Shown here in pieces: positions 1-63,602 of a DNA stretch of 63,602 nt. Under the pieces are notes generated by a model, which did not search any database, was not told where the DNA came from, and worked only from the letters and a program-made list of their open reading frames with translations. The DNA comes from a virus. Location: positions 1 through 63,602 of IMG/VR virus record IMGVR_UViG_3300018080_000182. One strand, 5' to 3'. Each line of letters starts with the position of its first letter. Within the stretch, counting starts at the first letter, position 1. The translations under genes and the position numbers were made by a program.

Positions 1-43
1 AAACCCAATATTGTATATTGAATATATACATGGAGGATAATTA
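1..43 (+). promoter_or_regulatory. AT-rich leader and ribosome binding site of the first virion gene
   Basis: The first 43 bases are very AT-rich (TATTGTATATTGAATATATA) and end in a GGAGG ribosome binding site 8 bases before the ATG. Similar AT-rich stretches precede other rightward operons in this window, so a promoter is plausible. The upstream gene, if any, lies outside the window. Confidence 0.4.
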
Positions 44-1198
44 ATGTCTTCAAATTTAAGAGCAAAACCGGTTGAGGGACATGTTACAGACAGCGCCGGA
101 AACGTTTTGCGCAATTCTCAGATCATTGTAAAATTGGCAACTCCTCATGGTAGTATTGCGGTTGCTTCAGTCACATCGGATGATGATGGTTATTTTCAGA
201 CCAAACCTCTTCCAAATGGCGTGTATGATATTTATGAAAATGGTATTAATATAGCTCGTACCATACATTCTCCTGACAGGAGTGCTATACCATGCTTTAG
301 GCCGGGCCGTGACAACTACGACACTTCATTATTGCTAAACTTTACTACCTTAACAGAAACAAGCTGGCCATGGCTGAATGCGTATAAATATTTCCTTCAG
401 ATTGAGCCTGAAGAGCTGGATATATCAGTATACGGTAGCTCGTATCCTATTTATCAGGAGTACAGCAACGACCCGAATGATAATGATTTATCCACCAATG
501 CAGATCCGACAAATGAAATTTATAATATTGCCAGATTTTTTAATTTCACACCAGAATCACGGATAACAACAACGCGATTTGATATTGAATATTTTGCTCC
601 ACTCACTGCTTTGTCAAGTTATTATAAACGTATACGATGGGCTGGTGTTCCGGCTATACGCTTTTCAGCAGATTCAAAGCTTGTAGTTCCTCTTGATTAC
701 TTTTCTATCGTGGCAAGTCTGCCAAAAAGGACTTCAAATTATGAAGAAGAGGACGGTATAGCAATTGAAAACACTGGGATTTCCAAAGTTAAATTGCTGA
801 AAGAGACATCAGAATTTGCTGATTTTGAAACTCATGTAACTAATACTTTGATTGGAGATATTGTCAAAGTTACTGTAATGGGGGCATCTGGAGAAGAGGG
901 CCCTGAATATTTTTACGGAGTAGTTGTTGCTGTTGATAATATTACTGATGAGGGGTGGAACCTGACTTTAGAGAGATGGCTATCATCTCGGTTTATTAGC
1001 AATCTTGATCTTAGTGGATTGACCAATCCTTATGTGATAAGGGTTGAATCATTTGACGGCATGTTTCCTGGCATTGTTGATATCAATGACGATGTTAATG
1101 AAAGATTTTCAGTTGTAGAAAATATCAATGCTCAGAATAATGTTCCTGAGTTATATAATTATAATAGTCAGGGAGAGTTAGTACCTCCCCCTGAATAA
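44..1198 (+). CDS. Virion structural protein with N-terminal carboxypeptidase-regulatory-like (Ig-type) domain
   Basis: A 384-residue protein, first of the rightward virion operon. Residues about 10-70 (GHVTDSAGNVLRNSQIIVKL ... DDDGYFQTKPLPNGVYDIY) look like a CarboxypepD_reg/transthyretin-like beta-sandwich, a fold phages use in baseplate and fibre proteins. The rest has no motif I recognise. There is no signal peptide or membrane segment. The ATG follows GGAGG at good spacing. Its place ahead of further structural genes and the portal-like gene supports a tail, baseplate or fibre role, but this is inferred from position and the N-terminal domain only. Confidence 0.6.
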   Translation: MSSNLRAKPVEGHVTDSAGNVLRNSQIIVKLATPHGSIAVASVTSDDDGYFQTKPLPNGVYDIYENGINIARTIHSPDRSAIPCFRPGRDNYDTSLLLNFTTLTETSWPWLNAYKYFLQIEPEELDISVYGSSYPIYQEYSNDPNDNDLSTNADPTNEIYNIARFFNFTPESRITTTRFDIEYFAPLTALSSYYKRIRWAGVPAIRFSADSKLVVPLDYFSIVASLPKRTSNYEEEDGIAIENTGISKVKLLKETSEFADFETHVTNTLIGDIVKVTVMGASGEEGPEYFYGVVVAVDNITDEGWNLTLERWLSSRFISNLDLSGLTNPYVIRVESFDGMFPGIVDINDDVNERFSVVENINAQNNVPELYNYNSQGELVPPPE

Positions 1199-1227
1199 CT
1201 GGGTGGCTCTAAATTAAGGAGGGTGTT

Positions 1228-1638
1228 ATGAACAAAGATGATTTTATGAAGCTTCCAATTGAGAAGCGGAGACTGATTGCCGTATCGCATTTGGTACGGG
1301 AGAAGAGCGAACGTCCTGAAGATACAGCTAAACTGTTCCAGAAACTTGAAACCACAGAGAGGGCTGCAGCTCAAACAAATTCTGCCATTCAACAGGCTGA
1401 GGCTTCGCTAAATGAACTAAGTAGCAATTTTATGAGGACTATTGGTTCTTTACAGACCATTACCGAATTAATTGCTGAAATGTTGCCTGAAGAAAAAATA
1501 GACGAGTGGTGTGCAAAGTATGTTCCGCCAAAAAATGTGCCGAATATGCCAACCATGCCATCGATGCCGGGCGGTGGAAAAATTATTCAGCCTGGGCCAT
1601 CTGATATGGCTGGTATAACGTCTAAACAAAATCAATAG
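1228..1638 (+). CDS. Hypothetical coiled-coil protein of the virion operon
   Basis: A 136-residue protein of unrecognised family. It has an N-terminal charged helical part (MNKDDFMKLPIEKRRLIAVS), a central stretch rich in A, Q and E (about 45-85) likely to form a coiled coil, and a Pro/Met/Gly-rich tail (MPTMPSMPGGGK). The ATG is preceded by AAGGAGGG. It sits 29 bases after the preceding virion gene and 8 bases before the next, so it is co-transcribed with them. A small tail-assembly or baseplate factor is possible, but nothing in the sequence proves it. Confidence 0.6.
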   Translation: MNKDDFMKLPIEKRRLIAVSHLVREKSERPEDTAKLFQKLETTERAAAQTNSAIQQAEASLNELSSNFMRTIGSLQTITELIAEMLPEEKIDEWCAKYVPPKNVPNMPTMPSMPGGGKIIQPGPSDMAGITSKQNQ

Positions 1639-1646
1639 GACTTTAC

Positions 1647-2558
1647 ATGAAACGACTAAACGTCAGATATGCTTTAAAACAGAGGATGAACGAGCTGCTT
1701 GGCTCAGACACTGAAGCAGATGTTGATGGTATACCTGGGATAACCGCATGGTCTATTCAAGCTGCTATGCTGTCAAATTTACGAAGAATTGTCAGCGCGT
1801 TAGCAAATGGTACTATTGGCAGGCCGATTAAAGGTTTGTGGATCACAGACGCTCCCGCTGCAGGGCTTGGGTATTCAATCGGTGATGGTTTCGGGTTCAC
1901 GCCAAATGGTGATGTTATTGTCCTTGAAACAGCAATTTCTCATACTATATCTGAAGGTAGTGATGGTGATAAACACATCTACTTAAAGCATAAGATGGGC
2001 GTGGTTGATGGCGACCTGTATGATGATGGAAGGAAAACCGGTTTTATCGGCAAAGCTGGTCTTGAGGATATTGTGTATGATGATTTTGCAGCATCTAAAA
2101 AAGACACTGTATCTGCATTTGCTGGTGAAATTGTTGTCGAAGAGAGTGGTCCAATATCACATAATGATTATGTCTATCTTGGATATATCACCGTCGAAAG
2201 CAATGAAATTACTTCAGTAACCAATAATCCTGCTCGCGGATTTGGTCCAAATGATGACTCTGGTAAATTTATGATGCCAGGCATTCGTGTTACCGGAGAA
2301 TCGGTGTTTGAGGCCCCAGTTACTTTCAGCGAGCTTGTTTCGCTCAATATGGCATTGACGGATATCGAGAGCTCTGGAACAGCCACATTGAATGATGTCA
2401 TTGTTAATGGTGAGCTTGCGATTGGTGTTACTGGAAAAATAAGCGTAGATGGGTCTGATGGCATTGATGCAAATGTTCAGGTTAGAGATGCTGCTGGAAC
2501 AGGCACAATCACATTGCAATTCAAAGGTGGCATTCTGTACGGAACCACTGTACCATAA
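1647..2558 (+). CDS. Probable tail fibre / beta-rich virion protein
   Basis: A 303-residue protein. The N-terminal 60 residues are helical. The middle is glycine- and aspartate-rich with alternating hydrophobic residues, as in beta-structured fibre proteins. The last 80 residues (VFEAPVTFSELVSL ... GTATLNDVIVNGELAIG ... TGTITLQFKGGILYGTTVP) have short repeated beta-strand-turn units typical of beta-helix or collar regions. No enzymatic motif is visible. It lies inside the virion operon, with an AGGA site before the ATG. The fibre call is inferred from composition and position. Confidence 0.5.
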   Translation: MKRLNVRYALKQRMNELLGSDTEADVDGIPGITAWSIQAAMLSNLRRIVSALANGTIGRPIKGLWITDAPAAGLGYSIGDGFGFTPNGDVIVLETAISHTISEGSDGDKHIYLKHKMGVVDGDLYDDGRKTGFIGKAGLEDIVYDDFAASKKDTVSAFAGEIVVEESGPISHNDYVYLGYITVESNEITSVTNNPARGFGPNDDSGKFMMPGIRVTGESVFEAPVTFSELVSLNMALTDIESSGTATLNDVIVNGELAIGVTGKISVDGSDGIDANVQVRDAAGTGTITLQFKGGILYGTTVP

Positions 2559-2576
2559 TAGATAAAGGAGCGTATT

Positions 2577-3245
2577 ATGAAATATGCGTTGAGGAATGAA
2601 TTTCCAATTGACAACCCAGGTCATATCAAAACAGCCATGGCCTACTTTGATAAATACCTGAAGAGGTTTAATCCAGTTGACCGCGCCGTTATTGCATCAA
2701 ATATTGAGAAGCGGGCGCATGAGCTTGGTATTAATTTGGACAGCGACTGGGTGACCAATTATTCCAGAATGTTCAAAAAGGAAGCTGCTATATCTCCAGA
2801 CTTTGAACGGAACATGGTGCTGAGAAAGGACGCATGCGTCAAAGGTGATTTGAAAATTAGTATCGATAACAAATCATATAGCGCCGCTGAAATGTTGGAC
2901 AAGATTGCCGCCCTTAAGGAGAACACTCCTGGTAAGGCTATTGTCACTGCTCTTATGGAGTTTGATAAAAAGGCAAATCTTGAGCATCATTATGATAATG
3001 ATATTATCGACCCGGTGCTTACCGTGTATGGCTGTTTGCGCGATCCTGAGTTTGATGCTGTCAAGGTTGCGGCTGACATCACAAACTATAAGGCTATTCA
3101 ACTATCACGTAGTCAGGATGCAATAAATAAGATTGCCAAAAAATTCGGCGATGAGTTTGCACAGGAATTCAAGCAGAACCCGATTGAGAAGCTCGGTTCA
3201 CTAAAAGACCCTGAGTTAAGCTTATTTACTGAAGCTGTACTATAA
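2577..3245 (+). CDS. Hypothetical virion-operon protein, helical
   Basis: A 222-residue, mostly helical, charged protein with no recognised domain. It contains AAEMLDKIAAL near residue 104, which matches the short x-x-x-L-x-K-I-A pattern found in many proteins of the rightward operons. AAGGAGCG precedes the ATG. Neighbours on both sides are virion-type proteins in the same orientation with gaps under 20 bases, so it is probably a structural or assembly protein. Confidence 0.55.
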   Translation: MKYALRNEFPIDNPGHIKTAMAYFDKYLKRFNPVDRAVIASNIEKRAHELGINLDSDWVTNYSRMFKKEAAISPDFERNMVLRKDACVKGDLKISIDNKSYSAAEMLDKIAALKENTPGKAIVTALMEFDKKANLEHHYDNDIIDPVLTVYGCLRDPEFDAVKVAADITNYKAIQLSRSQDAINKIAKKFGDEFAQEFKQNPIEKLGSLKDPELSLFTEAVL

Positions 3246-3256
3246 CAGGACAGAGT

Positions 3257-3919
3257 ATGCAGAATGAAACTTACCAGACCGGTCTAACTGTTGGGTTATC
3301 AAAGATAGCTCAACAGGCAGATCCGGTTAGTTTAAAACGCTCTTTCTTTGCTGGTTTTGACCCGACGGGAACAGCAACCTTTGACCTGTCTCAAAGAGCG
3401 AGGCGACATGGCGCCCATCTCGCATCTGGGTTTGCTGGCGGAATTGTTGGTGGCGCTACCATTCTACCTTCTGCTGTAACTGGCGCAATGGGCGCTGTGA
3501 GCGGATTTTCAAAAATGAAAGGTGGAGTTGGGGCCAGGCTTCTTGGTGGATTGGCCGGTTTTGCCAGGGGTGCTGTTATGCCTTATAAGCAACTTTACCA
3601 TGGCACCAAAGCGTTAAAGGTGTTAAAGGGTAAGGGGCCTATTACTGAGGCGGCTGCCAAATCGATACATAAAGCCCTTGGCCTTAAAGGCGGAGAAAAA
3701 GCAATTACGAGCGCACCGGTGCGTCAGTTAATTAGATTCGGCAGACACACCGTGCCAGGCAAAGGTGTAACCAGCCTACTTGCAAAACAGACTGGTGGGG
3801 CATATGCTGGTATTGGGGCCGGCGCAGCATTAGGAGCTGGGTCGTCAGTACTGCAGTATATGCAAGGCAAGAAGATTGGCGACGAACGCCGACAGTACTG
3901 GAGTGATAGAAGGGCGTAA
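3257..3919 (+). CDS. Glycine/alanine-rich hydrophobic virion-operon protein
   Basis: A 220-residue protein with the pattern GLSKIAQQA near the N-terminus, then long Gly/Ala-rich hydrophobic stretches (about 56-85, GFAGGIVGGATILPSAVTGA, and near 180-195, GAYAGIGAGAALGAGSS) separated by basic segments. Such segments could insert in membranes or pack inside the virion, as in ejected internal proteins. SD AGGACAG precedes the ATG. Its stop overlaps the next start (TAATG), implying translational coupling. Similar Gly-rich proteins are encoded at 47785-48402, 53232-53924 and 54188-54781. Confidence 0.55.
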   Translation: MQNETYQTGLTVGLSKIAQQADPVSLKRSFFAGFDPTGTATFDLSQRARRHGAHLASGFAGGIVGGATILPSAVTGAMGAVSGFSKMKGGVGARLLGGLAGFARGAVMPYKQLYHGTKALKVLKGKGPITEAAAKSIHKALGLKGGEKAITSAPVRQLIRFGRHTVPGKGVTSLLAKQTGGAYAGIGAGAALGAGSSVLQYMQGKKIGDERRQYWSDRRA

Positions 3920-4659
3920 TGGAAAAGCTATCTTCACAATTACGAGACGCTATTATTCTCGGTGATACTGATCGTGTCAACGAGATTAAGAGTAAAATTG
4001 CATCGAAACAGGAGATTAAAAAAGAGGCTCAAAACAATACCATTCGTATCAATACGATACTTAATGACGAAAAAGCCTCTGCAATTAAAATATACGACTT
4101 TCTGAACAAAGTATTTGGGGAGAGTTGGTGGGAATGGGAGTTTGCAACTATTGAACGGATACTGTGGATTAAATACGGTACCGCCCTTGAAGATATCAAC
4201 CGTGATAAAATCTTTGCAATACGGCACACCTGTCGAAGCGACGGGCCGTTTTATGACTGGTTTGAATTTAACCAGGTCGCCCTGTCATTCTCCGGGAGTA
4301 TTGCTGACTTTGAGTATTTAAGAAGCCCCTCGCCGGGGATGGTTATAAATGCCGTAAAAACACTCAACCATATAAGGCCAGACAGGAAGGGTGTTTTCAG
4401 TAACGATGTTCTTAAATATATGAGCATATGCCTTATTAATGATGGTGTTTATTCACCTCCACCTTCTCTGGTTTTTCTTGTTAAGGATGTTATGAAAGAG
4501 ATGGTTGAGAAGTCAACATCTTCAAATTGGCTTTCTATAATGAAGCGATACAATAAATTTAAGCACAGTATGTATTCGAGCGTGGGTGAAAATTTAGTTG
4601 ACATCCAGGCTAAAAGGTTGTTAAAGGCCGAAAAAGCAGCTTCGGCATATGCTACTTAA
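3919..4659 (+). CDS. Hypothetical virion-operon protein upstream of the portal-like gene
   Basis: A 246-residue protein of unknown family. The N-terminal third is charged and helical (LRDAIILGDTDRVNEIKSKI). The centre is Trp/Phe-rich (ESWWEWEFATIERILWIKYG). The C-terminus ends in a helix with KAEKAASAYA. It starts by TAATG overlap with the preceding gene and ends 14 bases before the portal-like gene. A head-tail or portal accessory role is possible from position only. Confidence 0.55.
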   Translation: MEKLSSQLRDAIILGDTDRVNEIKSKIASKQEIKKEAQNNTIRINTILNDEKASAIKIYDFLNKVFGESWWEWEFATIERILWIKYGTALEDINRDKIFAIRHTCRSDGPFYDWFEFNQVALSFSGSIADFEYLRSPSPGMVINAVKTLNHIRPDRKGVFSNDVLKYMSICLINDGVYSPPPSLVFLVKDVMKEMVEKSTSSNWLSIMKRYNKFKHSMYSSVGENLVDIQAKRLLKAEKAASAYAT

Positions 4660-4673
4660 AAAGGGATATTAAT

Positions 4674-6764
4674 ATGGCAAATGAAGGATTGGCAGGGCCT
4701 GGTATAGCACTACCGTCAGCTGGAACCAATGCGAGTAGTACCAGGGTTGCATTTACAAGGGGTTCGTTAAAATACGATTCTCCGTTTATAGACATGACCA
4801 GCACGTTTTTGCCAAAAAGCATTAAAGGCCTGCTCAGATTTATAGCTGCCTTTATTGTCGGTGACGGTCTTGTCTCACAATGTATTACAAAGCTGGCCGA
4901 ATATCCTATCACCAAACTTCTGTACAATGAGGATGAAGCTTCTGCCATTAAGGATGATAGACAGTCTGAAAAGTGGGTTGACATCTTAGAAAAGCGCCTG
5001 AAGATAATACGCTCAATGAAGCAGGCTGGTATGGATTACTACGGCTATGGTAACAGTGTCATATCTATCAACTGGCCTTTTAAAAGATGGTTCGAATGTA
5101 AAAGCTGTAAGAAAGAGTTTGCTGCTGACTCAATTAAATACGAATTCAAAAATTATAAATTTAAAGCAAAATGCCCTAAATGTGGGACACATGGTATTGT
5201 TGGCGTAAGAGATAAGAATACCAAAGAGCTTAGCAAGCTGCATTTGATTCACTGGGATTTGCTGTGTATGGATATTAAATACAATAGTATTACCGGTGAC
5301 CATTTCTATTTCTATTCAGTTCCAAAACAATTGGCAACTGCAATCAAACGAGGCGATAAAGATATTGTCGGCTCAACACGCCTTGAAATAATTGAGGCAG
5401 TTAAAAAGCGTAAACAGCTCAAGATAATGGCTGACAACATATTTCATCTCAAAAGACCGGCTCCACAATATCTGATACCATCAGAGCGTGGGTGGGGCAT
5501 ACCGGTTGTCATGCCTGTGATGAAAGACATATTCCACATTAAGATTCTGAAAAAAGGTAATGAGATGATTGCCTTTGACCACATCGTACCTTTAAGAGTT
5601 TTGTTTCCACAGGGTACTGGTGACGTGAGCCCCCATGCAACGATTAATCTGGCCGGGTGGCGCAATAAAATTGAAGATGAAATCAGACAGTGGAAGGCTG
5701 ACCCGAACCATATATCAGTAGTGCCGCTTCCAATAGGCGTTGCCAATTTCAGCGGTGATGCGAAGATGCTTCTGGTTACTCCGGAGATTAAAGCAACTGA
5801 GGATGCTATAATTACCGGTATAGGTATTATTCCGGAGATTATCCGCGGTGGCGCATCCTGGTCCGGTAGCAATGTTTCGTTAAGGGTTGTTGAAAATAGC
5901 TTCCTGAATCATCGTAATGATATACATGAGCTTCTTGAGTGGATTATTGAAAACATATCACGATACTTTGATATACCGCCTATTGATGTAAAAATGTCTG
6001 ACTTTAAAATGGCTGACGATATACAGAAGAAGCAGCTTATGGTTAATGCTGCTCTCGGCTCTGCAGCCAAGACCTTAATATCGAAAACAACAACTATTAA
6101 AGAGCTTGGCTTCGATCCGGAGCAGGAGTTCGAAAATAAAACGAAAGAGCTTCGCCAGATACTGGAACTTCTTATTGAAGAGGTTGAAGGAGAGGCTACA
6201 GCCCAGGGTGCCGGTGCAGTTATTAACGCAATGTACTCTGCTGATGCCGAGGCATCCCATAAAGACAGGCTTGAAATACATGACCGTGAAGCGCAGCAGA
6301 AGCGTGATGATGCCACAAGAGGTATGGAGGAAGAACGTGCTGTTGAGGTCTCAAAAGAAATTGATGCGGCTGGTGAAAAGAAGGGTGTTCCTGCCGGAAC
6401 AGTCACTTTACCTAATTTGATTATGCTGCTGACGCACCGGTTCTCAATTCTTGCTAAGACTGACAAAGAAGAGTTTAAGATGCGCATGCTTCTTATGAAG
6501 AACTCCATGCCTGAAGCATATGCGGTGGTGTATAACAATCTGAAGGAAATGAATCTTATTGAAGCTGATCTGACGCCAAATATTGAAACGGCACAGCAGT
6601 ACACACCAGGCGAGCTACCATCATATATGCAGGGCGAGACTCATTCCGAAACTCCTCCGAATATCGCTGAGCTTGGGCCAGATTCATCATCTGTAAACAA
6701 AGGCTCATACAATAAGCCGCTGCCCGAAGCAAGGCCACCGGTATCAGATAAAGCACCGATATAG
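4674..6764 (+). CDS. Putative portal protein with a Cys4 zinc-binding insertion
   Basis: A 696-residue protein of portal size. The central part contains segments typical of phage portals: LHLIHWDLLCMDIKY, DNIFHLKRPAPQYLIPSERG, DHIVPLRVLFPQG, and an acidic helical stem with RQILELLIEEVEGEA. The C-terminus is a long charged helix followed by a Pro-rich tail. Residues about 140-175 hold two Cys pairs (CKSCKKEF ... CPKCG), an unusual zinc-ribbon insertion. Portals form the dodecameric DNA channel at one capsid vertex and dock the terminase. Here the gene is far from the terminase gene (49606), although these usually cluster. GGGATAT precedes the ATG. Confidence 0.65.
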   Translation: MANEGLAGPGIALPSAGTNASSTRVAFTRGSLKYDSPFIDMTSTFLPKSIKGLLRFIAAFIVGDGLVSQCITKLAEYPITKLLYNEDEASAIKDDRQSEKWVDILEKRLKIIRSMKQAGMDYYGYGNSVISINWPFKRWFECKSCKKEFAADSIKYEFKNYKFKAKCPKCGTHGIVGVRDKNTKELSKLHLIHWDLLCMDIKYNSITGDHFYFYSVPKQLATAIKRGDKDIVGSTRLEIIEAVKKRKQLKIMADNIFHLKRPAPQYLIPSERGWGIPVVMPVMKDIFHIKILKKGNEMIAFDHIVPLRVLFPQGTGDVSPHATINLAGWRNKIEDEIRQWKADPNHISVVPLPIGVANFSGDAKMLLVTPEIKATEDAIITGIGIIPEIIRGGASWSGSNVSLRVVENSFLNHRNDIHELLEWIIENISRYFDIPPIDVKMSDFKMADDIQKKQLMVNAALGSAAKTLISKTTTIKELGFDPEQEFENKTKELRQILELLIEEVEGEATAQGAGAVINAMYSADAEASHKDRLEIHDREAQQKRDDATRGMEEERAVEVSKEIDAAGEKKGVPAGTVTLPNLIMLLTHRFSILAKTDKEEFKMRMLLMKNSMPEAYAVVYNNLKEMNLIEADLTPNIETAQQYTPGELPSYMQGETHSETPPNIAELGPDSSSVNKGSYNKPLPEARPPVSDKAPI

Positions 6765-6844
6765 ACTGTGGGGTAAGAGCCACCCAAAACCCTCACCTCA
6801 TAGTCCGCCGAGCCCGGTCTGATGATCGGGTTTGTGCGTGATAG

Positions 6845-7021
6845 CTAAAAAAAAAGAGTTGGGCACATCTCTTCTACTTTGCGTTTCGTTACTCTACTTC
6901 TGTTGCTCCTTCCATGCTTCCTATTTCCGTTGTTCCTTCAATGCTTTCACTACTTTGCGTTTCATTCGATGTGTACCTTATACCATTACTGACTAAGGCT
7001 ACCAACCCTGTTATAATTATA
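6845..7021 (-). ncRNA. Possible second small leftward transcript
   Basis: On the minus strand a good -10-like hexamer TATAAT (7016-7021) is followed by about 160 bases that end in a run of nine T (6846-6854) after a weak AAGAG/CTCTT stem. The only possible reading frame is a 14-codon one (MKRKVVKALKEQRK). Whether this is a small RNA, a decayed repeat or a read-through trailer is unclear. Confidence 0.25.
6874..6966. repeat. Duplicated pyrimidine-rich block, order A-B-B'-A'
   Basis: CTACTTTGCGTTTCGTT (6874-6890) recurs as CTACTTTGCGTTTCATT (6950-6966). Between them TTGCTCCTTCCATGCTTCC (6903-6921) recurs as TTGTTCCTTCAATGCTTTC (6930-6948). Each copy differs by one to three bases. The repeats are direct, not inverted, and lie in non-coding DNA. 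Confidence 0.7.
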
Positions 7022-7043
7022 CCAGATTACTGAGAATAATAAC

Positions 7044-7084
7044 TAAAAAAAATGGGCGCAATGTACTGACACAATGCGCCCATC
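7044..7084 (-). terminator. Leftward intrinsic terminator
   Basis: On the minus strand a long stem (ATGGGCGCATTGT pairing with ACATTGCGCCCAT, loop GTCAGT) is followed by eight T (7045-7052). It ends the candidate small RNA at 7044-7157. Confidence 0.85.
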
Positions 7085-7157
7085 CCTACGTCTCGGTTCC
7101 TCTAAAACCGTGATTTCGTTGAGCTCTGCTTCTCCGCGGCTCACCACTGGAGTAGGT
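7044..7157 (-). ncRNA. Candidate small structured RNA with intrinsic terminator
   Basis: On the minus strand, CCTAC (7156-7152) pairs with GTAGG (7089-7085) and closes a three-way junction. The junction contains TGAGC/GCTCA (7143-7139 with 7124-7120) and CGGTT/AACCG (7110-7106 with 7098-7094). It is followed at once by the 7044-7084 terminator hairpin and eight T. AT-rich DNA upstream (7160-7240) could be its promoter. No match to a known RNA family is recognised. Confidence 0.45.
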
Positions 7158-7254
7158 GACACTGATTTTAGATGAAAATTCTTTATTTAGAAAATAAAGA
7201 TATCAATGTTGTAATTACAAATATAATATCAAAATAACGCTCGGCACTGGTAGC

Positions 7255-7281
7255 TAAAAACACGCCCCCCAACGGGGGCAG
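7255..7281 (-). terminator. Leftward intrinsic terminator of the ubiquitin-cassette operon
   Basis: On the minus strand GCCCCC-GTT-GGGGGGC is followed by GTG and TTTTT, then TAGCTA. It lies 14 bases after the stop of the last leftward gene (7295-7657). Confidence 0.8.
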
Positions 7282-7294
7282 CACTCTAAAAAAA

Positions 7295-7657
7295 TTAGGT
7301 GTGTGCTTTAGATACGTGTGCCGTATCTGCCTCTTCCTGTCGCAAGGAGTGTTTTACGAACTTGAATGACAATTCTTCAAGAGAATTACCACTAAAATAC
7401 TCCTTTTCATTTTCATCATAAATCGTAAACCTTTCGCTTCCATTACAGTCAATATAATATTCTGTACCCGAGTGCGTTATAATGGATAGTGTTTTGTTTA
7501 GATTATTTTCATTAGTTTTTTCTACTTTTTCATTGTCCCCCGATTCTTTTCTCGGGATATATGTGCACCTTAAAGAATCAATCCGATGCACTGGAATTAA
7601 ATCAACCTGGACCTCACCAGTTTCGTTTACGCGCTGAAAAACACGTAAAGTTTTCAT
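7295..7657 (-). CDS. Hypothetical protein, last gene of the ubiquitin-like cassette operon
   Basis: A 120-residue protein of unknown family. It begins MKTLRVFQRVNETGEVQVDLIPVHRI and ends in a charged stretch. A short beta-rich N-terminus with LIPVHRIDSLRCTYIPRKES could be a small beta-fold domain. It has its own AAAGGAGCG ribosome binding site and lies 67 bases downstream of the tandem ubiquitin-like gene. A short hairpin at 7691-7711 lies between them. It could be a substrate or regulator of the cassette, but this rests on proximity only. Confidence 0.55.
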   Translation of the reverse strand: MKTLRVFQRVNETGEVQVDLIPVHRIDSLRCTYIPRKESGDNEKVEKTNENNLNKTLSIITHSGTEYYIDCNGSERFTIYDENEKEYFSGNSLEELSFKFVKHSLRQEEADTAHVSKAHT

Positions 7658-7682
7658 GTCTAATATACGCTCCTTTCTGTTA

Positions 7683-7711
7683 AAATGATAGGAGGGGAAT
7701 AGCTCCCCTCC
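7683..7711 (-). terminator. Hairpin after the ubiquitin-like gene
   Basis: On the minus strand GGAGGGGA-GCTAT-TCCCCTCC is followed by TATCATTTTA. The T-run is short, so this may be a partial terminator or an mRNA-stabilising hairpin between the ubiquitin-like gene and the last gene of the operon. Confidence 0.5.
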
Positions 7712-7724
7712 CTTTATGATAACG

Positions 7725-8207
7725 CTACCATCTGTTACCTTTTACCTTTTGCGACAGAATTATGTTCACGGCCCTGTCGCCCGCCGGCTTTTTTAACACG
7801 AAATCCTCATCCTGCTTGATATGATTAATACGATACTCATAAGCAGGAGAACCATCCGCTTTATAATACGCTTTGCGCTCATCTTCAGGCATCTGGTCAA
7901 TAACATCCTTGATCGTCATACCTTCTTCGGCGCCCATCGATTTTATTCCACCACCGGAACCCATCTTGATGAGTTTTACCTCAAACGGGTCACCGTCCTG
8001 GTTTCCTTTTACTTTTTTACCGACGAATACCTTATCGCCATCTTCAAGTTCTGTATCCGGATCTACATCCTCTCCGCGCCTGGTGACTTTACAGTCATCG
8101 GGAAATTCCTCACCACAGGCGTCGAACAATCCCTGTACGGTAGGGTCATCGGATATCTCAACTTCCTGTACATCCGAGCCCATTTTGATAAGCTTACAAC
8201 AAACCAC
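7725..8207 (-). CDS. Tandem ubiquitin-like (beta-grasp) protein
   Basis: A 160-residue protein made of two similar halves. Each half starts with KLIKMGS (residues about 4-10 and about 77-83) and ends with KVKGN (about 66-70 and about 154-158). This is the length and strand pattern of two fused ubiquitin-like domains, as in bacterial ISG15-like BilA and other Ubl proteins of E1/E2/JAMM operons. The tail is KVKGNRW, without a visible diglycine. It would be the modifier activated by the E1-like protein encoded just upstream. The likely start is GTG at 8207, with AAGGAAAT upstream at rather long spacing. Beta-grasp assignment is by context and repeat pattern, not by search. Confidence 0.65.
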   Translation of the reverse strand: MVCCKLIKMGSDVQEVEISDDPTVQGLFDACGEEFPDDCKVTRRGEDVDPDTELEDGDKVFVGKKVKGNQDGDPFEVKLIKMGSGGGIKSMGAEEGMTIKDVIDQMPEDERKAYYKADGSPAYEYRINHIKQDEDFVLKKPAGDRAVNIILSQKVKGNRW

Positions 8208-8250
8208 GACTATATGATTTCCTTTCTTTTGTTGTAATTAATGTCGTTAA

Positions 8251-9006
8251 TTAAGGTTGTTGTATGAATTGAGGCTCTATGTCCTCGTTGAAGTTCCTGT
8301 AGTAGAAACTATCAGGGTAAAGGGAAAAATGAACCTCATTCCATATCTTGGACTGTTCAGATTTTTCACTGTCAGCCCCGTAGTGCGCATTAAAATGCTG
8401 TACAACCCTCCCACATGCCATACTGGCCAAAAATGTCACGGTCGTAATAATTGACGCGCTCGCGCCACATGCACTACTATCTGCTTCTTCATCGGAATAT
8501 AAAGTTTTTTTCCATTCTTCTGCTTGTTCACCGTCATGAGGATTGAATGCGTAGACCCGACCGTCTCGCAATCCCATCCTCGTTTCTATGACGAGGTCTG
8601 TATCAAAGGAAAACTTTAAGCATTTATCAAAAATCTCCTCACGAGATTTCATGGTATCTGTAAGCAGAAACACATATGTCGAGCGCACACTCTGTTGATC
8701 AGTAATATACTCATTGTGCACTTCAATTTCAAAGCCGCATTTTCGAAGAATCACTTCTTTAAGAGCTTCTACTTTTGGCATTCCAATATGCGAAGGTTCA
8801 TAAATCTGGTTTGCCAGATTATGCTCCTCTACTTTGTCACCATCAAATACTTTTAAAGTTCCCTGTCCGTGCGGGGAATTTCCCCATCCTAATTGTGCTA
8901 ATATAAAAGCAACGTAGCTTCCGGTTGCACCGGCCCCAACCAGTGCAATTGATTTATTTTTAATTTGCTTCGGGTCAAGCAAATCTATTTGTCTTATATA
9001 ATCCAT
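8251..9006 (-). CDS. E1-like ThiF-family adenylyltransferase
   Basis: A 251-residue Rossmann-type ATP-binding protein. GAGATG at 24-29 is the nucleotide-binding loop, and DGDKVEEHNLANQ at 55-67 matches the conserved D-x-D-x-V-E-x-x-N-L-x-x-Q block of ThiF/MoeB/E1 enzymes. These enzymes adenylate the C-terminus of a ubiquitin-like protein. Cys170 (SSACGAS) is a candidate thioester cysteine. I chose the ATG at 9006 because CCGGAGGATAAT lies just upstream and the JAMM stop is one base away. An upstream in-frame ATG would overlap that gene. It belongs with the E2-like, JAMM and ubiquitin-like genes as one cassette. Confidence 0.85.
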   Translation of the reverse strand: MDYIRQIDLLDPKQIKNKSIALVGAGATGSYVAFILAQLGWGNSPHGQGTLKVFDGDKVEEHNLANQIYEPSHIGMPKVEALKEVILRKCGFEIEVHNEYITDQQSVRSTYVFLLTDTMKSREEIFDKCLKFSFDTDLVIETRMGLRDGRVYAFNPHDGEQAEEWKKTLYSDEEADSSACGASASIITTVTFLASMACGRVVQHFNAHYGADSEKSEQSKIWNEVHFSLYPDSFYYRNFNEDIEPQFIQQP

Positions 9007-9007
9007 A

Positions 9008-9925
9008 TTATCCTCCGGATCCAGATTGTGTTTCAAATTCCTCAATCTGCTTCTCAACGTCAGTCATTAAAGTGGCGATTTCAGCTTCACTAAGAATACT
9101 GTCTGAGCTGTCATCATCCTCTTGTTTCTTATTAACTTTTGTAGTAGTAACGTTGGTGCTTCCGCTATAGTCAAACAGGTTTCCCTGCTGATGACCATGG
9201 TGATAACTATGGCTTCCTGATCGGCAGTGATATTGCCGTGTAGGTATGTTTTTCTCTTTGAGCTTCTTTACTTTCTGCTCTATCTCTTCCATTTCCTGAT
9301 CGTGTTTAAATATCGAATAGACCCTTGCAATTACGTCATACGGGTCTTCAGAATAATCAGGTGTAACAAGCTCCTTTATATCATCGAGCTTTTGTATCAT
9401 TGCATTTTTGGACGCATTTTCTTCGACAGTCCATTTTATATTATCAAAGCGTATTTGATTCTGATAGTCAAAGAATGATATAGATATCTCATTGTCTGAA
9501 CAGATTGCACGTATCAGATACGCTTGAGTAGAGTTCATCCTGTCAAAAGCCTGGGTTTCATCCTGACCAGACGGAGTGGTAAAACCCTGGGGATGATAAT
9601 GCCCCCAGAATCTTATGAAGGGTATTTCTTCTTCACGACCTTTATCACAAAGGTACTCCATCACCTCAGTTTCACCTTCAGGCGATATTTCACATGTTCC
9701 ACCATCTGCAGCACAGTGCTTCGGATAGAATATGTCACGGATGTAATAAGTGTATTCCTCCTGCTCATCAATTATGGCGTAGAATCCAACCTCAGTAGTA
9801 TGAGCCTCTATTAACGCACGAATCCACTTCAAAGCTGTTACGCTGAAAATAATATTCGGAGCAACCTTTTTCTCCTGAGTAAACAGCCTGTAGGTGACCT
9901 TTCTGTCATCTGGTTTAAAATCCAT
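9008..9925 (-). CDS. JAMM/MPN+ metallopeptidase (deubiquitinase-like)
   Basis: A 305-residue protein with a complete JAMM zinc-peptidase motif: Glu45 (TTEVGFYA), then His109-x-His111-Pro with Ser119 and Asp122 (GHYHPQGFTTPSGQD). This is the H-x-H-(x7)-S-x2-D signature of Rpn11/JAB1-type isopeptidases. A charged helical segment (205-235), a His-rich linker (HSYHHGHQQG) and an acidic tail follow. The protein ends in GSGG, a terminal diglycine like that of activated ubiquitin. Its start overlaps the E2-like stop (TAATG) and its stop is one base before the E1-like ATG. It probably matures or removes the phage ubiquitin-like protein. Confidence 0.88.
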   Translation of the reverse strand: MDFKPDDRKVTYRLFTQEKKVAPNIIFSVTALKWIRALIEAHTTEVGFYAIIDEQEEYTYYIRDIFYPKHCAADGGTCEISPEGETEVMEYLCDKGREEEIPFIRFWGHYHPQGFTTPSGQDETQAFDRMNSTQAYLIRAICSDNEISISFFDYQNQIRFDNIKWTVEENASKNAMIQKLDDIKELVTPDYSEDPYDVIARVYSIFKHDQEMEEIEQKVKKLKEKNIPTRQYHCRSGSHSYHHGHQQGNLFDYSGSTNVTTTKVNKKQEDDDSSDSILSEAEIATLMTDVEKQIEEFETQSGSGG

Positions 9926-11079
9926 TAAGGATCAACCTCTTCAGCTATTTTCCAGTTCTTCATATGCGCTCCCCAGCTGTCAGATTCATTAGGACTTGTG
10001 AGGAATCTGAGTAAGCTTTCAGCGATATATTCAAGGTTACGTTCAACGAACGCCTCAAACAGAAAGTCGTATGTATTACCAATACATTTTGAGCCGTTAG
10101 AATCCACATGGCCACACTCCCAGATTCGTGACCCGGTGTTATACCGATGCGTCAAATTGTGAATAGTAATTACACTGTCAACGTCTGTTAAAGCTTTCGG
10201 TGAGAAAAAAGCGCTCAACGCAATACCGATACGCATTGTGCCAACAAGACGCCTTTCACCTTCAATTTCATCATCGGTGATTAGCGGCTCAGTGATAATA
10301 ATAATCTGCTTATCAGTAAAGTAAACATCATTAATGAGCTTATGCCTTTTAACCTCTTCAATCTGATCAATAATACTCTTGATAATCGGGTGCTCCTGGA
10401 CATCGTGCTCCATCAGCTTGATGTTCCGCTTCATTATCAACAACTCACGAAACATTTTGTCAAACTGATTTTTAGTTTCGAGAAGCTGTTTTGCGCGGTT
10501 TGTCGAATCGTCTTCCAGCAGTCGTGCAATTGCTGCATACACTGATTCACGCTCAATCTTAATATCAGCAGGTATGTCGGACGGGCCAATCATACCAGAG
10601 TCAAGCTTAATAGCAAGGTCTGCTGGCGGGTCAACGGTGTCATCTTCCTCAACCGCCTCTTCAGTAGGTACCCCTGGCGCTGGCGCTTCATCATCAGCTT
10701 CTTCAACCGGCATCTCAGCAGCTTCAGCACGTACAGCCTCTTCTGGTGCCGCGTCAGCCTGGTTAGCAGCTTCAGCTGGCTCATCAGCATCTTCACAACG
10801 TCTCACCTGCACCTCATCTTCATCCTGCGTATCTTCTTCCATAACTCTTAAGGAAATCCGTGTTGTATTACGGTGCCTGCTTATGCGTAGCGGCGTTTCC
10901 GGATTTGGGCGCGACCCGTTCGATAACAATCTGATCGCACTCCTTTCGTCTTCTGGCAACACTTTTAATTGAAGACTGCCATCGGCTCCCTGGTCGATTT
11001 CTCTAATTAAATCGTATACACGATCTGGTATAGCATCGACAGTATAACCGACTTCTTTGTTAATGTGGATAGTGACCAC
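9925..11079 (-). CDS. E2-like protein A (putative ubiquitin-conjugating fold) with acidic linker
   Basis: A 384-residue protein. The N-terminal 85 residues are beta-rich and may be a small domain. Residues about 85-155 are a low-complexity Ala/Glu/Asp/Pro linker. The C-terminal 180 residues include HNLTHRYNTGSRIWECGHVD and then Cys332 in SKCIGN, with LLRFLTSPNESDSWG after it. The order H..H..G..C-x-G-N, helix, FL-x-x-N, D-x-x-G matches the pattern seen in bacterial E2-like proteins. The partner gene just upstream carries the same pattern. Start is GTG at 11079 after AAAGGAGG. Catalytic role of Cys332 is inferred. Confidence 0.55.
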   Translation of the reverse strand: MVTIHINKEVGYTVDAIPDRVYDLIREIDQGADGSLQLKVLPEDERSAIRLLSNGSRPNPETPLRISRHRNTTRISLRVMEEDTQDEDEVQVRRCEDADEPAEAANQADAAPEEAVRAEAAEMPVEEADDEAPAPGVPTEEAVEEDDTVDPPADLAIKLDSGMIGPSDIPADIKIERESVYAAIARLLEDDSTNRAKQLLETKNQFDKMFRELLIMKRNIKLMEHDVQEHPIIKSIIDQIEEVKRHKLINDVYFTDKQIIIITEPLITDDEIEGERRLVGTMRIGIALSAFFSPKALTDVDSVITIHNLTHRYNTGSRIWECGHVDSNGSKCIGNTYDFLFEAFVERNLEYIAESLLRFLTSPNESDSWGAHMKNWKIAEEVDP

Positions 11080-11099
11080 TTGGTTATAAACCTCCTTTA

Positions 11100-13055
11100 C
11101 TATGTATGCACTGGAATTAAATTAGCAAACTGTTCGTCAAATTTCTTTTCAGCCTCTACGAGCTTATGAATCTTTTCATACCTGGTGGCGTCATCTGTCA
11201 TATTACCATTCAACGCGGTATCGGCAGCAACTTCAGGCCATTTGTTAACCTGTTCACCAGCACTGTCGGCTGTATTTGCTTCACTGAGAAACAGTATTAT
11301 TTGATATACAAGTTCAAACATATTGCGGCGCTTATACGCATCAGTCATTCCGGTCGCAAGATTACCATGGCAGATGTGACCGTCATGCCATACATGGGGC
11401 GCCTGCATTGCCTGAGAAAATGCATCAATCTGATATTTAGTGTTCTTGATATTGACAGTTTTACCGACATCATATTCGTTGCTGTGCATGCCGATCGCTA
11501 TCTGGAATGTTCCAATGTCATGCCATCTGTCTGTCCGCTCATCCTGAACATAGATGTTATGGGTATAAACATACACCACATTGTCACGCACCACAATAGA
11601 GCTCACCTTGTCAATCGCAAGAGTTTCATCATAATTGCTCTGAGCCTTATCACGCTCATCCTGCATAAATTTACTTTCATCGAAGTATGAAATCTGTTCA
11701 TGGAACTTCTGGAAAATCTTCGCATGCTCCATGGCTTTAGCAAGATGTTCCTTATACTTCTTACGGTGTTCATCACGCTTTTTCTTAAGCTCATCAATAA
11801 TAATTTTGGAGTTACTGACGCTAAATTTAACATAGTCCTCCCGATTGTCAGTATGCATCTGTTCAAGATATGCATTATCAATTTCCTGAAGCGCTTCATA
11901 AGACAGGCTGTGATTATACCGTCTGGTAAACTCAGAAAGAGAAGTTTTGTAGAAATCCGTCTTGCTGAAATCAACCATACAGTATACAATACATCTATCC
12001 TTTAGCGCCCATACCACATTGGTAGCAGTGTCTTTGTACACCTCGTCATATTTATATAAAGAGGTATTCTGACGCTTAGCAAGTATCTCATCAACCTGCT
12101 TATTCTTTTCTTCATCGGTCAGGTCTTTATCTTTCCTTATCATCTCGATTTTTAAATTGTCATCACCATCGCTTGTAGGAGCATACAGTTCTGAAACATT
12201 ATGACCGAAACATATCATGCTTTTGTGGGTATTATAAATAAACCCGGAAGCATATTCAGCACTGATTAAAAAAAGAGTATGATATTCTACCTGGGCCAGC
12301 TTGTAATCATTCTTCATTTCATGAATAACATAATGCGCAAGAAGTGAATTCTTAATAATGACGATATTTCTTTTAAGAGTTGTGGCGACATCGTCTACAG
12401 CACGCTTAATACCTGAATTCATAGAATGGCCAATTGATAAAATATGAAAGCCTTCACACGTATAATCATCATACACTTCAGCGCTTTTTTTACGAGCAAT
12501 TATATTAATAAACTCGTCGATTTTCTGCTGCTGTTTACTGATTTTTGGCTCTTCTTTTTTCTTGGGCTCTTCTTTCTTTTCCTGCTGAGCTGCCTCGCCT
12601 GCCACCTCGGCCGGAACAGCTTCACCGGTTCCAGTTGCCTGTACCGCCTCCTGTGTGGGCTGGTTTGGCTGTGGGTTTAATATTTCAGATATTTTTACTT
12701 TAATATTATCAATATTAAATCGTGCGCCACTTGGCCCCATGGACTTTACAGCCTCATACTGTGAAACTGCTTTTGCATCTTCGCCGGTAATTTCATCGAG
12801 AATCTCGTCATCTGACCAATAGATATGTATAATAGTTCTCATATCCATTACAGTTGAGTTAACAATAATAGGCGTATACTGTGGTGCTGCATTACTCAAT
12901 TGCTCCCACAATTTAGCCAACACGTTCATTATTTTATTGAACCCCACATGGTCAACGGCCGCAACGGTCTTGCCGCTTTCCAACGGGTAGTTCATTATCT
13001 CAACGCCGACTGATTCAGCAATCCATAATTCAACGAACCCGTAAGTATCATTCAT
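11100..13055 (-). CDS. E2-like protein B (large, multi-domain)
   Basis: A 651-residue protein, first gene of the cassette. The N-terminal 130 residues are mixed alpha/beta. A Pro/Glu/Lys linker (about 145-180) follows, then an alpha/beta domain and a long charged coiled coil (about 410-470). Near the C-terminus APHVWHDGHICHGN (Cys562) is followed by a helix, ILFLSEANTADSAG and WPEV. That is the E2-like H-x-x-x-G-x-x-C-x-G-N ... FL-x-x-N-x-x-D-x-x-G pattern, clearer here than in its neighbour. AAGGTG precedes the ATG. The two E2-like genes lie 20 bases apart. The function of the large N-terminal region is unknown. Confidence 0.6.
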   Translation of the reverse strand: MNDTYGFVELWIAESVGVEIMNYPLESGKTVAAVDHVGFNKIMNVLAKLWEQLSNAAPQYTPIIVNSTVMDMRTIIHIYWSDDEILDEITGEDAKAVSQYEAVKSMGPSGARFNIDNIKVKISEILNPQPNQPTQEAVQATGTGEAVPAEVAGEAAQQEKKEEPKKKEEPKISKQQQKIDEFINIIARKKSAEVYDDYTCEGFHILSIGHSMNSGIKRAVDDVATTLKRNIVIIKNSLLAHYVIHEMKNDYKLAQVEYHTLFLISAEYASGFIYNTHKSMICFGHNVSELYAPTSDGDDNLKIEMIRKDKDLTDEEKNKQVDEILAKRQNTSLYKYDEVYKDTATNVVWALKDRCIVYCMVDFSKTDFYKTSLSEFTRRYNHSLSYEALQEIDNAYLEQMHTDNREDYVKFSVSNSKIIIDELKKKRDEHRKKYKEHLAKAMEHAKIFQKFHEQISYFDESKFMQDERDKAQSNYDETLAIDKVSSIVVRDNVVYVYTHNIYVQDERTDRWHDIGTFQIAIGMHSNEYDVGKTVNIKNTKYQIDAFSQAMQAPHVWHDGHICHGNLATGMTDAYKRRNMFELVYQIILFLSEANTADSAGEQVNKWPEVAADTALNGNMTDDATRYEKIHKLVEAEKKFDEQFANLIPVHT

Positions 13056-13132
13056 TTGCTATATGCACCTTCCTTTCGAAAAATAATTATCCATACCATT
13101 ATAGTTATTCCATAATCAATATCGTGATAACA

Positions 13133-13462
13133 TTAATTTTGTTCATTGTGCGCCTTAATAACATTATCGCGGGTCAAGTTAAGCTTCTTCTTGAGCGCCA
13201 CCCATTCTTCTATGGAGTGGCACACAAAAGCATTTACACCGCAGCTATTTAATTTGGCTATTTTAACTTTCTGGAGTTTTCTAACGACTCCTTTTTTCTT
13301 TTTCGCTTCTATAAAAATTGCGCCGGTGAGGCAAGTCGTAAAAAAAATGTCGGGCTCACCGGCGTCACTTGCTTTCATTATTTTGAACACTTCGCAATAC
13401 TGGTCGTATGAACGTAAGTCGCCCAGTATTATATCTTGGACTTTCTTTTCATTTTTTGCCAT
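13133..13462 (-). CDS. VRR-NUC (PD-(D/E)xK) nuclease
   Basis: A 109-residue single-domain protein matching VRR-NUC nucleases found in many phages and in FAN1. GEPDIFF holds the catalytic Asp, FIEAKKKKG the E-x-K pair, and RKLQKVKIAKLNSCGVNAFV the conserved Q and C-terminal strand. An N-terminal Glu/Gln helix (KKVQDIILGDL) precedes them. Members cut branched DNA as Holliday-junction resolvases or structure-specific nucleases. A poor ribosome binding site suggests coupling to the short gene that overlaps its 5' end. Likely part of phage recombination or DNA processing. Confidence 0.8.
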   Translation of the reverse strand: MAKNEKKVQDIILGDLRSYDQYCEVFKIMKASDAGEPDIFFTTCLTGAIFIEAKKKKGVVRKLQKVKIAKLNSCGVNAFVCHSIEEWVALKKKLNLTRDNVIKAHNEQN

Positions 13463-13548
13463 GTCTCAATCACCCATTTCGCTGCTTTTATCAGCATGTA
13501 ATAAGTTCTGTATCTACCGTTTTTGTCCCGTGGCTGCTTGAACCCCAT
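13429..13548 (-). CDS. Small basic protein (39 residues), overlapping
   Basis: A short frame starting by TAATG overlap with the preceding gene (13548-13937) and overlapping the start of the VRR-NUC gene by 34 bases. It encodes a basic protein (MGFKQPRDKNGRYRTYYMLI ... KMKRKSKI). The start overlap and lack of a strong ribosome binding site for the next gene suggest it is translated, at least to couple the two. Function unknown. Confidence 0.4.
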   Translation of the reverse strand: MGFKQPRDKNGRYRTYYMLIKAAKWVIETWQKMKRKSKI

Positions 13549-13937
13549 TACTGGCCACTTTCTATTAAGTAATAAGAATCATCACTGAATGGTATAAATA
13601 TGCTTCTGTGCGGTTGGTTAAGAGATTGCCATATCCATCCGCCAGGAACTTTGATTATTTTATTGTGTTTATCAACCTCGGCAGACTCACCCAGCTGAAG
13701 TCTGTAAAATCGATGTGCCGTTGCGACACTTTCTTTACTCGGCTGTGACACATATTGCCTTAATGGCTCATACTTTTTACGAGCAACTTCCACCCATTCC
13801 GTAATTTTGCGCTCTATCCACTTTTTTCTTTCTAACAGATTAAGCATAGAAGGAGGGGCGTTGTCTCTCCTAAATGCTTCTTCAGCCGCCACCTCAAGGG
13901 TCAGCTTCAGCGCTGCGTTATTGTTTATCAGATCCAT
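13548..13937 (-). CDS. Hypothetical protein
   Basis: A 129-residue protein of unknown family. It has an N-terminal helical half (NLLERKKWIERKITEWVEVA) and a C-terminal Trp/Pro-rich, probably beta half (VPGGWIWQSLNQPHRSIFIP). The ATG follows GGAGGGTAACCG and lies inside the 3' end of the HTH gene, so the two are probably co-translated. No signal peptide or membrane segment. Confidence 0.6.
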   Translation of the reverse strand: MDLINNNAALKLTLEVAAEEAFRRDNAPPSMLNLLERKKWIERKITEWVEVARKKYEPLRQYVSQPSKESVATAHRFYRLQLGESAEVDKHNKIIKVPGGWIWQSLNQPHRSIFIPFSDDSYYLIESGQ

Positions 13938-14214
13938 CGGTTACCCTCCGTGATTTAATAATTCGATTAATTGATTGTTGAGACAGGCCAATGCGTTTAG
14001 ATATATCATGCACTGTCATGCCCTGGTCATACAGTTTAATCGCAGAATTATTACGTTCAGGTATCCTCTCAAGCCTTGATGGTACTCCTAACTTTTTTCT
14101 TTGTTGCTGTACACTTTGTCGGGTTACACCGAGGTGCCTTGCTATTGCGGCGTCTGACCCATAATTATCCATCATATATTCCATTTGCTGTCTTGTAAAT
14201 CTTTTGTTTGCCAA
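13918..14214 (-). CDS. Tandem helix-turn-helix DNA-binding protein
   Basis: A 98-residue protein with two helix-turn-helix motifs. The first is SDAAIARHLGVTRQSVQQQRKK (about 20-41). The second is MTVHDISKRIGLSQQSINRIIKSR (about 65-88), like the HTH of resolvases and homeodomain-like transposase regulators. No catalytic domain is attached, so a transcription or DNA-site-binding role is likely. It starts with TTG at 14214, spaced 5 bases from AAAGGAGG. Confidence 0.75.
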   Translation of the reverse strand: MANKRFTRQQMEYMMDNYGSDAAIARHLGVTRQSVQQQRKKLGVPSRLERIPERNNSAIKLYDQGMTVHDISKRIGLSQQSINRIIKSRRVTDGSDKQ

Positions 14215-14272
14215 GGAACCTCCTTTAAAAAGGTGGAAGGAGGGGCTTGCGCCCCATCCCCCCTTAATATTA

Positions 14273-14905
14273 CTACGTCCTCTTATGCAAATAATGATGC
14301 TTCAAGCCATCATGAATTACCTTCAGACGTTTATACTGCATTCCACCGCTTGCCTGTGCTCGTAAATATTTCGCAACATTACGCCGCTCGGGGGAGTCAG
14401 CATGTTGCTCAATAATATTTACACAGGTATTTGCAGCGATATTTTCATGCCGCTGCTGGGCAATCCGCGGATACAACCATCGAACTGCTCGATTGGGTGT
14501 CATGTGCTTTTCAAGGACATATCCCAGCCCGGATGCTCCATATACCGCTTCACCAGGCTTACCCTCCTTGGATGCAAAGTTCTTATTTAGCCAGGTCTTT
14601 GTATTTGTAATCACAGACGGGCTAAACTCATACTCGCCTGACCTGTCTCTGATAAGCTTCTTTAAAAGGCGATCTGCCTCTTTAGCGTTTGGAGCCATAT
14701 ACACCGTCAACATGTCATCAAGAGTCATGGTTAGGCGTACAGGTTTTTTCCATAAGAATATAATATTCCTTGCGTCTTTGCGCACAATACCATCGTGTAG
14801 CAATCGAGAACTGATTTCCGGGTTTGCCTCAATTCTACGGTGGATTTCAAACCTCAATTCCTTTGGGAATTTAGGCCTTACAGGTGAAACTTTAGGTTTT
14901 GCCAT
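14273..14905 (-). CDS. Hypothetical protein
   Basis: A 210-residue basic protein with no recognised domain. The N-terminus is Pro/Lys-rich (MAKPKVSPVRPKFPKELRFE). The middle is helical, with RLLKKLIRDRSGEYEF and TWLNKNFASKEG. Basic charge suggests nucleic-acid contact, but no motif confirms it. AGGAG precedes the ATG. A GGGGC-GCAA-GCCCC hairpin lies in the gap after its stop. Confidence 0.5.
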   Translation of the reverse strand: MAKPKVSPVRPKFPKELRFEIHRRIEANPEISSRLLHDGIVRKDARNIIFLWKKPVRLTMTLDDMLTVYMAPNAKEADRLLKKLIRDRSGEYEFSPSVITNTKTWLNKNFASKEGKPGEAVYGASGLGYVLEKHMTPNRAVRWLYPRIAQQRHENIAANTCVNIIEQHADSPERRNVAKYLRAQASGGMQYKRLKVIHDGLKHHYLHKRT

Positions 14906-14920
14906 TAGATTTTAAATCTC

Positions 14921-15487
14921 CTATCCGACAGCTTCGGCACTCATTACCATGTCGAGCTGACTGGCTATTGAATCAAGCGTGTTCAATTGATTAATACAGG
15001 CTTTGAATAGCTCCATTGTTTCACCGTACTGCTTATTCAGCCTGTTGTTTATTTCCTGCAACATCATATCTGATGCGCTGTTACTGTGACTTTCGGCACC
15101 GGATTTTTCGGCAACCATGTCAGCAATTTTCTGAAGGTGCTTGTCAGTTAATATTTCAGTGAAATTTTCTTTCGTTGTTGGGCTCTTTTTCGGGCTTTGC
15201 TTGGCCGCTTTTCTTTGCTTCCTGATTTTCGCATGCGTTTCATTAAGAATAGTCTCGGCAAGCTTTAAATTTAATGCAAGGCCGTTCCAATGATACGGCT
15301 TCCCGTGACCCTTTCTTGAAACCGCGCCGTGCTTACGCAGAATCGGTCCCATAGTTACGTTGCGCAGAGTCTTCTCGCACATTTTAGAGAAATCCCTTAT
15401 ATTGCCCTTGTCAACTTTTGCCTTTACTCTTTTCAGGCGTTGCAGGACGATTTTAGGGGTTAATGTTTTTGTTGAGTGGTTGGCCAT
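14921..15487 (-). CDS. Hypothetical basic protein
   Basis: A 188-residue protein. The first half is basic, with a compact, possibly nucleic-acid-binding segment (HGAVSRKGHGKPYHWNGLAL). A Lys/Ser/Pro linker (KQSPKKSPTTKE) and an acidic helical C-terminal half with coiled-coil character follow. AAGGAGGCC precedes the ATG. A terminator between this gene and the upstream SNF2 gene suggests separate regulation. Confidence 0.5.
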   Translation of the reverse strand: MANHSTKTLTPKIVLQRLKRVKAKVDKGNIRDFSKMCEKTLRNVTMGPILRKHGAVSRKGHGKPYHWNGLALNLKLAETILNETHAKIRKQRKAAKQSPKKSPTTKENFTEILTDKHLQKIADMVAEKSGAESHSNSASDMMLQEINNRLNKQYGETMELFKACINQLNTLDSIASQLDMVMSAEAVG

Positions 15488-15509
15488 AATCGGCCTCCTT
15501 TCTTAAAAG

Positions 15510-15535
15510 AAAAAAGGGCCGCATTGCTGCAGCCC
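15510..15535 (-). terminator. Leftward intrinsic terminator after the SNF2 helicase gene
   Basis: On the minus strand GGGCTGC-AGCAAT-GCGGCCC (seven pairs including one G-U) is followed by TTTTTT and CTTTT. It lies just before the ribosome binding site of the gene at 14921-15487. Confidence 0.75.
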
Positions 15536-15562
15536 TCCGTGAATAGTAATTTGATAGAAAAT

Positions 15563-17341
15563 TTATATTTTAAAACTATCTGGTTTCTTCAATATCCTTG
15601 ACCATTGAGATAGCGTCAGTGATAAATCGACCTTCTTATCAATTGCTTTGAGTATAATCTCGTCAATAGTTTTTCTGACAGCCAACTCAATAGTGGTAAC
15701 ACTACTGGTTTGGCCCTTTCTGTGTTGTCTTCCCTCGGCCTGGTCTTTATCTACATAGGAGTACGAGTTGTTAAAGAATACAGCGTAATTGCTAAATTGT
15801 ATATTGTGACCATGCCCCATTTTCCCAGGGTTACCAATCATCCAGTTATACTGGTCTTCTTTAAATCTTTGAATTTGTTCGAAGGCGTTATCTTTCTCAT
15901 AACACGTTAAAACCCGTTCATGGCCGAACGCCTCGCCAACTTTCTTTTTTATGAGTGATATTGCCGGAACATAAGTGCTCCAAACAATAACTTTTCTGTC
16001 GATGGGTATATTGTTTAATGTTTGTATTAACAATCTCAGCTTTGGATTTTCATTCAGATAGATGACATTTCTGTGTGTCTTGGTCTTTCCGTCATCGTCA
16101 ACAAACTTACGAGTGTTGATATAAAACCCTGAAGCTATTTGTCTTAATTTCTCAGTGAGAACCAGTGCGTTATTTGCTGTAATAGTGCCTGAACAGCTCA
16201 TATTACATTTACCCTTCATGTCACAATGGTCGCACATATTATCAATCATTGTGACAAGGTCTGATTTCATTTCGGTGTACATCTTTTTCTGACCTGGTTC
16301 CATATCACATGTATGCGTTTCACGTATTAATGGAGGAAGGTCAAGGCACTCTTCTTTTCTGAATCGCACTGATATGCTGCCTATTATTTTGCTTACCTTC
16401 TCTACAGAGCCGTGGTTCGGCTTCCATATATGACCATCTGGGTCAACGGTATGCATAAATTCTTTCCGGAATGACCAGTACTTCGCAAACGGCACAGTGT
16501 CAGGGCCAAGGAATCGATACGGCATATAAAATGACATCAGATTATTAGCCGTCAGAGTTCCTGTAAGTACGTGCTTGTATTTACAGAACTCAAACTTTTT
16601 AACAATCTCTTTCGTCTGCCTTGAGCTGGGGCTTCCTATCCTATGCGCCTCATCAAGAACAACCATATCAAAATAGTCGTCAGGAGTCACAGACAGGACG
16701 CTGAACATCTGCTCGTAGTTTCCTATGTATATATCGTAATCAATGTTTTTCTTTTGAATGGTGTACTTTTTATTGATTACCTTATCAGCCTGTGCTTTTC
16801 CTTTTAGAATCACCCCGGTTAAATGAGGAACCTGCAACTTCATCTCTGCAAGCACGTTTGGTTTTAAATCTGACATTGTAATAATCAACGCTTTTTTTAC
16901 TTGTCCGCGCTTTATTCTATTGTCAATAGCCCACAGGTATGGGCCTGTCTTACATGTGCCACAGTCAGCTATAACAGCGCTGACATCTGGGTATGCTATA
17001 CAGTTGTACATTATCTTTTGATGCTCAAGTGGGTCATAGACGCCTTTGCAATCATATTCAAATTTAATCACTTGACCGTATTGGCTTTTAATCTTTCTTA
17101 TAATTTCGCGCCGTTTAATCGTGTTGGCTACTACTTGGTCAATGAGCTGTTTAACGCCTTTGCCCCATTCGATACCATAGTTTTGAAATCTGTATATCTT
17201 GGTACCGGATCTGAGCGGAATAGATATTTTGTTGACACGAAATATCTTTTTTCCGCTCATATGTTCTTTCATTGTTTCGAGAAGCGCCCTGTCATCACAT
17301 CCGATGACAAGGTTATTCTTGTCAAGAACTTCGACAACCAC
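15563..17341 (-). CDS. SNF2-family (SF2) DNA helicase/translocase
   Basis: A 592-residue helicase. Motif I is ADCGTCKT (about 125-132), a cysteine-containing form of the usual DEMGLGKT. Motif II is VVLDEAHRIG, motif III VLTGTLTANN, and motif VI AEGRQHRKGQ, which is diagnostic of the SNF2 group. KVIVWSTYVPAISLI marks the second RecA-like domain. A Cys-rich insertion between the lobes (CDHCDMKGKCNMSC) could bind zinc. Such phage enzymes act as ATP-driven DNA translocases or remodelers in replication or recombination. The start is GTG at 17341 after AGGAGGGACT. The next gene upstream ends 8 bases away. Confidence 0.88.
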   Translation of the reverse strand: MVVEVLDKNNLVIGCDDRALLETMKEHMSGKKIFRVNKISIPLRSGTKIYRFQNYGIEWGKGVKQLIDQVVANTIKRREIIRKIKSQYGQVIKFEYDCKGVYDPLEHQKIMYNCIAYPDVSAVIADCGTCKTGPYLWAIDNRIKRGQVKKALIITMSDLKPNVLAEMKLQVPHLTGVILKGKAQADKVINKKYTIQKKNIDYDIYIGNYEQMFSVLSVTPDDYFDMVVLDEAHRIGSPSSRQTKEIVKKFEFCKYKHVLTGTLTANNLMSFYMPYRFLGPDTVPFAKYWSFRKEFMHTVDPDGHIWKPNHGSVEKVSKIIGSISVRFRKEECLDLPPLIRETHTCDMEPGQKKMYTEMKSDLVTMIDNMCDHCDMKGKCNMSCSGTITANNALVLTEKLRQIASGFYINTRKFVDDDGKTKTHRNVIYLNENPKLRLLIQTLNNIPIDRKVIVWSTYVPAISLIKKKVGEAFGHERVLTCYEKDNAFEQIQRFKEDQYNWMIGNPGKMGHGHNIQFSNYAVFFNNSYSYVDKDQAEGRQHRKGQTSSVTTIELAVRKTIDEIILKAIDKKVDLSLTLSQWSRILKKPDSFKI

Positions 17342-17349
17342 AGTCCCTC

Positions 17350-17829
17350 CTATACCCAGTTAAAGAATCCGGTCTTTATGACATTGTTCTGTACAATGCC
17401 GACAAATTGAAGGGTTTTGTCACCACTCCAACTTTTAATATCCACAGTGAACCTGAACTCTGTGCCGCCATTTGCAGCAGGCTCTTCTTTATATTCGTTC
17501 TTTTTACGAGCATTCGCAAGCAGAGTAATGATAAATGATTTTAGATTTGAAGAAAAAAGTAATGAGTCATATCGAGACTCAGGTTTACATATATCATTAT
17601 ATATAACAGAGTTTTTCAAAGCAAGCTTTTCAAAACGTTCTGATATCTGCTTGAAGGCGTGTGCCGAGACTTCAACACCATACCCGCCGTCGCCATCAGG
17701 GCTGCCAAGCTCAGTCTTAAGCTCTTCCAACAATCTTATCTTATTGTGAAGCTCCCTTTCCAATGACCCGAGACCACTAAGGGTTTCGGCGTATCGTATA
17801 TATATTTCAGTTAGGTCATTCTCAGCCAT
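17350..17829 (-). CDS. Hypothetical protein
   Basis: A 159-residue protein with an N-terminal coiled coil (ETLSGLGSLERELHNKIRLL) and a C-terminal beta-rich part (EFRFTVDIKSWSGDKTLQFV). No family recognised. The ATG follows GGAGGTAACAG and overlaps the end of the preceding gene by 8 bases. It ends 8 bases before the SNF2 gene, so it may work with that helicase. Confidence 0.55.
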   Translation of the reverse strand: MAENDLTEIYIRYAETLSGLGSLERELHNKIRLLEELKTELGSPDGDGGYGVEVSAHAFKQISERFEKLALKNSVIYNDICKPESRYDSLLFSSNLKSFIITLLANARKKNEYKEEPAANGGTEFRFTVDIKSWSGDKTLQFVGIVQNNVIKTGFFNWV

Positions 17830-18535
17830 CTGTTACCTCCTTAAAGACTATCATTCCGTATTTACAACTATCTAATGGCAGAGTACATGCGTAGGTGTAA
17901 TTATTGATATTCTTCTTATAAATTGCAAGATGTTTAATAAACTGTTCTACAGACTTCGTTCTCATATAATGGCGGCGTTTTTCAAGAAAGTAAAGCCTTT
18001 TTCTGCGACCAACAAAACTCTGGTCAACGATTGAAGCAAATAAATATCCGCTCGATAATATCGTCGGCGTGCTTCTTAAAAAAGATATTTTTAGATTTAT
18101 AATTTTATGATTAACGTATTTATTCAGATAGTGGTGTGGCAGCACCAGATTGTTACCCTCTGTAAAATATGGGGTAAATTCATTTTCTAATTTTGTACTG
18201 CGTTTGCCAAGGCTGAACTTTACGGGTTTTATTCTGAACAGCTCATCCGGTTCAGGGTTTAATCGCTCAGTATAGTACCACGCCTTCTTTCCGGCGTGCG
18301 GTGTCAATTGTTTTGGTGTCCTTATCAATACCTTACCGGCGTCGAACTGGACTTTCTTATAATATTTTCCTAACGTTAATTCGTCTCCTCCGGGTGGTTT
18401 GGCTATTAGGTTTGTACCACCCGTATCATCAACAAGAAAGAAATGTACATACTCAATATTTCCTTCTACGATACGTTGATAAATCTCATCATCATCGATG
18501 ACAATATTTTTCTTTTGGATAGTAAAAACATTCAT
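17822..18535 (-). CDS. Hypothetical protein
   Basis: A 237-residue protein of unknown family, rich in beta-type sequence with several basic clusters (VGRRKRLYFLEKRRHYMRTK). No catalytic motif, signal peptide or membrane helix is evident. The ATG follows AAAGGGGTGCT. It overlaps the next gene and is therefore co-translated with the gene before the SNF2 helicase. Confidence 0.5.
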   Translation of the reverse strand: MNVFTIQKKNIVIDDDEIYQRIVEGNIEYVHFFLVDDTGGTNLIAKPPGGDELTLGKYYKKVQFDAGKVLIRTPKQLTPHAGKKAWYYTERLNPEPDELFRIKPVKFSLGKRSTKLENEFTPYFTEGNNLVLPHHYLNKYVNHKIINLKISFLRSTPTILSSGYLFASIVDQSFVGRRKRLYFLEKRRHYMRTKSVEQFIKHLAIYKKNINNYTYACTLPLDSCKYGMIVFKEVTDG

Positions 18536-18568
18536 AGCACCCCTTTAAAAAAGAGAATGGTGAAAACA

Positions 18569-18706
18569 TTATTTACGACGCTTCCACCATTCGGCTATTT
18601 GGTGTATCCTTTTGTTAGTTTCATCAATTATTATAGTTTTAATGCTTCGTATAATTGATGCTGTTGCTGATCCAGTAATGATAACGATAACAATGGCCTT
18701 ACGCAT
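18569..18706 (-). CDS. Small single-pass membrane protein (45 residues)
   Basis: A short gene starting at 18706 with a good AGGGAGGTAT ribosome binding site. The product begins MRKAIVIVIITGSATASIIR, a short positive N-terminus followed by a hydrophobic stretch of about 17 residues, and ends in a basic helix (IAEWWKRRK). That is the layout of a small inner-membrane protein. Function unknown; holin-like or host-inhibitor peptides have this size, but nothing proves it. Confidence 0.6.
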   Translation of the reverse strand: MRKAIVIVIITGSATASIIRSIKTIIIDETNKRIHQIAEWWKRRK

Positions 18707-18716
18707 ATACCTCCCT

Positions 18717-18754
18717 TTTTAAGTGAAACACCTCGGGGAGTGTTCACTTAAAAG
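18717..18754 (-). terminator. Hairpin after the exonuclease-RecB gene (bidirectional shape)
   Basis: The nearly perfect inverted repeat TTTTAAGTGA(A)ACAC ... GTGTTCACTTAAAA has a loop of about 8 bases. It begins within the stop region of the leftward gene 18756-20834 and is flanked by A and T runs, so it can act as an intrinsic terminator in either direction. Confidence 0.65.
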
Positions 18755-18755
18755 G

Positions 18756-20834
18756 TTATGCGTTCAGGTAATTACCATTCTTCGCTTCTTTCTCAGTAAA
18801 AGCATCAAACTGTGATTTTGTCTTTTTCTTCGATATAGAGTCAAGCTCATCTTCATTAAACTCAAGCTTCTTTTTCTCAATCAGAGCTTTCATGGATGCG
18901 TCTGTTAAGCTGAAGAAGTTAATAAAATCCTCAACTTTGAGACCCTTCTTTAAAAGGAATTGCATTGATTTAAGAGGGAAATACTCTCTGTGCTCCTTGA
19001 TATAATAATCAAGCTTTGCATGCACATCAATGTGAACCGGGTCGGCACACCCGTTAATGAAAACCTTGCATTGGTTTGTGAGCCTTTTATTTTCAGCCTT
19101 ATTAGCCTCAACACGTTTCCATGCCATCTGACAATCCTCTATATCAGTAACCACGAACCGTTCAGGGTCATCGATATTGTTAATAAATCTCTTGTCAAAC
19201 AACGGGCATCTACCCTCATCACCGAGAAAACAGGTGTGGCAGAATTCGTTACGTTCAGGCTCAAAAGCATTACCACCGGTTTTAAGCATTTCTGATTCAA
19301 TCAACCTAATTGAGTCGTGGATCCACTGAAGCGCCTCATCGACAATCGATTTTATATCAGTGACCTCATACTCAACTGTTTTACCGAACCTCAGAAACTC
19401 TATCCTGACAATAATACGATTATAGCTTTCTCTCGGCATGAAGTAAAATATCAACAGGATATATATCTTCATCTGTATATCTTCTCTCAACTGCTGAACT
19501 GTCATCAGCTTTCTGGATGTTTTGTAATCAGTGATAACAATACAATCCTTCATGTACCCAATAACATCAAGCACGCCTCTAAAGAAGGCTTTATTGGAAA
19601 AGAAATCTGCCAGCAACTTCCAGTCTTTATCAAAGGCAAGGCGCTTTTCGGTAAGTATTATATCACCAGGAACCAGCGAAAAATCTTTGGTCTGATAAAA
19701 TTTATCCATAATAAAGCGAACGTCTTTAATAATCGCAGGGTCGCTACATCTTACGCTGGTTATTGCAGCATTGATAATTTCGTTGTACGATTCCATATCA
19801 GGAATTGACGGGTTTTCATAACTGTCGGCAGGCACAACCTTGTCAAGCTCATATATCAATGCAGCAAGACCTTCCAGCCCATTGAAATACTCTTTTATCC
19901 TGTTGGGGTGCCGGTAAAAGAACCTGCCAACATGTTTAAAAGTTATTGACTCAAGCTCCACTTTTAAATCTTTAGAAGCCTCTCCCCTGAGTTCGGGAAA
20001 CACCTCCAACTTTTTGATGCGACCATAGGCCGCCATTTTATTAGCAATCAGTTCCCGATAACACCACTGCCCTGACCACTCAGCCACCTTATGACATATC
20101 TTTCCAGTAGTCAGATAGTCAACATCGGGCTGCTTGGCTTTTTTGATATACTGCATATACCATTTGAACCTGCACTGGTGAAATAGGTTTATTCTTGAAA
20201 AGGAATATGCCTGGGTGGCAAATACCTGCTTGTCTCCATCTGTTGGTATAACTCCAATTTGATGGGCGGCTGTTTTAACTTTATCATCAGGCCTCTGTGC
20301 AAACAATGGTGCAGTAGCCTTACGCTCAGCCTCTTCTTCATCCATTTCTTTTAATTTGACAAAAAGCTCAATACACTTCATGACGTCGTATTCCGACCTG
20401 TGGGCCTGTTTATCGTCCCACTCTATCCCGAGCCTTTGGCAAGCTGTCTTGAGCTTATTCCCACCACGCCAGCGCTTCCTGCACATCAATAAAGTGTCTG
20501 CGGTGGCTTTGGTGTTAATGCGAAGAAATTTAATATCAAAGCCATCAATATTGTGGCCGACAACAGTTCTTCTTCCGAAGAACGCTGCTATTTTTTCACG
20601 AATTCCATCTTTAAGAAAGTATGGGCAATTCTTGACCATGTCCCAGGTGATATTATTAATCTTTGTCACCTCCGGCGGTACCATGCCGAGCATTGGCTTG
20701 CAGAGCTGGGTGATTACTTCCCCAATCTCTCCTTTGAGATTAAACTCAATAGCCGTCACCTCAATGACTTCATCGTTCTGATGATTCAGTCCTGTGGTCT
20801 CTACATCAACGCAAACGTAATCGTATTTTGCCAT
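18756..20834 (-). CDS. Fusion of DnaQ-like 3'-5' exonuclease and RecB/Cas4-like nuclease
   Basis: A 692-residue protein with two nuclease domains. Residues 1-175 are a DEDDh exonuclease: VDVETTGL (Asp10, Glu12), VGHNIDGFDIKFL and HRSEYDVMKC. From about 215 a PD-(D/E)xK domain of the RecB/Cas4 type follows: SFSRINLFHQCRFKWYMQY is its N-terminal motif, GVLDVIGYMKDCIVITDYKT holds the Asp and D-x-K catalytic residues. CHTCFLGDEGRC with the earlier Cys could ligate an iron-sulfur cluster as in AddB/Cas4. The fusion probably processes DNA ends in recombination or replication. The ATG directly follows the preceding stop (TAAATG). Confidence 0.82.
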   Translation of the reverse strand: MAKYDYVCVDVETTGLNHQNDEVIEVTAIEFNLKGEIGEVITQLCKPMLGMVPPEVTKINNITWDMVKNCPYFLKDGIREKIAAFFGRRTVVGHNIDGFDIKFLRINTKATADTLLMCRKRWRGGNKLKTACQRLGIEWDDKQAHRSEYDVMKCIELFVKLKEMDEEEAERKATAPLFAQRPDDKVKTAAHQIGVIPTDGDKQVFATQAYSFSRINLFHQCRFKWYMQYIKKAKQPDVDYLTTGKICHKVAEWSGQWCYRELIANKMAAYGRIKKLEVFPELRGEASKDLKVELESITFKHVGRFFYRHPNRIKEYFNGLEGLAALIYELDKVVPADSYENPSIPDMESYNEIINAAITSVRCSDPAIIKDVRFIMDKFYQTKDFSLVPGDIILTEKRLAFDKDWKLLADFFSNKAFFRGVLDVIGYMKDCIVITDYKTSRKLMTVQQLREDIQMKIYILLIFYFMPRESYNRIIVRIEFLRFGKTVEYEVTDIKSIVDEALQWIHDSIRLIESEMLKTGGNAFEPERNEFCHTCFLGDEGRCPLFDKRFINNIDDPERFVVTDIEDCQMAWKRVEANKAENKRLTNQCKVFINGCADPVHIDVHAKLDYYIKEHREYFPLKSMQFLLKKGLKVEDFINFFSLTDASMKALIEKKKLEFNEDELDSISKKKTKSQFDAFTEKEAKNGNYLNA

Positions 20835-21302
20835 TTACTTTTTTGGTTCTCCTTCTACTTTGTCTTCAGGCATTTTGTCAATAGTGCTCTGTACTCTTTC
20901 AATTAGGTTTGTATAAAACTTGGCATCATCAACACTTTTGACACCTTTTAATAATTTATAAATTCCGGAGAGTAAAACCACCATCTCCACTTTGTTAAAT
21001 TCTACTTTTACTTCAGTGACTTCCTTTCGTATTGCGATGCCGAAACTTTTTTCGACAGCGTCTTCCACATCGATTGCACGCTTACGATACATCGCCCTTT
21101 CTTCGCTCACCCTCTCGAGCATGATAAATAATTGTGCTATAGCGCATGTTTTCTGGCCAATCTTTTCATTCAATTTATAATTTGCCTGGTTCAGCGTTTC
21201 TATATCACGATTTGCCTCTTTAAGCTTTTCGCGGGGCACATATAATGCTATTGCTGTTGCCACCCATCCTGTTATTGCTGCAATTATTAAAAAAGTGACC
21301 AT
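20835..21302 (-). CDS. Membrane-anchored coiled-coil protein
   Basis: A 155-residue protein. An N-terminal hydrophobic helix (MVTFLIIAAITGWVATAIAL) is followed by a long coiled coil (about 25-75) and a charged C-terminus (KMPEDKVEGEPKK). I chose the ATG at 21302 because GGATGGAGGTAGA lies at ideal spacing and the previous stop is one base away. The shape resembles an inner-membrane spanin, but it sits among DNA-metabolism genes with no lysis genes nearby. A membrane tether for replication proteins is an alternative. Confidence 0.6.
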   Translation of the reverse strand: MVTFLIIAAITGWVATAIALYVPREKLKEANRDIETLNQANYKLNEKIGQKTCAIAQLFIMLERVSEERAMYRKRAIDVEDAVEKSFGIAIRKEVTEVKVEFNKVEMVVLLSGIYKLLKGVKSVDDAKFYTNLIERVQSTIDKMPEDKVEGEPKK

Positions 21303-21303
21303 T

Positions 21304-21519
21304 CTACCTCCATCCGTGTACCTGGTCAAAGAGTTTAAATATGTCGGTAATTCGGTCAGGACTCAACCCATTGATATAATATTTAATATGCTGCCTTATC
21401 TTCACCCATTCAGGGTCCACAAATATTTTATCGGGCATTCCAATACCTTTAAGCGTCTCTATTAATTTATCGTAACGTGCCACCCATGGGTCTTCTATTT
21501 TCGGAATCTCTTTTACCAA
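21304..21519 (-). CDS. Small hypothetical protein
   Basis: A 71-residue soluble, helical protein (MVKEIPKIEDPWVARYDKLI ...) of unknown family. It starts with TTG at 21519 directly after AAAGGAGGGATT. A strongly structured RNA element lies in its upstream region (21559-21677), so its expression could be controlled through that leader. Confidence 0.55.
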   Translation of the reverse strand: MVKEIPKIEDPWVARYDKLIETLKGIGMPDKIFVDPEWVKIRQHIKYYINGLSPDRITDIFKLFDQVHGWR

Positions 21520-21558
21520 AATCCCTCCTTTGATGGTATATAACTAATTTGACAATGA

Positions 21559-21677
21559 CAATTTAAACCGTTGTTGCATAGGCCCGCTGGCACCTATCCG
21601 CTCGGATAGCGGATGGCACATCCCGCTAATAGAGCGGAATGGTGCGAGGAGGGCCGAGCAACTGAGGTTTGAAATTG
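21559..21677 (-). ncRNA. Structured leader RNA or small RNA (two-hairpin junction)
   Basis: Nested pairs fold the whole 119-base stretch: CAATTT(A)AACC 21559-21569 with GGTTTGAAATTG 21666-21677, GTTGC 21573-21577 with GCAAC 21658-21662, GGCCC 21581-21585 with GGGCC 21651-21655, and GCACC 21590-21594 with GGTGC 21641-21645. Inside are two hairpins: CTATCC/GGATAG (21594-21609) and CCGCT/AGCGG (21623-21637). It lies in a 273-base gap, 40 bases before the TTG start of the leftward gene at 21304-21519, so a cis-acting leader is likely. Strand is inferred from gene direction. No known riboswitch class is recognised. Confidence 0.55.
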
Positions 21678-21792
21678 AGAATCAAGTTAATTAATAAATT
21701 ACAATGGCGAAACACCATCCTAATAAAAGTCTTATATACCAAAATAAATCTCCCATATCAGTGATTACAGTTTTTTATCTTAAATAACTTGA

Positions 21793-22002
21793 TTATATCG
21801 GCTCTTTGGAGCCGTTTTTAACTATTTGCGCATCTTTAAAATGCATAGCCATAACGCAACCGTCTGCGTTGGTTGGCTCGCCAAGCCACTCAGTATCGTT
21901 TTCAAGCATTTGCTTGAGGTCAACGTTTTTATTGACTTTTACAATCATACTGAAGGTGGCTTCTAATGTGACTCTCCGCGTTCCGTCTTTGCTCGTTCCC
22001 AT
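21793..22002 (-). CDS. Small hypothetical protein
   Basis: A 69-residue protein, beta-rich in its first part (GTRRVTLEATFSMIVKV). No family recognised. The ATG at 22002 follows AAGGAGTTGCG and overlaps the end of the Cys-rich gene by 40 bases in another frame, indicating coupling. Confidence 0.55.
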   Translation of the reverse strand: MGTSKDGTRRVTLEATFSMIVKVNKNVDLKQMLENDTEWLGEPTNADGCVMAMHFKDAQIVKNGSKEPI

Positions 22003-22496
22003 CGCAACTCCTTATCATGGTGTGGGCCGGGAGACCCGATTAATGCAATCTTACGAACCATATGGACCGGTTTTATAGCAATGTCCAGTTTAAGGTTTTT
22101 GCGCATCGTGAGCATAACGTTGACACCCATCGCCTCCGGTATCTTATGGTAGATTAAATCCTTATTTCCAATAAAACTTTTACACTTAACGTCAAGTTGG
22201 CTCCTGACACCATTCTGCCAGTATAACACGCACCTGCATTGACGCTCTGACCACTCTGGGTGCTTCTTTTTCATTTTGTCGGCGAATTCGCCAATATTAA
22301 ATTCAACAATAGCAAACCAGTGTGGCTTGGTTAAATCATAATATTCACCCACTTTTGGAAAGCAGCATTTATTAGGATAATTAGGGCACCCCTTCGGGTG
22401 TCCTGGGTATGGAAGCTCACACCAGGCTTTCAGTCCACCGACTCGTGTTGCTGCGCGATAATTGATTATAAGTTTATTTGTTACTTCTACTATCAT
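21963..22496 (-). CDS. Cys-rich putative metal-binding protein
   Basis: A 177-residue protein. A cluster near the N-terminus (WCELPYPGHPKGCPNYPNKCCFP, Cys26, Cys37, Cys44, Cys45) has the C-x-LPY-x-GHPKGCPN pattern seen in predicted metal-binding proteins. Further Cys (RQCRCVLYW) and His residues follow. Possibly a zinc or iron-sulfur protein; substrate unknown. It is the first gene after the terminator that ends the large structured RNA region, so it probably has its own promoter or read-through expression. Confidence 0.5.
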   Translation of the reverse strand: MIVEVTNKLIINYRAATRVGGLKAWCELPYPGHPKGCPNYPNKCCFPKVGEYYDLTKPHWFAIVEFNIGEFADKMKKKHPEWSERQCRCVLYWQNGVRSQLDVKCKSFIGNKDLIYHKIPEAMGVNVMLTMRKNLKLDIAIKPVHMVRKIALIGSPGPHHDKELRWERAKTERGESH

Positions 22497-22511
22497 TTAA
22501 TCTCCGTATTT

Positions 22512-22537
22512 AAAAAAAAGAGGCGTTTTACCGCCCC
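22512..22537 (-). terminator. Leftward intrinsic terminator of the large structured RNA
   Basis: On the minus strand GGCG-GTAAAA-CGCC is followed by TC and eight T. It lies directly after the last paired element of the 22544-23782 region and before the ribosome binding region of the next leftward gene, which supports minus-strand transcription of that RNA. Confidence 0.75.
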
Positions 22538-22565
22538 CTTTTTGTGCGACTAAATCGATAAGTTC

Positions 22566-22723
22566 GCAAGCACGTTGACGGCGTGTAGGGGTGGAATGGT
22601 CCTGCAGCATTCTTTCCTCGTCTTTTCCGAAACTCTTCTGAAAAAGCCCTTTTTCTGAAGAGTAGAGGAAGAGTAAAGAATGCGTAACGGACCTGGAACC
22701 CCGGGCGCCGTAACACGTCTTGC
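22566..22723. repeat. Long imperfect inverted repeat, rod A (158 bases)
   Basis: From the outside inward: GCAAG/CTTGC, ACGT/ACGT, ACGGCG/CGCCGT, GGGGT/ACCCC, GGTCC/GGACC, GCATTCTTT/AAAGAATGC, TTCCTC/GAGGAA, then ACTCTTC-T-GAAAAAG against CTTTTTC-T-GAAGAGT around a tiny CC loop. The interior junctions are short mismatches, so the whole element is one rod. Confidence 0.85.
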
Positions 22724-22801
22724 GCTTAACACCAAATTAATGGCTGTGACGAAACATCACAATTAAGCGACTCGCACAACATAACTTAAGATAGATTAAC
22801 C

Positions 22802-22915
22802 GGTGGTGGCCACGAGCCATGGGCCCTGGATAACACCTCCGATTGTTCCGGAAAAACGCAGTGACTCCGGAACCCTCGGAGGAGTTCTCCCGGGCCCATG
22901 GCGTGGGCCACCACC
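22802..22915. repeat. Inverted repeat, rod B (114 bases)
   Basis: GGTGGTGGCC (22802-22811) pairs with GGCCACCACC (22906-22915), GCCATGGGCCC (22816-22826) with GGGCCCATGGC (22892-22902), CCTCCGA (22836-22842) with TCGGAGG (22876-22882), and TTCCGG (22846-22851) with CCGGAA (22867-22872). The loop is about 15 bases. Confidence 0.88.
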
Positions 22916-22919
22916 CGAC

Positions 22920-22942
22920 GGGCAGCAAGATTCTTGCTGCCC
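22920..22942. repeat. Perfect 10-bp hairpin GGGCAGCAAG-ATT-CTTGCTGCCC
   Basis: Ten perfect pairs with a three-base loop, five bases from rod B. A nearby CCGGGC (22949-22956 region) can compete for GCCCGG, so alternative folds are possible. On the plus strand a T6 run lies about 20 bases downstream, too far for a standard terminator. Confidence 0.85.
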
Positions 22943-23034
22943 GGAAGGGGCCGGGCATAGCGTTTTTTCCGTCTAACACCCTACCGAAACAGTAGGTTTA
23001 GAACTTATGTTAATACAACTAAAGATTGAAATAT

Positions 23035-23145
23035 CCTTCTATTACTGAAACATCGACGTGATCTCAGGTTACCGGTCTGGCTATGGCCAACGCCATTGCC
23101 AGTCCGGTCACCTGTGTGATCTCGTCGCTGTTTCATAATCGAAGG
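23035..23145. repeat. Rod C1: regular hairpin of 5-bp helices split by single mismatches
   Basis: Arms 23035-23087 and 23092-23145 pair as CCTTC/GAAGG, ATT/AAT, TGAAACA/TGTTTCA, CGACG/CGTCG, GATC/GATC, CAGGT/ACCTG, ACCGG/CCGGT, CTGGC/GCCAG and ATGGC/GCCAT around a four-base CAAC loop. Almost every five base pairs there is a 1x1 mismatch. Confidence 0.9.
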
Positions 23146-23158
23146 AACAAGCGAAGGC

Positions 23159-23312
23159 CCGGAAACTCTCCTGATGAGCTCTGGGTTCGAGATGAGCCAA
23201 GTCATCAGGACCCAGCTTCCAGGTGCAGCGGGTCAACCGGCGAACCTGGACGCTTGGGTCCTGATGATATGGAATCATCTCGAACCCAGAGCTCATCACT
23301 CCCAGTTTCCGG
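23159..23312. repeat. Rod C2 with a perfect 24-bp inner stem
   Basis: CCGGAAACT (23159-23167) pairs with AGTTTCCGG (23304-23312). A perfect 24-bp stem follows (23172-23195 with 23275-23298), then CATCAGGACCCA (23203-23214) with TGGGTCCTGATG (23255-23266), and CCAGGT with ACCTGG, around a short terminal stem-loop. Confidence 0.9.
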
Positions 23313-23416
23313 TGCCGCAGCGCCTTACCTTTGCTTAGTATTGCCGGTGAAACACCAGCCTTTCTCTTGTATAAAATGTATAAATTAAGTACATGCTAAA
23401 GATTGAAATAACGCAT

Positions 23417-23540
23417 CCATTTACTCCTGGCTGAGTGACTGATTGTCTGGTCGTAACATCTGCAGCTTAGCGGGCGCAGCCGGCGGTGCTGCCGATGTTA
23501 GCGACAAAGACATAAAGTCAACGAAGCGTGGTGTAAATGG
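23417..23540. repeat. Rod D1 inverted repeat
   Basis: CCATTTAC (23417-23424) pairs with GTAAATGG (23533-23540), TGACT (23436-23440) with AGTCA (23516-23520), GTCT with AGAC, AACATC (23455-23460) with GATGTT (23494-23499), and CAGC with GCTG. Confidence 0.75.
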
Positions 23541-23563
23541 CATCCGTTTATTAGCCAATATCA

Positions 23564-23717
23564 GCAAACCGTACATCTGGCGCATCGCCTCCAAGGGGGT
23601 GGTGGGCGCCAAGAGAAGCGCAAACATCAATCCGGCTCCAGCCGGAATTGATGGAAGGGCTTCTATATTGGCGCCGTCCAACCCTCCTGGAGGCGTAGCT
23701 CCGGATGTGTGGTTTGC
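23564..23717. repeat. Rod D2 inverted repeat
   Basis: GCAAACC (23564-23570) pairs with GGTTTGC (23711-23717), ACATC with GATGT, CGCCTCCA (23586-23593) with TGGAGGCG (23688-23695), GGCGCCAA (23605-23612) with TTGGCGCC (23668-23675), CATCAA (23625-23630) with TTGATG (23648-23653), and TCCGGC with GCCGGA around a TCCA loop. Confidence 0.85.
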
Positions 23718-23782
23718 GCCAATATTTGCGATCTGCTTTTATTTGGTAACACTGAAGAAGCTTCAGCTTATCCCCGTGTACT

Positions 23783-24820
23783 TTAATTTCCTTCTTTATC
23801 TAATAATGTTTCTGAGCCCTTCTTCTGGGCTGATTCAGTTACTTCTTGCTGTGGCTTGTCAGCATCGGTAGCAAAATTTTCTGCAATTGATTTCTCATCC
23901 TGCTGGTCAAGCGGTACAGCTTCCTCGTCTGGATTTACTTCCAGCAACTTTTGCTCAAGGTCGCCTATATCAAGCATTGACCCAGTACCGCCACCGCCTT
24001 CTATTCTGGCTTGGTCGACCTGGAATTTTAATCCACGCTTAATAGGCTCCATTACGAGCTGTATGAAATCCGGTGTAGGTATCAGGTCTGTTATGAAAAC
24101 ATCCCTTCCTCCGGATTTAATCTTTTTATGAATTAAGTATAACTTGGCTCCAAAAAAGCCATCAAATTTTAACGATTTGTTCGCCTCTCGTTCTTTTATG
24201 GAATGTGCAACGCGCAACAGGTTCCATAATTGAGAGATAGAAGATTCAATACCCAAAATGGTATTAATCGATCGTGTCTCAAACCTGTATGGATTTGGTG
24301 TCATGTCAATAACCGGAAAGCACTTCATAAATCCAATCTCTTTACACTTCTTAGATTGAAAATCAGGACAATCCTTATAAAGACATTTTCTTTCTGTCCA
24401 TTCACGGTCTCCATCAGGAGTGAATTTCAAAAACTTAGCCGTATCATTCAAGCCTTGGCTCTGACACAAAAGGCCTTCAGAAGATGAATACATAGCCAGC
24501 TTACTTTCCCACATCTCTTGAGGTGTTTGGTACAAGCTGACAATTTCAACCCGCCGCGGCGTTTTGCTGTCAAGAGTTGTTTCAAGCGCTTTTTGAACTG
24601 TTTCATTTAGAACCCAGTCTTTTATAACGACCTGCTCTTGTGAACTTCCAACCCTTTTTGTCTGGGTAACTTCCTTCAACATACGGAAGAAACCAGCAGC
24701 TTTGGGCGCATTCTTTTTATTAGGGCCTTCGTTTGGTGCATACCCTGTTGAAATCTTTCCTCTATATTTTATTATCATATGAGGAACGCCAGCATCGTCG
24801 TGAGTTAATCCTTTTATCAT
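23783..24820 (-). CDS. phiC31 gp3-like (recombination directionality factor family-like) protein
   Basis: A 345-residue protein. The N-terminus is basic with MIIKYRGKISTGYAPNEG. A Cys motif (CLYKDCPDFQSKKCKEIGFMKC spread over about 145-170) is followed by PYRFETRSINTILGIESSIS, a combination I associate with the gp3-like family of actinophages, one member of which is the phiC31 recombination directionality factor. No integrase is in the window, so a replication-linked role, perhaps as a DNA-binding cofactor, is as likely. The tail is acidic. AAGGAGGAATA precedes the ATG. The large structured RNA begins right after its stop. Confidence 0.4.
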   Translation of the reverse strand: MIKGLTHDDAGVPHMIIKYRGKISTGYAPNEGPNKKNAPKAAGFFRMLKEVTQTKRVGSSQEQVVIKDWVLNETVQKALETTLDSKTPRRVEIVSLYQTPQEMWESKLAMYSSSEGLLCQSQGLNDTAKFLKFTPDGDREWTERKCLYKDCPDFQSKKCKEIGFMKCFPVIDMTPNPYRFETRSINTILGIESSISQLWNLLRVAHSIKEREANKSLKFDGFFGAKLYLIHKKIKSGGRDVFITDLIPTPDFIQLVMEPIKRGLKFQVDQARIEGGGGTGSMLDIGDLEQKLLEVNPDEEAVPLDQQDEKSIAENFATDADKPQQEVTESAQKKGSETLLDKEGN

Positions 24821-24841
24821 TATTCCTCCTTCACAAAAGAG

Positions 24842-25600
24842 TTAAAAATCTTCTGTTTTAGAGTCGAGTCCAGGAGTCTCCTGCGATGCCTTTTCTCCTT
24901 CAGCGACAGCTTTATTAGCCATCTCTTCAGCATCAATGTTGCCAGTTTCATTAACGGCTGTGCTGTAATCGAGGTCAGACGGGTCTGACTCTTTTGCTTC
25001 AGGTTCTTTCTTTGGTTCATTTGACACTGACTTGTCATTTGCCGCTGCTGGCACAATTGTATCAACCCGCAATTTCGGCTGATTGTTGTACCAGTCATCT
25101 ACAACCTTAACCATGACCTCCTTCTTCATGTTGTGGTCTCTTACAAGCGTCATGCTTTCGCCCTCACGCTTGAATTCGGGAGTCAGGTTTTCTACGAGCC
25201 ATTGCGGCTCCATACGGATTTCTTCATGGCCAAGCATAGCAACCAGTTTCGGCTTCGCCATCCTGGCCATGGTCTGTATAGTTTCTTTCTTCGCACCGGG
25301 AGCTGGTGCCATATTAATGTTGAAGAACATCAACGAGCCTTTCGGCACAAGCGGCGTTCCGTCAACGACCCGTAAGGGTACAACAAGTTGCAGTACACCC
25401 TTCTGAGAGCTTTTGTCAAAACAAGGAAACTGTTTTGCCTCATTGTCCTTGACATAGCCAAAGGTGTCTACTTTCATCCGGTATGTTCCGGAAACTCCTA
25501 CATATAGCCTCTCATGGGAACTTGCGTTATCCATAGAGCTTTGAGCCTCTTGGCTCGTCTGTTCGTTTAGAAAATCCTTTACCAGATTCTCACCACTCAT
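24842..25600 (-). CDS. Probable single-stranded DNA-binding protein
   Basis: A 252-residue protein. A central beta-rich domain (about 30-180: YVGVSGTYRMKVDTFGYVKD, VLQLVVPLRVVDGTPLVPKG, KKEVMVKVVDDWYNNQPKLR) could be an OB fold. A long acidic, disordered C-terminus ends in EDF, like the acidic tails with terminal Phe of SSB proteins. It lies between the primase-helicase block and the gp3-like gene. AGGAGGTAACTG precedes the ATG. SSB assignment is inferred from layout and tail. Confidence 0.45.
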   Translation of the reverse strand: MSGENLVKDFLNEQTSQEAQSSMDNASSHERLYVGVSGTYRMKVDTFGYVKDNEAKQFPCFDKSSQKGVLQLVVPLRVVDGTPLVPKGSLMFFNINMAPAPGAKKETIQTMARMAKPKLVAMLGHEEIRMEPQWLVENLTPEFKREGESMTLVRDHNMKKEVMVKVVDDWYNNQPKLRVDTIVPAAANDKSVSNEPKKEPEAKESDPSDLDYSTAVNETGNIDAEEMANKAVAEGEKASQETPGLDSKTEDF

Positions 25601-25664
25601 CAGTTACCTCCTGAAAGTTAATATGTACATAATAGTTATTACATAAAACATATTCAAAATCACA

Positions 25665-26258
25665 TTAGAAAGGGAGGTCATCTGCCCAATTAGGGTCGTC
25701 GTCATGCTCCACAACACTGTCGATGTTGTCATATTCGGCAAGAGCTGCTCTGACATCACCGGGCGTTACAACGTCGAACTCCCAGTCTAAATAAGTAATG
25801 TGTACAGGTTCAACTATTCGATTATTGTAGTCACGATTCCACATCCCGTATTCAATTGTAATCGGGTGCATTTCAAATGATACCTGCACAGGATTAAAGC
25901 ACTTGAATTTATCAAGTATATCCTGCGGTATCGGTTCAGGGTGAATTAATTTATCGACAGCCTTCTCAGACAACTGCAGCTTATTCATCATATAACGCTC
26001 CAACCAATCCTTTTTAGGATTGACGCGGAATATTGAATGCAGGTACATAAACTGCAATAATTCAGGGTCGTTGTCTAAAAACATGTCCAATATTTTTTCT
26101 CTATCGTCGTTGACACGGTTAAACACCTTAAGGAGGTGCTTATACTGTACTGACGAATTTTTTATACGTTTGCACCATTTCATTTCGATAAAGTATTCCA
26201 AACATTCCTGGGTGTACTTTGCATCAAGACTGTCCCAATCAACCCGCTTCTTGTGCAT
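25665..26258 (-). CDS. Replication-associated protein with an SSB-type C-terminal tip
   Basis: A 197-residue, mainly helical protein of unknown family. Its last residues are DDDPNWADDLPF, almost identical in character to the acidic DDDIPF tip by which bacterial SSB recruits repair and replication proteins. I place the start at ATG 26258, overlapping the primase-MCM stop by 20 bases. It may be a helicase loader, an SSB, or a mimic that binds host SSB partners. Confidence 0.55.
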   Translation of the reverse strand: MHKKRVDWDSLDAKYTQECLEYFIEMKWCKRIKNSSVQYKHLLKVFNRVNDDREKILDMFLDNDPELLQFMYLHSIFRVNPKKDWLERYMMNKLQLSEKAVDKLIHPEPIPQDILDKFKCFNPVQVSFEMHPITIEYGMWNRDYNNRIVEPVHITYLDWEFDVVTPGDVRAALAEYDNIDSVVEHDDDPNWADDLPF

Positions 26259-29200
26259 CAGAATGTTCGTCACTCGACAAATGGTCTTCGAGTTTCTTAA
26301 TGACATCAGCATCCGATTCATGCTGTGTAATTTCGAGTATATCCGAGAGTTCTCTTTCATCTTTGTTTGCTACCATGTCAGACAACCACTCATTAAATGC
26401 TGGTGTTTTACGATAAGTCGACTTGGCCCTGACAAGGCACCTCCTTATGATTAAAGTGTTAATAAGTTTTTGAGTTCCGATGTTTACAGGCATCCCTGTC
26501 GACTTAAAATCATCGTTTGACGCATCGACCATTAATAGTTCGCGGTCATACACCCTTTGTAAATAATCACAGAACAGTTGCTGTAAAGATTTGTCCGTAA
26601 ACTCTTCTTCCAGCAATAAAGACCTGGGGTTGATATACTTGATGATATTTTCCATAAACCTCATATCGCCAAGAGATTCCAAATCCTTCTGCTGCTCCGA
26701 ATATATGTCAAGCTGCATATTTGGATGGCAGTACAGCTTAATTAATAAATTCATTACAAATTCAATGTGTTCCTTTTTTACTAATACCTTATTCCAGTCA
26801 TCATCTGGTGTAGAGTACATCATTGCTGCTACAGAAGTCCCCATCCTCGTCAGCTTGAGCCGTGTTTCATGGTTAATAAGCTGGGTGTTGGTGTGGAACT
26901 TATTCAGCAATTTTTTCTGGCAAGAGTTGATATATTTTTCTATACCCTCTTCATAGACCACTTCTTTTGGAGAGCGTGAGTGCGTCCACATCAGAAGGTA
27001 CCTTGATTGAAACTCCGTAAACTCGGTGAGCAGCGGAGTATATATCGGCGTGAACGAGTCGTCTTTTATATCGCTCTGCTTCACAATCCATGCTACATCG
27101 AACCGCGAAAGGATCTCATCCTTAAAGCAAAGGTGTTTTAGAAACCTGACCCCGTTACCGAACGACGCAGCTTTATCAGACGTCCATGCCCGGGGGTTTG
27201 ATAGGAAAATCTTCCTTACCCGTGCAGGAGCCTTCTTGCAACCAGCCACAGTGGTTACATCAGCTATTCCAGAAGAACGAAGAGATGTTATCCCATTCAG
27301 CGCGTCCTGATTTATATTACTTAATTCATCGATAACGACTACGCCGCCATCATTCATAACCATCTTCCCCCATGAAACAACCGGTTTATTCTTGGTATAT
27401 TTTATACCACCCAATAGCCCTGCCCTGGTAACAGCGCTCGAACCGGCAATCAGGTCTCCAACCTTATAGTGATTCATTAGGAATTGACTTATCATAGTTT
27501 TACAACATCGTGATTCCCCGCCTATTAATACTTCAACCCATCCTCTTTTAAGAGAAGGGAACAGGGTCTTGTTATCCAATTCGAGCTGTGAGAAGAATGC
27601 CAGGTCGTTAAGAAGAAACATCTCCCTCCTTCCATTGACACCGGCTGCCTGGGCAAATATATCATATCTGCGTTCAAGAGCCTGCTCAACAGTCTCACCT
27701 TCTTTTGGTCTGAACACTTTCAATATGTCATGTGTTTCCTGGTCCATTACAAAATTTTCGGTCGAGGTTGCTATTGGTTCAGCTTTATGGGCAAAAAGCA
27801 CAGCCCTGGAATCGTTTGGCGCCCGTGTTTGAACGCCTTTGAATTTATACGACCTGTTCGGGTAAACGTCCATATCTCCAACAATGTAAGCGTCCATTTC
27901 TATAGCAGAGCTTTCCATAGCCTTACTCAAGATACCCTCTCCATACTCAGACACATCCCTTGTCAAGCGTACACGTAACAGCTTTTCAAATGTTTTGTTG
28001 GTAATGCTGACAAAGTTACAACTCGGATTTATTCCGGCCAGCTTTTTAATGTACATATCACGCTTATCGTCAGACACTTCTATCATACTCAGAATGTCGT
28101 GGGTGTTTATTTTAATACACCCGAGATTGTTATAATGCTCTTTTGGTATATTGCCATTTACCAACACAAACTCTATCTCAGGAGACTCTCTAAATTCTGG
28201 AAAGCTTGGCAGCACACACTTCTTACACGATGCGTACAATGTACTTGAAGGGCACCCAGTATGTTTACAGCTCATAGACAGCTCTTCCGGATAAAGATAT
28301 GCTGCGTCAATAAAGTCACCAACAGACGCAACCATTTCAAGAATTTTGCTGTCATCATGTGACGAATACCTCGGCAGCCTCGACTCCTGAAGAGTAACCT
28401 TGTATAGCTCTGTTTTGACACGTTCTACATTTTCAGTATAAACCGGAGTGTTCTTAACAAGAGAAAGAAACCTCTGAGTAGCGAGTTCGTCGAATCCATT
28501 CTTCTCCATAAAATCAGTGAAGTCCTTCTCCGCACGTTTCATCTTCTTGTTACCCTTGGCGTTGGTAACCTCCACCATCTTCTCCGGGTCAAGCCCGAAC
28601 GGGTTGTCCTTAGATTTATCGAGGTTGACAATCTTAATCTGTTTTGCGTAAGGATACAGTGACTTGGCAAGCTTCTTCGCCCCGGCAATACCGGTTTCAT
28701 CGGAGTCCAGGCATATGATAATCTCTTTGTCGGTAAACAGCTGTCGCGCTTTTTTCTCACCGAACACCTTAACGACGTCGGTATTACGCTCGGCACCCAT
28801 AGTCACAGCACCTTCGATGCCGTGGGCGATGCCGCAGTACATGTCCGGCTCACCGCCGAAGAACATAATCTGGCTCTTGGTGAAGTTGTTCATGGGCGAT
28901 GGGAGTATCTCCCGGCCCTTGTGCAGGAACAGCCATTTAAAGGCTCTATTCGTATTGAAGGGATCATACACCTTCAGATTTATCAGGTCGCCGTCAGCGT
29001 GTATCATTGGGAAAATATACCTGCGCCGGCCATCCAGGCCGATGCGGAAGTTCCTGACCATATCCTCATCGATACGCCTTTTATCATACAGGTAGGAGAG
29101 CCTGTCAGGGTCGTTCAAGAGATTGTTGACGTATCCATCCAGTTCTTCCATCGGAAGTGATGAGACAGCCTTCGCTTCCTGTGCAAGCTGTTCTGAAAGA

Positions 29201-29664
29201 ACAAACGGCTTACCCTTGGCTGTTTTATGCTTTTTCTGGCATTTTGAATACAGCTCATATAACTGCTGATTCCATTCATCCTCACCGTCATTAAATGTGG
29301 TTGAGAACCGTATACCGGTTTGTGACTCGTTAATACTGAGAAAGTCAATAAGAAAATCGGAGTAGTGATCACCCCACTGGCTTGTTCCTTTAAGATATTC
29401 AGTCCAGTATTTCTGGAAGTTCCCCTTCTCTCCGCATGTATGGCAATAGTACTGCCCAGTGTCGTTGTTTACTGACATGGAGGCGTGTGAATCGACCCCC
29501 TGAGAATGCGCTCCAGCGTTGATACAGCGGAAGTTTTTGTTCGCGTCCTGATACCATCCGAGGCGTTTATATATCTCGTGATAATCGCCCGACATCAGCA
29601 TTTCGGCAGTTGCAAATAAAATTTTCAAATCTGCCTTTTTTAACTTATATTTATTGTTGGACAA
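26239..29664 (-). CDS. Primase-helicase fusion: CHC2/TOPRIM primase plus MCM-like AAA+ helicase
   Basis: An 1141-residue protein. The N-terminus has a zinc motif (Cys47, His53, Cys74 and Cys77, CHTCGEKGN) of the DnaG/CHC2 type. Around 305-365 is a TOPRIM-like domain (EIIICLDSDETGIAGAKKLA). The C-terminal half has an AAA+ core: Walker A GESRCCKT (about 718), Walker B GGVVVIDELSN (about 773), and LSRFDVAWIV (about 855), which matches the arginine-finger SRFD of MCM helicases rather than DnaB. It would unwind and prime phage DNA. It starts with TTG at 29664 after AAGGAGGAACA. MCM-type helicases are unusual in bacterial phages. Confidence 0.82.
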   Translation of the reverse strand: MSNNKYKLKKADLKILFATAEMLMSGDYHEIYKRLGWYQDANKNFRCINAGAHSQGVDSHASMSVNNDTGQYYCHTCGEKGNFQKYWTEYLKGTSQWGDHYSDFLIDFLSINESQTGIRFSTTFNDGEDEWNQQLYELYSKCQKKHKTAKGKPFVLSEQLAQEAKAVSSLPMEELDGYVNNLLNDPDRLSYLYDKRRIDEDMVRNFRIGLDGRRRYIFPMIHADGDLINLKVYDPFNTNRAFKWLFLHKGREILPSPMNNFTKSQIMFFGGEPDMYCGIAHGIEGAVTMGAERNTDVVKVFGEKKARQLFTDKEIIICLDSDETGIAGAKKLAKSLYPYAKQIKIVNLDKSKDNPFGLDPEKMVEVTNAKGNKKMKRAEKDFTDFMEKNGFDELATQRFLSLVKNTPVYTENVERVKTELYKVTLQESRLPRYSSHDDSKILEMVASVGDFIDAAYLYPEELSMSCKHTGCPSSTLYASCKKCVLPSFPEFRESPEIEFVLVNGNIPKEHYNNLGCIKINTHDILSMIEVSDDKRDMYIKKLAGINPSCNFVSITNKTFEKLLRVRLTRDVSEYGEGILSKAMESSAIEMDAYIVGDMDVYPNRSYKFKGVQTRAPNDSRAVLFAHKAEPIATSTENFVMDQETHDILKVFRPKEGETVEQALERRYDIFAQAAGVNGRREMFLLNDLAFFSQLELDNKTLFPSLKRGWVEVLIGGESRCCKTMISQFLMNHYKVGDLIAGSSAVTRAGLLGGIKYTKNKPVVSWGKMVMNDGGVVVIDELSNINQDALNGITSLRSSGIADVTTVAGCKKAPARVRKIFLSNPRAWTSDKAASFGNGVRFLKHLCFKDEILSRFDVAWIVKQSDIKDDSFTPIYTPLLTEFTEFQSRYLLMWTHSRSPKEVVYEEGIEKYINSCQKKLLNKFHTNTQLINHETRLKLTRMGTSVAAMMYSTPDDDWNKVLVKKEHIEFVMNLLIKLYCHPNMQLDIYSEQQKDLESLGDMRFMENIIKYINPRSLLLEEEFTDKSLQQLFCDYLQRVYDRELLMVDASNDDFKSTGMPVNIGTQKLINTLIIRRCLVRAKSTYRKTPAFNEWLSDMVANKDERELSDILEITQHESDADVIKKLEDHLSSDEHSDAQEAG

Positions 29665-29702
29665 TGTTCCTCCTTTTTTGAGACAAAAATGGACAGAAAT
29701 GT

Positions 29703-29735
29703 AAAGGGCTCTTGCTGTTTCGGCAGGAGCCCTTT
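29703..29735 (-). terminator. Hairpin between the 101-residue gene and the primase-helicase gene
   Basis: AAAGGGCTC pairs with GAGCCCTTT, with an inner CTG/CAG around a TTTCGG loop. The T-run is only three bases on either strand, so it is a weak terminator or an mRNA-end hairpin. Confidence 0.5.
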
Positions 29736-29744
29736 AATAGTTAT

Positions 29745-30050
29745 TTACGGCGTTTTGTTTTCTTCGCTGGCTATATCTGTTAAAGACGGTGAATCTTTTT
29801 TCTCTTCTTCTTCAACAACCTCTTCAGCCTTTCCATCTGACAACTTAATAGTTCGCATCATGGTAGGCTTGACCATTATGTTGTTGCTTCTCATCTTATC
29901 TACGATGAAACTTCCAATACATTTTTCGCCAATAAATAGGCCTACTTCGGACCTGTCTCCGAAGCCTGGAATCTCGCGCATCATCAGGTCGATGCCATTT
30001 GCTAATTTGTGAGTATGAACGTGATTGCCCTGCATGAGCCACCCTTTCAT
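29745..30050 (-). CDS. Small hypothetical protein
   Basis: A 101-residue protein of unknown family. It has a beta-rich first part (GNHVHTHKLANGIDLMMREI) and a very acidic tail (EEVVEEEEKKD). The start is uncertain: ATG at 30050 has no clear ribosome binding site, while an in-frame ATG at 30035 follows AAGGGTGG closely. It lies upstream of the primase-helicase gene. Confidence 0.5.
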   Translation of the reverse strand: MKGWLMQGNHVHTHKLANGIDLMMREIPGFGDRSEVGLFIGEKCIGSFIVDKMRSNNIMVKPTMMRTIKLSDGKAEEVVEEEEKKDSPSLTDIASEENKTP

Positions 30051-30145
30051 GGAAAAAATTAATAAACTTGGTAATTAACAATCTACAGCTTTGGAGCGAG
30101 AAAGTCAAATACAATATGTAAAAAGTAGACCACAACATGTAGAGA

Positions 30146-30682
30146 TTATTCTACCTTTAGACCCTTTAGTCCCATATGTTGTATCATGTGTATGAGCACT
30201 TCCGCATTCCCTTGTGCATCGTGAACCGGGTTATGATCGTGAGGTGTCTTCCGGAGCTTCTTAAATTCTCTATTTCGAAAATCGTTCTTTTGGCCCCGGA
30301 AAATGTCCTGAAGGTTGCGAGATGTATGCCCAAACGGGTCTTCACCGTAAAAGTGCATGCAATACCAATGCACGAACATATAGTCAAACCCGTTATTGTC
30401 TGAAAAGAACATGGGCCTTGTATTAGGTGTGTTGGTATTGTTCACCCAATCAATGAACATTCCAATGCCATCACAAGCAGAGTGCTCAAAGGCAAAAGTG
30501 TTCCGTCTTGAATAGCCTGTGACATTCAACGCCTCTTGCACAAAATGATGAGATATTGGTCTCATCTGAATTCGAAATGTCACATCCAGCTTAGCTGTTA
30601 ATTTTACAGCACCTATCTCTATCATGCTGTAGTCTCCCGGTATTGGGCCATCTGCTTCGATATCAACTATGTAAGCGCTCAT
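30146..30682 (-). CDS. DEDD-family 3'-5' exonuclease
   Basis: A 178-residue protein with RNase H-fold exonuclease motifs: VDIEADG (Asp7, Glu9), FFSDNNGFDYMFVHWYC with the second Asp, and HNPVHDAQGNAEVL with the His and last Asp of the DEDDh type. The MIEIGAVKL strand after motif I is typical. Size and organisation fit small stand-alone exonucleases or exoribonucleases of the Rv2179c/RNase T type. Start ATG at 30682 overlaps the end of the preceding gene. It probably trims DNA or RNA during replication. Confidence 0.75.
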   Translation of the reverse strand: MSAYIVDIEADGPIPGDYSMIEIGAVKLTAKLDVTFRIQMRPISHHFVQEALNVTGYSRRNTFAFEHSACDGIGMFIDWVNNTNTPNTRPMFFSDNNGFDYMFVHWYCMHFYGEDPFGHTSRNLQDIFRGQKNDFRNREFKKLRKTPHDHNPVHDAQGNAEVLIHMIQHMGLKGLKVE

Positions 30683-30926
30683 TGATTCTCTTTTTCACCT
30701 CCATTTGATTAATAATATCATTAACGCAATCTATTAAATTCCTACCATACACCATAGGATATTCCTCTGCCCTTTCAGAGTCAGTTGCGCTTAATCGGCA
30801 TGTTACCCCTGCCTCAAGATATTGAACTCCTCCAGGAACCTTGTCCCTCCAGTTATCAAAACTGATTGTCATTTTATGAGCCTTGCACCACCGTATAGCC
30901 TGACTATTCCGTTTTATTTTAGCCAT
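30663..30926 (-). CDS. Small hypothetical protein
   Basis: An 87-residue protein of unknown family (MAKIKRNSQAIRWCKAHKMT ...). I chose ATG 30926 because GGAGGAGTTATA precedes it and it overlaps the previous stop as TAATG. It overlaps the exonuclease start at its 3' end. Confidence 0.6.
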   Translation of the reverse strand: MAKIKRNSQAIRWCKAHKMTISFDNWRDKVPGGVQYLEAGVTCRLSATDSERAEEYPMVYGRNLIDCVNDIINQMEVKKRINERLHS

Positions 30927-31207
30927 TATAACTCCTCCAACGGAAACTGTGCGCCACACGTACCAACGATGCACTGAACAAAATCTCCAGTATCATCAAT
31001 TGTAAATATATGTTCACATTTTTCACGCTTAAGCAAGCCATGCAGGTTGAAGTCATTAACACAGTCAGTAAGAAGCCCTATCCCTGTTTTCTCGGATACC
31101 AATGGTACGATATGGTTCGCCATTAAATCTCCGACTTGATCCATCGTTTCGTCACTAATATCATTCTCAGGAATGATGATAATAACTAAACTACTTTTTT
31201 TCATCAT
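30926..31207 (-). CDS. Small putative zinc-binding protein (paralogue of next gene)
   Basis: A 93-residue protein. It starts with a hydrophobic strand (SSLVIIIIPEND) and ends with CEHIFTIDD ... CIVGTC, spaced to bind a metal. The gene just upstream shows the same order: a S-[LI]-[IV]-V strand, a helical middle and a C-terminal Cys group, so the two look like diverged duplicates. Start at 31207 or the next ATG (31204) just after GGAGG. Confidence 0.5.
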   Translation of the reverse strand: MMKKSSLVIIIIPENDISDETMDQVGDLMANHIVPLVSEKTGIGLLTDCVNDFNLHGLLKREKCEHIFTIDDTGDFVQCIVGTCGAQFPLEEL

Positions 31208-31538
31208 CCTCCTTCAATTTTGAAAAGAAATGGTTTTTAGTTTCATCGTTTAAGTCAGCTTTCGCAAATTTTTGCAGACAATGTACGCAAATCATACACG
31301 GTTTTTCAGCGCCATCAAACTCAACGAGTTCATGCTCTTTCCTGGTGCATTTATGCGGGTTGTCCAGTAAGTCCTGTAAAGTCACAATAATTGGAAGCTT
31401 GACCTTTTCAGTCAGCTTTTTGGCAACTATGTTCACGGTATTATAAACAAGTTTCCACTCATCGATAGTCATTTGGAACGCAGTCGTTACAATTATCGAC
31501 GGGTTGCTCATTTTTGGAATGTGTTTAAAATGTTCCAT
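31191..31538 (-). CDS. Small putative zinc-ribbon protein
   Basis: A 115-residue protein with an N-terminal strand (SNPSIIVTTAFQMTIDEWKL), a helical middle, and a C-terminal HKCTRKEHELVEFDG ... CMICVHC metal-binding group. AAGGAGAATT precedes the ATG. It overlaps the following paralogue by 17 bases. Function unknown; host-takeover or nucleic-acid binding are possibilities. Confidence 0.55.
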   Translation of the reverse strand: MEHFKHIPKMSNPSIIVTTAFQMTIDEWKLVYNTVNIVAKKLTEKVKLPIIVTLQDLLDNPHKCTRKEHELVEFDGAEKPCMICVHCLQKFAKADLNDETKNHFFSKLKEDDEKK

Positions 31539-31552
31539 AATTCTCCTTAGTT

Positions 31553-31580
31553 AAAAAAAAAGAGGGTCCGAAGACCCTCC
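31553..31580 (-). terminator. Leftward intrinsic terminator with UUCG loop
   Basis: On the minus strand GAGGGTC-TTCG-GACCCTC is followed by nine T. It lies after the 31591-31635 micro-frame and before the ribosome binding site at 31538. Confidence 0.9.
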
Positions 31581-31590
31581 AATTCGTTGC

Positions 31591-31635
31591 TTACTTACCA
31601 GTAATACGTTTTATTAATATCCAGTAAGCGAACAT
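31591..31635 (-). CDS. Possible 14-residue peptide ahead of a terminator
   Basis: A frame MFAYWILIKRITGK with a strong GGAGGTGGTGAAT ribosome binding site ends 10 bases before the terminator stem at 31553-31580. The site is too good to be casual, and the arrangement resembles an attenuator leader peptide or a tiny membrane peptide. No amino-acid run marks it as a classic attenuator. Confidence 0.4.
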   Translation of the reverse strand: MFAYWILIKRITGK

Positions 31636-31651
31636 ATTCACCACCTCCAAT

Positions 31652-32245
31652 TTATTGAACAACTACAGGAGCATTTTCTGATGGCGCCTCTTCTAAAGCT
31701 TTTTCTTTCTGGACATACTCTTTACGCCTCTGTCTCTTACTTGGGTAGTGCCTGTGTTCAAAGAAATGCTGTTGCTGAATTACAGCATTTACAATTCGTC
31801 CTTCAAAATTAAGGACCACAAGCTTACCGCCACCTTCCATGGTTACGATAGCGGAGTTACCTGACCTGAGTGTGATTAGGCTATCAACCCAGCTTTTTTT
31901 GTATCCATAACCGGTACAAATTGCCTCTTGTTTGTGGCCGGTCTGGAACCATTTGCCTTTTACTTTGCTGACCTGTCGCTTAGTGTCAGCGATTGTTAAG
32001 ATTCGCAATAATACCGTCGGACTTTTCCGATCGGCCTTGATTAATTTTGGCTTTTCTGACATTTGATCAATTGTGCAGAATGCGTCGTAAACTACTCCAT
32101 CCTTGATGAGTGGTGGGTTGTCTTCGTCATAAAACAATTTAAACCCTTTGCATGATTCCCCGCTGGCCCCGAAAAATACGTGGCTTCCGTCGGTTAATTG
32201 CAGTCCTTTCTTCAGCTCTTGGTGAATGAGGCTATAACACTCCAT
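31652..32245 (-). CDS. Hypothetical protein, first leftward gene of the early-type block
   Basis: A 197-residue protein of unknown family with a beta-rich middle (PTVLLRILTIADTKRQVSKV; GNSAIVTMEGGGKLVVLNFE) and a basic then acidic C-terminus (RHYPSKRQRRKEYVQ). It is the first leftward gene after the divergent promoter region, a position typical of early takeover genes. AAGGAGTTACTTAAG precedes the ATG. Confidence 0.5.
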   Translation of the reverse strand: MECYSLIHQELKKGLQLTDGSHVFFGASGESCKGFKLFYDEDNPPLIKDGVVYDAFCTIDQMSEKPKLIKADRKSPTVLLRILTIADTKRQVSKVKGKWFQTGHKQEAICTGYGYKKSWVDSLITLRSGNSAIVTMEGGGKLVVLNFEGRIVNAVIQQQHFFEHRHYPSKRQRRKEYVQKEKALEEAPSENAPVVVQ

Positions 32246-32422
32246 CTTAAGTAACTCCTTTTTTTTAATGTTGAGGTGGGGAAATAAAAATTTTGGTTAA
32301 AAACTCTTCTATTATTGGTATACCAACTTTTTTAAAATAATCACATTTAGTGATTTGCTATAATAGTACATTAATGCTATATTTATTATGACACCCTTTT
32401 TTCAATTTATCAGAGAAGCGCC
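32246..32422. promoter_or_regulatory. Divergent promoter region between the leftward block and the RNA polymerase operon
   Basis: This 177-base gap separates divergent operons. A perfect 12-base palindrome TTGGTATACCAA lies at 32315-32326, a candidate operator. Toward the RNA polymerase gene, TTGCTATAAT (32355-32364) is a good extended -10 element (TGnTATAAT) with no clear -35. A T-rich run lies on the leftward side. The RNA polymerase gene has only a weak ribosome binding site (AGAGAAG). Confidence 0.5.
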
Positions 32423-35400
32423 ATGCCAGATTCTAAACAGAAGGTTTTGCAGAAGCTGTCAAAGATGGATGCTGACGCTCGCAGCAACGTGTTGATGAAT
32501 ACGACAGTTTCTGGCACTGTACAAAGAATACTTGAGTCCGTTGAAGATGATGAAGTTAAGCTGAAGGTCAACAAAATCTGGGTAGATAGAAAGCACAACA
32601 ATAAAGACATCTCTGCTCAACAGTCGGTCAGGAATAAAGGCCAGATATGGGGAAACGATTTACGGGCAGACCTTGAGTTTGTTGACAAAACTACCGGAAA
32701 GGTTGTTGACCGGGTTCCAAATATTAAAGTTACTAACATTCCAAAAATTACAGACCGCGGCACATTTCTCGTTAAGGGTAATGAGTACCAGTTTACAAAA
32801 CAATCCAGGTTGAAGCCCGGCGTATACACAAAGCGACAGACCAATGGTGAGATAAGCTCTTTCTTCAATGTTGATAAGACCGTCGATTTTGAGCGAGGAT
32901 TTAACAATAATTTCAAAATCAATTTCAACCCTGAGAAGAAAACATTCACCATGGGGTATGGCTCCAAGAACATACCTCTTATCAATGCTTTAAGAATGGT
33001 GGGTGTGAGTGAAAAGGAACTGACAGACCGATGGGGAAAGTCGGTCTACGAAGCCAATTCAAAAGCTTATGATAAACATGCTACCAGGGACCAGAACAAA
33101 TTATACGAAGCAATATTTGGCCGCCCTCCGGCAACTGGAACACCAACGGCAAAAATAAATGAAGAGATAAAAGAACGACTTTTTGTCACAGGCTTAGACC
33201 CTGAAACTACTCAAGTTACGTTGGGTAAGCCATATAAAAATGTCAACAAAAATGTTCTGCTTGATGCATCCAATAAAATTATTGGAATACATAAAGGTGA
33301 TGTTGAAGGTGACGACCGGGAAGCTCTGATATTCAAATCCTTTTATGACATCGAAGACCATGTCAGGGAGAAGCTGGTCAAGAACAGTGGAAAAATTATC
33401 AACAATATTAAGTACAAGCTTAAAAAGAATAAACAGATTAATAAATCAATCAGCTCCCAGGTATTTGACCCGTTCGTTATAGGTGTCGTAACCAGCAGCC
33501 AGCTGTCAAACCCACCAAACCAGACCAACACCATGTCAATAATCGGAGAGGGTAGTAAGTTCACCGTAATGGGTGAGGGTGGTATAGGAACCACCAATGC
33601 TATCACCAATGAGACCAGGCAGATATCAAATAGTGAAGCAGGATTTATCGACCCGCTTCATACACCTGAAGGCCCGGGTATTGGAGTTGCGGTGCACAGC
33701 ACTGTTGATACGATAAAAGTTGGCAATGATTTATACAGTCGCTTTCTGTCCCCAAAGGGTGAAACGGTTATGATGCGCCCAATGGACACATGGGGTAAGA
33801 ATATTGCTTTCCCGGATGAGTATGACACCTCCAGAAAAGTTCCAAAACCGAAGAAGAGGAAAGTCAGGGTTATCAATAAAGGTGATATCAAAGAGGTTGC
33901 TGCATCAAAGGTTGACAGTATCATTGCCAGCCCGTCAGGTATGTTCGACACATCTGCAAACTCAATACCATTCCTGAATTCAATCCAGGGTAACCGTGGG
34001 CTGACAGCTTCGAAAATGCAAGAGCAAGCCCTGCCGTTAAAATACCGTGAGCAGCCTGTGGTTAATATTGTTGATGAAAACGGTATGTCTATTGGCGGAA
34101 TGATGGCAGAGACAATGGCACTCCCAAAGTCCCCAGCAGCTGGAACCGTAACCAAGGTAACGCCGGGTAAAATAACTATCACTGATAAAAAAGGTGCCGC
34201 ACATGATGTGCAGCTTTACAATAATTTCTCATTAAACTCAGAGAGTTTCATTCACAACGAGCCTCTTGTCAAAGAGGGCGATAAGGTTAAATCGGGACAA
34301 ACTCTTGCCGACAACAATTTTACCAAAGATGGTAAAGTTGCTATCGGCACAAATCTCCGGGTGGCGTACCTTCCATACAAGGGCTACAACTATGAGGATT
34401 CCGCGGTAATGTCAGAAAGTGGCGCGAAGAAATTAACCTCATTGCATATGCGTGATTTTAAAGTAAAGAGGTCAGCTAAAGGCACGTTCTCGAGAGATAA
34501 GTTCAAAGCGTACTACCCTGAAGAAGCAAATGCCGAACAGCTGTCGAAGCTGGACAAAGACGGTGTTATTAAAAAGGGCCAGAAAGTAGCTCGTGATGAT
34601 ATTCTTATTGCGCATATGGAGCGGCGCGTCCCGACAGCTGATGATAAGGCGCTTGGGCGTCTTGACAAACAGCTTATGAAAGACATGACCAATAATGCCA
34701 TCAAGTGGGACAATGACCATGTTGGAAAAGTTACCAATGTTGAGAAGCATGGTAACAGCGTCCTTGTCAGCATCAAGACCGAAGAACCCCTTCGTGAGGC
34801 TGATAAAATATCCGGGCTGCATGGCAATAAGCACATTATATCAAAGATACTTCCCGACCATGAAATGCCTTATGACCCGAAAACCGGAAAACACATTGAG
34901 TTGACTATGAACCCGATTGGTGTATCCAATCGTATTAATACATCTCAGATTCTGGAAAATGCAGCGGGCAAAATCGCTGACAAATCAGGGAAGCAGTATA
35001 AAGTTTTAAATTTCTCTGGTGAAGATAATTCACAAAAAGTAATGGATGATTTGAAAAAATGGGGCCTGGACGATAAAGATATTTTAATCGACCCTGAGAC
35101 GGGAAAGCCTTTTTTAAACCCGGTGGCTAATGGGAAGTCAAACATCCTGAAGCTGGAACACATTGTAGAGCATAAATTCTCTTCACGATATAAAGACGGG
35201 TACGATGCAAATGAGCAGCCAGTAGCCGGTGGAAAGACCGGTGGTAAGAATCTTGCCAGAATGGAAATGGCTGCAATGCTTGCTCGCGGCGCCAATGAAA
35301 ACCTGAAGGAGATGTTTCAAATTAAAGGCCAGAAAAATGATGAATTCTGGGAAGCCATGGAAACTGGCCAAAGCCTGCCACCGCCCAAGAAGGCATTTGT

Positions 35401-38400
35401 GTGGGACAAGATGCTTTCCATGATGGCTGGTTCCGGCATTAATGTGGAGCAGAAAGGGAAAACCTTTACTTTAAAGCCCATGACAGATGATGAGATATTA
35501 GCAAGGTCAAGGGGCGAGTTAAAACGCCCACAGGAAACATACCGTAAAAAAGACATGTCCCCAATGCGGGAAGGGCTGTATGACCCGGTTAAAGCTGGTG
35601 GAATGTTCGGAGATCACTACACTCATTTTGCTCTTCCGGAAAAAACCCTTAATCCAATTACCGCCGCTGCCACAGCGTCTCTTCTTAACATGCCTTTAAA
35701 GACTCTCAACAGCGTGATGGATGGTAAGCAGTTTATTGATAAAACAACCGGTGAGATAGTCAAGCCAGGTTCACGGAATGCTATATCTGGGGGGCCTGCT
35801 ATTGAAATGATGCTGGAGCGTGTTAATGTTAATAAAGAGCTGAAAAATACTCAGGAGCTGGCCCAGACTATTACCAATCCGTCAGAACTAAATAAGGCGC
35901 ACCGCAAGATTAAGTATCTAAAATCGTTAAAAGACAATAAAATGAAACCAACTGATTACATGGTTTCAAACGTTCTGGTAACACCATCCAAATACCGTCC
36001 GATGGTAGCTATGGGGCCAGACAATGTAATCATAATGTCTGATATCAACAATCTGTATCAGACGGCTGGCCACACTGCAAAAGCGCTCAAAGGCCTGAAG
36101 TCTCAATTGAAGAAAAGTGTCGGAAATGATGATATTGAGAATCTTCAATTGGCAGAGACTCGTGGCGCAATGTACCAGGATTTGAAAGCGATATCCGGGC
36201 TGACCGAACCGACAGCATACCTTCATCGCGTTCAGGATAAGAAGGGTTTTATTACACAGATTGATGGCGGTAAAAAGAAGCAGACCAAAGAGGGTTTCTT
36301 CCAAGACCGGGTGCTTGAGCGCAGGCAGGACTTGGTCGGACGCTCTACCATTATCCTCAATCCCGACCTCGGTGGTGACGAGATTGGTCTCCCGAAAGAC
36401 ATGGCAACAAAAATGTTCCAGCCATTTATTATGCGTAAATTGATTGGTTGGGGGTATAAGCCTGGTGAGGCCCAAAAGCACATTAAAGAAAAGTCTCCAA
36501 TATTCGAGCGGGCACGACAGGTCGTTTCAGATGAGAGGCTCATTATAGCAAACCGGGCACCGACGCTTCATCGGTGGAATATGACAGCCTTCAAACCAAA
36601 GCTGACAGATGGCAAATCCATTGAGGTTCCGTCTGTTGTGATTAAAGAGAATTTCGGCGGAGACTTTGACGGAGATACGTTCCAACTACACACTCCGATA
36701 AGTGCAAAAGCTCTCCGGGAGGCGGAGGCAATGAAACCGTCAGCCAGTATGCTTAAGACCGGGTATGATTCAGTGCTGAATGCTCCTGAAGCAGATATGG
36801 TTGCTGGCAGCTGGTTAATGTCGAAGGGCAAGGGTGGGCAGAATACAAAACTAAAATTCAAAGATATTGAGGAAGCAAGGTTCGCTTTTAATAATAATAG
36901 GTTTACATACGGTGACACTATAGAGATCAATGGTCGTAAGGCTCCGTTCGGTATGCATGAAATTAATTCTGTTGTTCCAGAAGATACTCAGAAATGGGAT
37001 GTTGAGCTTGATTCTAAAAATGTGCAGGATTGGGTTAAAAACGTAACCAAGAAGCACAATGGAAAGGTTGCGCTTGGTCTCGCTGATAAAATTAAAGATA
37101 TTGGTAACAATTATGTTACCCAGTATGGATTTACACTCGGGGTCTCTGATACTCTGGCTGACAAAGACCTCAGAAAAACATTGCTGGATGAAGCTTATCA
37201 GAAATCGCTTGGGCGTTCAGATAGAACTGTGGTCAAGGCGTATTCCGATGCGACAATCAAGGGCAAGAAAAAACTCGAAAAGAAATACGGTGATTCGACC
37301 ATGCTCGGTGTCGGGATACAATCAGGGGCTGGTAAAGGTATTGATAATACCTCTGCTATAACGCTTATGCCCGGTATTGTCATGGATGCGAATGACCAGC
37401 CAATACCGGTTCCGATTACCAAATCATACTCAGAAGGCCTAAATACTTCAGGGTATTGGGCCGCTGCTCATGGAGCCCGCGGCGGAAGTATTAAGAAATC
37501 AGTTCAGTCTTATATGCCGGGCTGGCTGACAAAAGACCTGATGAACTCAATCTACGAAACGCGCATCCATAATGATGAGCCAGTAGATGTTGAGGGTGTC
37601 GAATACAAGATTGATGATAAGAAGGCTATAATGAACCGATACCTTGCCCGTGATGTTAAAGACACCGGTGGTAAGATTATCGCCAAGCGCAATGAGCTTA
37701 TTGACAGCGACACGATGAACAAGATGGTTCAGAATAAAGTCAAAAGTATATTTATCCAATCGCCCCTTACCGACCCAACACCAGGAGACGGGTTCTCAAG
37801 CTGGTCATATGGCACGGATTATGAGGGTAAGCGTCACAATATCGGTGACAATATCGGTGTAATCTCTGCCCATACAATTACCGAGCCGTCACTTAACCTT
37901 GCCATGAAATCGTTTCATACCGGCGGCGCTTTTAAAGGTGATGATACACACCAGAAAGGTACCCGCTTCGACCAGCTGGACAGAACATTGCGGTTTACCA
38001 GAAACCTTCCGGACAAGGCTACCCTTTCAGATATGAGCGGAGAGGTAAAGAGTATTTCCAAGTCTCCTATTGGAGGTTGGGACGTTGTCTTATCTGATGG
38101 AAAGAAAGAAACCAACCGGTATATTGACCCGAACAATCGCGTCTCGGTAAAGAGGGGTGACAGGATTAAGATGGGAGACAAGCTGTCAACTGGAACTCCC
38201 AGTGCTCACGATATGTTGAAATACAAAGGTATGAAAGATACTCAAAAGTTCCTGGTCGAACAGATTGATGACATTAATGAGGGTAAGCTCGACCGTAGAG
38301 ATATTGAAACAATTGTCCGTGGGATTACCAATACAACAAGAGTGCTTGACCCTGGCTCCAGCGCATATACCCCTCACGACATCGCCCCTCTTACTGCCGT

Positions 38401-38767
38401 AGAGCATTATAACAATAATAACGAGAAGGAAGAAGATATTGAGCAGTCTGAGGGAGACCATCTCGCTCAGAATTATGGCACGCACAAAAAGCATCAGAAA
38501 ATTGATAAGAGAACAATCGACGACCTCGGCAAAAAGGGTGTTAAGCGGGTCAAGGTCTTTAAGGATAGAATTAAACACGAGCCGTTCTTAACGCCGGCGG
38601 GTATCAGTGCGAAGGCTGCGTCTTCAGAAGACTGGATTGCACGCCTTGCTCATAACAGAATTAGAAAAGTTCTGGAAGAAGGTACCACTCAGGGTTGGAA
38701 AACTACAATCGACCCGAAGAAAGGGCACCCGATCCCTCAGTACGTGACAGGAGAATACACATGGTAA
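32423..38767 (+). CDS. Single-chain fused beta-beta' DNA-dependent RNA polymerase
   Basis: A 2114-residue protein carrying beta motifs then beta' motifs in one chain. Beta part: ITDRGTFLVKGNEYQF, PLHTPEGPGIGVAV (414-418 is TPEGP), VAYLPYKGYNYEDSAVMSES and GLHGNKHIISKI (His800-Lys803). Beta' part: LVGRSTIILNPDLGGDEIGL, ANRAPTLHRW, the catalytic GGDFDGD (Asp1414, 1416, 1418 bind Mg), a trigger-loop region GYWAAAHGARGG (about 1677) and SFHTGGA (1830-1836). I see no cysteine in the whole chain, so both beta' zinc domains are absent. It lies at the head of a virion operon. It may transcribe late genes or be packaged. Confidence 0.93.
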   Translation: MPDSKQKVLQKLSKMDADARSNVLMNTTVSGTVQRILESVEDDEVKLKVNKIWVDRKHNNKDISAQQSVRNKGQIWGNDLRADLEFVDKTTGKVVDRVPNIKVTNIPKITDRGTFLVKGNEYQFTKQSRLKPGVYTKRQTNGEISSFFNVDKTVDFERGFNNNFKINFNPEKKTFTMGYGSKNIPLINALRMVGVSEKELTDRWGKSVYEANSKAYDKHATRDQNKLYEAIFGRPPATGTPTAKINEEIKERLFVTGLDPETTQVTLGKPYKNVNKNVLLDASNKIIGIHKGDVEGDDREALIFKSFYDIEDHVREKLVKNSGKIINNIKYKLKKNKQINKSISSQVFDPFVIGVVTSSQLSNPPNQTNTMSIIGEGSKFTVMGEGGIGTTNAITNETRQISNSEAGFIDPLHTPEGPGIGVAVHSTVDTIKVGNDLYSRFLSPKGETVMMRPMDTWGKNIAFPDEYDTSRKVPKPKKRKVRVINKGDIKEVAASKVDSIIASPSGMFDTSANSIPFLNSIQGNRGLTASKMQEQALPLKYREQPVVNIVDENGMSIGGMMAETMALPKSPAAGTVTKVTPGKITITDKKGAAHDVQLYNNFSLNSESFIHNEPLVKEGDKVKSGQTLADNNFTKDGKVAIGTNLRVAYLPYKGYNYEDSAVMSESGAKKLTSLHMRDFKVKRSAKGTFSRDKFKAYYPEEANAEQLSKLDKDGVIKKGQKVARDDILIAHMERRVPTADDKALGRLDKQLMKDMTNNAIKWDNDHVGKVTNVEKHGNSVLVSIKTEEPLREADKISGLHGNKHIISKILPDHEMPYDPKTGKHIELTMNPIGVSNRINTSQILENAAGKIADKSGKQYKVLNFSGEDNSQKVMDDLKKWGLDDKDILIDPETGKPFLNPVANGKSNILKLEHIVEHKFSSRYKDGYDANEQPVAGGKTGGKNLARMEMAAMLARGANENLKEMFQIKGQKNDEFWEAMETGQSLPPPKKAFVWDKMLSMMAGSGINVEQKGKTFTLKPMTDDEILARSRGELKRPQETYRKKDMSPMREGLYDPVKAGGMFGDHYTHFALPEKTLNPITAAATASLLNMPLKTLNSVMDGKQFIDKTTGEIVKPGSRNAISGGPAIEMMLERVNVNKELKNTQELAQTITNPSELNKAHRKIKYLKSLKDNKMKPTDYMVSNVLVTPSKYRPMVAMGPDNVIIMSDINNLYQTAGHTAKALKGLKSQLKKSVGNDDIENLQLAETRGAMYQDLKAISGLTEPTAYLHRVQDKKGFITQIDGGKKKQTKEGFFQDRVLERRQDLVGRSTIILNPDLGGDEIGLPKDMATKMFQPFIMRKLIGWGYKPGEAQKHIKEKSPIFERARQVVSDERLIIANRAPTLHRWNMTAFKPKLTDGKSIEVPSVVIKENFGGDFDGDTFQLHTPISAKALREAEAMKPSASMLKTGYDSVLNAPEADMVAGSWLMSKGKGGQNTKLKFKDIEEARFAFNNNRFTYGDTIEINGRKAPFGMHEINSVVPEDTQKWDVELDSKNVQDWVKNVTKKHNGKVALGLADKIKDIGNNYVTQYGFTLGVSDTLADKDLRKTLLDEAYQKSLGRSDRTVVKAYSDATIKGKKKLEKKYGDSTMLGVGIQSGAGKGIDNTSAITLMPGIVMDANDQPIPVPITKSYSEGLNTSGYWAAAHGARGGSIKKSVQSYMPGWLTKDLMNSIYETRIHNDEPVDVEGVEYKIDDKKAIMNRYLARDVKDTGGKIIAKRNELIDSDTMNKMVQNKVKSIFIQSPLTDPTPGDGFSSWSYGTDYEGKRHNIGDNIGVISAHTITEPSLNLAMKSFHTGGAFKGDDTHQKGTRFDQLDRTLRFTRNLPDKATLSDMSGEVKSISKSPIGGWDVVLSDGKKETNRYIDPNNRVSVKRGDRIKMGDKLSTGTPSAHDMLKYKGMKDTQKFLVEQIDDINEGKLDRRDIETIVRGITNTTRVLDPGSSAYTPHDIAPLTAVEHYNNNNEKEEDIEQSEGDHLAQNYGTHKKHQKIDKRTIDDLGKKGVKRVKVFKDRIKHEPFLTPAGISAKAASSEDWIARLAHNRIRKVLEEGTTQGWKTTIDPKKGHPIPQYVTGEYTW

Positions 38768-39564
38768 TTTATGATGATATTTACAACGCCGCCTTTATTG
38801 ACGAGCTTGAGAAATTGTCTGGCTGCAAAAGCCATAAAGGTGTTAAGCCTAAAAAAACAAAGCCTATTGAAAAAGTTGCCGGTAGATATGAAACAATATT
38901 AGAGCGTGCCGGCACACCATTGGTGGCGGGTTTAATGGGACTTGGTCTTGGTGGTTCTGTATTTGGCACAATAGCTCAAAAGAAAATTGAAGATATCACC
39001 CCTGAATTTGCTAAAAAGATGGAGCAGTCTTCTGCCAGTGTGAGAGACTTAAGAAAAAAAGTAAAAGAATTGCATCCTGAAGTTTCAGTAATTACCAAGA
39101 AAAAAGAGCTTAAGAAAATGAAGGACGTCAATGTGCTGAGAAAAATACTGCTCGGTATGTTTACTCCTATTGAAGAGAACGCATTGTATTCATCCAGTAA
39201 GAAAAGCCCTATTGTAATACTTCCAGACACTGGTAAAATTAATAAGTACGTTCTCGGGCATGAGCTGGGCCACCATCGATCATATAAAGAGTTGCAGGAC
39301 AAAGGGCTCTTGACTAAAATAAAAAGACATTTCGAGCCCGATTTAAAAGAAGAGCATAGGGCGTGGGAACTCTCTCCATTTGCCGGGCAGAAGCGTGAAG
39401 AGAAAATAAAAGAACTTGCCCTGCAAACTTATACTGAAGCTGATAAGGCCGGTAAACGGGCAAGAGCCACTGCTCTTGCGGTTGCTGCTCCAACTGCTGT
39501 TGTGGTTAATAAAGATTTGATTGTTGACGCAGTAAAGAAACTCAAAAAAATAGTAAAAAAGTAG
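38761..39564 (+). CDS. HExxH zincin-like metalloprotease of the virion operon
   Basis: A 267-residue protein. The N-terminus IYNAAFIDELEKLS carries the recurring virion tag. A Gly-rich hydrophobic segment (51-70) follows. VLGHELGHH (His167, Glu168, His171) is a zincin catalytic motif, and KEEHRAWELSPFA about 25 residues later can supply the third ligand. It could cleave virion or host proteins. I place the start at ATG 38761, which overlaps the polymerase stop (ATGGTAA) and follows AGGAG. A longer frame upstream would run inside the polymerase gene. Confidence 0.72.
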   Translation: MVIYDDIYNAAFIDELEKLSGCKSHKGVKPKKTKPIEKVAGRYETILERAGTPLVAGLMGLGLGGSVFGTIAQKKIEDITPEFAKKMEQSSASVRDLRKKVKELHPEVSVITKKKELKKMKDVNVLRKILLGMFTPIEENALYSSSKKSPIVILPDTGKINKYVLGHELGHHRSYKELQDKGLLTKIKRHFEPDLKEEHRAWELSPFAGQKREEKIKELALQTYTEADKAGKRARATALAVAAPTAVVVNKDLIVDAVKKLKKIVKK

Positions 39565-39569
39565 GTATT

Positions 39570-39875
39570 ATGAATCAAAATGTAATGACAGCCTTTTCTG
39601 GCGCAATGATAAAACTTGCCAAGAAAAGCTCATTCGAAATTCTGAAGAAGTATAAAGTTCCTCTCACCCCAGAGGAGCGATCAACTGTAATGAAAAGGGG
39701 GGCTGTATGGCACCATGGCCCAAATGGTGAAGAGACCCCAGCTGTATGGAAATCTCATAACCCTAAAACTAAAAAGACAACTTATATTACAAACACTCAC
39801 CGGGCGTACAATGCTCGACCGACGCTCCGTGGAGCAATCAGTCGTTATCATAAATTTATCAAAGGTACTGCATAA
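39570..39875 (+). CDS. Small basic virion-operon protein
   Basis: A 101-residue protein of unknown family. The N-terminus has the tag FSGAMIKLAKKS. The C-terminal half is very basic and compact (TKKTTYITNTHRAYNARPTL RGAISRYHKF region), possibly contacting DNA. It lies 5 bases after the HExxH gene and 3 bases before the next gene. Confidence 0.55.
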   Translation: MNQNVMTAFSGAMIKLAKKSSFEILKKYKVPLTPEERSTVMKRGAVWHHGPNGEETPAVWKSHNPKTKKTTYITNTHRAYNARPTLRGAISRYHKFIKGTA

Positions 39876-39878
39876 TTT

Positions 39879-41249
39879 ATGAATCATCCAACCGACACCA
39901 TTAGCCAGACCCCTGTTCAGTGTATGTGCAGTGGTATTATAACCAATAAGCTCGAAGATGAGGAGTCATACGAGGTCAGCTTGTATGATTCTCCCATGCT
40001 TGGTTTTGCAGGGCCAGTCAATGCTACTCTTATGTACAGCCCAGGAACAGATGGTAATTTTAAAAAGGGTGACTATGTAAAATTAATGGTCAGTTTTGCA
40101 TTTGGTGGTGCGAAGAATGATTATGAAGGTGTTATGGCCGGAGGTAATCATTACATTTTAGGAATGTTCAATGAGCGCACCATGGCCACCAAAAGGGTGG
40201 AGAACCCATTGTCAGAAAACAGTCCTGACCATATGAGGTATCTGAACGCAAAAAGCGATGCTGGACTCGTTGCTACTGATAGTGGTGATGTGGTCATGGC
40301 GTCAGGTGGCGCAATACAGTTTGTTTTAAAACCGTTCGGCTACGGCTTATCACGCAATATGAGTTACCTTGTTGCTCAGAACCATTTCCGTATCGTTTCT
40401 CATAACCCACCTAATTATTTCGCCAGAGAGCATTTCGGCATGTATGACGGTGATAATGTTGAGGATGAAAGCGGTAGGATTTCTGAGGAAGACTTCCCGG
40501 TAATTTACCGGAGGTTTGTTACTCAGACCAGGTCGCCATATAATTGGGTTTCTACCTGCGAAGGGGCTTATGCGCCGTGGGTGGGGGCAAATATGGATGA
40601 GCCATCCGTGACCAAAAACAAAGACGTTTTGTTTACCAAAATTGTAAACTTTAGAGACACCCGGGCCACAATAGAAATCGGAAAGCCAGGCGATGAGTTT
40701 GTAAATATCCGCGTCGATGATGTCAAAGACAATGAGAAGACGGTGCCGGTGTCTCCAGGCGCAACACCAGCCCTTGTCGGAAACCGGTTTAAGCTGACAA
40801 TCAGCGATAAAGGTGAGCTTGATCTGAGGGCTGCGAGCCAGGCCAAGCCCGCTGAGAACCTGAATGCATTTCATTTAAAGATTGATGAAGACGGCCTGAC
40901 TATACATTCCAAGGGTCGCATCTCTCTGTCTCATGGTGATAATGATGAGAGTAACAACTCAATTGTTCTTGACCCGTCAAATGGTATTGATATTACCGCC
41001 TTGAACGGGGTGAGGATAAATAAGCAGGAAATTCTTTTAAATTCATTTCTTGAATTTTTAAGCACGTATAGAAAACTGTGGTGTCAGGTAACATCCCCTG
41101 GCGGCCCGGCATTTATACACCCTGCTATTGAACCCATCTTCGATGCTGGGATTAAAAAGTTTGCTAAAAATGGAGGATTTACATCAATCGGTAAAGATAA
41201 AGCGGCGTCAGGTTTGATTAGAGACCGTGATAGATTTCCTACGGTTTAA
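39879..41249 (+). CDS. Virion protein, probable baseplate/spike with OB-like N-terminus
   Basis: A 456-residue beta-rich protein. Its N-terminal region (CSGIITNKLEDEESYEVSLY ... GDYVKLMVSFAFGG) resembles the OB-fold hub domain of gp5/VgrG-like baseplate proteins, and the C-terminal part has DGLTIHSKGRISLSHGD and NGIDITALNGVRINKQEILL, a beta-prism-like pattern. No lysozyme domain is seen. There is little ribosome binding site; it starts 3 bases after the preceding stop. Role inferred from fold pattern and position. Confidence 0.5.
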   Translation: MNHPTDTISQTPVQCMCSGIITNKLEDEESYEVSLYDSPMLGFAGPVNATLMYSPGTDGNFKKGDYVKLMVSFAFGGAKNDYEGVMAGGNHYILGMFNERTMATKRVENPLSENSPDHMRYLNAKSDAGLVATDSGDVVMASGGAIQFVLKPFGYGLSRNMSYLVAQNHFRIVSHNPPNYFAREHFGMYDGDNVEDESGRISEEDFPVIYRRFVTQTRSPYNWVSTCEGAYAPWVGANMDEPSVTKNKDVLFTKIVNFRDTRATIEIGKPGDEFVNIRVDDVKDNEKTVPVSPGATPALVGNRFKLTISDKGELDLRAASQAKPAENLNAFHLKIDEDGLTIHSKGRISLSHGDNDESNNSIVLDPSNGIDITALNGVRINKQEILLNSFLEFLSTYRKLWCQVTSPGGPAFIHPAIEPIFDAGIKKFAKNGGFTSIGKDKAASGLIRDRDRFPTV

Positions 41250-41309
41250 ATTTAATCGGCTGTGAATTTGAATTAAGTTAAATTATATTATATAATATGA
41301 GAGGTTAAG
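41250..41309 (+). promoter_or_regulatory. AT-rich promoter-like region
   Basis: AATTATATTATATAATATGA at 41281-41300 is followed by GAGAGG and a GTG start. The TATTATATAAT core recurs in other gaps before rightward operons. It could be a late promoter for 41310-44134. Confidence 0.45.
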
Positions 41310-41627
41310 GTGCCTTTAATAAGAAAAACCGAATCAATTGTCGGCAAGCAGGTTGTTGGCGATGTAACGAAATTCGTGCGTGATAACGCAGAGGCGCTTG
41401 AACGAGAGGCGTTCAGCAAAAAAGAAAAGTTCGAAATGACACTTGAGGAAAGTGCTAAACACCTGTCTCATGCAATAGCTTACGGTATATCAAAAGTATT
41501 ATCGCATCAATTGGTTTCAACAGCTTTTGCCCAGGGAATATGCCCTGTTGGTGGTGATGTGCCGCCATATCAGGTTGGAAATAAAATATTTGATGCACTG
41601 AACGGCGTTACCAAGGAAAAGTCATGA
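41310..41627 (+). CDS. Small virion-operon protein, paralogue 1
   Basis: A 105-residue protein starting with GTG after GAGAGG. A helical N-terminal half is followed by HAIAYGISKVLSHQLVSTAF and a Gly/Pro-rich end. The next gene has the same pattern (NAIVYGTSLALSSNIMKAAL then Pro-rich), so the two are diverged duplicates. Stop and next start overlap as ATGA. Possibly paired tail or baseplate components. Confidence 0.6.
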   Translation: MPLIRKTESIVGKQVVGDVTKFVRDNAEALEREAFSKKEKFEMTLEESAKHLSHAIAYGISKVLSHQLVSTAFAQGICPVGGDVPPYQVGNKIFDALNGVTKEKS

Positions 41628-41932
41628 CCCAGGAGCGGTTTACAAAATCAATAATGGGTCAATACCTTGAGCCTAAGATTTATAAATTTATCATGGATAA
41701 TATAAATCACTTAAGGAACCGCCGTGATGTGGATATAGAGATAGGATCTGAATTGATAGCAAACGCAATAGTGTATGGAACATCTTTAGCACTTTCAAGC
41801 AACATAATGAAAGCTGCACTTGCTGTCGGAATAACACCATTACCAGTTGCCCCAGCCACAGTTACTCCAGGTGGGCCAATTGGACTATGGATGTATCAAA
41901 CCCTGAAACCAAGTGTTATAAAAGAAACATAA
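41624..41932 (+). CDS. Small virion-operon protein, paralogue 2
   Basis: A 102-residue protein beginning MTQERFTKSIMGQYLEPKIY. Its 55-85 segment matches the preceding gene in pattern. The Pro/Thr/Gly-rich end (PVAPATVTPGGPIG) is likely flexible. It is translationally coupled by ATGA overlap. No function recognised. Confidence 0.6.
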   Translation: MTQERFTKSIMGQYLEPKIYKFIMDNINHLRNRRDVDIEIGSELIANAIVYGTSLALSSNIMKAALAVGITPLPVAPATVTPGGPIGLWMYQTLKPSVIKET

Positions 41933-41947
41933 ACAAGGACATAAAAT

Positions 41948-44134
41948 ATGGTTACTGTACATGATGCCGTCAATCCGCCAACATTAACGAAGGTAGCTAA
42001 TTACGAGCTGCCTAACAATGTGGCAGAATGGAACGAGGAAATCCTCGACCAATTTATTGAGCAGGTCAATTACCTGCCAAAAGAATTTGGCGTTGATATT
42101 TCAGTAAAGTCAGTTGACGAAAATGAAGGATACGCCAAAGGGAGTATAATCGTATCGTACCAGGGAAGGCAAATCAACTTTCCAATTATTGTCAAGGATT
42201 ACCAGCTGAGCCCGTTCGACGTCTTCGTATACAAAGAAAAGGGTGAGAACAAATTCGTCTCAGCAAACCTTGATAATATCAAAAAGGTTCTCTCTTCAAC
42301 GAAGATTGGCAAGGTTGAAAATAAAATTAAGGGTGGTCAGTATCCGGGAATAAAGCGCCCCGGTGGAATCCTCCCTAAAGAGACCATTGACATCAATGAC
42401 CTTATGAATTCATATGACTATCCTGAATTCTCCAAGATGTCAGGATGGCCTTTATACGCTGACACAGAGGCGATGGAAAAGCTCGCTATCCAGATGGAGT
42501 CAGATGCAGATGTTGGCGAATCTTTCGTTGATAACACCGGCGACCTGATAGGGAACATCATAGAGCTTAATAAAAATAAAAAGCGTATCATTAGCGACGA
42601 CCATAAAGAAGGTATCCTTGACCTTAAAAACGTCGTCAAAGCAAAACGCGCCGTGGTTGTTCTGGATTCTCAGCTGTTTGATGTGAACAGCCTCAAACCT
42701 GTTGAAGCTCCATCAGTGTGTGAGGTCAGGCTGTATCAATATCCAACCATGGAAGACTATATCGAAAGCGGTAGCACAATGGCTGGAAGGTTCCTTGCCA
42801 CCATGAACGGTAAAGCCGTCCCTGGTATCGTTATTGATTATAAAGACAGTTATGACCTGAGAAATGAACCAATAGGATGCGTACCATCCACATGCGATGA
42901 CGATGCGACCAAGGATAAAAAGAAGGTTCGCAACCGCCGCGATCAGGTCTTCATTTCGCTTGATGGCAGGTACTACTGTCGATACAATGACTATGAGAAA
43001 ACCGGTATTGGTTTTTATGGCTCAAGCGTCCTCGGCCAGGATGGTGCGATGGAAAAAGCCATCGGCATCCTCCGTGATAAAACCAGCGATTGTTTTACCA
43101 ACATAAATCGTGAAAATAAAAATGACGGCTCAGACAAGCTGTTTAAGCCGAATGAGGAGCGTGAAGACGGTAAGAAAGAATACCATGGCGGCGTATGCTG
43201 TGGTGGTCTGTATGGAAATCTTTTCGTGATTTACGGCTCCAAAGATGCGTATGAATGCACATCGTTCGGCGGCAGGTTCCGCAAATACCGCGTCAACGAT
43301 ATCAATGTTTTTGTATCAGCAGAAGACGCAGTTGTTCCTGCTAATGTTGCCGGAATACAGCGTGTCAGCGATGTAAAAGATCCTGTCTACAAAATGGTTC
43401 TCGGAAAGGTGAGAAATATATACCTTGTCCCTGAAGGGTCTCTTATTATCAATTCAGGATTTATGCAGTCGCTGAACAATGGTGACATTATGAAGCCCGA
43501 CAAACCGATATGTCAGATGTATGAAGATGCTGCGATTAATAAAGTGGCCCTGCTTATCCAGGACAACGCTTATACTATCACCGGCGAACCGTTCGAACCG
43601 TTAAAGAAAGTGGCTAAAATTAACGGCACCGGCCTTGACACAAAGCAGACAATCACAGCGCTTAATACAATGGGTGTCGAAACTGAAATAGCCAAGACAG
43701 CAATGAAGGTGGCCTTGAACCGGGCAACTGATGACGATGTCGCTGATAAGGCTGTCACCATATGGGGAGTGTGTGACGATTACATCAATACCGGTGTGGT
43801 GAAGGAGCTTGAAAAGCAGGCCAGAGTCAAGAAAATCCTTAAACAGATGTGTGACGAAATGAGGGTAGACCTGGTTAAAGAGGCAAGCGCCCTTGATGAC
43901 CCTGAAGCTGTCGACGTTGTGCTGTCGTTGAATTTTATCAATGAGGACAGTCTGAGGGGTTATATTGACAACCTGCGTACAATGAAGGATGTCTCCAACA
44001 ACCTTGCCGAGCTGCTGATAGCATCACGGATGGGCCTGAAAGATATTGATGAAAGCGCTGTGAAAAAGGCTATGGACGGCCTCAACAAGGTGATTCTTAA
44101 TCTCGAAAGTGTAAAGCTGGCCGTTGAAGGTTAG
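41948..44134 (+). CDS. Large virion structural protein
   Basis: A 728-residue protein, last of the polymerase operon. An N-terminal domain (1-120) has the pattern of a compact beta-rich assembly domain. The middle contains Cys-rich DGRYYCRYNDYEKTG and GGVCCGGLYGN. The C-terminal 200 residues are helical. It contains tag-like EAMEKLAIQ (about 175). It is followed 37 bases later by a strong terminator. Size and location suggest a tail or baseplate component. No enzymatic motif. Confidence 0.6.
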   Translation: MVTVHDAVNPPTLTKVANYELPNNVAEWNEEILDQFIEQVNYLPKEFGVDISVKSVDENEGYAKGSIIVSYQGRQINFPIIVKDYQLSPFDVFVYKEKGENKFVSANLDNIKKVLSSTKIGKVENKIKGGQYPGIKRPGGILPKETIDINDLMNSYDYPEFSKMSGWPLYADTEAMEKLAIQMESDADVGESFVDNTGDLIGNIIELNKNKKRIISDDHKEGILDLKNVVKAKRAVVVLDSQLFDVNSLKPVEAPSVCEVRLYQYPTMEDYIESGSTMAGRFLATMNGKAVPGIVIDYKDSYDLRNEPIGCVPSTCDDDATKDKKKVRNRRDQVFISLDGRYYCRYNDYEKTGIGFYGSSVLGQDGAMEKAIGILRDKTSDCFTNINRENKNDGSDKLFKPNEEREDGKKEYHGGVCCGGLYGNLFVIYGSKDAYECTSFGGRFRKYRVNDINVFVSAEDAVVPANVAGIQRVSDVKDPVYKMVLGKVRNIYLVPEGSLIINSGFMQSLNNGDIMKPDKPICQMYEDAAINKVALLIQDNAYTITGEPFEPLKKVAKINGTGLDTKQTITALNTMGVETEIAKTAMKVALNRATDDDVADKAVTIWGVCDDYINTGVVKELEKQARVKKILKQMCDEMRVDLVKEASALDDPEAVDVVLSLNFINEDSLRGYIDNLRTMKDVSNNLAELLIASRMGLKDIDESAVKKAMDGLNKVILNLESVKLAVEG

Positions 44135-44170
44135 CACGTTGCTTTATCCTTTTTAAATAATTGAGCAATT

Positions 44171-44193
44171 GGCCCGGTCTAACCGGGCCTTTT
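44171..44193 (+). terminator. Rightward intrinsic terminator of the RNA polymerase/virion operon
   Basis: GGCCCGG-TCTAA-CCGGGCC is followed by TTTTGTATT. It lies 37 bases after the stop of the 728-residue protein gene. Confidence 0.9.
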
Positions 44194-44205
44194 GTATTAA
44201 TAGCT

Positions 44206-44234
44206 AAAAAAAAAGCCTTCGGTCGGGAAGGCTT
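44206..44234 (-). terminator. Leftward intrinsic terminator of the RT operon
   Basis: On the minus strand AAGCCTTC-CCGACC-GAAGGCTT is followed by nine T and TAGCTA. Back-to-back with the rightward terminator at 44171-44193, it closes two convergent operons and sits 10 bases after the structured RNA. Confidence 0.9.
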
Positions 44235-44243
44235 AAAAACTAT

Positions 44244-44494
44244 GTTGATGAAGCTGAATCTGGCTGGGGTCGGGGGCCAGACAGGGGCAACCCTGACTGG
44301 CCGCACGGTTCCCGCATGTTAGTGCGGGAGCCGTGACCAGGCATTGATCGACACAAATCCACATTTGTAAAACAGCTTCTGTTTTAGAAATTGGATTTGT
44401 TATACGCCCCGTGCGTTTTTGTGAGCCACAGGTGCCTTATATGCCCTCCGAAGCGAAACGCTTCAGTCGAGAGCTCAGCTCTCCCTCCATCAAC
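44244..44494 (-). ncRNA. Structured RNA with closing terminal stem: candidate retron-like ncRNA
   Basis: On the minus strand the 5' end GTTGATGGAG (44494-44485) pairs with the 3' end CTTCATCAAC (44253-44244), ten pairs with one G-U that would be an A-C mismatch on the other strand. Inside, in order, are hairpins GAGAGC-TGA-GCTCTC (44483-44469), GAAGCG-TTT-CGCTTC (44464-44450), a larger one (44400-44353), CACGGCTCCCGCA with TGCGGGAACCGTG (44335-44304), and GGCCAG-CAGGG with CCCTG-CTGGCC (44302-44275). Two short stem-loops then long stems within an a1/a2-type closing stem is the layout of retron msr-msd RNA. It lies downstream of the RT, not upstream as is usual. Confidence 0.55.
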
Positions 44495-44499
44495 TGAGT

Positions 44500-44685
44500 T
44501 TAATCTGCCTCATTCTTGGTCTCTGTAAGATCAGGTTCCTTTTTCTTTCGTTTCGGCAGAATTTTTTTCATACTACCAACTAAATTGGCAACCGGTTCAG
44601 CTATTGCTTTTACAAAATTCGCTGTCGCATCGACACCTTTGTTAAATTTCTCGAGCTTCTGCTCGCCTGTTGCTGTTTGGTCCAT
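44500..44685 (-). CDS. Small protein between RNase H and the structured RNA
   Basis: A 61-residue protein (MDQTATGEQKLEKFNKGVDA ...) with a short amphipathic or weakly hydrophobic helix (ATANFVKAIAEPVANLVGSM) and a very basic segment (KKILPKRKKKEPD). The ATG at 44685 follows CAGGAGAGTTT; a longer upstream frame lacks support. Its stop is 6 bases from the RNA's terminal stem. A basic RNA- or membrane-binding accessory of the RT unit is possible. Confidence 0.6.
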   Translation of the reverse strand: MDQTATGEQKLEKFNKGVDATANFVKAIAEPVANLVGSMKKILPKRKKKEPDLTETKNEAD

Positions 44686-44716
44686 AAACTCTCCTGTATG
44701 GAAAATGGTTATAGAA

Positions 44717-45205
44717 TTATTTACCCTTCGCCTTAAGCATCTGCTCCTTGACAATAGCATCAACAGCATTGTTATACTGATTTGATGCATGCCCTTTCAC
44801 CCACTTAAAGGTAAAGGATTTAAATTCGGGGGTAATACTATCCAACCTTTTCCACAAATTCAAGTTTAATACTTTCTTACCGTTTGATTTTCTCCAGCCG
44901 TTCCTCTTCCATTCAGGAAGGTATGCAGTATAGTTCTCACTTACATACTGCGAATCTGGCCTTACTATACAATGGTGGTTTGAGGCGCCGTCATAAGAAT
45001 CGTCCAGCTCTTTCTTTAATGCCTTTAACCCTTGAATAACAGCGAGCAATTCCATCTGATTATTGGTGACGTTTATTCTGTAGCCACCTCCTTTTCTTAT
45101 TATTGTGTTGGCAGGGTCTAATATAATCCACCCGTACCCTCCAGGACATCCAGCATCTCTCTTGTTTCCAGAGCAACCACCGTCAGTGTAAACTGTAAAT
45201 GTCAC
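44717..45205 (-). CDS. rnhA: Ribonuclease HI
   Basis: A 162-residue protein with the full RNase HI set: Asp8 (YTDGGCSGN), Glu52 (NNQMELLAVIQGL), Asp84 (RPDSQYV), a conserved WKRNGWRKSNGKKVLNLNLW block, VKGHA (His139) and Asp149. RNase HI cuts RNA in RNA-DNA hybrids. Here it lies 14 bases after a reverse transcriptase gene, so removing template RNA from RT products is a likely task, though Okazaki primer removal is also possible. It starts with GTG at 45205 after CGGAG. Confidence 0.93.
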   Translation of the reverse strand: MTFTVYTDGGCSGNKRDAGCPGGYGWIILDPANTIIRKGGGYRINVTNNQMELLAVIQGLKALKKELDDSYDGASNHHCIVRPDSQYVSENYTAYLPEWKRNGWRKSNGKKVLNLNLWKRLDSITPEFKSFTFKWVKGHASNQYNNAVDAIVKEQMLKAKGK

Positions 45206-45219
45206 TAATTTCTCCGTTT

Positions 45220-46272
45220 CTAATTAAATTTTTCTCCTTCAAATTTTAGCAACTGATCCATGTATTTCTTTCCTTTACCATGGTCAATTGACATAACAAA
45301 TGAGGCGTACCCTTTTAATTGTTTCAGAAGTGATTTGGTAGTTTTATCAGCGTGTTTAACAGTGGCGTGGTGTACCTGTGCCCGGAATAGATGCATCCTT
45401 TTCCGCTGTATTGATGTTTTTACGTTAACAACAACACCGCACACCTTAAGCCTTCCTGCTTTTGATTTCCACAATGTTTTCTTTTTATTCGGAGTAAATC
45501 CATAAGCCCACAGCTGTCTGTATGCCTGCTGTTTTATGGCTTTCTTTAACTCTTTTTTAGTCAAGGTTTTACTGCTGAACGCAAGGTCGTCAGCATACCT
45601 GGTATATTCAATGTCTCGCTCTTTGCAATATCTGAGCATGGTCTGGTCGAAACCCCTCATAACGATATTCGCTATCATTGGAGAGGTGGGAAACCCCTGT
45701 GCAGTATATCCATCAACAGTGCAAAGGTCAATTATCCGGTTAAACATGGACTGGTAGCCAGTAGCCTCGCAATATTCTTTAATGACTACGGCTTTTATCT
45801 CTTCGCACTTAAACTCATAATTCTGGTTTTTATTATGATAAAGCGATGGGCTGCACCTTCCATCCAGCATCCGTTCATAAAATTTGCAATATCTGCAAAT
45901 ATGCTTATTGCCGAACAGGCAGTTTTTCAAATGTTCCGTTGATATGGAATCAAAGAAACTCTTAATGTCAATCTTACCAAGAGAGTTTGCTCCGACATGG
46001 AGCTTTGCATTTGTTGCAATACCTTTCTTTGCCACAAAGCCATGAGCAGCCTCACTCGGCCTGAACCGGCGAAGAAAGCGCCAGTAAATTGACTTCTGTA
46101 TATATTTTAATCGTTTGTCGGGTGCAACGATTTGTCTTTTGGATCCGTCCTTTTTAGGGACTGTTATCCTATCAAGATGATTGTGTTTATTTAGAATTAT
46201 GTCATCAATTTCTTCAATTTCGGCCCCAAGAATCTTGGGCATGTCAAAATTACTGAGTGGAGCCTTTATCAT
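45220..46272 (-). CDS. Retron-type reverse transcriptase
   Basis: A 350-residue RT with KIDIKSFFDSI (Asp102, motif A), QGFPTSPMIANIV (motif B, the QGxxxSP form rather than the SQ form of diversity-generating elements), and RYADDLAFSS (Asp228, Asp229). KVCGVVVN resembles the retron region Y VTG motif, and the C-terminus (LKGYASFVMSID) is also retron-like. A Cys insertion (Cys126, 129, 140, 156) may bind zinc. No maturase, Avd or DGR template repeat is seen. Its ATG lies inside the 3' end of the DHH gene after AGGAAG. It is followed by RNase HI. Confidence 0.85.
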   Translation of the reverse strand: MIKAPLSNFDMPKILGAEIEEIDDIILNKHNHLDRITVPKKDGSKRQIVAPDKRLKYIQKSIYWRFLRRFRPSEAAHGFVAKKGIATNAKLHVGANSLGKIDIKSFFDSISTEHLKNCLFGNKHICRYCKFYERMLDGRCSPSLYHNKNQNYEFKCEEIKAVVIKEYCEATGYQSMFNRIIDLCTVDGYTAQGFPTSPMIANIVMRGFDQTMLRYCKERDIEYTRYADDLAFSSKTLTKKELKKAIKQQAYRQLWAYGFTPNKKKTLWKSKAGRLKVCGVVVNVKTSIQRKRMHLFRAQVHHATVKHADKTTKSLLKQLKGYASFVMSIDHGKGKKYMDQLLKFEGEKFN

Positions 46273-47398
46273 TAGTTTTGTCTTCCTCCTGTTCTTCTAC
46301 GGCCTTTTTGCGGGCCTCGTTCATATCCTTGGCTTCTCCTGTTTTGACCATATCAGTAGCTTCGGTCTCAACCGGATCCACCTCAATATCCACTCCTACC
46401 TTTTCCATCTCAGCGTCTGCCATTTCGCCCTCCGGATTAAGTATTGTTAAAATGTCATCAATATGTTGTTCCAATTTATCTTTGGTAATAACTGAGCCAC
46501 CAACATCATGGTGGCCACCGCCACTTATGGTGTAATTAAACCCTCCCAGCATTTGACCAATATGAACACCATTGGTAAAATTGCCCCATTGATTAAAACC
46601 AACATCGGTCTGTACCCTGTCGCCACCGAGGTGTACAACTCTGAATGCATATTTTACATCAGGCCTGACATAATATTCAGAATACCTGGGGTAAGCATAC
46701 AGTCTGTTCATCTCAGTGATCGCAACCGGTCCATTTATAACCATCGCCTTTTCAATGGACAAGGCTGCCTTCCGTAACTTTGCAACAGCCGACTGGTCAA
46801 TACCGAGAGTTAGCAACGCCTCATTAATGTCAAAGTCTGCTGCACAAATCACTTCGACTATTCTGCAATACAGCGAATCAATCGTAATAGTCATCTGCTC
46901 AAGGTGCGCTTTTAATATCATCAAAGGCGTAAGACAGCTGAATATATATTCAACAGATTCATAGCCGGCGCTGTCAATCATATCAACCATATTAATCATA
47001 TGCGGGTCAATCGGCAAATACCTTCCAAGCGGGTTGTATGTAAGGTGTTCATAAATAATTTTCGCCGCAGATTTTGCCTTTGGGTCATAACACTTGTTCG
47101 GATCAATGACCGGCTTGTCACCAAGGGTTTTATTGTAATGGTGGTCAATCCATAAGTTGGCCATTTCATGGTGCTGGTAGTCAACAATTATACAAATGTC
47201 GTTACCATCCAAATCCGCATCTTCTATGATTTTATTAAACTTATCACCCCTCTGTGAAGACCTCACAGGTCTTAGGGTGTACATTCTACCATCGACCACG
47301 TACTTTAAAACCAAAGCCGCGCTTATAATACCATCCACATCATCGTGGAAAAAGATGTGAAACATACCGTTGTTCATTCTTGGTATATGCCCTTTCAT
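46250..47398 (-). CDS. DHH/DHHA1-family phosphoesterase
   Basis: A 382-residue protein. HDDVDG (His18-Asp22), IIVDYQH (Asp73) and IDHH (Asp85-His87) are the metal-binding DHH motifs, and GGGHHDVGG is the DHHA1 nucleotide-contact motif. The family includes RecJ exonuclease, nanoRNases and cyclic-dinucleotide phosphodiesterases. The length and the absence of an OB domain fit NrnA-like or oligonucleotide-cleaving members. The C-terminal 70 residues are acidic and disordered. Its stop overlaps the RT start by 23 bases, so it is co-translated with the RT and might process its products or counter nucleotide signals. Confidence 0.8.
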   Translation of the reverse strand: MKGHIPRMNNGMFHIFFHDDVDGIISAALVLKYVVDGRMYTLRPVRSSQRGDKFNKIIEDADLDGNDICIIVDYQHHEMANLWIDHHYNKTLGDKPVIDPNKCYDPKAKSAAKIIYEHLTYNPLGRYLPIDPHMINMVDMIDSAGYESVEYIFSCLTPLMILKAHLEQMTITIDSLYCRIVEVICAADFDINEALLTLGIDQSAVAKLRKAALSIEKAMVINGPVAITEMNRLYAYPRYSEYYVRPDVKYAFRVVHLGGDRVQTDVGFNQWGNFTNGVHIGQMLGGFNYTISGGGHHDVGGSVITKDKLEQHIDDILTILNPEGEMADAEMEKVGVDIEVDPVETEATDMVKTGEAKDMNEARKKAVEEQEEDKTNDKGSTQ

Positions 47399-47497
47399 TA
47401 GTTAAAGAAGGGAGCCGAGAATCCCGACCCCCTAAACTCAATATTAAAAAGAAGAAGGAATAATAAGTCCTTCAACATTGTTATTACATGATAATTT

Positions 47498-47785
47498 TTA
47501 AAATAACGAGTACTTGGTATACTTGGTGTCACTCCGCTCTCTGACATGGGCATGCAATTTCTTTTTATCTACCAGATGGCTCATGCTGACATTGGCTCTT
47601 GTCTGTCTTTTGGCGAATGGCCGGTCTTGCGGTTTAGATAGTGTGGGCCTGTTCTTGCTTAACGGCTGGAGATCATGCTTTGCACGAGCGTTATACAGTG
47701 TCTCATCATACACTGCAAGTTTGACAAAGGCAGCTGCCGTGTTCTGCAGCTGCCCGTCAAAATACTCTGAGGATATAGATAACAT
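47498..47785 (-). CDS. Small basic virion-type protein
   Basis: A 95-residue protein, helical at first (QLQNTAAAFVKLAVYDETLY, tag-like), then strongly basic (KNRPTLSKPQDRPFAKRQTR). It starts by TAATG overlap with the preceding gene. Resembles small internal or DNA-binding head proteins, but no family is recognised. About 100 bases of AT-rich DNA follow before the DHH gene. Confidence 0.5.
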   Translation of the reverse strand: MLSISSEYFDGQLQNTAAAFVKLAVYDETLYNARAKHDLQPLSKNRPTLSKPQDRPFAKRQTRANVSMSHLVDKKKLHAHVRERSDTKYTKYSLF

Positions 47786-48402
47786 TATAATAGTTTGCCG
47801 GTACCGTAACCAGCGGCAAGACCTCCTGCAGCAAGAGTTCCAGGGGCCTTTTTACCGAGCAGCCTGGCTGATGCCATTGCTTTTTCGCCGAAGGTTTTAT
47901 ATTTTTTCTTAGTAAGACCAACACCCTGGCCTTTGAAAATTTTCCCAATGTCTTTAAAAACTTTCTTGCCGCCGAACAAAGCTTTTAAGACACCAGCCTT
48001 GGCCTCTTTATCCATGCCAATAAAACTTTCTGCAACCGAAGAGTCTGAGGCGAGTTTCTGCATCTCATCTTCAAACGATGCAGTGTAAACTTCGTCGAGT
48101 TGACCAGCTGTTTTTGCTTGACCCATCTGGAACCCCTTTCTTAAATAATGCTGTGCTATTTGTTTGTTCTCAACTTTATTTCGTGCTTGCCATGCGGTAT
48201 GTAACCGCTTATTTTCCCGGATATTAGCTTCAACAAAAGCTTTTCCAAGCTCATCAGCCATTGTTTCTGCACCGACCCGGAGTCCCTTCTTCTTACCGAG
48301 CAAGAACCCGCCAGTACCACCAGCAGTAAGGCTGGCCGCAGCAGCAGTTATAGGGCTCTTTATCACTTTGGATAAAGCGCCTTTGAAGGCAGTTTTCTCC
48401 AT
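47785..48402 (-). CDS. Glycine-rich virion-type protein with the F-x-x-E-M-x-K-L-A tag
   Basis: A 205-residue protein starting MEKTAFKGALSKVIKSPITA, with Gly/Ala-rich hydrophobic stretches at both ends and a middle VYTASFEDEMQKLASDSS. The KTA and FEDEMQKLA patterns recur in proteins of the head operon. It resembles internal virion or membrane-active proteins. AAGGATATAGAT precedes the ATG. Confidence 0.55.
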   Translation of the reverse strand: MEKTAFKGALSKVIKSPITAAAASLTAGGTGGFLLGKKKGLRVGAETMADELGKAFVEANIRENKRLHTAWQARNKVENKQIAQHYLRKGFQMGQAKTAGQLDEVYTASFEDEMQKLASDSSVAESFIGMDKEAKAGVLKALFGGKKVFKDIGKIFKGQGVGLTKKKYKTFGEKAMASARLLGKKAPGTLAAGGLAAGYGTGKLL

Positions 48403-48445
48403 ATCTATATCCTTTGAAAAAAAGTCAAAACTAATATATAATGTT

Positions 48446-48475
48446 ATTATAGAATATAATTAACGATTCTTGCAA
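48446..48475 (-). promoter_or_regulatory. Sigma70-like leftward promoter
   Basis: On the minus strand TTGCAA (48475-48470), an 18-base spacer and TATAAT (48451-48446) lie 44 bases before the leftward ATG at 48402. A similar element lies before the leftward gene at 52036. The 48403-48556 gap also holds AT-rich rightward elements for the terminase operon. Confidence 0.6.
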
Positions 48476-48556
48476 GTACAAAAAAATTAAACGATAAATT
48501 AGCGATATTATAAAAAATATTATATATTCCATAATATAGACTAATTGAGAGGTTTA

Positions 48557-49609
48557 ATGGGTACAATTCCTTTTAAGAAATTTATCATAACTCTTTTATT
48601 TTGTAATAAAGAGATACCTGATATCATAAGCAAACTCAACTCTTTCAGCTATGAAGTGACGGAAGAAGAAGTAAGCGAAATCTTCTCCGAGATGAGAGAC
48701 ATCCTACCTGAAAATATAAGTAAGCATGTTGAAAATAGAATGCTGCTTAGCACCAGTGATGCAACCCATGTTGAGTGGTTGAGGTATTTTGATGTATTCG
48801 AAATATACGATTACATTGTAAGGTGTAATGATAACATTGATAATAAGCCAAATTATTTTAAATGGTGTGAAGACTGTGTGTGGGCGCATACTCATAAAGA
48901 TGTAATGTCCCTGATTAATATTTTCCTTTTCAATGAAGAAGATATCGATTCCATTTCAGAAATCATAATGGTAAAGTACAGAAGGAAGATTGGTGTTGAT
49001 GCGCTTCAGTTGTATCAAAAAATATTCTGGGACACCAACAACCTGTCAGCCAAAGATGCGCATAGATATTGCAGGCCATTCAGGAACAATTCGTTAATCA
49101 TCCGACAGTTCAGGTCAGGAAACTCTGAAATAGAAATGCGTGATATCCCAGCCGATTCACATGACGGCTGCGATGTTCCATTCAATTTCCATGACAGTGA
49201 TTACATTAAGTGGAAGATAGGATACACTGTAACAGCCCCTACCCCCAAAGACTTTCTGCAAAAGGTTCAGACAGACAGCGTGTTCAAATATTATGAAGCT
49301 ATGAACATGGCGCAGAGTGTTGAGGTTGAGGAAAGTTCAGGTTCTAATGATATAGTCGGTGCATTTGAAAACACTAAATCAAAACGACGCAACGTAGAGG
49401 AAATGCGGGTCAGACTGGCGAAGGAGTGGATGAAGTTATACATCCGTGCCAGGGACAATATGCCTGACGGCGATAATAAGTCAGATGATTTCTTTAAGAA
49501 GATGCGTGAGCTTGAGCTTGGTTTTGACCAGTGTAATGAGCAGATTGCCAAAATCGATGATATGCCAGATGTGCAGGATGATATCAAGGGTGATATTCCA
49601 AATCTATGA
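48557..49609 (+). CDS. Hypothetical protein upstream of the terminase; possible small-terminase role
   Basis: A 350-residue protein. The N-terminal region (KKFIITLLFCNKEIPDIISK) could contain a helix-turn-helix. The centre is Trp/Tyr-rich and the C-terminal third is a charged coiled coil (RRNVEEMRVRLAKEWMKLYI). It ends by ATGA overlap with the terminase large subunit gene, the place usually taken by the small subunit, though it is longer than most. I chose ATG 48557, five bases after GAGAGG. Confidence 0.4.
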   Translation: MGTIPFKKFIITLLFCNKEIPDIISKLNSFSYEVTEEEVSEIFSEMRDILPENISKHVENRMLLSTSDATHVEWLRYFDVFEIYDYIVRCNDNIDNKPNYFKWCEDCVWAHTHKDVMSLINIFLFNEEDIDSISEIIMVKYRRKIGVDALQLYQKIFWDTNNLSAKDAHRYCRPFRNNSLIIRQFRSGNSEIEMRDIPADSHDGCDVPFNFHDSDYIKWKIGYTVTAPTPKDFLQKVQTDSVFKYYEAMNMAQSVEVEESSGSNDIVGAFENTKSKRRNVEEMRVRLAKEWMKLYIRARDNMPDGDNKSDDFFKKMRELELGFDQCNEQIAKIDDMPDVQDDIKGDIPNL

Positions 49610-51270
49610 TTACTCCACAACAGTTTGCAGTCAACGTATTCTATCTGAATATGGCTCCGCTGCAGATGCCCGAAGCGTCAATGCGGCATCTGTATCCGCT
49701 TTATAATTTAAAATCCAACGCAATGATGTTTAAGTTTGGGCGGCAAACGCACAAATCTACTACGCTTGGATTTAAAGTGGCCCTCCCGGCAGTAAAGTAT
49801 AGTCCATACCATGCACTGTATGTGGCACCTACCGGACATCAGGTGTCAGTGTTCTCAACAGATAAGCTCAATAGCGCCCTGCGTGAATCTCATTTTATCC
49901 GTGACCATTACTTCGATACCAAGACTAAAGACCAGGTTTCGTATAAAGAGCTTCGGAATGGAAGTAAGATTTATCTCCGGTCAGCGTTCCACACTGCTGA
50001 CTCAATTCGTGGTATCTCGGCAGACCTGACAGCGATTGATGAGGTTCAGGACATAATCAGCGACCACATCCCGGTTATTGAACAGTCCATGAGTCATAGT
50101 CTTGCTAAATGGGATCATTTGGTAAAAGAACAGCCCAACCTCCCAATGCACCTTTTCAACAGTAAGATATACGCCGGAACACCTAAAACTGTTGAAAACA
50201 CAATGGAGATATACTGGGAGCAGTCCACTCAGAATGAATGGATTATCAAGTGTGAAAACCAGGGTTGCAGAAAATACAATTTCATCAACGAATACAATAT
50301 CGGTGACACTTGCCTGATATGTAATAAGTGTGGAAAGCCAATACATTACCGTGACGGGCAGTGGGTAGCTATGAATCCGGAAGGGTTTATTGACGGCTTC
50401 CGGTTGCCACAGATTGTTTTGAACTGGGTAAATAACCCTAACAATTCAGAGGCCTGGCAGATTAATGTAATCCGGACAAGGAAGATTTACTCCACTGAGA
50501 AATATTTCAACGAAGTGCTGGCCCTTCCATACGCTGCCGCCAAGCACCCTTTGAGTGTTGCTGAAATTAAAGCCTGTTGTCAACCATACGATATGGTCGA
50601 AGATACATGGGCCCCAAATGATAAAGTGGTCAAGGCCGGTTCAAATTTTGCAGGAATAGACTGGGGCAAGGGCGACACTGCGTCGGGAACTTCATATTCT
50701 ATGCTTACTATCAGCACTTGGCATCAGGGTGTGTTTAAAGTATTATTTAAAAAGCGATACACCGGCAGGTTATCAGAACCAATTTCTCAGGTAAAGGATA
50801 TGCTGAGAATAATCAACCTGTTTAAGTGCCTACTGACTATAGCAGACACTGGTGACGGACGCACTTCAAACGCTATGATGGTTCAGTCACTCGGAGTAAA
50901 CAGGTTCGCTGAAATTTATGAGCACGGATCTTTAAAGAAGAAAATTCGTTGGGATAAGGATAAAGGATATTATATTATAAATCGTACCCAGGTGATGACA
51001 GATTTTATCATGGAAATCAAAAGAGCCCAGGTACAATTTTTTAAATATGAAGAATTCAAAGAGTTTCAGTCTGACTTTACCGGCATCTACGCTGAGTATA
51101 GTGAGAGGCTCAGAATGACCAAATATGACCACAACGTTCCCGACGATGCCTTTCATTCATACATGTTCAGCAGGATAGCCTGTAAAATAGCCAGGGGTGA
51201 ATACTCCAAGTATCTTACTGGCGGCGCTGATACTGACTATTCAGAGCAGACGGTTATTACATTACCATAG
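49606..51270 (+). CDS. terL: Terminase large subunit
   Basis: A 554-residue DNA-packaging motor. The ATPase domain has Walker A FGRQTHKST (45-52 region), a LYVAPTGHQV strand and Walker B LTAIDEVQD. The nuclease domain has FAGIDWGKGD, LLTIADTGDG and DDAFHSYMF, supplying the three metal-binding acidic residues. A zinc-ribbon-like insertion (CENQGCRKYNF ... CLICNKCG) lies between them, as in GpA-type terminases. It drives DNA into the procapsid through the portal and cuts the concatemer. It starts by ATGA overlap with the preceding gene. Confidence 0.92.
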   Translation: MITPQQFAVNVFYLNMAPLQMPEASMRHLYPLYNLKSNAMMFKFGRQTHKSTTLGFKVALPAVKYSPYHALYVAPTGHQVSVFSTDKLNSALRESHFIRDHYFDTKTKDQVSYKELRNGSKIYLRSAFHTADSIRGISADLTAIDEVQDIISDHIPVIEQSMSHSLAKWDHLVKEQPNLPMHLFNSKIYAGTPKTVENTMEIYWEQSTQNEWIIKCENQGCRKYNFINEYNIGDTCLICNKCGKPIHYRDGQWVAMNPEGFIDGFRLPQIVLNWVNNPNNSEAWQINVIRTRKIYSTEKYFNEVLALPYAAAKHPLSVAEIKACCQPYDMVEDTWAPNDKVVKAGSNFAGIDWGKGDTASGTSYSMLTISTWHQGVFKVLFKKRYTGRLSEPISQVKDMLRIINLFKCLLTIADTGDGRTSNAMMVQSLGVNRFAEIYEHGSLKKKIRWDKDKGYYIINRTQVMTDFIMEIKRAQVQFFKYEEFKEFQSDFTGIYAEYSERLRMTKYDHNVPDDAFHSYMFSRIACKIARGEYSKYLTGGADTDYSEQTVITLP

Positions 51271-51278
51271 AGGTGAAT

Positions 51279-51629
51279 ATGCCATTTAAATCAAAAGCGC
51301 AAATGAGGGCATTTTTTGCAATGGAAGACCGGGGCGAGCTTCCAAAGGGAACTGCAAAAAAGTGGGCTAAGGAGACAAAGAATATCTCGTCGCTTCCCGA
51401 ACACGTTAAAAAGGCATGTCTTATCAACTTTATCAAGATTGCCAAAGAGCTGTTCGACCCTAATAAAACAAAGCCAATTCCGACTCGCATTATTCAGCAG
51501 GAAATGATAGCAACTGCCAAACAGGAGAAAATGAAAGGCATGACCCCTGTTGAATACAGAAACGATTTAACCGCAAGACGGACTGGCGTTGTGCGCAGAA
51601 ACAGACAGTCAGCGAAAGCAGCTGCTTAA
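51279..51629 (+). CDS. Small basic phage protein (MPFKSKAQMRAFFA type)
   Basis: A 116-residue basic protein starting MPFKSKAQMRAFFAMEDRGE, a short N-terminal domain common at the start of many phage proteins. INFIKIAKEL matches the recurring tag. The C-terminus is Arg-rich (RRTGVVRRNRQSAKAAA). GAGGTGAAT precedes the ATG. It ends in overlap with the convergent gene. Role unknown, probably virion or packaging related. Confidence 0.65.
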   Translation: MPFKSKAQMRAFFAMEDRGELPKGTAKKWAKETKNISSLPEHVKKACLINFIKIAKELFDPNKTKPIPTRIIQQEMIATAKQEKMKGMTPVEYRNDLTARRTGVVRRNRQSAKAAA

Positions 51630-52036
51630 TTATTTTTCTTTAAGTGCTCCGGAACAAATAATCCGCCTTCCTGGATATATTTTTCCTTGTTGATGCTTAA
51701 AGTGCTTTCGATACTTGCTAAATCCTCACCTTGATGATGAAGCGCCGCTTCCTGCAATATCTCCTGAACAGTCTGTTCAAACAAATCATCATACTGCTCT
51801 TCTGACATTTGATACTCGCCGAGGTCAGTGTTTCTGAATTCTGTTATCAAATTCTTCTTAACCTCAACAACATAATCAGACTCAAGCCGGTCAGCGCCAT
51901 GCTTAACCTGAATATGCTCAAAAAGCTTTGCCACCCAATATTTGAATGTCATCTTAAGCAATTCTTTCCTATCCATTTCTGAATTAAGAATTGCTTCTTT
52001 CAAATCGCGCTGGAAATTAAAATCACTTTTTGACAT
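51626..52036 (-). CDS. Hypothetical acidic protein (leftward, single gene)
   Basis: A 136-residue helical, acidic protein (MSKSDFNFQRDLKEAILNSE ...) of unknown family. I chose ATG 52036 after GGGTGGCTT. It is a lone leftward gene between rightward operons, converging with 51279-51629 so that their stop codons overlap. It has its own sigma70-like promoter, which suggests expression at a different time from its neighbours. Confidence 0.55.
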   Translation of the reverse strand: MSKSDFNFQRDLKEAILNSEMDRKELLKMTFKYWVAKLFEHIQVKHGADRLESDYVVEVKKNLITEFRNTDLGEYQMSEEQYDDLFEQTVQEILQEAALHHQGEDLASIESTLSINKEKYIQEGGLFVPEHLKKNN

Positions 52037-52076
52037 AAGCCACCCATTATTTTGAAGTATATTAATTATATAATAT

Positions 52077-52105
52077 AATTTAATAGAATTCGATAATAGT
52101 TGCAA
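52077..52105 (-). promoter_or_regulatory. Sigma70-like leftward promoter
   Basis: On the minus strand TTGCAA (52105-52100), a 17-base spacer and TAAATT (52082-52077) precede the leftward ATG at 52036. ACTTGCAA and the AT pattern are shared with the promoter at 48446-48475. The rightward side holds AT-rich elements for 52146. Confidence 0.5.
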
Positions 52106-52145
52106 GTGGTTAGCATATATGTTATATTTTTCTTAGAGGTGTTGC

Positions 52146-52397
52146 ATGTCAAAAATGTTACAAAATACAGAAGTATTACGAGCATTTACCAGTGAAATGG
52201 AAAAAAACGCCACTGTTTTCACTAAGATATTATCAAAAATTAATCCCTTTTTGAAAGCAGGAAAAGAAGTGGTAAAAAAGAAACCTAACAGGTTTTTAAG
52301 CACAGGTAAAGAGCTTATGACCATCCCGCTTGTTGGAGGTGCGGTTCTGGGCGCTGGCAGTTTATACGGAGCTGTAACATTGCCACCAGAAATATAA
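52146..52397 (+). CDS. Small virion-operon protein with C-terminal hydrophobic segment
   Basis: An 83-residue protein. The N-terminus contains AFTSEMEKNATVF, the recurring tag. Basic middle (KEVVKKKPNRF) and a C-terminal hydrophobic Gly-rich segment (IPLVGGAVLGAGSLYGAVTL) follow. GAGGTGTTGC precedes the ATG. First gene of the head operon. Confidence 0.6.
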   Translation: MSKMLQNTEVLRAFTSEMEKNATVFTKILSKINPFLKAGKEVVKKKPNRFLSTGKELMTIPLVGGAVLGAGSLYGAVTLPPEI

Positions 52398-52399
52398 TT

Positions 52400-53230
52400 A
52401 TGATCGAGTCAATTAAAGAAATTGCACATAAAATAGCAGAAGAGTATCTTCTGACCGGTGACGACATGAATGAAGCACTGCTTGATTCATATCAATCCGG
52501 TGAAATTGAAAATCTGGAAGTATTAAAGCGGATATGCGAAACAGCCAACCAGAATGTTTACCTCGCTTTATACCAGAACGACGATACAGATAAAACTAAT
52601 ATTACATTTGTCCTTGCTGATTATGATAAACTAAAAGGCGAAATCCAAAAAGGTGAAAAAGATATGGATAAATACCTAACTCCCCCAAATGATTTTCGTG
52701 GATTGTTAACTATGGTTGCTGGCGAGGCGCCGAAAGAAATTCCAGAATCTTCTGACGGCGGTGAAAAGGTTGCCGAGATTCATAAATTAGGCCAATACAA
52801 GAATGTCTTTGAGGCCTTTTTTAGTGACATTCAGTCTTTACGAACACATGAAGAGATGAATGCTGACCGGGCTTTTGAAAAGATGTCGCTTGACGCAAAG
52901 ACCATGATAGCAAATGGAGAGTCGCTTGGTGACATCTCTAAGGTGGCGTGTCGCTTTGTGCGTGATGAGGGCTACGACTTTAAAAAGGTCGCTCTCGCAT
53001 ACGATATGATTCACAGAGAGTTGTTAGAGAAGAATTTTAAAGTCAATACAAGCTTTACCAAAACGTCTTCCATCAGAAGGATTAATCGTAACGCAGATAT
53101 GTTGCAGCCGGTAAACGAGTACATATCATCTGTTGAGAAAATTGCCGCACTGAATGATATGTTAAAAAATCTCGGCCACACTGTATCAAAAATGCGTGAA
53201 CTGTTTACTGAAAAAATAAAGCAGTCTTAA
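52400..53230 (+). CDS. Hypothetical head-operon protein
   Basis: A 276-residue mainly helical protein. IAHKIAEEYLLTGDDMNEAL near the N-terminus and EKMSLDAKTMIANGESLGDI in the middle are typical of this operon's charged helices. No catalytic motif. It starts 2 bases after the previous stop without a clear ribosome binding site, so it is probably coupled. Likely a minor head or internal protein. Confidence 0.55.
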   Translation: MIESIKEIAHKIAEEYLLTGDDMNEALLDSYQSGEIENLEVLKRICETANQNVYLALYQNDDTDKTNITFVLADYDKLKGEIQKGEKDMDKYLTPPNDFRGLLTMVAGEAPKEIPESSDGGEKVAEIHKLGQYKNVFEAFFSDIQSLRTHEEMNADRAFEKMSLDAKTMIANGESLGDISKVACRFVRDEGYDFKKVALAYDMIHRELLEKNFKVNTSFTKTSSIRRINRNADMLQPVNEYISSVEKIAALNDMLKNLGHTVSKMRELFTEKIKQS

Positions 53231-53231
53231 T

Positions 53232-53924
53232 ATGCAAATGCCAGATTGGGAAGAAAAAACTGACCGGTTTGAACGTCGGATTGCCGAAAAGGTTATAAAG
53301 CCAGACGATGAACCGTTTGGCGAAACACGCAAAGATAAATTGTTGGCTGCTGGCCTCGGGGCTATATCAGGCCTGGCTTTCAGCATGGCTCCACTTCTCG
53401 TCAAAAGGAAGCCACGACTGCGTGATATGATTGAAGATACATTGAAGGGTTCTATCGTCGGAATCACAGCACCAACCTTAGCAAATGTCATATTGAAAGA
53501 AAAGCGCGGTGAGCTTCCGTCAAGCGCAGTTGATGAAGAATATGCGAAGCGCCGCGAAATGAAGCAGGATGTTGATACCATTGTTGCCGCATATCCTATG
53601 AAAAAAGAGTCAGGGCTTTTAACCACACCTCTACGGTTCGCCGCCGGTGCCGGTAAAAATGTCGGCGGAGCGCTTTGGAGAGGCGCACTGGCAAATCCTT
53701 TCAGTAAAAAGATTGGGGTTGGTGAAAGAATATGGGGAGCAGCCGTAAAAGGCGGAGCGCTTTATGGTGGGATTAAAGGGGTGAAAGCAGTTCGGGCATC
53801 CAGGCAAAGGTCAGGAACTAATTATGCAACGCTCCTCCGAAATAACATCCTTGCTGGAAACATTAAACCTCACCAATTGTCTCAGGCTGACTTGATAGCA
53901 GTCAGACAGTTAGGGATGAAATAA
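53232..53924 (+). CDS. Head-operon protein with hydrophobic glycine-rich segments
   Basis: A 230-residue protein. An acidic N-terminus is followed by a hydrophobic segment (LLAAGLGAISGLAFSMAPLL), basic residues, a second hydrophobic segment (GSIVGITAPTLANVI) and Gly-rich stretches (AAGAGKNVGGALWRG, GGALYGGIKGV). It could be membrane-active or internal to the virion. One base separates it from the previous gene. Confidence 0.55.
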   Translation: MQMPDWEEKTDRFERRIAEKVIKPDDEPFGETRKDKLLAAGLGAISGLAFSMAPLLVKRKPRLRDMIEDTLKGSIVGITAPTLANVILKEKRGELPSSAVDEEYAKRREMKQDVDTIVAAYPMKKESGLLTTPLRFAAGAGKNVGGALWRGALANPFSKKIGVGERIWGAAVKGGALYGGIKGVKAVRASRQRSGTNYATLLRNNILAGNIKPHQLSQADLIAVRQLGMK

Positions 53925-53925
53925 T

Positions 53926-54177
53926 ATGGATGCAAAGTGGAAAGCTTTTTTCAATACCGCAATGGAAAAAACAGCTCTTGTAGGTTCTGCTATTTATGGT
54001 GGCCTTTCTTTATGGTCTCTTAAAGACAGAAATCAACAGCTTCAAAATATTGCAAAAATAGACCCAGTGCAAAGGGACCGCGACGCAAGATTACAATTAA
54101 AACCGTCCAGTGCATATCAATTTGAGGGTGGGAAAAGGTCGGGCACGCCGGGATTAGTGAACCCTCATCGTATGTAA
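53926..54177 (+). CDS. Small tagged head-operon protein
   Basis: An 83-residue protein starting MDAKWKAFFNTAMEKTALVG, carrying both the F-x-x-x-M-E-K-x-A and KTA patterns. A short hydrophobic stretch (YGGLSLWSL) and a polar C-terminus follow. The start lies one base after the preceding stop. Function unknown. Confidence 0.55.
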   Translation: MDAKWKAFFNTAMEKTALVGSAIYGGLSLWSLKDRNQQLQNIAKIDPVQRDRDARLQLKPSSAYQFEGGKRSGTPGLVNPHRM

Positions 54178-54187
54178 AGGAGCCAAT

Positions 54188-54781
54188 ATGACAGAAAACA
54201 TAAAAACTGCTGCTGAAAACCTTAAAGCAAAAGGTGTAATCAGCGATGAAGAGTACGACATACTGTGTAAATTTGCTGCATTTACTATTGGTAAAAAAGC
54301 GCCTACCGGCCTGAAAGGTTTATGGGCAAAATTTACCGGTTCGGGCAGCAAGTCCGGAATCAAAATTATGGGCAAGGGCAAAGGTAAGAAAAAGGCTTTT
54401 GATATAGCCAAAGGCGACCTTATGCCTTATGCTGTTATTGGTGCTGGCGCTCTTGCAGGTAAAGAAGTTGTCGTTGACCCGATTATACAGGCAACAAAAA
54501 TAAAACGCTCATATGACGCAATGACTAAAAAGGTGCCACAGCTGGCAGAAAAAGACCAGGAGCAGCTCAAAGACTATTTCAATGTCGTAAAGACCTTCTC
54601 CCCAAGAACTGCCAGCAACCCACTGGTCGCAGGTCACCTTGTCAATAAAATGATAGAGTTCGGCGGTGTTGACCATAAGCTCGTTCAGGATATTGCATCT
54701 ATTGAGGCTGGGCTCACGCCGACGAAAATTGTTCCCGGCGCTCTTGAAGCTGGGGCGAAAGCTGTAGCCGGCGCCCCATAA
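54188..54781 (+). CDS. Hypothetical head-operon protein
   Basis: A 197-residue protein. The N-terminus (MTENIKTAAENLKAKGVISD) has a KTA pattern. A basic Gly/Lys stretch (SGSKSGIKIMGKGKGKKKAF), a hydrophobic segment (YAVIGAGALAGKEVVV) and a helical end follow. AAGGAGCCAAT precedes the ATG. Probably a minor structural or internal protein. Confidence 0.55.
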   Translation: MTENIKTAAENLKAKGVISDEEYDILCKFAAFTIGKKAPTGLKGLWAKFTGSGSKSGIKIMGKGKGKKKAFDIAKGDLMPYAVIGAGALAGKEVVVDPIIQATKIKRSYDAMTKKVPQLAEKDQEQLKDYFNVVKTFSPRTASNPLVAGHLVNKMIEFGGVDHKLVQDIASIEAGLTPTKIVPGALEAGAKAVAGAP

Positions 54782-54793
54782 GAAAGGACTGAT

Positions 54794-55135
54794 ATGATAC
54801 CGCTGGACGGGATGGATACTTATATTGAGAAAAGGGCCGCGCCAATCGGAGACAGTATAGCAAAACTTGTCGGGAAAGGTGCGAAGGGTCTTTTTAATGT
54901 TGTGCGTCGCTATCCAAAAACAACCATTGGCGTTGTCGGAGCTGGTGCTTTAGCTACCGGCGTTTCAGACCGGGTACATGACCTATATAATATTCTCAGT
55001 GAAATGCGGAAGCGCAGAACAATGAAGAAAGAGGTTATACCGACCCTCAAACAGATAGCACAAAATACGGCACCTCCTCCAACAGAGGCGACTCCACCTG
55101 AACAACAGAAATTAATGGTACTACCATTAACATAA
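54794..55135 (+). CDS. Small head-operon membrane-type protein
   Basis: A 113-residue protein with a hydrophobic segment (TTIGVVGAGALATGV) after a basic one, then a charged helix (MRKRRTMKKEVIPTLKQIAQ) and a Pro/Thr-rich tail. AGAAAGGACTGAT precedes the ATG. Directly upstream of the protease gene. Confidence 0.55.
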   Translation: MIPLDGMDTYIEKRAAPIGDSIAKLVGKGAKGLFNVVRRYPKTTIGVVGAGALATGVSDRVHDLYNILSEMRKRRTMKKEVIPTLKQIAQNTAPPPTEATPPEQQKLMVLPLT

Positions 55136-55142
55136 AAATATT

Positions 55143-56951
55143 ATGATAAAATACATTACATGCGACTCCATTGATGAGAATGGCCAACACATTGTTCCGG
55201 TAAATTCACTTTACCAGATGAATAAGACCGCGGCAAGTAATTATGCTCCGGAAATTATGAAGGTTATTCTTCATATGAAGCGTAAACCTGACCGATATTA
55301 TGTTGTGGTTAACGCTCTTGGCTCATACGAGATATGGGGTTCGAATCGTAATGGTGATGCCTTTCCAGAGGTTGGCCTTGCCCACAAGTCATTAAGAACA
55401 GATATGGGCACGCCAAACGATTACGGGTACAAAACCTTCGAATACTATGCCAAATTTTATAAGCACCATGTCAATAAAGACCCGAAGCGCTCCTTCGGTG
55501 AAATTATCTTCTCACACTGGAACCCGGTACTGCATCGTGTAGAGCTTATTGTAGCCATAAATACAAAATCTGGTGCCGATGTTATTGAGGCTCTTGAAAA
55601 AGGAGATCATGTTGCCGTCTCGATGGGGTGTAAGGTAAAGTTTGACAGATGTAACATATGCGGAAATAAAGCCAAGACCAGAAAGTCCTACTGCAAGCAC
55701 GCTAAAAACCATCTCGGTAAAATCATTACAGAAGACCTTGCAAAATTGTGGTCAAGAGAATTAGGCAAGGTGATTCTTCCTGGAACACAGGTGTTCGTTT
55801 ATAATGACTTTCCAAGATTTTTTGATTTATCCAGAGTTTTTGTCGGCGCAGACAGAATTTCGTATGTTCTTGGAAAAGCCGCATCGGCCGGCCCGATTAT
55901 ACTGTCAACAGATTTAGCTGACGCATACGGTGTTACTGATGATATGGTTGATAAGTTTGCGCAGGTGAGTAAAAAGAGTGAAATCAGCAAAAACATCGGT
56001 GGAACGCTCGGCCCTGATGATATTGACGGTAGAATGCAGCCAGCAAGCAAAGTCACTTTATTAAGAAAAGCCCTTGATGAAAAAGTGAATAACTCTATTG
56101 CCGCCGAACCAAAACTCCCTCGACAGCTTATTGATTCAATGGCGTCCACGCTGTCATTGAGCACTATCTTCTCAACACTTCTTGGCCTTGGTATACACCC
56201 AAAGCCTGAAGAATTCCAGCGTATTGTTTTAATACGGATACGACAAAAACCCCTTGCAGACGAGTTGGATAATAAAGGTATTATATTCAACTATAGGGAC
56301 GAAGCTGAACCACAACATCTTGATATATCCAACAGCAACTTCAGCAACACCTTGGGTCGTCTGCTTGTTCCACATTTACAATCGAGAAGTTGTTTCCCCA
56401 GCTTTCTTGAGCCTCGCATCAAATCAATAATGATGATAAAGACCGGGCAGTTTGAAGAGTCGCCTGCTGAATATAAACCAAGCCCACTACACGCATTGGC
56501 CGGGCTTGTTGCTTTATACACAGGGTTGAAGTTAAAAGCGAAAGGGTATGGCCCGAAGCAGCTTGCCGATGTGTTTTCAAAACCATGGCTCCAAGCAGTT
56601 ATAGGTGGTGGCGCTGTTGCGACAATATATAATAAAATTAATAAGAAAAAAGATGATGAAATGTTCAGGCCTGCAATTGACTATGAAAACATACTACAGG
56701 ATACTAACTTTTCAGGCCACATTAAACAGTCTGGCGCTCGTGAGGCGGCATACGGCTATGGTTTACTTGCCAGTGCTCTGGCATTACCAAGTGCATATGT
56801 AGCCAACGTATACAATCAAAAGTCATTACGAACCAAAGGTCGCAAGCTATTTCCTGGTGCTGGAACAGACCCTCGAGTTGCTGCTGGAGGTGCTGGTATA
56901 TCAGCTGCTGGAATTACATCGCTGATTAAAAAATTACCTAAAAAAGGTTAG
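55143..56951 (+). CDS. Probable prohead maturation protease with zinc-knuckle insertion
   Basis: A 602-residue protein in the protease slot before scaffold and capsid. EIWGSNRNGDAFPE (63-76) resembles the NxNGxxYP block of T4-type prohead proteases; FYKHHV (His108 or 109) and HVAVSMGCKV (Ser160) are candidate catalytic His and Ser. A metal-binding insertion follows at Cys170, Cys173, Cys184 and His186. The C-terminal half is helical, with Gly-rich hydrophobic stretches. An early NKTAAS (27-32) resembles the KTA sites common in this operon and may be a self-cleavage site. Catalytic residues are inferred by pattern. Start at 55143 lacks a strong ribosome binding site. Confidence 0.62.
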   Translation: MIKYITCDSIDENGQHIVPVNSLYQMNKTAASNYAPEIMKVILHMKRKPDRYYVVVNALGSYEIWGSNRNGDAFPEVGLAHKSLRTDMGTPNDYGYKTFEYYAKFYKHHVNKDPKRSFGEIIFSHWNPVLHRVELIVAINTKSGADVIEALEKGDHVAVSMGCKVKFDRCNICGNKAKTRKSYCKHAKNHLGKIITEDLAKLWSRELGKVILPGTQVFVYNDFPRFFDLSRVFVGADRISYVLGKAASAGPIILSTDLADAYGVTDDMVDKFAQVSKKSEISKNIGGTLGPDDIDGRMQPASKVTLLRKALDEKVNNSIAAEPKLPRQLIDSMASTLSLSTIFSTLLGLGIHPKPEEFQRIVLIRIRQKPLADELDNKGIIFNYRDEAEPQHLDISNSNFSNTLGRLLVPHLQSRSCFPSFLEPRIKSIMMIKTGQFEESPAEYKPSPLHALAGLVALYTGLKLKAKGYGPKQLADVFSKPWLQAVIGGGAVATIYNKINKKKDDEMFRPAIDYENILQDTNFSGHIKQSGAREAAYGYGLLASALALPSAYVANVYNQKSLRTKGRKLFPGAGTDPRVAAGGAGISAAGITSLIKKLPKKG

Positions 56952-57076
56952 GATATATATAATTTAATTATATTTAATTATTGAAAATTTATTGCATTCA
57001 ATATATCATGAACTTATATTGTTAATAAATGCAAAGTTGAAATAACTTTTTTTTAATCCATCGATGGAGGTTATAA
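56952..57076 (+). promoter_or_regulatory. AT-rich intergenic region before the scaffold-capsid genes
   Basis: About 125 bases, almost all A and T (GATATATATAATTTAATTAT and similar), with one GATGGAGG ribosome binding site at the end. No hairpin terminator is evident. It likely holds a strong promoter for the scaffold and capsid genes. Confidence 0.45.
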
Positions 57077-58075
57077 ATGAGTAAGACCAAGAAAACAACT
57101 TTTGAGGATCATCTCAATATTGTTGAGGCTGGTCAGAAAACAGCATCTGCCAACGCTGTTGATGGTGACAACCAGGGCAGTTTGCTTGACAAATTAGCTT
57201 CAGAACTTGATGATGGTTCTGAAAAGACTGCTGCTGAGAGTGTTACCGATGAGGCAGCTCCCTCAAATGAAGGTGAAGTTCAACCTGCAGATTCCAGTGT
57301 CGCTGGTGCCGCCGAGCCGGTAGTAGCCGCCACTGAAGGTGTTGCAACCCCTCAGACCGAAATTGCCGGTGGAAATAACGCCGAAGCTATGGCCGGTGAG
57401 CAGCCTGCTGCTACAAAGCAAAACGAAGGTACCGCAATTTCAGCCGGTGATGGCAAAGTCACTGATGCAAACATGCTTCATAAGACTCCCGCCGCTGTTG
57501 CCGAAGCGGTTGAGCCGACAAACAAGACAGCCAGTGATGACCAGATAAAAGAGGCCGAAGCTATTGGTACCAAAATAGCAGAAGCTTTCTATGGACACAT
57601 TGAAAAGCTGGCAAAAGATGAAGAGTACACTGAAGCTCTGAATCTTCTTGATGAGACCGGTCTGCTTGAAGGTTACAATATCAAAGACTCCGGCATGAAC
57701 AAAACTGCTGAAGAAGACAACACTGACTATCTCGCAAAAATTGCTGCCAAGAATGAAACTCTGACCAGAGATGACATTATTGGTGGTGCGCGTCAGTATC
57801 TCGGCCTGGTTAAAGAAGCCCAGGACGCAGAAGAGCAGGGCAGACAGGACGCCCGTGACTTGGTTGCATTCCTTGAGGAATATGAGCAGACCAAGACCGC
57901 TTCAGCCGAAACCGAGAAAACAGCAGAGGCAAAGCCGGCCGAAGAAACACCCGCGGCGGAAGCGAAGGAAACAAAAACTGAGAAGCCCGCTGAAGAGACA
58001 AAGGTTGCAACTCTGCTGAAAGACAAAGATGTTGTCTCAGCTGTTAAACTGTTGAAAGAAAAAGGCGTCATTTAA
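57077..58075 (+). CDS. Probable scaffolding / prohead core protein
   Basis: A 332-residue, very acidic Ala/Glu/Thr-rich protein between the protease and major capsid genes, the usual place of the scaffold. It has low sequence complexity and predicted helices. KTA occurs at least six times (QKTAS, EKTAA, NKTAS, NKTAE, TKTAS, EKTAE), plus AFYGHIEKLAKDEEY. Repeated identical sites in a scaffold fit multiple cleavage during maturation. GATGGAGGTTATAA precedes the ATG. Codon use is normal for the operon. Confidence 0.6.
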   Translation: MSKTKKTTFEDHLNIVEAGQKTASANAVDGDNQGSLLDKLASELDDGSEKTAAESVTDEAAPSNEGEVQPADSSVAGAAEPVVAATEGVATPQTEIAGGNNAEAMAGEQPAATKQNEGTAISAGDGKVTDANMLHKTPAAVAEAVEPTNKTASDDQIKEAEAIGTKIAEAFYGHIEKLAKDEEYTEALNLLDETGLLEGYNIKDSGMNKTAEEDNTDYLAKIAAKNETLTRDDIIGGARQYLGLVKEAQDAEEQGRQDARDLVAFLEEYEQTKTASAETEKTAEAKPAEETPAAEAKETKTEKPAEETKVATLLKDKDVVSAVKLLKEKGVI

Positions 58076-58107
58076 TAAGTCTTCTTTATTCCTGAAGGAG
58101 GCTGTTA

Positions 58108-58614
58108 ATGGTCTTTAACCAAAACATTGGTCAGCTCATCTTAAGCTATTTGGCAAAAGATGGTCAGACCGAAAAGACAGCTTCAGAAGATTTTTCTTCT
58201 GAAGAGGCTAAGAAGATTTCTGCAGGCCTGATAAAGGTCGCATCGTTCCCATGTAATGAGGACGTATACGACTCGGTCCAAGAAATCATGAAAATAGCCG
58301 CTGAATGTATAAACAGTGTATCGGAATCTCTTAAATCCGTACAAGAGCGTAACGATGGCCTTGAAAAAGCCGCTGAAGTAAGATGCCTGCTGGATGATAT
58401 GATTCGTTTCGGGATTGTTGATGAATCAGGTGTCGAGGAAAAAGTTGCTGAATTAATGAATAAAGAGAAGCGCGAATTGGACGTTATTAAAGAAGCGACA
58501 AAGATTGCTCAGAACGGAAAAGGAGAAAGTTTAATTTTTGACAAGGTAGCAAACGAACAGCCAGGCGGGAAGTCAGAAAAACGCGGTATGTTTGATTCAG
58601 TCCTTGATAGTTAA
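58108..58614 (+). CDS. Hypothetical head protein between scaffold and decoration genes
   Basis: A 168-residue helical, acidic protein. TEKTASEDF and AGLIKVASF match the operon's recurring patterns near the N-terminus. AAGGAGGCTGTTA precedes the ATG. It may be a second core protein or a minor head component. Confidence 0.55.
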   Translation: MVFNQNIGQLILSYLAKDGQTEKTASEDFSSEEAKKISAGLIKVASFPCNEDVYDSVQEIMKIAAECINSVSESLKSVQERNDGLEKAAEVRCLLDDMIRFGIVDESGVEEKVAELMNKEKRELDVIKEATKIAQNGKGESLIFDKVANEQPGGKSEKRGMFDSVLDS

Positions 58615-58644
58615 CTTTTTTTTAACCATTAACTGGGAGCAATC

Positions 58645-59106
58645 GTGCTTGAGATTTTAACTCATTTCAACAAAATTGACAGAGTTTCTCGCGTAATTGA
58701 TCCTGATAACTTTCTTGCTGTTCCCGGAATCTGGGCAGAAGTAGCTGATGACGGCTCGCTCGTCAACATTACTACTGCCACCCCAGCAGCTATCAATAAG
58801 CTCGTTGTTGGTAACAGGTCGGACAACATTTATGAGTCTCACGACTCATCGGTTGGCCGTATTACCACCATGGAGACTATTGGTATCCGGGTCAAAGTGG
58901 ACAGTGAAGGTTATGACGGAACAATCAACAAGGGAGACCTGCTTGTTCCTTCTGCCGCAGACGGCACCGAAGGTAAGCTTGTTTCGACAGTAGAAACTAC
59001 CGAGACTGGTGATTTCGAAGTTGTCGCCCGCTGCGAAGAGGTAGGCACGGACTACATTGTGTACAAAACAATTTCTCCGGAAATTGTCACTCTGGCAGGT
59101 CCGTAA
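58645..59106 (+). CDS. Probable head decoration protein
   Basis: A 153-residue beta-rich protein directly before the major capsid gene: PGIWAEVADDGSLVNITTAT, SVGRITTMETIGIRVKVDSE, INKGDLLVPSAADGTEGKLV. Gly/Asp turns between beta strands resemble small capsid decoration or cement proteins (lambda gpD- or Soc-like slot). It starts with GTG at 58645 after CTGGGAGC. It is followed by a terminator. Role inferred from position and composition. Confidence 0.55.
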   Translation: MLEILTHFNKIDRVSRVIDPDNFLAVPGIWAEVADDGSLVNITTATPAAINKLVVGNRSDNIYESHDSSVGRITTMETIGIRVKVDSEGYDGTINKGDLLVPSAADGTEGKLVSTVETTETGDFEVVARCEEVGTDYIVYKTISPEIVTLAGP

Positions 59107-59128
59107 ACCGGTAAGTAAATAAATGCCC

Positions 59129-59154
59129 GGGCCGAGCTATAATCGGCCCATTTT
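59129..59154 (+). terminator. Intrinsic terminator upstream of the major capsid gene
   Basis: GGGCCGA-GCTATAA-TCGGCCC is followed by ATTTT. Partial termination here and a strong ribosome binding site before the capsid gene suggest that capsid levels are tuned separately. Confidence 0.75.
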
Positions 59155-59201
59155 AAAAAACTAAAACTATTTAAACTATTTAAAGTAATCAAGGAGCAGC
59201 T

Positions 59202-60227
59202 ATGAACGAAACAATCACTGCAATACAAAGCAATGATGCGTTTCTTGAGAAGCTTGGCACAGTCGAGGGTCAGGCACAGCTGTCCGAGGCCGGTCGTCAG
59301 TATGTTAAGACCGAACTGCAGGAAGCTGCGTTTACTCGCGCCATAATTCCCCAGGAACCGATCACAGTCGCTGACTGTCAGAGAAATGTCAATGACAACT
59401 CTCTGTATTTAATCCGTGATATCGAACCAGACGCTTCCGCGGTTGCCGTTGACAACCTTGGTGAGCCCAATGGTAAGTACGTAAAGGGCGAACGGTATAT
59501 CATACCTGTCGTCAATTTCGTAACCAAACGTTTCCAGATAACCGTCGAAGACCTTCGTGCCTATCAGTACAAAATCACGAAGAGAATCGAAGACAAATCA
59601 GTTCCGGTTCTGGAAAAGCTTGAAGACAAATACTTCATGCGTCTTTGCGGCGCAGCTCTTGCAGTTGCTCCCGACACCACGAGAAAGGTTCTGAAGTACA
59701 CCGGCACCAACGATCTTGAGCTTGCACAGGGCGACCTGGTCAAGATTAAGAACACTCTGTCTGCCGGTATCAATGGCTCAGACCCGAAACGGAAAGAAGT
59801 TGCCTGCATTCTGATGTGCCAGGAAGCTTTCGAAACCGCAGTATTCCTTCCCGGCGCCGGCGACGACTTCGGTAAGGATCGTATCCAGCATGGTATCACC
59901 TCAGACACTCTGCACGGGACCAAGATTATCAAGACTATCAAGAGTGATCTGCTTCCTGTTGGACACCTTTTTGCTTTCACCACTCCCGACTTCCTGGGTC
60001 ACAACTTTGCTCTCGGTGATCCCAGTTTCGAAATCAAGTCGAATTTCGGCCTGATTGAGTGGCAGACCAAAGAATCAATTGCTACCGGTATTGGTAATGC
60101 ACTGTCCGTAGCGCTTCTTACCCTTAAGGGTTCGGTTAATCCTGGTGGGTCAACAGACCTCGAAGTTGCAACCGACGGAACGCTGCCTTCAAACATTTCC
60201 GATTACTACGCCGGATTAGTAATATAA
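59202..60227 (+). CDS. Major capsid protein (HK97 fold)
   Basis: A 341-residue protein with the appearance of an HK97-fold capsid: a helical N-terminal arm, an extended loop region with EPITVADCQRNVNDNSLYLI, the spine (FQITVEDLRAYQYKITKRIE) and the beta-rich A- and P-domains ending GNALSVALLTLKGSVNP. It has about the size of short HK97-type capsid proteins lacking a delta domain. NDAFLEKLG near the start resembles the recurring tag. CAAGGAGCAGCT precedes the ATG, and strong terminators flank the gene. Confidence 0.82.
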   Translation: MNETITAIQSNDAFLEKLGTVEGQAQLSEAGRQYVKTELQEAAFTRAIIPQEPITVADCQRNVNDNSLYLIRDIEPDASAVAVDNLGEPNGKYVKGERYIIPVVNFVTKRFQITVEDLRAYQYKITKRIEDKSVPVLEKLEDKYFMRLCGAALAVAPDTTRKVLKYTGTNDLELAQGDLVKIKNTLSAGINGSDPKRKEVACILMCQEAFETAVFLPGAGDDFGKDRIQHGITSDTLHGTKIIKTIKSDLLPVGHLFAFTTPDFLGHNFALGDPSFEIKSNFGLIEWQTKESIATGIGNALSVALLTLKGSVNPGGSTDLEVATDGTLPSNISDYYAGLVI

Positions 60228-60258
60228 CGAAACCGAGGTGTGAAAAGTAATAGATAGA

Positions 60259-60291
60259 GGCCCTGCCCAGGTGTTGGGCTGGGCCTTTTTT
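60259..60291 (+). terminator. Strong rightward terminator after the major capsid gene
   Basis: GGCCC-T-GCCCA-GGTGT-TGGGC-T-GGGCC is followed by TTTTTT. A textbook intrinsic terminator 31 bases after the capsid stop. Confidence 0.92.
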
Positions 60292-60323
60292 AATTATTAA
60301 TCTTTTAAAGAGGGATGGGTGGA

Positions 60324-60794
60324 ATGGATTATCAAAACATAGCAAAAACACCAAAATTTGCAGTAGTGAGGGGGACAAGGCGTATTGTTGCGCCAGGTGA
60401 AAAAATCAGCTTAAGCCATCGTGACGTCGATAAAACAAGAGGTGGGATGCGATTCTTTGAATTAATCCCGCCAAAACCATCAACTGCTGATGCTGAAACC
60501 AGAAAGGCTCGTGAGCCGGTAATAAAACTTAAATCAGAGAAGGTGGAACCAAAAAAGGCCAAGGTAGAAAAAAAGCCGGAGAAAAAGATACCGGTTACTG
60601 AGCCGTCTATTGGAGAGCCTCCTACAAAGGAGCCCGAGAAGCAGGAGCCCGAGAAGCAGGAGCCCGAGAAGCAGGAACCTGAGAAAAAGGAACCTGAGAA
60701 GGGGCCCGAGGAAAAGAAGGAGCCTGAAAAGGAGCCTGAAAAGAAAGAAGAAAACAAATCTTCAGAAAAAGATAGCCAAAAATCTGAGGAATAA
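60324..60794 (+). CDS. Low-complexity virion protein of a three-member family (1)
   Basis: A 156-residue protein. The first 55 residues (FAVVRGTRRIVAPGEKISLS) resemble the N-terminal domains of the proteins at 60820 and 61861: a beta strand, a basic patch, a PGE/PGN turn and an acidic-polar strand. The rest is EPEKQ/KEPEK repeats. I chose ATG 60324 because GAGGG lies 9 bases before it; the ATG at 60315 is too close. Possibly head fibres or decoration proteins with extended charged tails. Confidence 0.6.
   Translation: MDYQNIAKTPKFAVVRGTRRIVAPGEKISLSHRDVDKTRGGMRFFELIPPKPSTADAETRKAREPVIKLKSEKVEPKKAKVEKKPEKKIPVTEPSIGEPPTKEPEKQEPEKQEPEKQEPEKKEPEKGPEEKKEPEKEPEKKEENKSSEKDSQKSEE
60629..60745 (+). 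repeat. Tandem 15-base coding repeats (EPEKQ units)
   Basis: GAGCCCGAGAAGCAG recurs three times in tandem and then degenerates into GAACCTGAGAAAAAG-type copies, encoding EPEKQ and EPEKK units. Repeat-length variation between relatives is expected. Confidence 0.85.
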
Positions 60795-60819
60795 AATATA
60801 ATTAATCAAGGAGACAGTT

Positions 60820-61341
60820 ATGTTATACATCAATAAAGCAAAGGTCCGTAAGCTGATCGGCGTAAGGCGCGTGAAGAAATGGATTCAGCCCGGTGAGACT
60901 GTTGATTTGGATAGCTTTGACGTCAGAAACCTCGGTATGAATTCTGTTTATTTTGAAGCATACGTCCCTGAACCGGAAGAAAAACCAGCACCTCCCGCCG
61001 AAGAGCCAAAAACAGAAGAGCCCAAAGTAGATGAACCGGCTGATAGCGGCGATGATGAAAAGAAAGAGCCGGAGAAAAAGGAGCCGGAGAAAAAGGACCC
61101 TCCCAAAAAGTCCAAAAAGGAGTTAGAGGCTGAGAAAAAGGCCGCTAAGAAAAAGGAAGCCGACGCCCGCAAGGCTCTCAAAGAGTCTCTTACCGGAATG
61201 ACTAAAGTTCGTCTTATTGAGGTCGGCGAAGAAGTGATTGGTGTTGATGTCAAATCGAGAGACACCAAAGACGCCATAATCAAGCAGCTTATGAAAGCAG
61301 CCAAGGATAAAGGTTACGAATACGTTCTGAAAAACTCTTAA
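60820..61341 (+). CDS. Low-complexity virion protein of a three-member family (2)
   Basis: A 173-residue protein. N-terminal domain (MLYINKAKVRKLIGVRRVKK then IQPGETVDLDSFDVRNLG) matches the family pattern. A Pro/Glu/Lys linker (EKKEPEKKDPPKKSKK) follows, then a C-terminal 50-residue part (TKVRLIEVGEEVIGVDVKSR DTKDAIIKQL region) that resembles a SAP/HeH-like small helical domain. CAAGGAGACAGTT precedes the ATG. Confidence 0.6.
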   Translation: MLYINKAKVRKLIGVRRVKKWIQPGETVDLDSFDVRNLGMNSVYFEAYVPEPEEKPAPPAEEPKTEEPKVDEPADSGDDEKKEPEKKEPEKKDPPKKSKKELEAEKKAAKKKEADARKALKESLTGMTKVRLIEVGEEVIGVDVKSRDTKDAIIKQLMKAAKDKGYEYVLKNS

Positions 61342-61351
61342 TGAGGTGAGT

Positions 61352-61840
61352 ATGAAAACAAATAAGGAAATCTACAACGAAGCTTTTAATGACGAGCTTG
61401 AGAAAATCGCCAAGATCAGAGTTGGTGATATCGAGGACGTGGTTGGTGGATACCTTTCTGACAGCTTGGAAGATGAGGCAAGAGATCTGATTGCTAAAGA
61501 AACAGCGAAGAGGTTTGCTGTCAGACACCCCGTTTTAGCATCTCTTCCAACATTAGGGCTTCCTATATGGCCATCAATATCAAAGGGAAAGGCTATTGAT
61601 AAAATTACAAAATCATTAGCCAGAAAGCACCCTGAAATCAGGAAGATGAAGGCGAAGTCTGAAAAGGATGCATATCGTGCTATGATTGAACAGCAAAAGC
61701 TTGACATTGAATCCGATAAGGCCAACCAGCTTTCAAACGCTGCAACCGCAGCCGGAATTGCTGCGCTCCCATTGATTACAACCATAATGGATAATAAGCG
61801 CAAGGAAAAAGAAAAAGATGAAACGCCAAGCGTGTATTAA
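61352..61840 (+). CDS. Tagged virion-operon protein
   Basis: A 162-residue protein that begins MKTNKEIYNEAFNDELEKIA, the clearest example of the shared N-terminal tag (compare IYNAAFIDELEKLS at 38761). A helical, charged middle, a proline-rich hydrophobic patch (LASLPTLGLPIWPS) and a C-terminal hydrophobic helix (AATAAGIAALPLITTIM) follow. I chose ATG 61352 right after GAGGTGAGT. Possibly an internal or membrane-active virion protein. Confidence 0.6.
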   Translation: MKTNKEIYNEAFNDELEKIAKIRVGDIEDVVGGYLSDSLEDEARDLIAKETAKRFAVRHPVLASLPTLGLPIWPSISKGKAIDKITKSLARKHPEIRKMKAKSEKDAYRAMIEQQKLDIESDKANQLSNAATAAGIAALPLITTIMDNKRKEKEKDETPSVY

Positions 61841-61860
61841 ATTTAACCTAAGAGGTTGAA

Positions 61861-62196
61861 ATGTTATTCATATCAAATACCGGTAAAGCAAAAACGGTGA
61901 AGTCAAGCATAGGAAGATTGGTGACAATCCCTCCTGGCAATTCTTCACAGATTGATGACCCGGCGTTGCAGTCGGTAGCAAAAACCAACCGTGACCTGAA
62001 ACTTCTCACTAAGGATGAATTTTATAAATCAACCAAACAGGTTCCAATGAAGAAAAAGGTTGATGATGTTGTGAAGCAGAAGAAAGAGGAGTCTGAGAAA
62101 AAGGCCGCGGCTGTTGAAAAGAAAAAGAAGACTGCCGCCAAAAAATCAGAGATTGAGAAGAAAAAGAAAACTGAGAAAGCCGAATCTGAAAAATAG
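61861..62196 (+). CDS. Low-complexity virion protein of a three-member family (3)
   Basis: A 111-residue protein with an N-terminal domain (MLFISNTGKAKTVKSSIGRL then TIPPGNSSQIDDPALQSVAK) matching the family pattern, and a Lys/Glu-rich tail (EKKKKTAAKKSEIEKKKKTE). AAGAGGTTGAA precedes the ATG. Confidence 0.6.
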   Translation: MLFISNTGKAKTVKSSIGRLVTIPPGNSSQIDDPALQSVAKTNRDLKLLTKDEFYKSTKQVPMKKKVDDVVKQKKEESEKKAAAVEKKKKTAAKKSEIEKKKKTEKAESEK

Positions 62197-62204
62197 GGGG
62201 ATAT

Positions 62205-62687
62205 GTGCCAACTCCTGAAGAATACAGAGATCACCTGCGTAATTATATAAAAGACCATGAAAATCTGAACAGGTTGTTACGGTTCGTAGAGGAAAATACC
62301 GATGACGAGCTTGATATGTATTTATATATGGCGCTGGGCTTTCTCAACTCTATACCGCCGCCCATTGGTAATTATACAATGGATACGTTTCCACACCCGG
62401 CGCTGCTGATTCATCAGGCTACGATAGAATGTCTGATATCAAACAGTATCGTTATGGCCAGAAATGATTTGACATATAATAATGGTGGTGTGACTGTCAA
62501 AATCTCTGATGGAGACCGGTATTTGAAGATGCTTCAAACTCTTTATCGTATGACCGATTTGGAAATTCAAATCTTTAAAAATAACAAAATAGCAATTAAT
62601 ATAAACGGTGCGTGGGGTAGCGTGTCTTCTCCTTATGGTTATTTGCATGCCGGAGCACGCACGTTAAGGCCAAATACAATCTTGTAG
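62205..62687 (+). CDS. Hypothetical virion protein, possible connector
   Basis: A 160-residue helical protein starting with GTG after AGGGGGATAT. It has an acidic N-terminal helix, LYMALGFLNSIPPPIGNYTM, and a C-terminal Gly-rich end (INGAWGSVSSPYGYLHAGAR). Size and place downstream of the capsid gene suit a head completion or connector protein. Not proven. Confidence 0.5.
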   Translation: MPTPEEYRDHLRNYIKDHENLNRLLRFVEENTDDELDMYLYMALGFLNSIPPPIGNYTMDTFPHPALLIHQATIECLISNSIVMARNDLTYNNGGVTVKISDGDRYLKMLQTLYRMTDLEIQIFKNNKIAININGAWGSVSSPYGYLHAGARTLRPNTIL

Positions 62688-62700
62688 CAAAGGAGTATAC

Positions 62701-63426
62701 ATGGAAACTCTGGCAATTGAAGATGTCATAAAACTTGCTGCAGTAAGTTCAAAATTCAGACAATTGATTGATGAGGCTGTCAAGACGGCGGCCGACGAAC
62801 CTACTGACTTTGATGAAAAGGTTCCTGCTGAAGAAGAGGAAACCAAGAAGGAAAAGAAACCACCGGAGAAGAAAGAAGAAGAGGTTGCAGCTGAACCCGT
62901 TGCTCCTCCACCACCAGCACCGCCAGAAGGAGGCGGCGGCCTTGTTACTCCCGAAGTTGCAGGAGCTAATGCGGCAAGGGCTTTTGTTGGTGAAGAAACC
63001 ATGGCAGCAGCCGCAACTGGCGACCCGAACGCCCAGGATATGGTTGCACGGGTAGCCGGCCAGGTAGCAGCTGGAGTATCTGAAGCTGCGGCAAGAAGCA
63101 CCGGAGCGGCAGCGCCACCTCCACCAGTCGAAGCAATGCCGCCAGAAGCTGTTCCGCCAGTACCACCGGCAGAAGGTGCGGCAGCAGGGGCAACAGCAGT
63201 TCCGGCAGCACCAGCGCAGACACCCGAAGAGACAGTGGCAAATGATATAGTGCCTCCTCCGTCAGCAGCTCCAGCCCCAGGTGTTCAGATACCTGATAAG
63301 GGGCAGCAGACAGCAGTGGCCCCACAGGCAAATGCCTTGCCAGTTCCAGCTGGGGGTAACGGCCAAACGGTTGACCCCGCCACGGTAGCAAAACTTATAC
63401 AGTTAGCAAAAGCTGGTCAAATATAA
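62701..63426 (+). CDS. Pro/Ala-rich virion-operon protein
   Basis: A 241-residue protein. The N-terminus has tag-like IEDVIKLAAVSSKFRQLIDE and VKTAADEP. The rest is disordered Pro/Ala/Glu-rich sequence (PVAPPPPAPPEGGG; VPPVPPAEGAAAGA) with a short hydrophobic end (VAKLIQLAKAGQI). AAAGGAGTATAC precedes the ATG. Probably an assembly-related or flexible structural protein. Confidence 0.55.
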   Translation: METLAIEDVIKLAAVSSKFRQLIDEAVKTAADEPTDFDEKVPAEEEETKKEKKPPEKKEEEVAAEPVAPPPPAPPEGGGGLVTPEVAGANAARAFVGEETMAAAATGDPNAQDMVARVAGQVAAGVSEAAARSTGAAAPPPPVEAMPPEAVPPVPPAEGAAAGATAVPAAPAQTPEETVANDIVPPPSAAPAPGVQIPDKGQQTAVAPQANALPVPAGGNGQTVDPATVAKLIQLAKAGQI

Positions 63427-63455
63427 TTGATTAACCGGTTTTGACTGAATAATAC

Positions 63456-63489
63456 GAAAGGGGTGGAAAATCTTTTCTACCCCTTTTCT
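63456..63489 (+). terminator. Rightward intrinsic terminator
   Basis: GAAAGGGGTGGAAAA pairs with TTTTCTACCCCTTTTC around a two-base loop, with the U-rich 3' arm serving as the T-run. It lies 30 bases after the preceding stop. Confidence 0.8.
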
Positions 63490-63549
63490 ATAATTGGTAA
63501 GTGACAACTCGTAAACTATATTATAATATATTAGTATAGGGAGATAACG
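63490..63549 (+). promoter_or_regulatory. Promoter-like region of the truncated last gene
   Basis: TATATTATAATATATTAGTA (63518-63537) is an AT-rich core like that at 41281-41300, followed by a GGGAGATAAC ribosome binding site and an ATG. Confidence 0.5.
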
Positions 63550-63602
63550 ATGTCTCAGAAAATTACTAAAAACTTTTCATTTTATGAGTTCAAGCCGAAG
63601 GG
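63550..63602 (+). CDS. Start of a gene running off the window (partial)
   Basis: The first 17 codons (MSQKITKNFSFYEFKPK) after a GGGAGATAAC ribosome binding site. It continues past the right edge; too short to assign. Confidence 0.7.
   Translation, partial: MSQKITKNFSFYEFKPK

Follow-up and report, generated by a model that had tools for sequence, protein, structure and literature searches.

A probable tandem array of retron-type non-coding RNAs in a phage genome, with a candidate phage reverse transcriptase acting in trans

What does a phage encode in 1.2 kb of DNA that folds almost end to end into long hairpins? The question is raised by positions 22544-23782 of the window, by which we mean the whole stretch of 63,602 nucleotides analyzed here (IMG/VR record IMGVR_UViG_3300018080_000182). 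A first-pass annotation had described this interval as structured far beyond chance and as a non-coding RNA region read on the minus strand, with stems of up to 24 perfect pairs. The minimum free energy of the minus strand of 22544-23782 was -609.6 kcal/mol. Against 30 exact dinucleotide shuffles, the minus-strand fold of 22542-23783 gave z = -20.5, and the same interval held the six lowest-energy 150-nt segments of the 63.6-kb record, both strands considered (minimum -108, mean -33). Its longest perfect helices measured 24, 13, 11, 11, 10 and 10 bp. A structured non-coding stretch was found at the corresponding site in three relatives (G002, G003 and G004), whose intervals contained no open reading frame of at least 80 aa (at least 90 aa in G004); the sole exception, in G003, had 81 aa. 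A coding origin was rejected on this ground. These results bear out the description of a structured, non-coding minus-strand stretch.

Of two further claims about the interval, the first held in part. Mismatches on the minus strand had been called consistently purine-purine, which agreed with the window array (17 of 26 single mismatches) but not with 15 array regions from six phages (53 of 112). The intrinsic terminator placed at the minus-strand end was recovered as a hairpin and T-run at 22512-22541, but was not listed by a consensus terminator scan, probably on account of a stem that continues into the T-run. In an Rfam search, one of the checks then proposed, no family reached gathering score, whether in the window or in the three relatives, and at E values up to 10 the region 21500-24800 gave only chance-like matches far under that score. 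The statement that the RNA resembled no nameable family was thus correct for Rfam, but the modules described below are most likely of retron msr-msd type.

The gap between the stop codon of the upstream gene and the terminator-like hairpin was tiled by four modules (M1 to M4), and a fifth (M5) was found beyond the interval (Table 1). All followed one grammar. Each opened with the 5' strand of a closing stem (P1) and a G behind it; next came a hairpin of about 7 bp whose triloop was NUU, then one long rod or two, and lastly a stretch rich in U and A that ended in AG ahead of the 3' strand of P1. The closing stem measured 7 bp in M1, 6 in M2, 8 in M3 and M4 and 10 in M5, and up to 14 bp in relatives. 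The G directly followed the 5' strand in 27 of 28 tabulated modules, the window M1 having one intervening C (C then G after a1, with UUUAG then CA ahead of a2); its context was RAG or UUG, with various bases after it. Two rods rather than one were present in the window M1 and M2 and in the M1 of relatives, the M1 orthologues standing at the same position in the three relatives. In M2, the arms of the first rod, 23172-23195 and 23275-23298, formed 24 perfect pairs; the second rod, at about 23060-23125, had a mismatch at about every sixth base. A 15-nt direct repeat that might have indicated a CRISPR-like element proved to be the junction before a2 common to two modules. The array is surrounded by replication-type genes, and M5, read by eye, lies just ahead of a ribosome-binding-like site and not at a 3' end.

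Table 1. Coordinates of the modules, associated RNAs and genes in the window
Feature	Position	Strand	Description and basis
Terminator-like hairpin and T-run closing the array	22512-22541	-	From sequence; fold -16.2 kcal/mol
Module M4	22542-22779	-	a1/a2 UUGUGCGA-G ... UUUAG-UCGCACAA; hairpin UGUGAUG-UUU-CGUCACA; rod
Module M3	22777-23012	-	a1/a2 UAACAUAA-G ... CUUAAG-UUAUGUUG; hairpin CCUACUG-UUU-CGGUAGG; long GC-rich rod
Module M2	23013-23372	-	a1/a2 AUACAA-G ... UUUAG-UUGUAU; hairpin GCUGGUG-UUU-CACCGGC
Module M1	23387-23783	-	a1/a2 AAGUACA/UGUACUU; CUU-triloop hairpin; two rods; by-eye reading
Module M5, separate from the array	21534-21741	-	a1/a2 UGGUAUAUAA-G ... AAUUAG-UUAUAUACCA; hairpin GAUGGUG-UUU-CGCCAUU
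Gp3-like gene	23783-24820	-	PF18897, 2e-11; stop codon abuts M1
Second structured RNA	44200-44500	-	Downstream of the reverse transcriptase and RNase H genes; G-UUU-C hairpin; 3' end unlike array modules
RNase HI	44717-45205	-	Pfam, 1.2e-27; directly downstream of the reverse transcriptase
Retron-type reverse transcriptase, 350 aa	45220-46272	-	NAKLH, YADD, VCG; PADLOC, NCBIfam, PDB, Foldseek
DHH-family protein	46250-47398	-	Overlaps the start of the reverse transcriptase

This anatomy was compared with that of retrons, which are known as bacterial anti-phage systems with, as a rule, one ncRNA beside one reverse transcriptase (RT). The retron ncRNA has paired a1/a2 ends of about 8-30 bases and, where a1 ends on its inner side, a conserved guanosine from which reverse transcription is primed, an msr of one to three hairpins (7-10 bp, loops of 3-10 nt) and an msd consisting of a long stem with mismatches (PMC6868368; the ncRNA is also described in PMC12887533 and PMC3335539), and RT-Eco1 and RT-Eco3 each require a stem with a three-base loop (PMC6868368). 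In common with bacterial retrons such as Retron-Eco1 (Ec86), the modules have pairing a1 and a2 strands, a G where a1 ends, an msr hairpin whose loop has three bases, and a long msd stem. They differ in that the closing stems of the window (6-10 bp) fall toward the lower limit of published lengths, and in that M1 and M2 carry two rods whereas the reviewed retrons have a single msd hairpin. The branching G is given in the review as standing most commonly in TAGC, and also in CAGA, CAGC, GAGC and ACGC (PMC6868368), whereas the phage modules have RAG or UUG; TAGC is not a strict requirement.

Because the units match published features of retron ncRNAs, we examined the phage RT gene at 45220-46272. 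The best PADLOC model was RT_XIII (1.2e-63), a name that we take to denote a retron type, and a retron (Ec107-like) model scored 4.6e-57. Against the NCBIfam retron St85 model the protein gave 1.5e-61 and 208 bits, below the curated cut-off of 235 bits; its sequence match in the PDB was the Ec86 RT (5.8e-26), and the first 18 Foldseek matches of its structural model (mean pLDDT 69) were all retron RTs. Of the motifs NAxxH, YxDD and VTG, which we take to be those of retron RTs, NAxxH and YADD were present in 8 of 8 phage RTs, and the VTG position read VCG or ICG in all eight. By its best family matches, then, the protein is a retron reverse transcriptase, as judged from sequence and its predicted structure, and a diversity-generating retroelement was set aside since the RT models favour retrons.

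The likeness to bacterial retrons extends to the use of RNase H, RNase H1 having been described in retrons in PMC8989520. The difference is that the phage has several tandem ncRNAs 21 kb from the RT and an RNase HI of its own. In G016, an RNase H gene and, by eye, a small HU-like gene lie immediately upstream of the array. PADLOC identified no known effector among the three neighbours of the RT (the DHH-family protein, the RNase H and a 96-aa protein), and the DHH-family protein is a possible partner. The second structured RNA, downstream of the RT and RNase H genes, is a possible cis retron ncRNA; an RNA in this location has a G-NUU-C hairpin in 7 of the 8 RT-bearing genomes read. Since its 3' end differs from that of the array modules, either the one or the other may not be the true substrate of the RT.

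We therefore propose that four retron ncRNAs (msr-msd) stand in tandem in the interval, with a fifth nearby, and are served in trans by the phage RT, a reading to which we assign a probability of about 0.8. Under this reading, P1 would be the a1/a2 pair and the G after a1 the branching G, the NUU-triloop hairpin would be the msr hairpin read by the RT, and the rods would be the msd template, with copying starting at the U-A-rich, AG-ended stretch ahead of a2. The single RT of the phage, whose gene lies at a distance of 21 kb, would use the 2'-OH of each branching G as primer and turn each msd into a DNA hairpin; the template would then be removed by phage or host RNase HI, and several different msDNAs would arise from one enzyme. 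Module anatomy, covariation, synteny, the identity of the RT and RNase H, co-occurrence, and the recurrence of this grammar next to some distantly related retron RTs of phages were established by computation. Transcription, reverse transcription in trans, the start and end points of copying and any role are what these observations lead us to predict. Our confidence in the retron array is lowered by a negative Klebsiella phage control, by the additional C in M1 and by the other loops in G016.

To follow the modules outside the window, relatives were collected through the gp3-like gene and the primase gene (G002, G003 and G004), and further phages through fused RNA polymerase genes; G001 was the same virus as the window (at least 99.99% over four overlapping stretches). 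Modules were found in seven phages besides the window (G002, G003, G004, G013, G016, G022 and G027). In G002, G003, G004, G013 and G022, a module stood within about 70 nt after the homologous gp3-like gene. Counted by hand, the window had five units, G002 nine, G003 four, G004 seven plus a relic, and G013 five. Both G002 and G004 had a second array, of three units and with its own terminator-like end, and single units occurred in G002 and G013. The chain in G016 comprised nine units by eye and five by script, with non-NUU loops in at least three of the nine, and G022 had three units and G027 two or three. In G002, G003 and G004, linkers and hairpins were nearly identical and rods had drifted or been replaced.

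Pattern scans of viral contigs for pieces of the module found nothing beyond the four first relatives, and a scan of genome contigs gave no match. A broader viral-contig scan returned 11 stretches, five of them in known relatives (L016, L017, L018, L059 and L061); the other six (L054-L058 and L060) were read and dropped as chance. Whole-record scans covered the collected phages apart from the RNA-polymerase relatives G008, G014, G017 and G018. Judged by RNA polymerase, the closest named phages are Vibrio phage D181 and Salmonella phage Arash; in the 49-kb stretches read of them, our first descriptor of the module had no match. In G003, M5 is followed by a gene of the IscB-like RRXRR kind, and the second array of G004 has an OrfB/TnpB gene within it; an IscB/TnpB guide RNA was rejected as an explanation, such neighbours not being general and looking like insertions.

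The link between modules and retron RTs was then assessed. This RT was present in all eight phages with modules. A wider descriptor gave 47 matches in 1.76 Mb from 15 records of the RT clade, against 3 in 0.99 Mb from eight relatives without a strong match to this RT, where both counts include 600-base overlaps between pieces, the 47 retain chance-like matches (e.g., L028 and L033 in G002, L052 in G003, L103 in G011 and L321 in G024), and the eight relatives include fragments and G006, which has a weak RT match. No convincing array was found in the RT-clade records G005, G011, G021, G023, G024, G028 and G030. In G030, one descriptor match lies 0.7 kb downstream of the RT and may be a cis unit.

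We also searched the surroundings of 49 other viral retron RTs (24-32% identical to this one, their loci drawn from 80 of 366; 49 of the 61 loci L199-L259 were used, and the other 12 look near-duplicate by their scores). The results revealed five matches in the 33.7 kb that immediately precede the RTs and 14 in the remaining 1.6 Mb (Poisson P = 1.5e-5), with 44 of the 49 loci having no upstream match. Some of the 14 were tandem pairs downstream of the RT in the 210-kb phage contigs L202 and L209. These contigs resemble the window in having two descriptor modules in tandem, and differ from it in that their RT is 27-30% identical, the pair is in cis and a GP88-family gene lies between RT and RNAs. 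An RT search of genome contigs yielded 33 loci (22-39% identity) with one chance-like descriptor match (L280). Among annotated phage retrons used as controls, L178 was positive and L177 negative, and L176, whose record starts at the effector gene, and L179 were set aside. Upstream of its RT, over the 0.7 kb read, the annotated Vibrio phage retron had a1-G and CUAG-a2 junctions, and the stretch read of the Klebsiella phage 4LV2017 retron contained no a1-G pair. Taken together, the upstream enrichment and the Vibrio phage junctions indicate that the module grammar is at home beside retron RTs.

These findings bear directly on the comparison drawn by the first-pass annotation, which likened the interval in scale to the giant phage RNAs GOLLD and ROOL. 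A structural RNA or RNA-only scaffold of this kind, working as RNA, would account for the size, the phage origin, the extreme structure, the tandem junctions and the terminator-like end, and GOLLD and ROOL are likewise large, structured and phage-associated. Their cages are described in PMC12286853 as held by kissing loops and A-minor contacts, whereas the array consists of repeated retron-type junctions without an Rfam match. The modules, moreover, occur singly or in tandem, in numbers that vary by phage, their conserved parts are the features of a retron msr, and a retron RT accompanies them in all eight phages. We abandoned the single giant RNA after the Rfam searches and once the units were recognized as repeated and movable copies of one module in a phage with its own retron RT and RNase H, and consider a GOLLD- or ROOL-like RNA very unlikely.

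To assess conservation of pairing, we drew up a table of 28 modules, taken from five phages, in which the G, the NUU loop and the AG anchored the alignment. These three elements are not tests, and their constancy is largely by construction, since many of the tabulated units were found with a descriptor that requires them. The table left aside M3 of G002 and G004, the fifth unit of G004, which lacks a rod, and every unit of G016, G022 and G027, and the window M1 appears as unpaired at its first positions because it was scored two bases out of register. The closing stem was paired in 24 to 27 of the 28 modules at each of eight positions, and the hairpin in 27 to 28 at each of seven. In the closing stem 7 of 8 positions, and in the hairpin 5 of 7, were paired in more of the modules than in any of 1000 shuffles; the remaining positions were nearly invariant or level with the best shuffle. 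Up to five pair types were seen at a closing-stem position and six in the hairpin, and in G016 closing pairs were swapped from A-U to U-A.

Within single modules, 12 of 60 pairs in the M2 rods had changed on both sides among three orthologues; the covariation term of the three-sequence consensus fold was nevertheless unfavourable (+1.34), because this small alignment contains many broken cells. For M4 in four phages, 9 of 21 pairs in the closing stem, hairpin and inner helix had changed on both sides (term -2.94). A MAFFT alignment of M1 was left unused as unreliable within the rods. The first descriptor matched four modules on the minus strand of the window (M1 was missed) and none on the plus strand, and two shuffled controls of ten shuffles each gave 0.0 and 0.2 matches per strand. 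Covariation in homologous intervals, another of the checks that had been proposed, was found in the closing stem, the hairpin and the rods.

This covariation weighs against the modules being relics, that is, duplicated retron ncRNA copies no longer used by an RT. One case of decay was seen in G004, where the rod and the 3' junction of the fifth module are lost, and duplicated msr-msd copies without a nearby RT are reported for Retron-Nex1 in PMC6868368. Yet compensatory change keeps the stems of the modules while their sequence is replaced, and closing stems that differ from module to module have retained their pairing. That the copies are out of use is accordingly very improbable in our estimation.

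Another possibility is that the array consists of 3'-end structures shielding an operon mRNA from exonucleases, with the likeness to retrons arising by convergence. Its beginning at a stop codon and the closure of arrays by terminator-like hairpins would suit this role, but the size is far above what protection needs, the G, the AG and the NUU hairpin would go unexplained, and M5, ahead of its ribosome-binding-like site, does not occupy a 3' end. We regard this as a highly improbable account of the modules.

Folding energy was no discriminator of strand, the two strands of the array regions folding with about equal energy, and G-U pairs were scarce, yet commoner on the transcribed strand (223 of 2961 pairs, against 149 of 2880 on the other). 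They made up 24 of 193 pairs in the msr hairpin versus 100 of 1671 in the rods, but as a test for DNA-level selection, by which rods bound to become DNA would avoid G-U, this comparison failed, the hairpin value falling to 10 of 165 when one conserved U-G position was removed. A DNA-level element (a replication origin, cruciform or recombination site using inverted repeats in single-stranded DNA) would fit the near-equal folding, the few G-U pairs and the replication-type neighbours, but is extremely unlikely given the excess of G-U on the transcribed strand, the strand-specific junction motifs, the terminator-like end and the orientation along the operon.

The retron array reading can be set beside systems already on record. 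Retrons, phage-borne retrons (phi-R73) and duplicated msr-msd copies without a near RT (Retron-Nex1) are known (PMC6868368). Vibrio phage 10N.261.55.B9_PE001 and Pseudomonas phage PfAC01b resemble the window in carrying a retron RT in a phage genome, and differ in having an annotated effector gene beside it. In the Vibrio phage the a1-G and AG-a2 junctions are as in the array, but the folded msr hairpin does not have an NUU triloop. Retron-Nex1 (Ne160) resides on the bacterial chromosome of Nannocystis exedens, its repeats being described as possibly spread by a distant RT; in the phages, by contrast, rods differ by module, arrays are syntenic, and the RT and RNase H are phage-encoded. Against action in trans over 21 kb stands the statement of PMC6868368 that retron RTs mostly act on their own msr only. 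No report of a tandem retron ncRNA array in a phage was among the literature matches listed, which mostly exclude subscription papers and are not proof of absence.

As to function, the msDNA hairpins may act as decoys for, or ligands of, host proteins that bind DNA or take part in defence, a suggestion by analogy that we regard as doubtful. It fits because the stems change fast on a constant, RT-read core. Mismatched msDNA is reported to titrate MutS when overproduced (PMC6868368), and the msDNA of Retron-Eco8 contacts the effector (PMC12887533). The first-pass annotation had suggested an RNA sponge for defence proteins; as a statement about RNA this is superseded, and it persists only as the present guess about DNA products. 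More broadly, we put forward the tentative idea that large phages carry a multi-template retron, in which an RT together with a phage RNase H would produce up to about nine msDNAs aimed against host proteins, the stems of the trans arrays being replaced quickly and the core recognized by the RT being kept.

If this is true, the phage would wield an arsenal of DNA hairpins against host defence or DNA metabolism, the reverse of the usual anti-phage role of retrons. The modules would also provide a grammar for finding retron ncRNAs left unreported here by Rfam, as well as natural systems of one enzyme and many templates in which several DNAs could be made at once in cells. Large phages of one clade, their multisubunit RNA polymerases fused, that retained a retron RT, an RNase H and many different templates would raise the question of what use a set of small DNA hairpins may be to a phage.

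Tandem retron-like ncRNA units were also found downstream of distant retron reverse transcriptases (RTs), where two pairs were located on 210-kb phage contigs, each separated from its RT by a GP88-family gene. In the clade of the window, a second structured RNA lies downstream of the retron RT, and a CCCCCGACCCC stretch within it was common to the window's virus and five relatives (G002, G003, G004, G011 and G013). A G-NUU-C hairpin was sought in the G011 copy of this RNA and was not found.

Within the window array, both arms of the rod in module M4 keep CAGG and, after it, a short complementary motif, as do the arms in its orthologues. The surrounding helices varied among the phages compared while the motif remained constant, and the motif may be a protein site or a constrained internal loop. 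A GC-rich repeat was observed in G002, with several copies containing CGCGCGCGCG and GGAAACTGG separated by short unique stretches.

Protein-coding genes were also observed in or near arrays. In two phages, a small gene judged thioredoxin-like by eye lies inside or shortly before the arrays. In G004, the second array contains an OrfB/TnpB gene (Pfam Cas12f1-like TNB, OrfB_IS605), and in G003 module M5 is followed by an IscB-like RRXRR protein; both appear to be RNA-guided mobile genes that landed inside or next to arrays.

Elsewhere, the window encodes a 2114-aa RNA polymerase of the fused Rpb2-Rpb1 type, with 75-76% identity to its counterparts in three relatives and ~29-31% to the named phages covering it best (Vibrio phage D181 and Salmonella phage Arash). 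A DHH-family gene overlaps the start of the retron RT and is kept across the clade, and its product is possibly a processing enzyme or effector.

Locations of the features described
Feature	Sequence	Position	Strand
Tandem retron-like ncRNA pair	L202	12684-13227	
Tandem retron-like ncRNA pair	L209	12811-13307	
Second structured RNA	window	44200-44500	-
Second structured RNA	L029	14700-15060	
Second structured RNA	L044	10890-11190	
Second structured RNA	L101	5500-5750	
Module M4	window	22542-22779	-
GC-rich repeat	L025 (G002)	11450-11800	
Thioredoxin-like gene	L110 (G016)	~7350-7575	
Thioredoxin-like gene	L046 (G004)	9995-10300	
OrfB/TnpB gene	L046 (G004)	8285-9397	
IscB-like gene	L007 (G003)	8305-8769	
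Fused RNA polymerase	window	32423-38767	+
DHH-family gene	window	46250-47398	-
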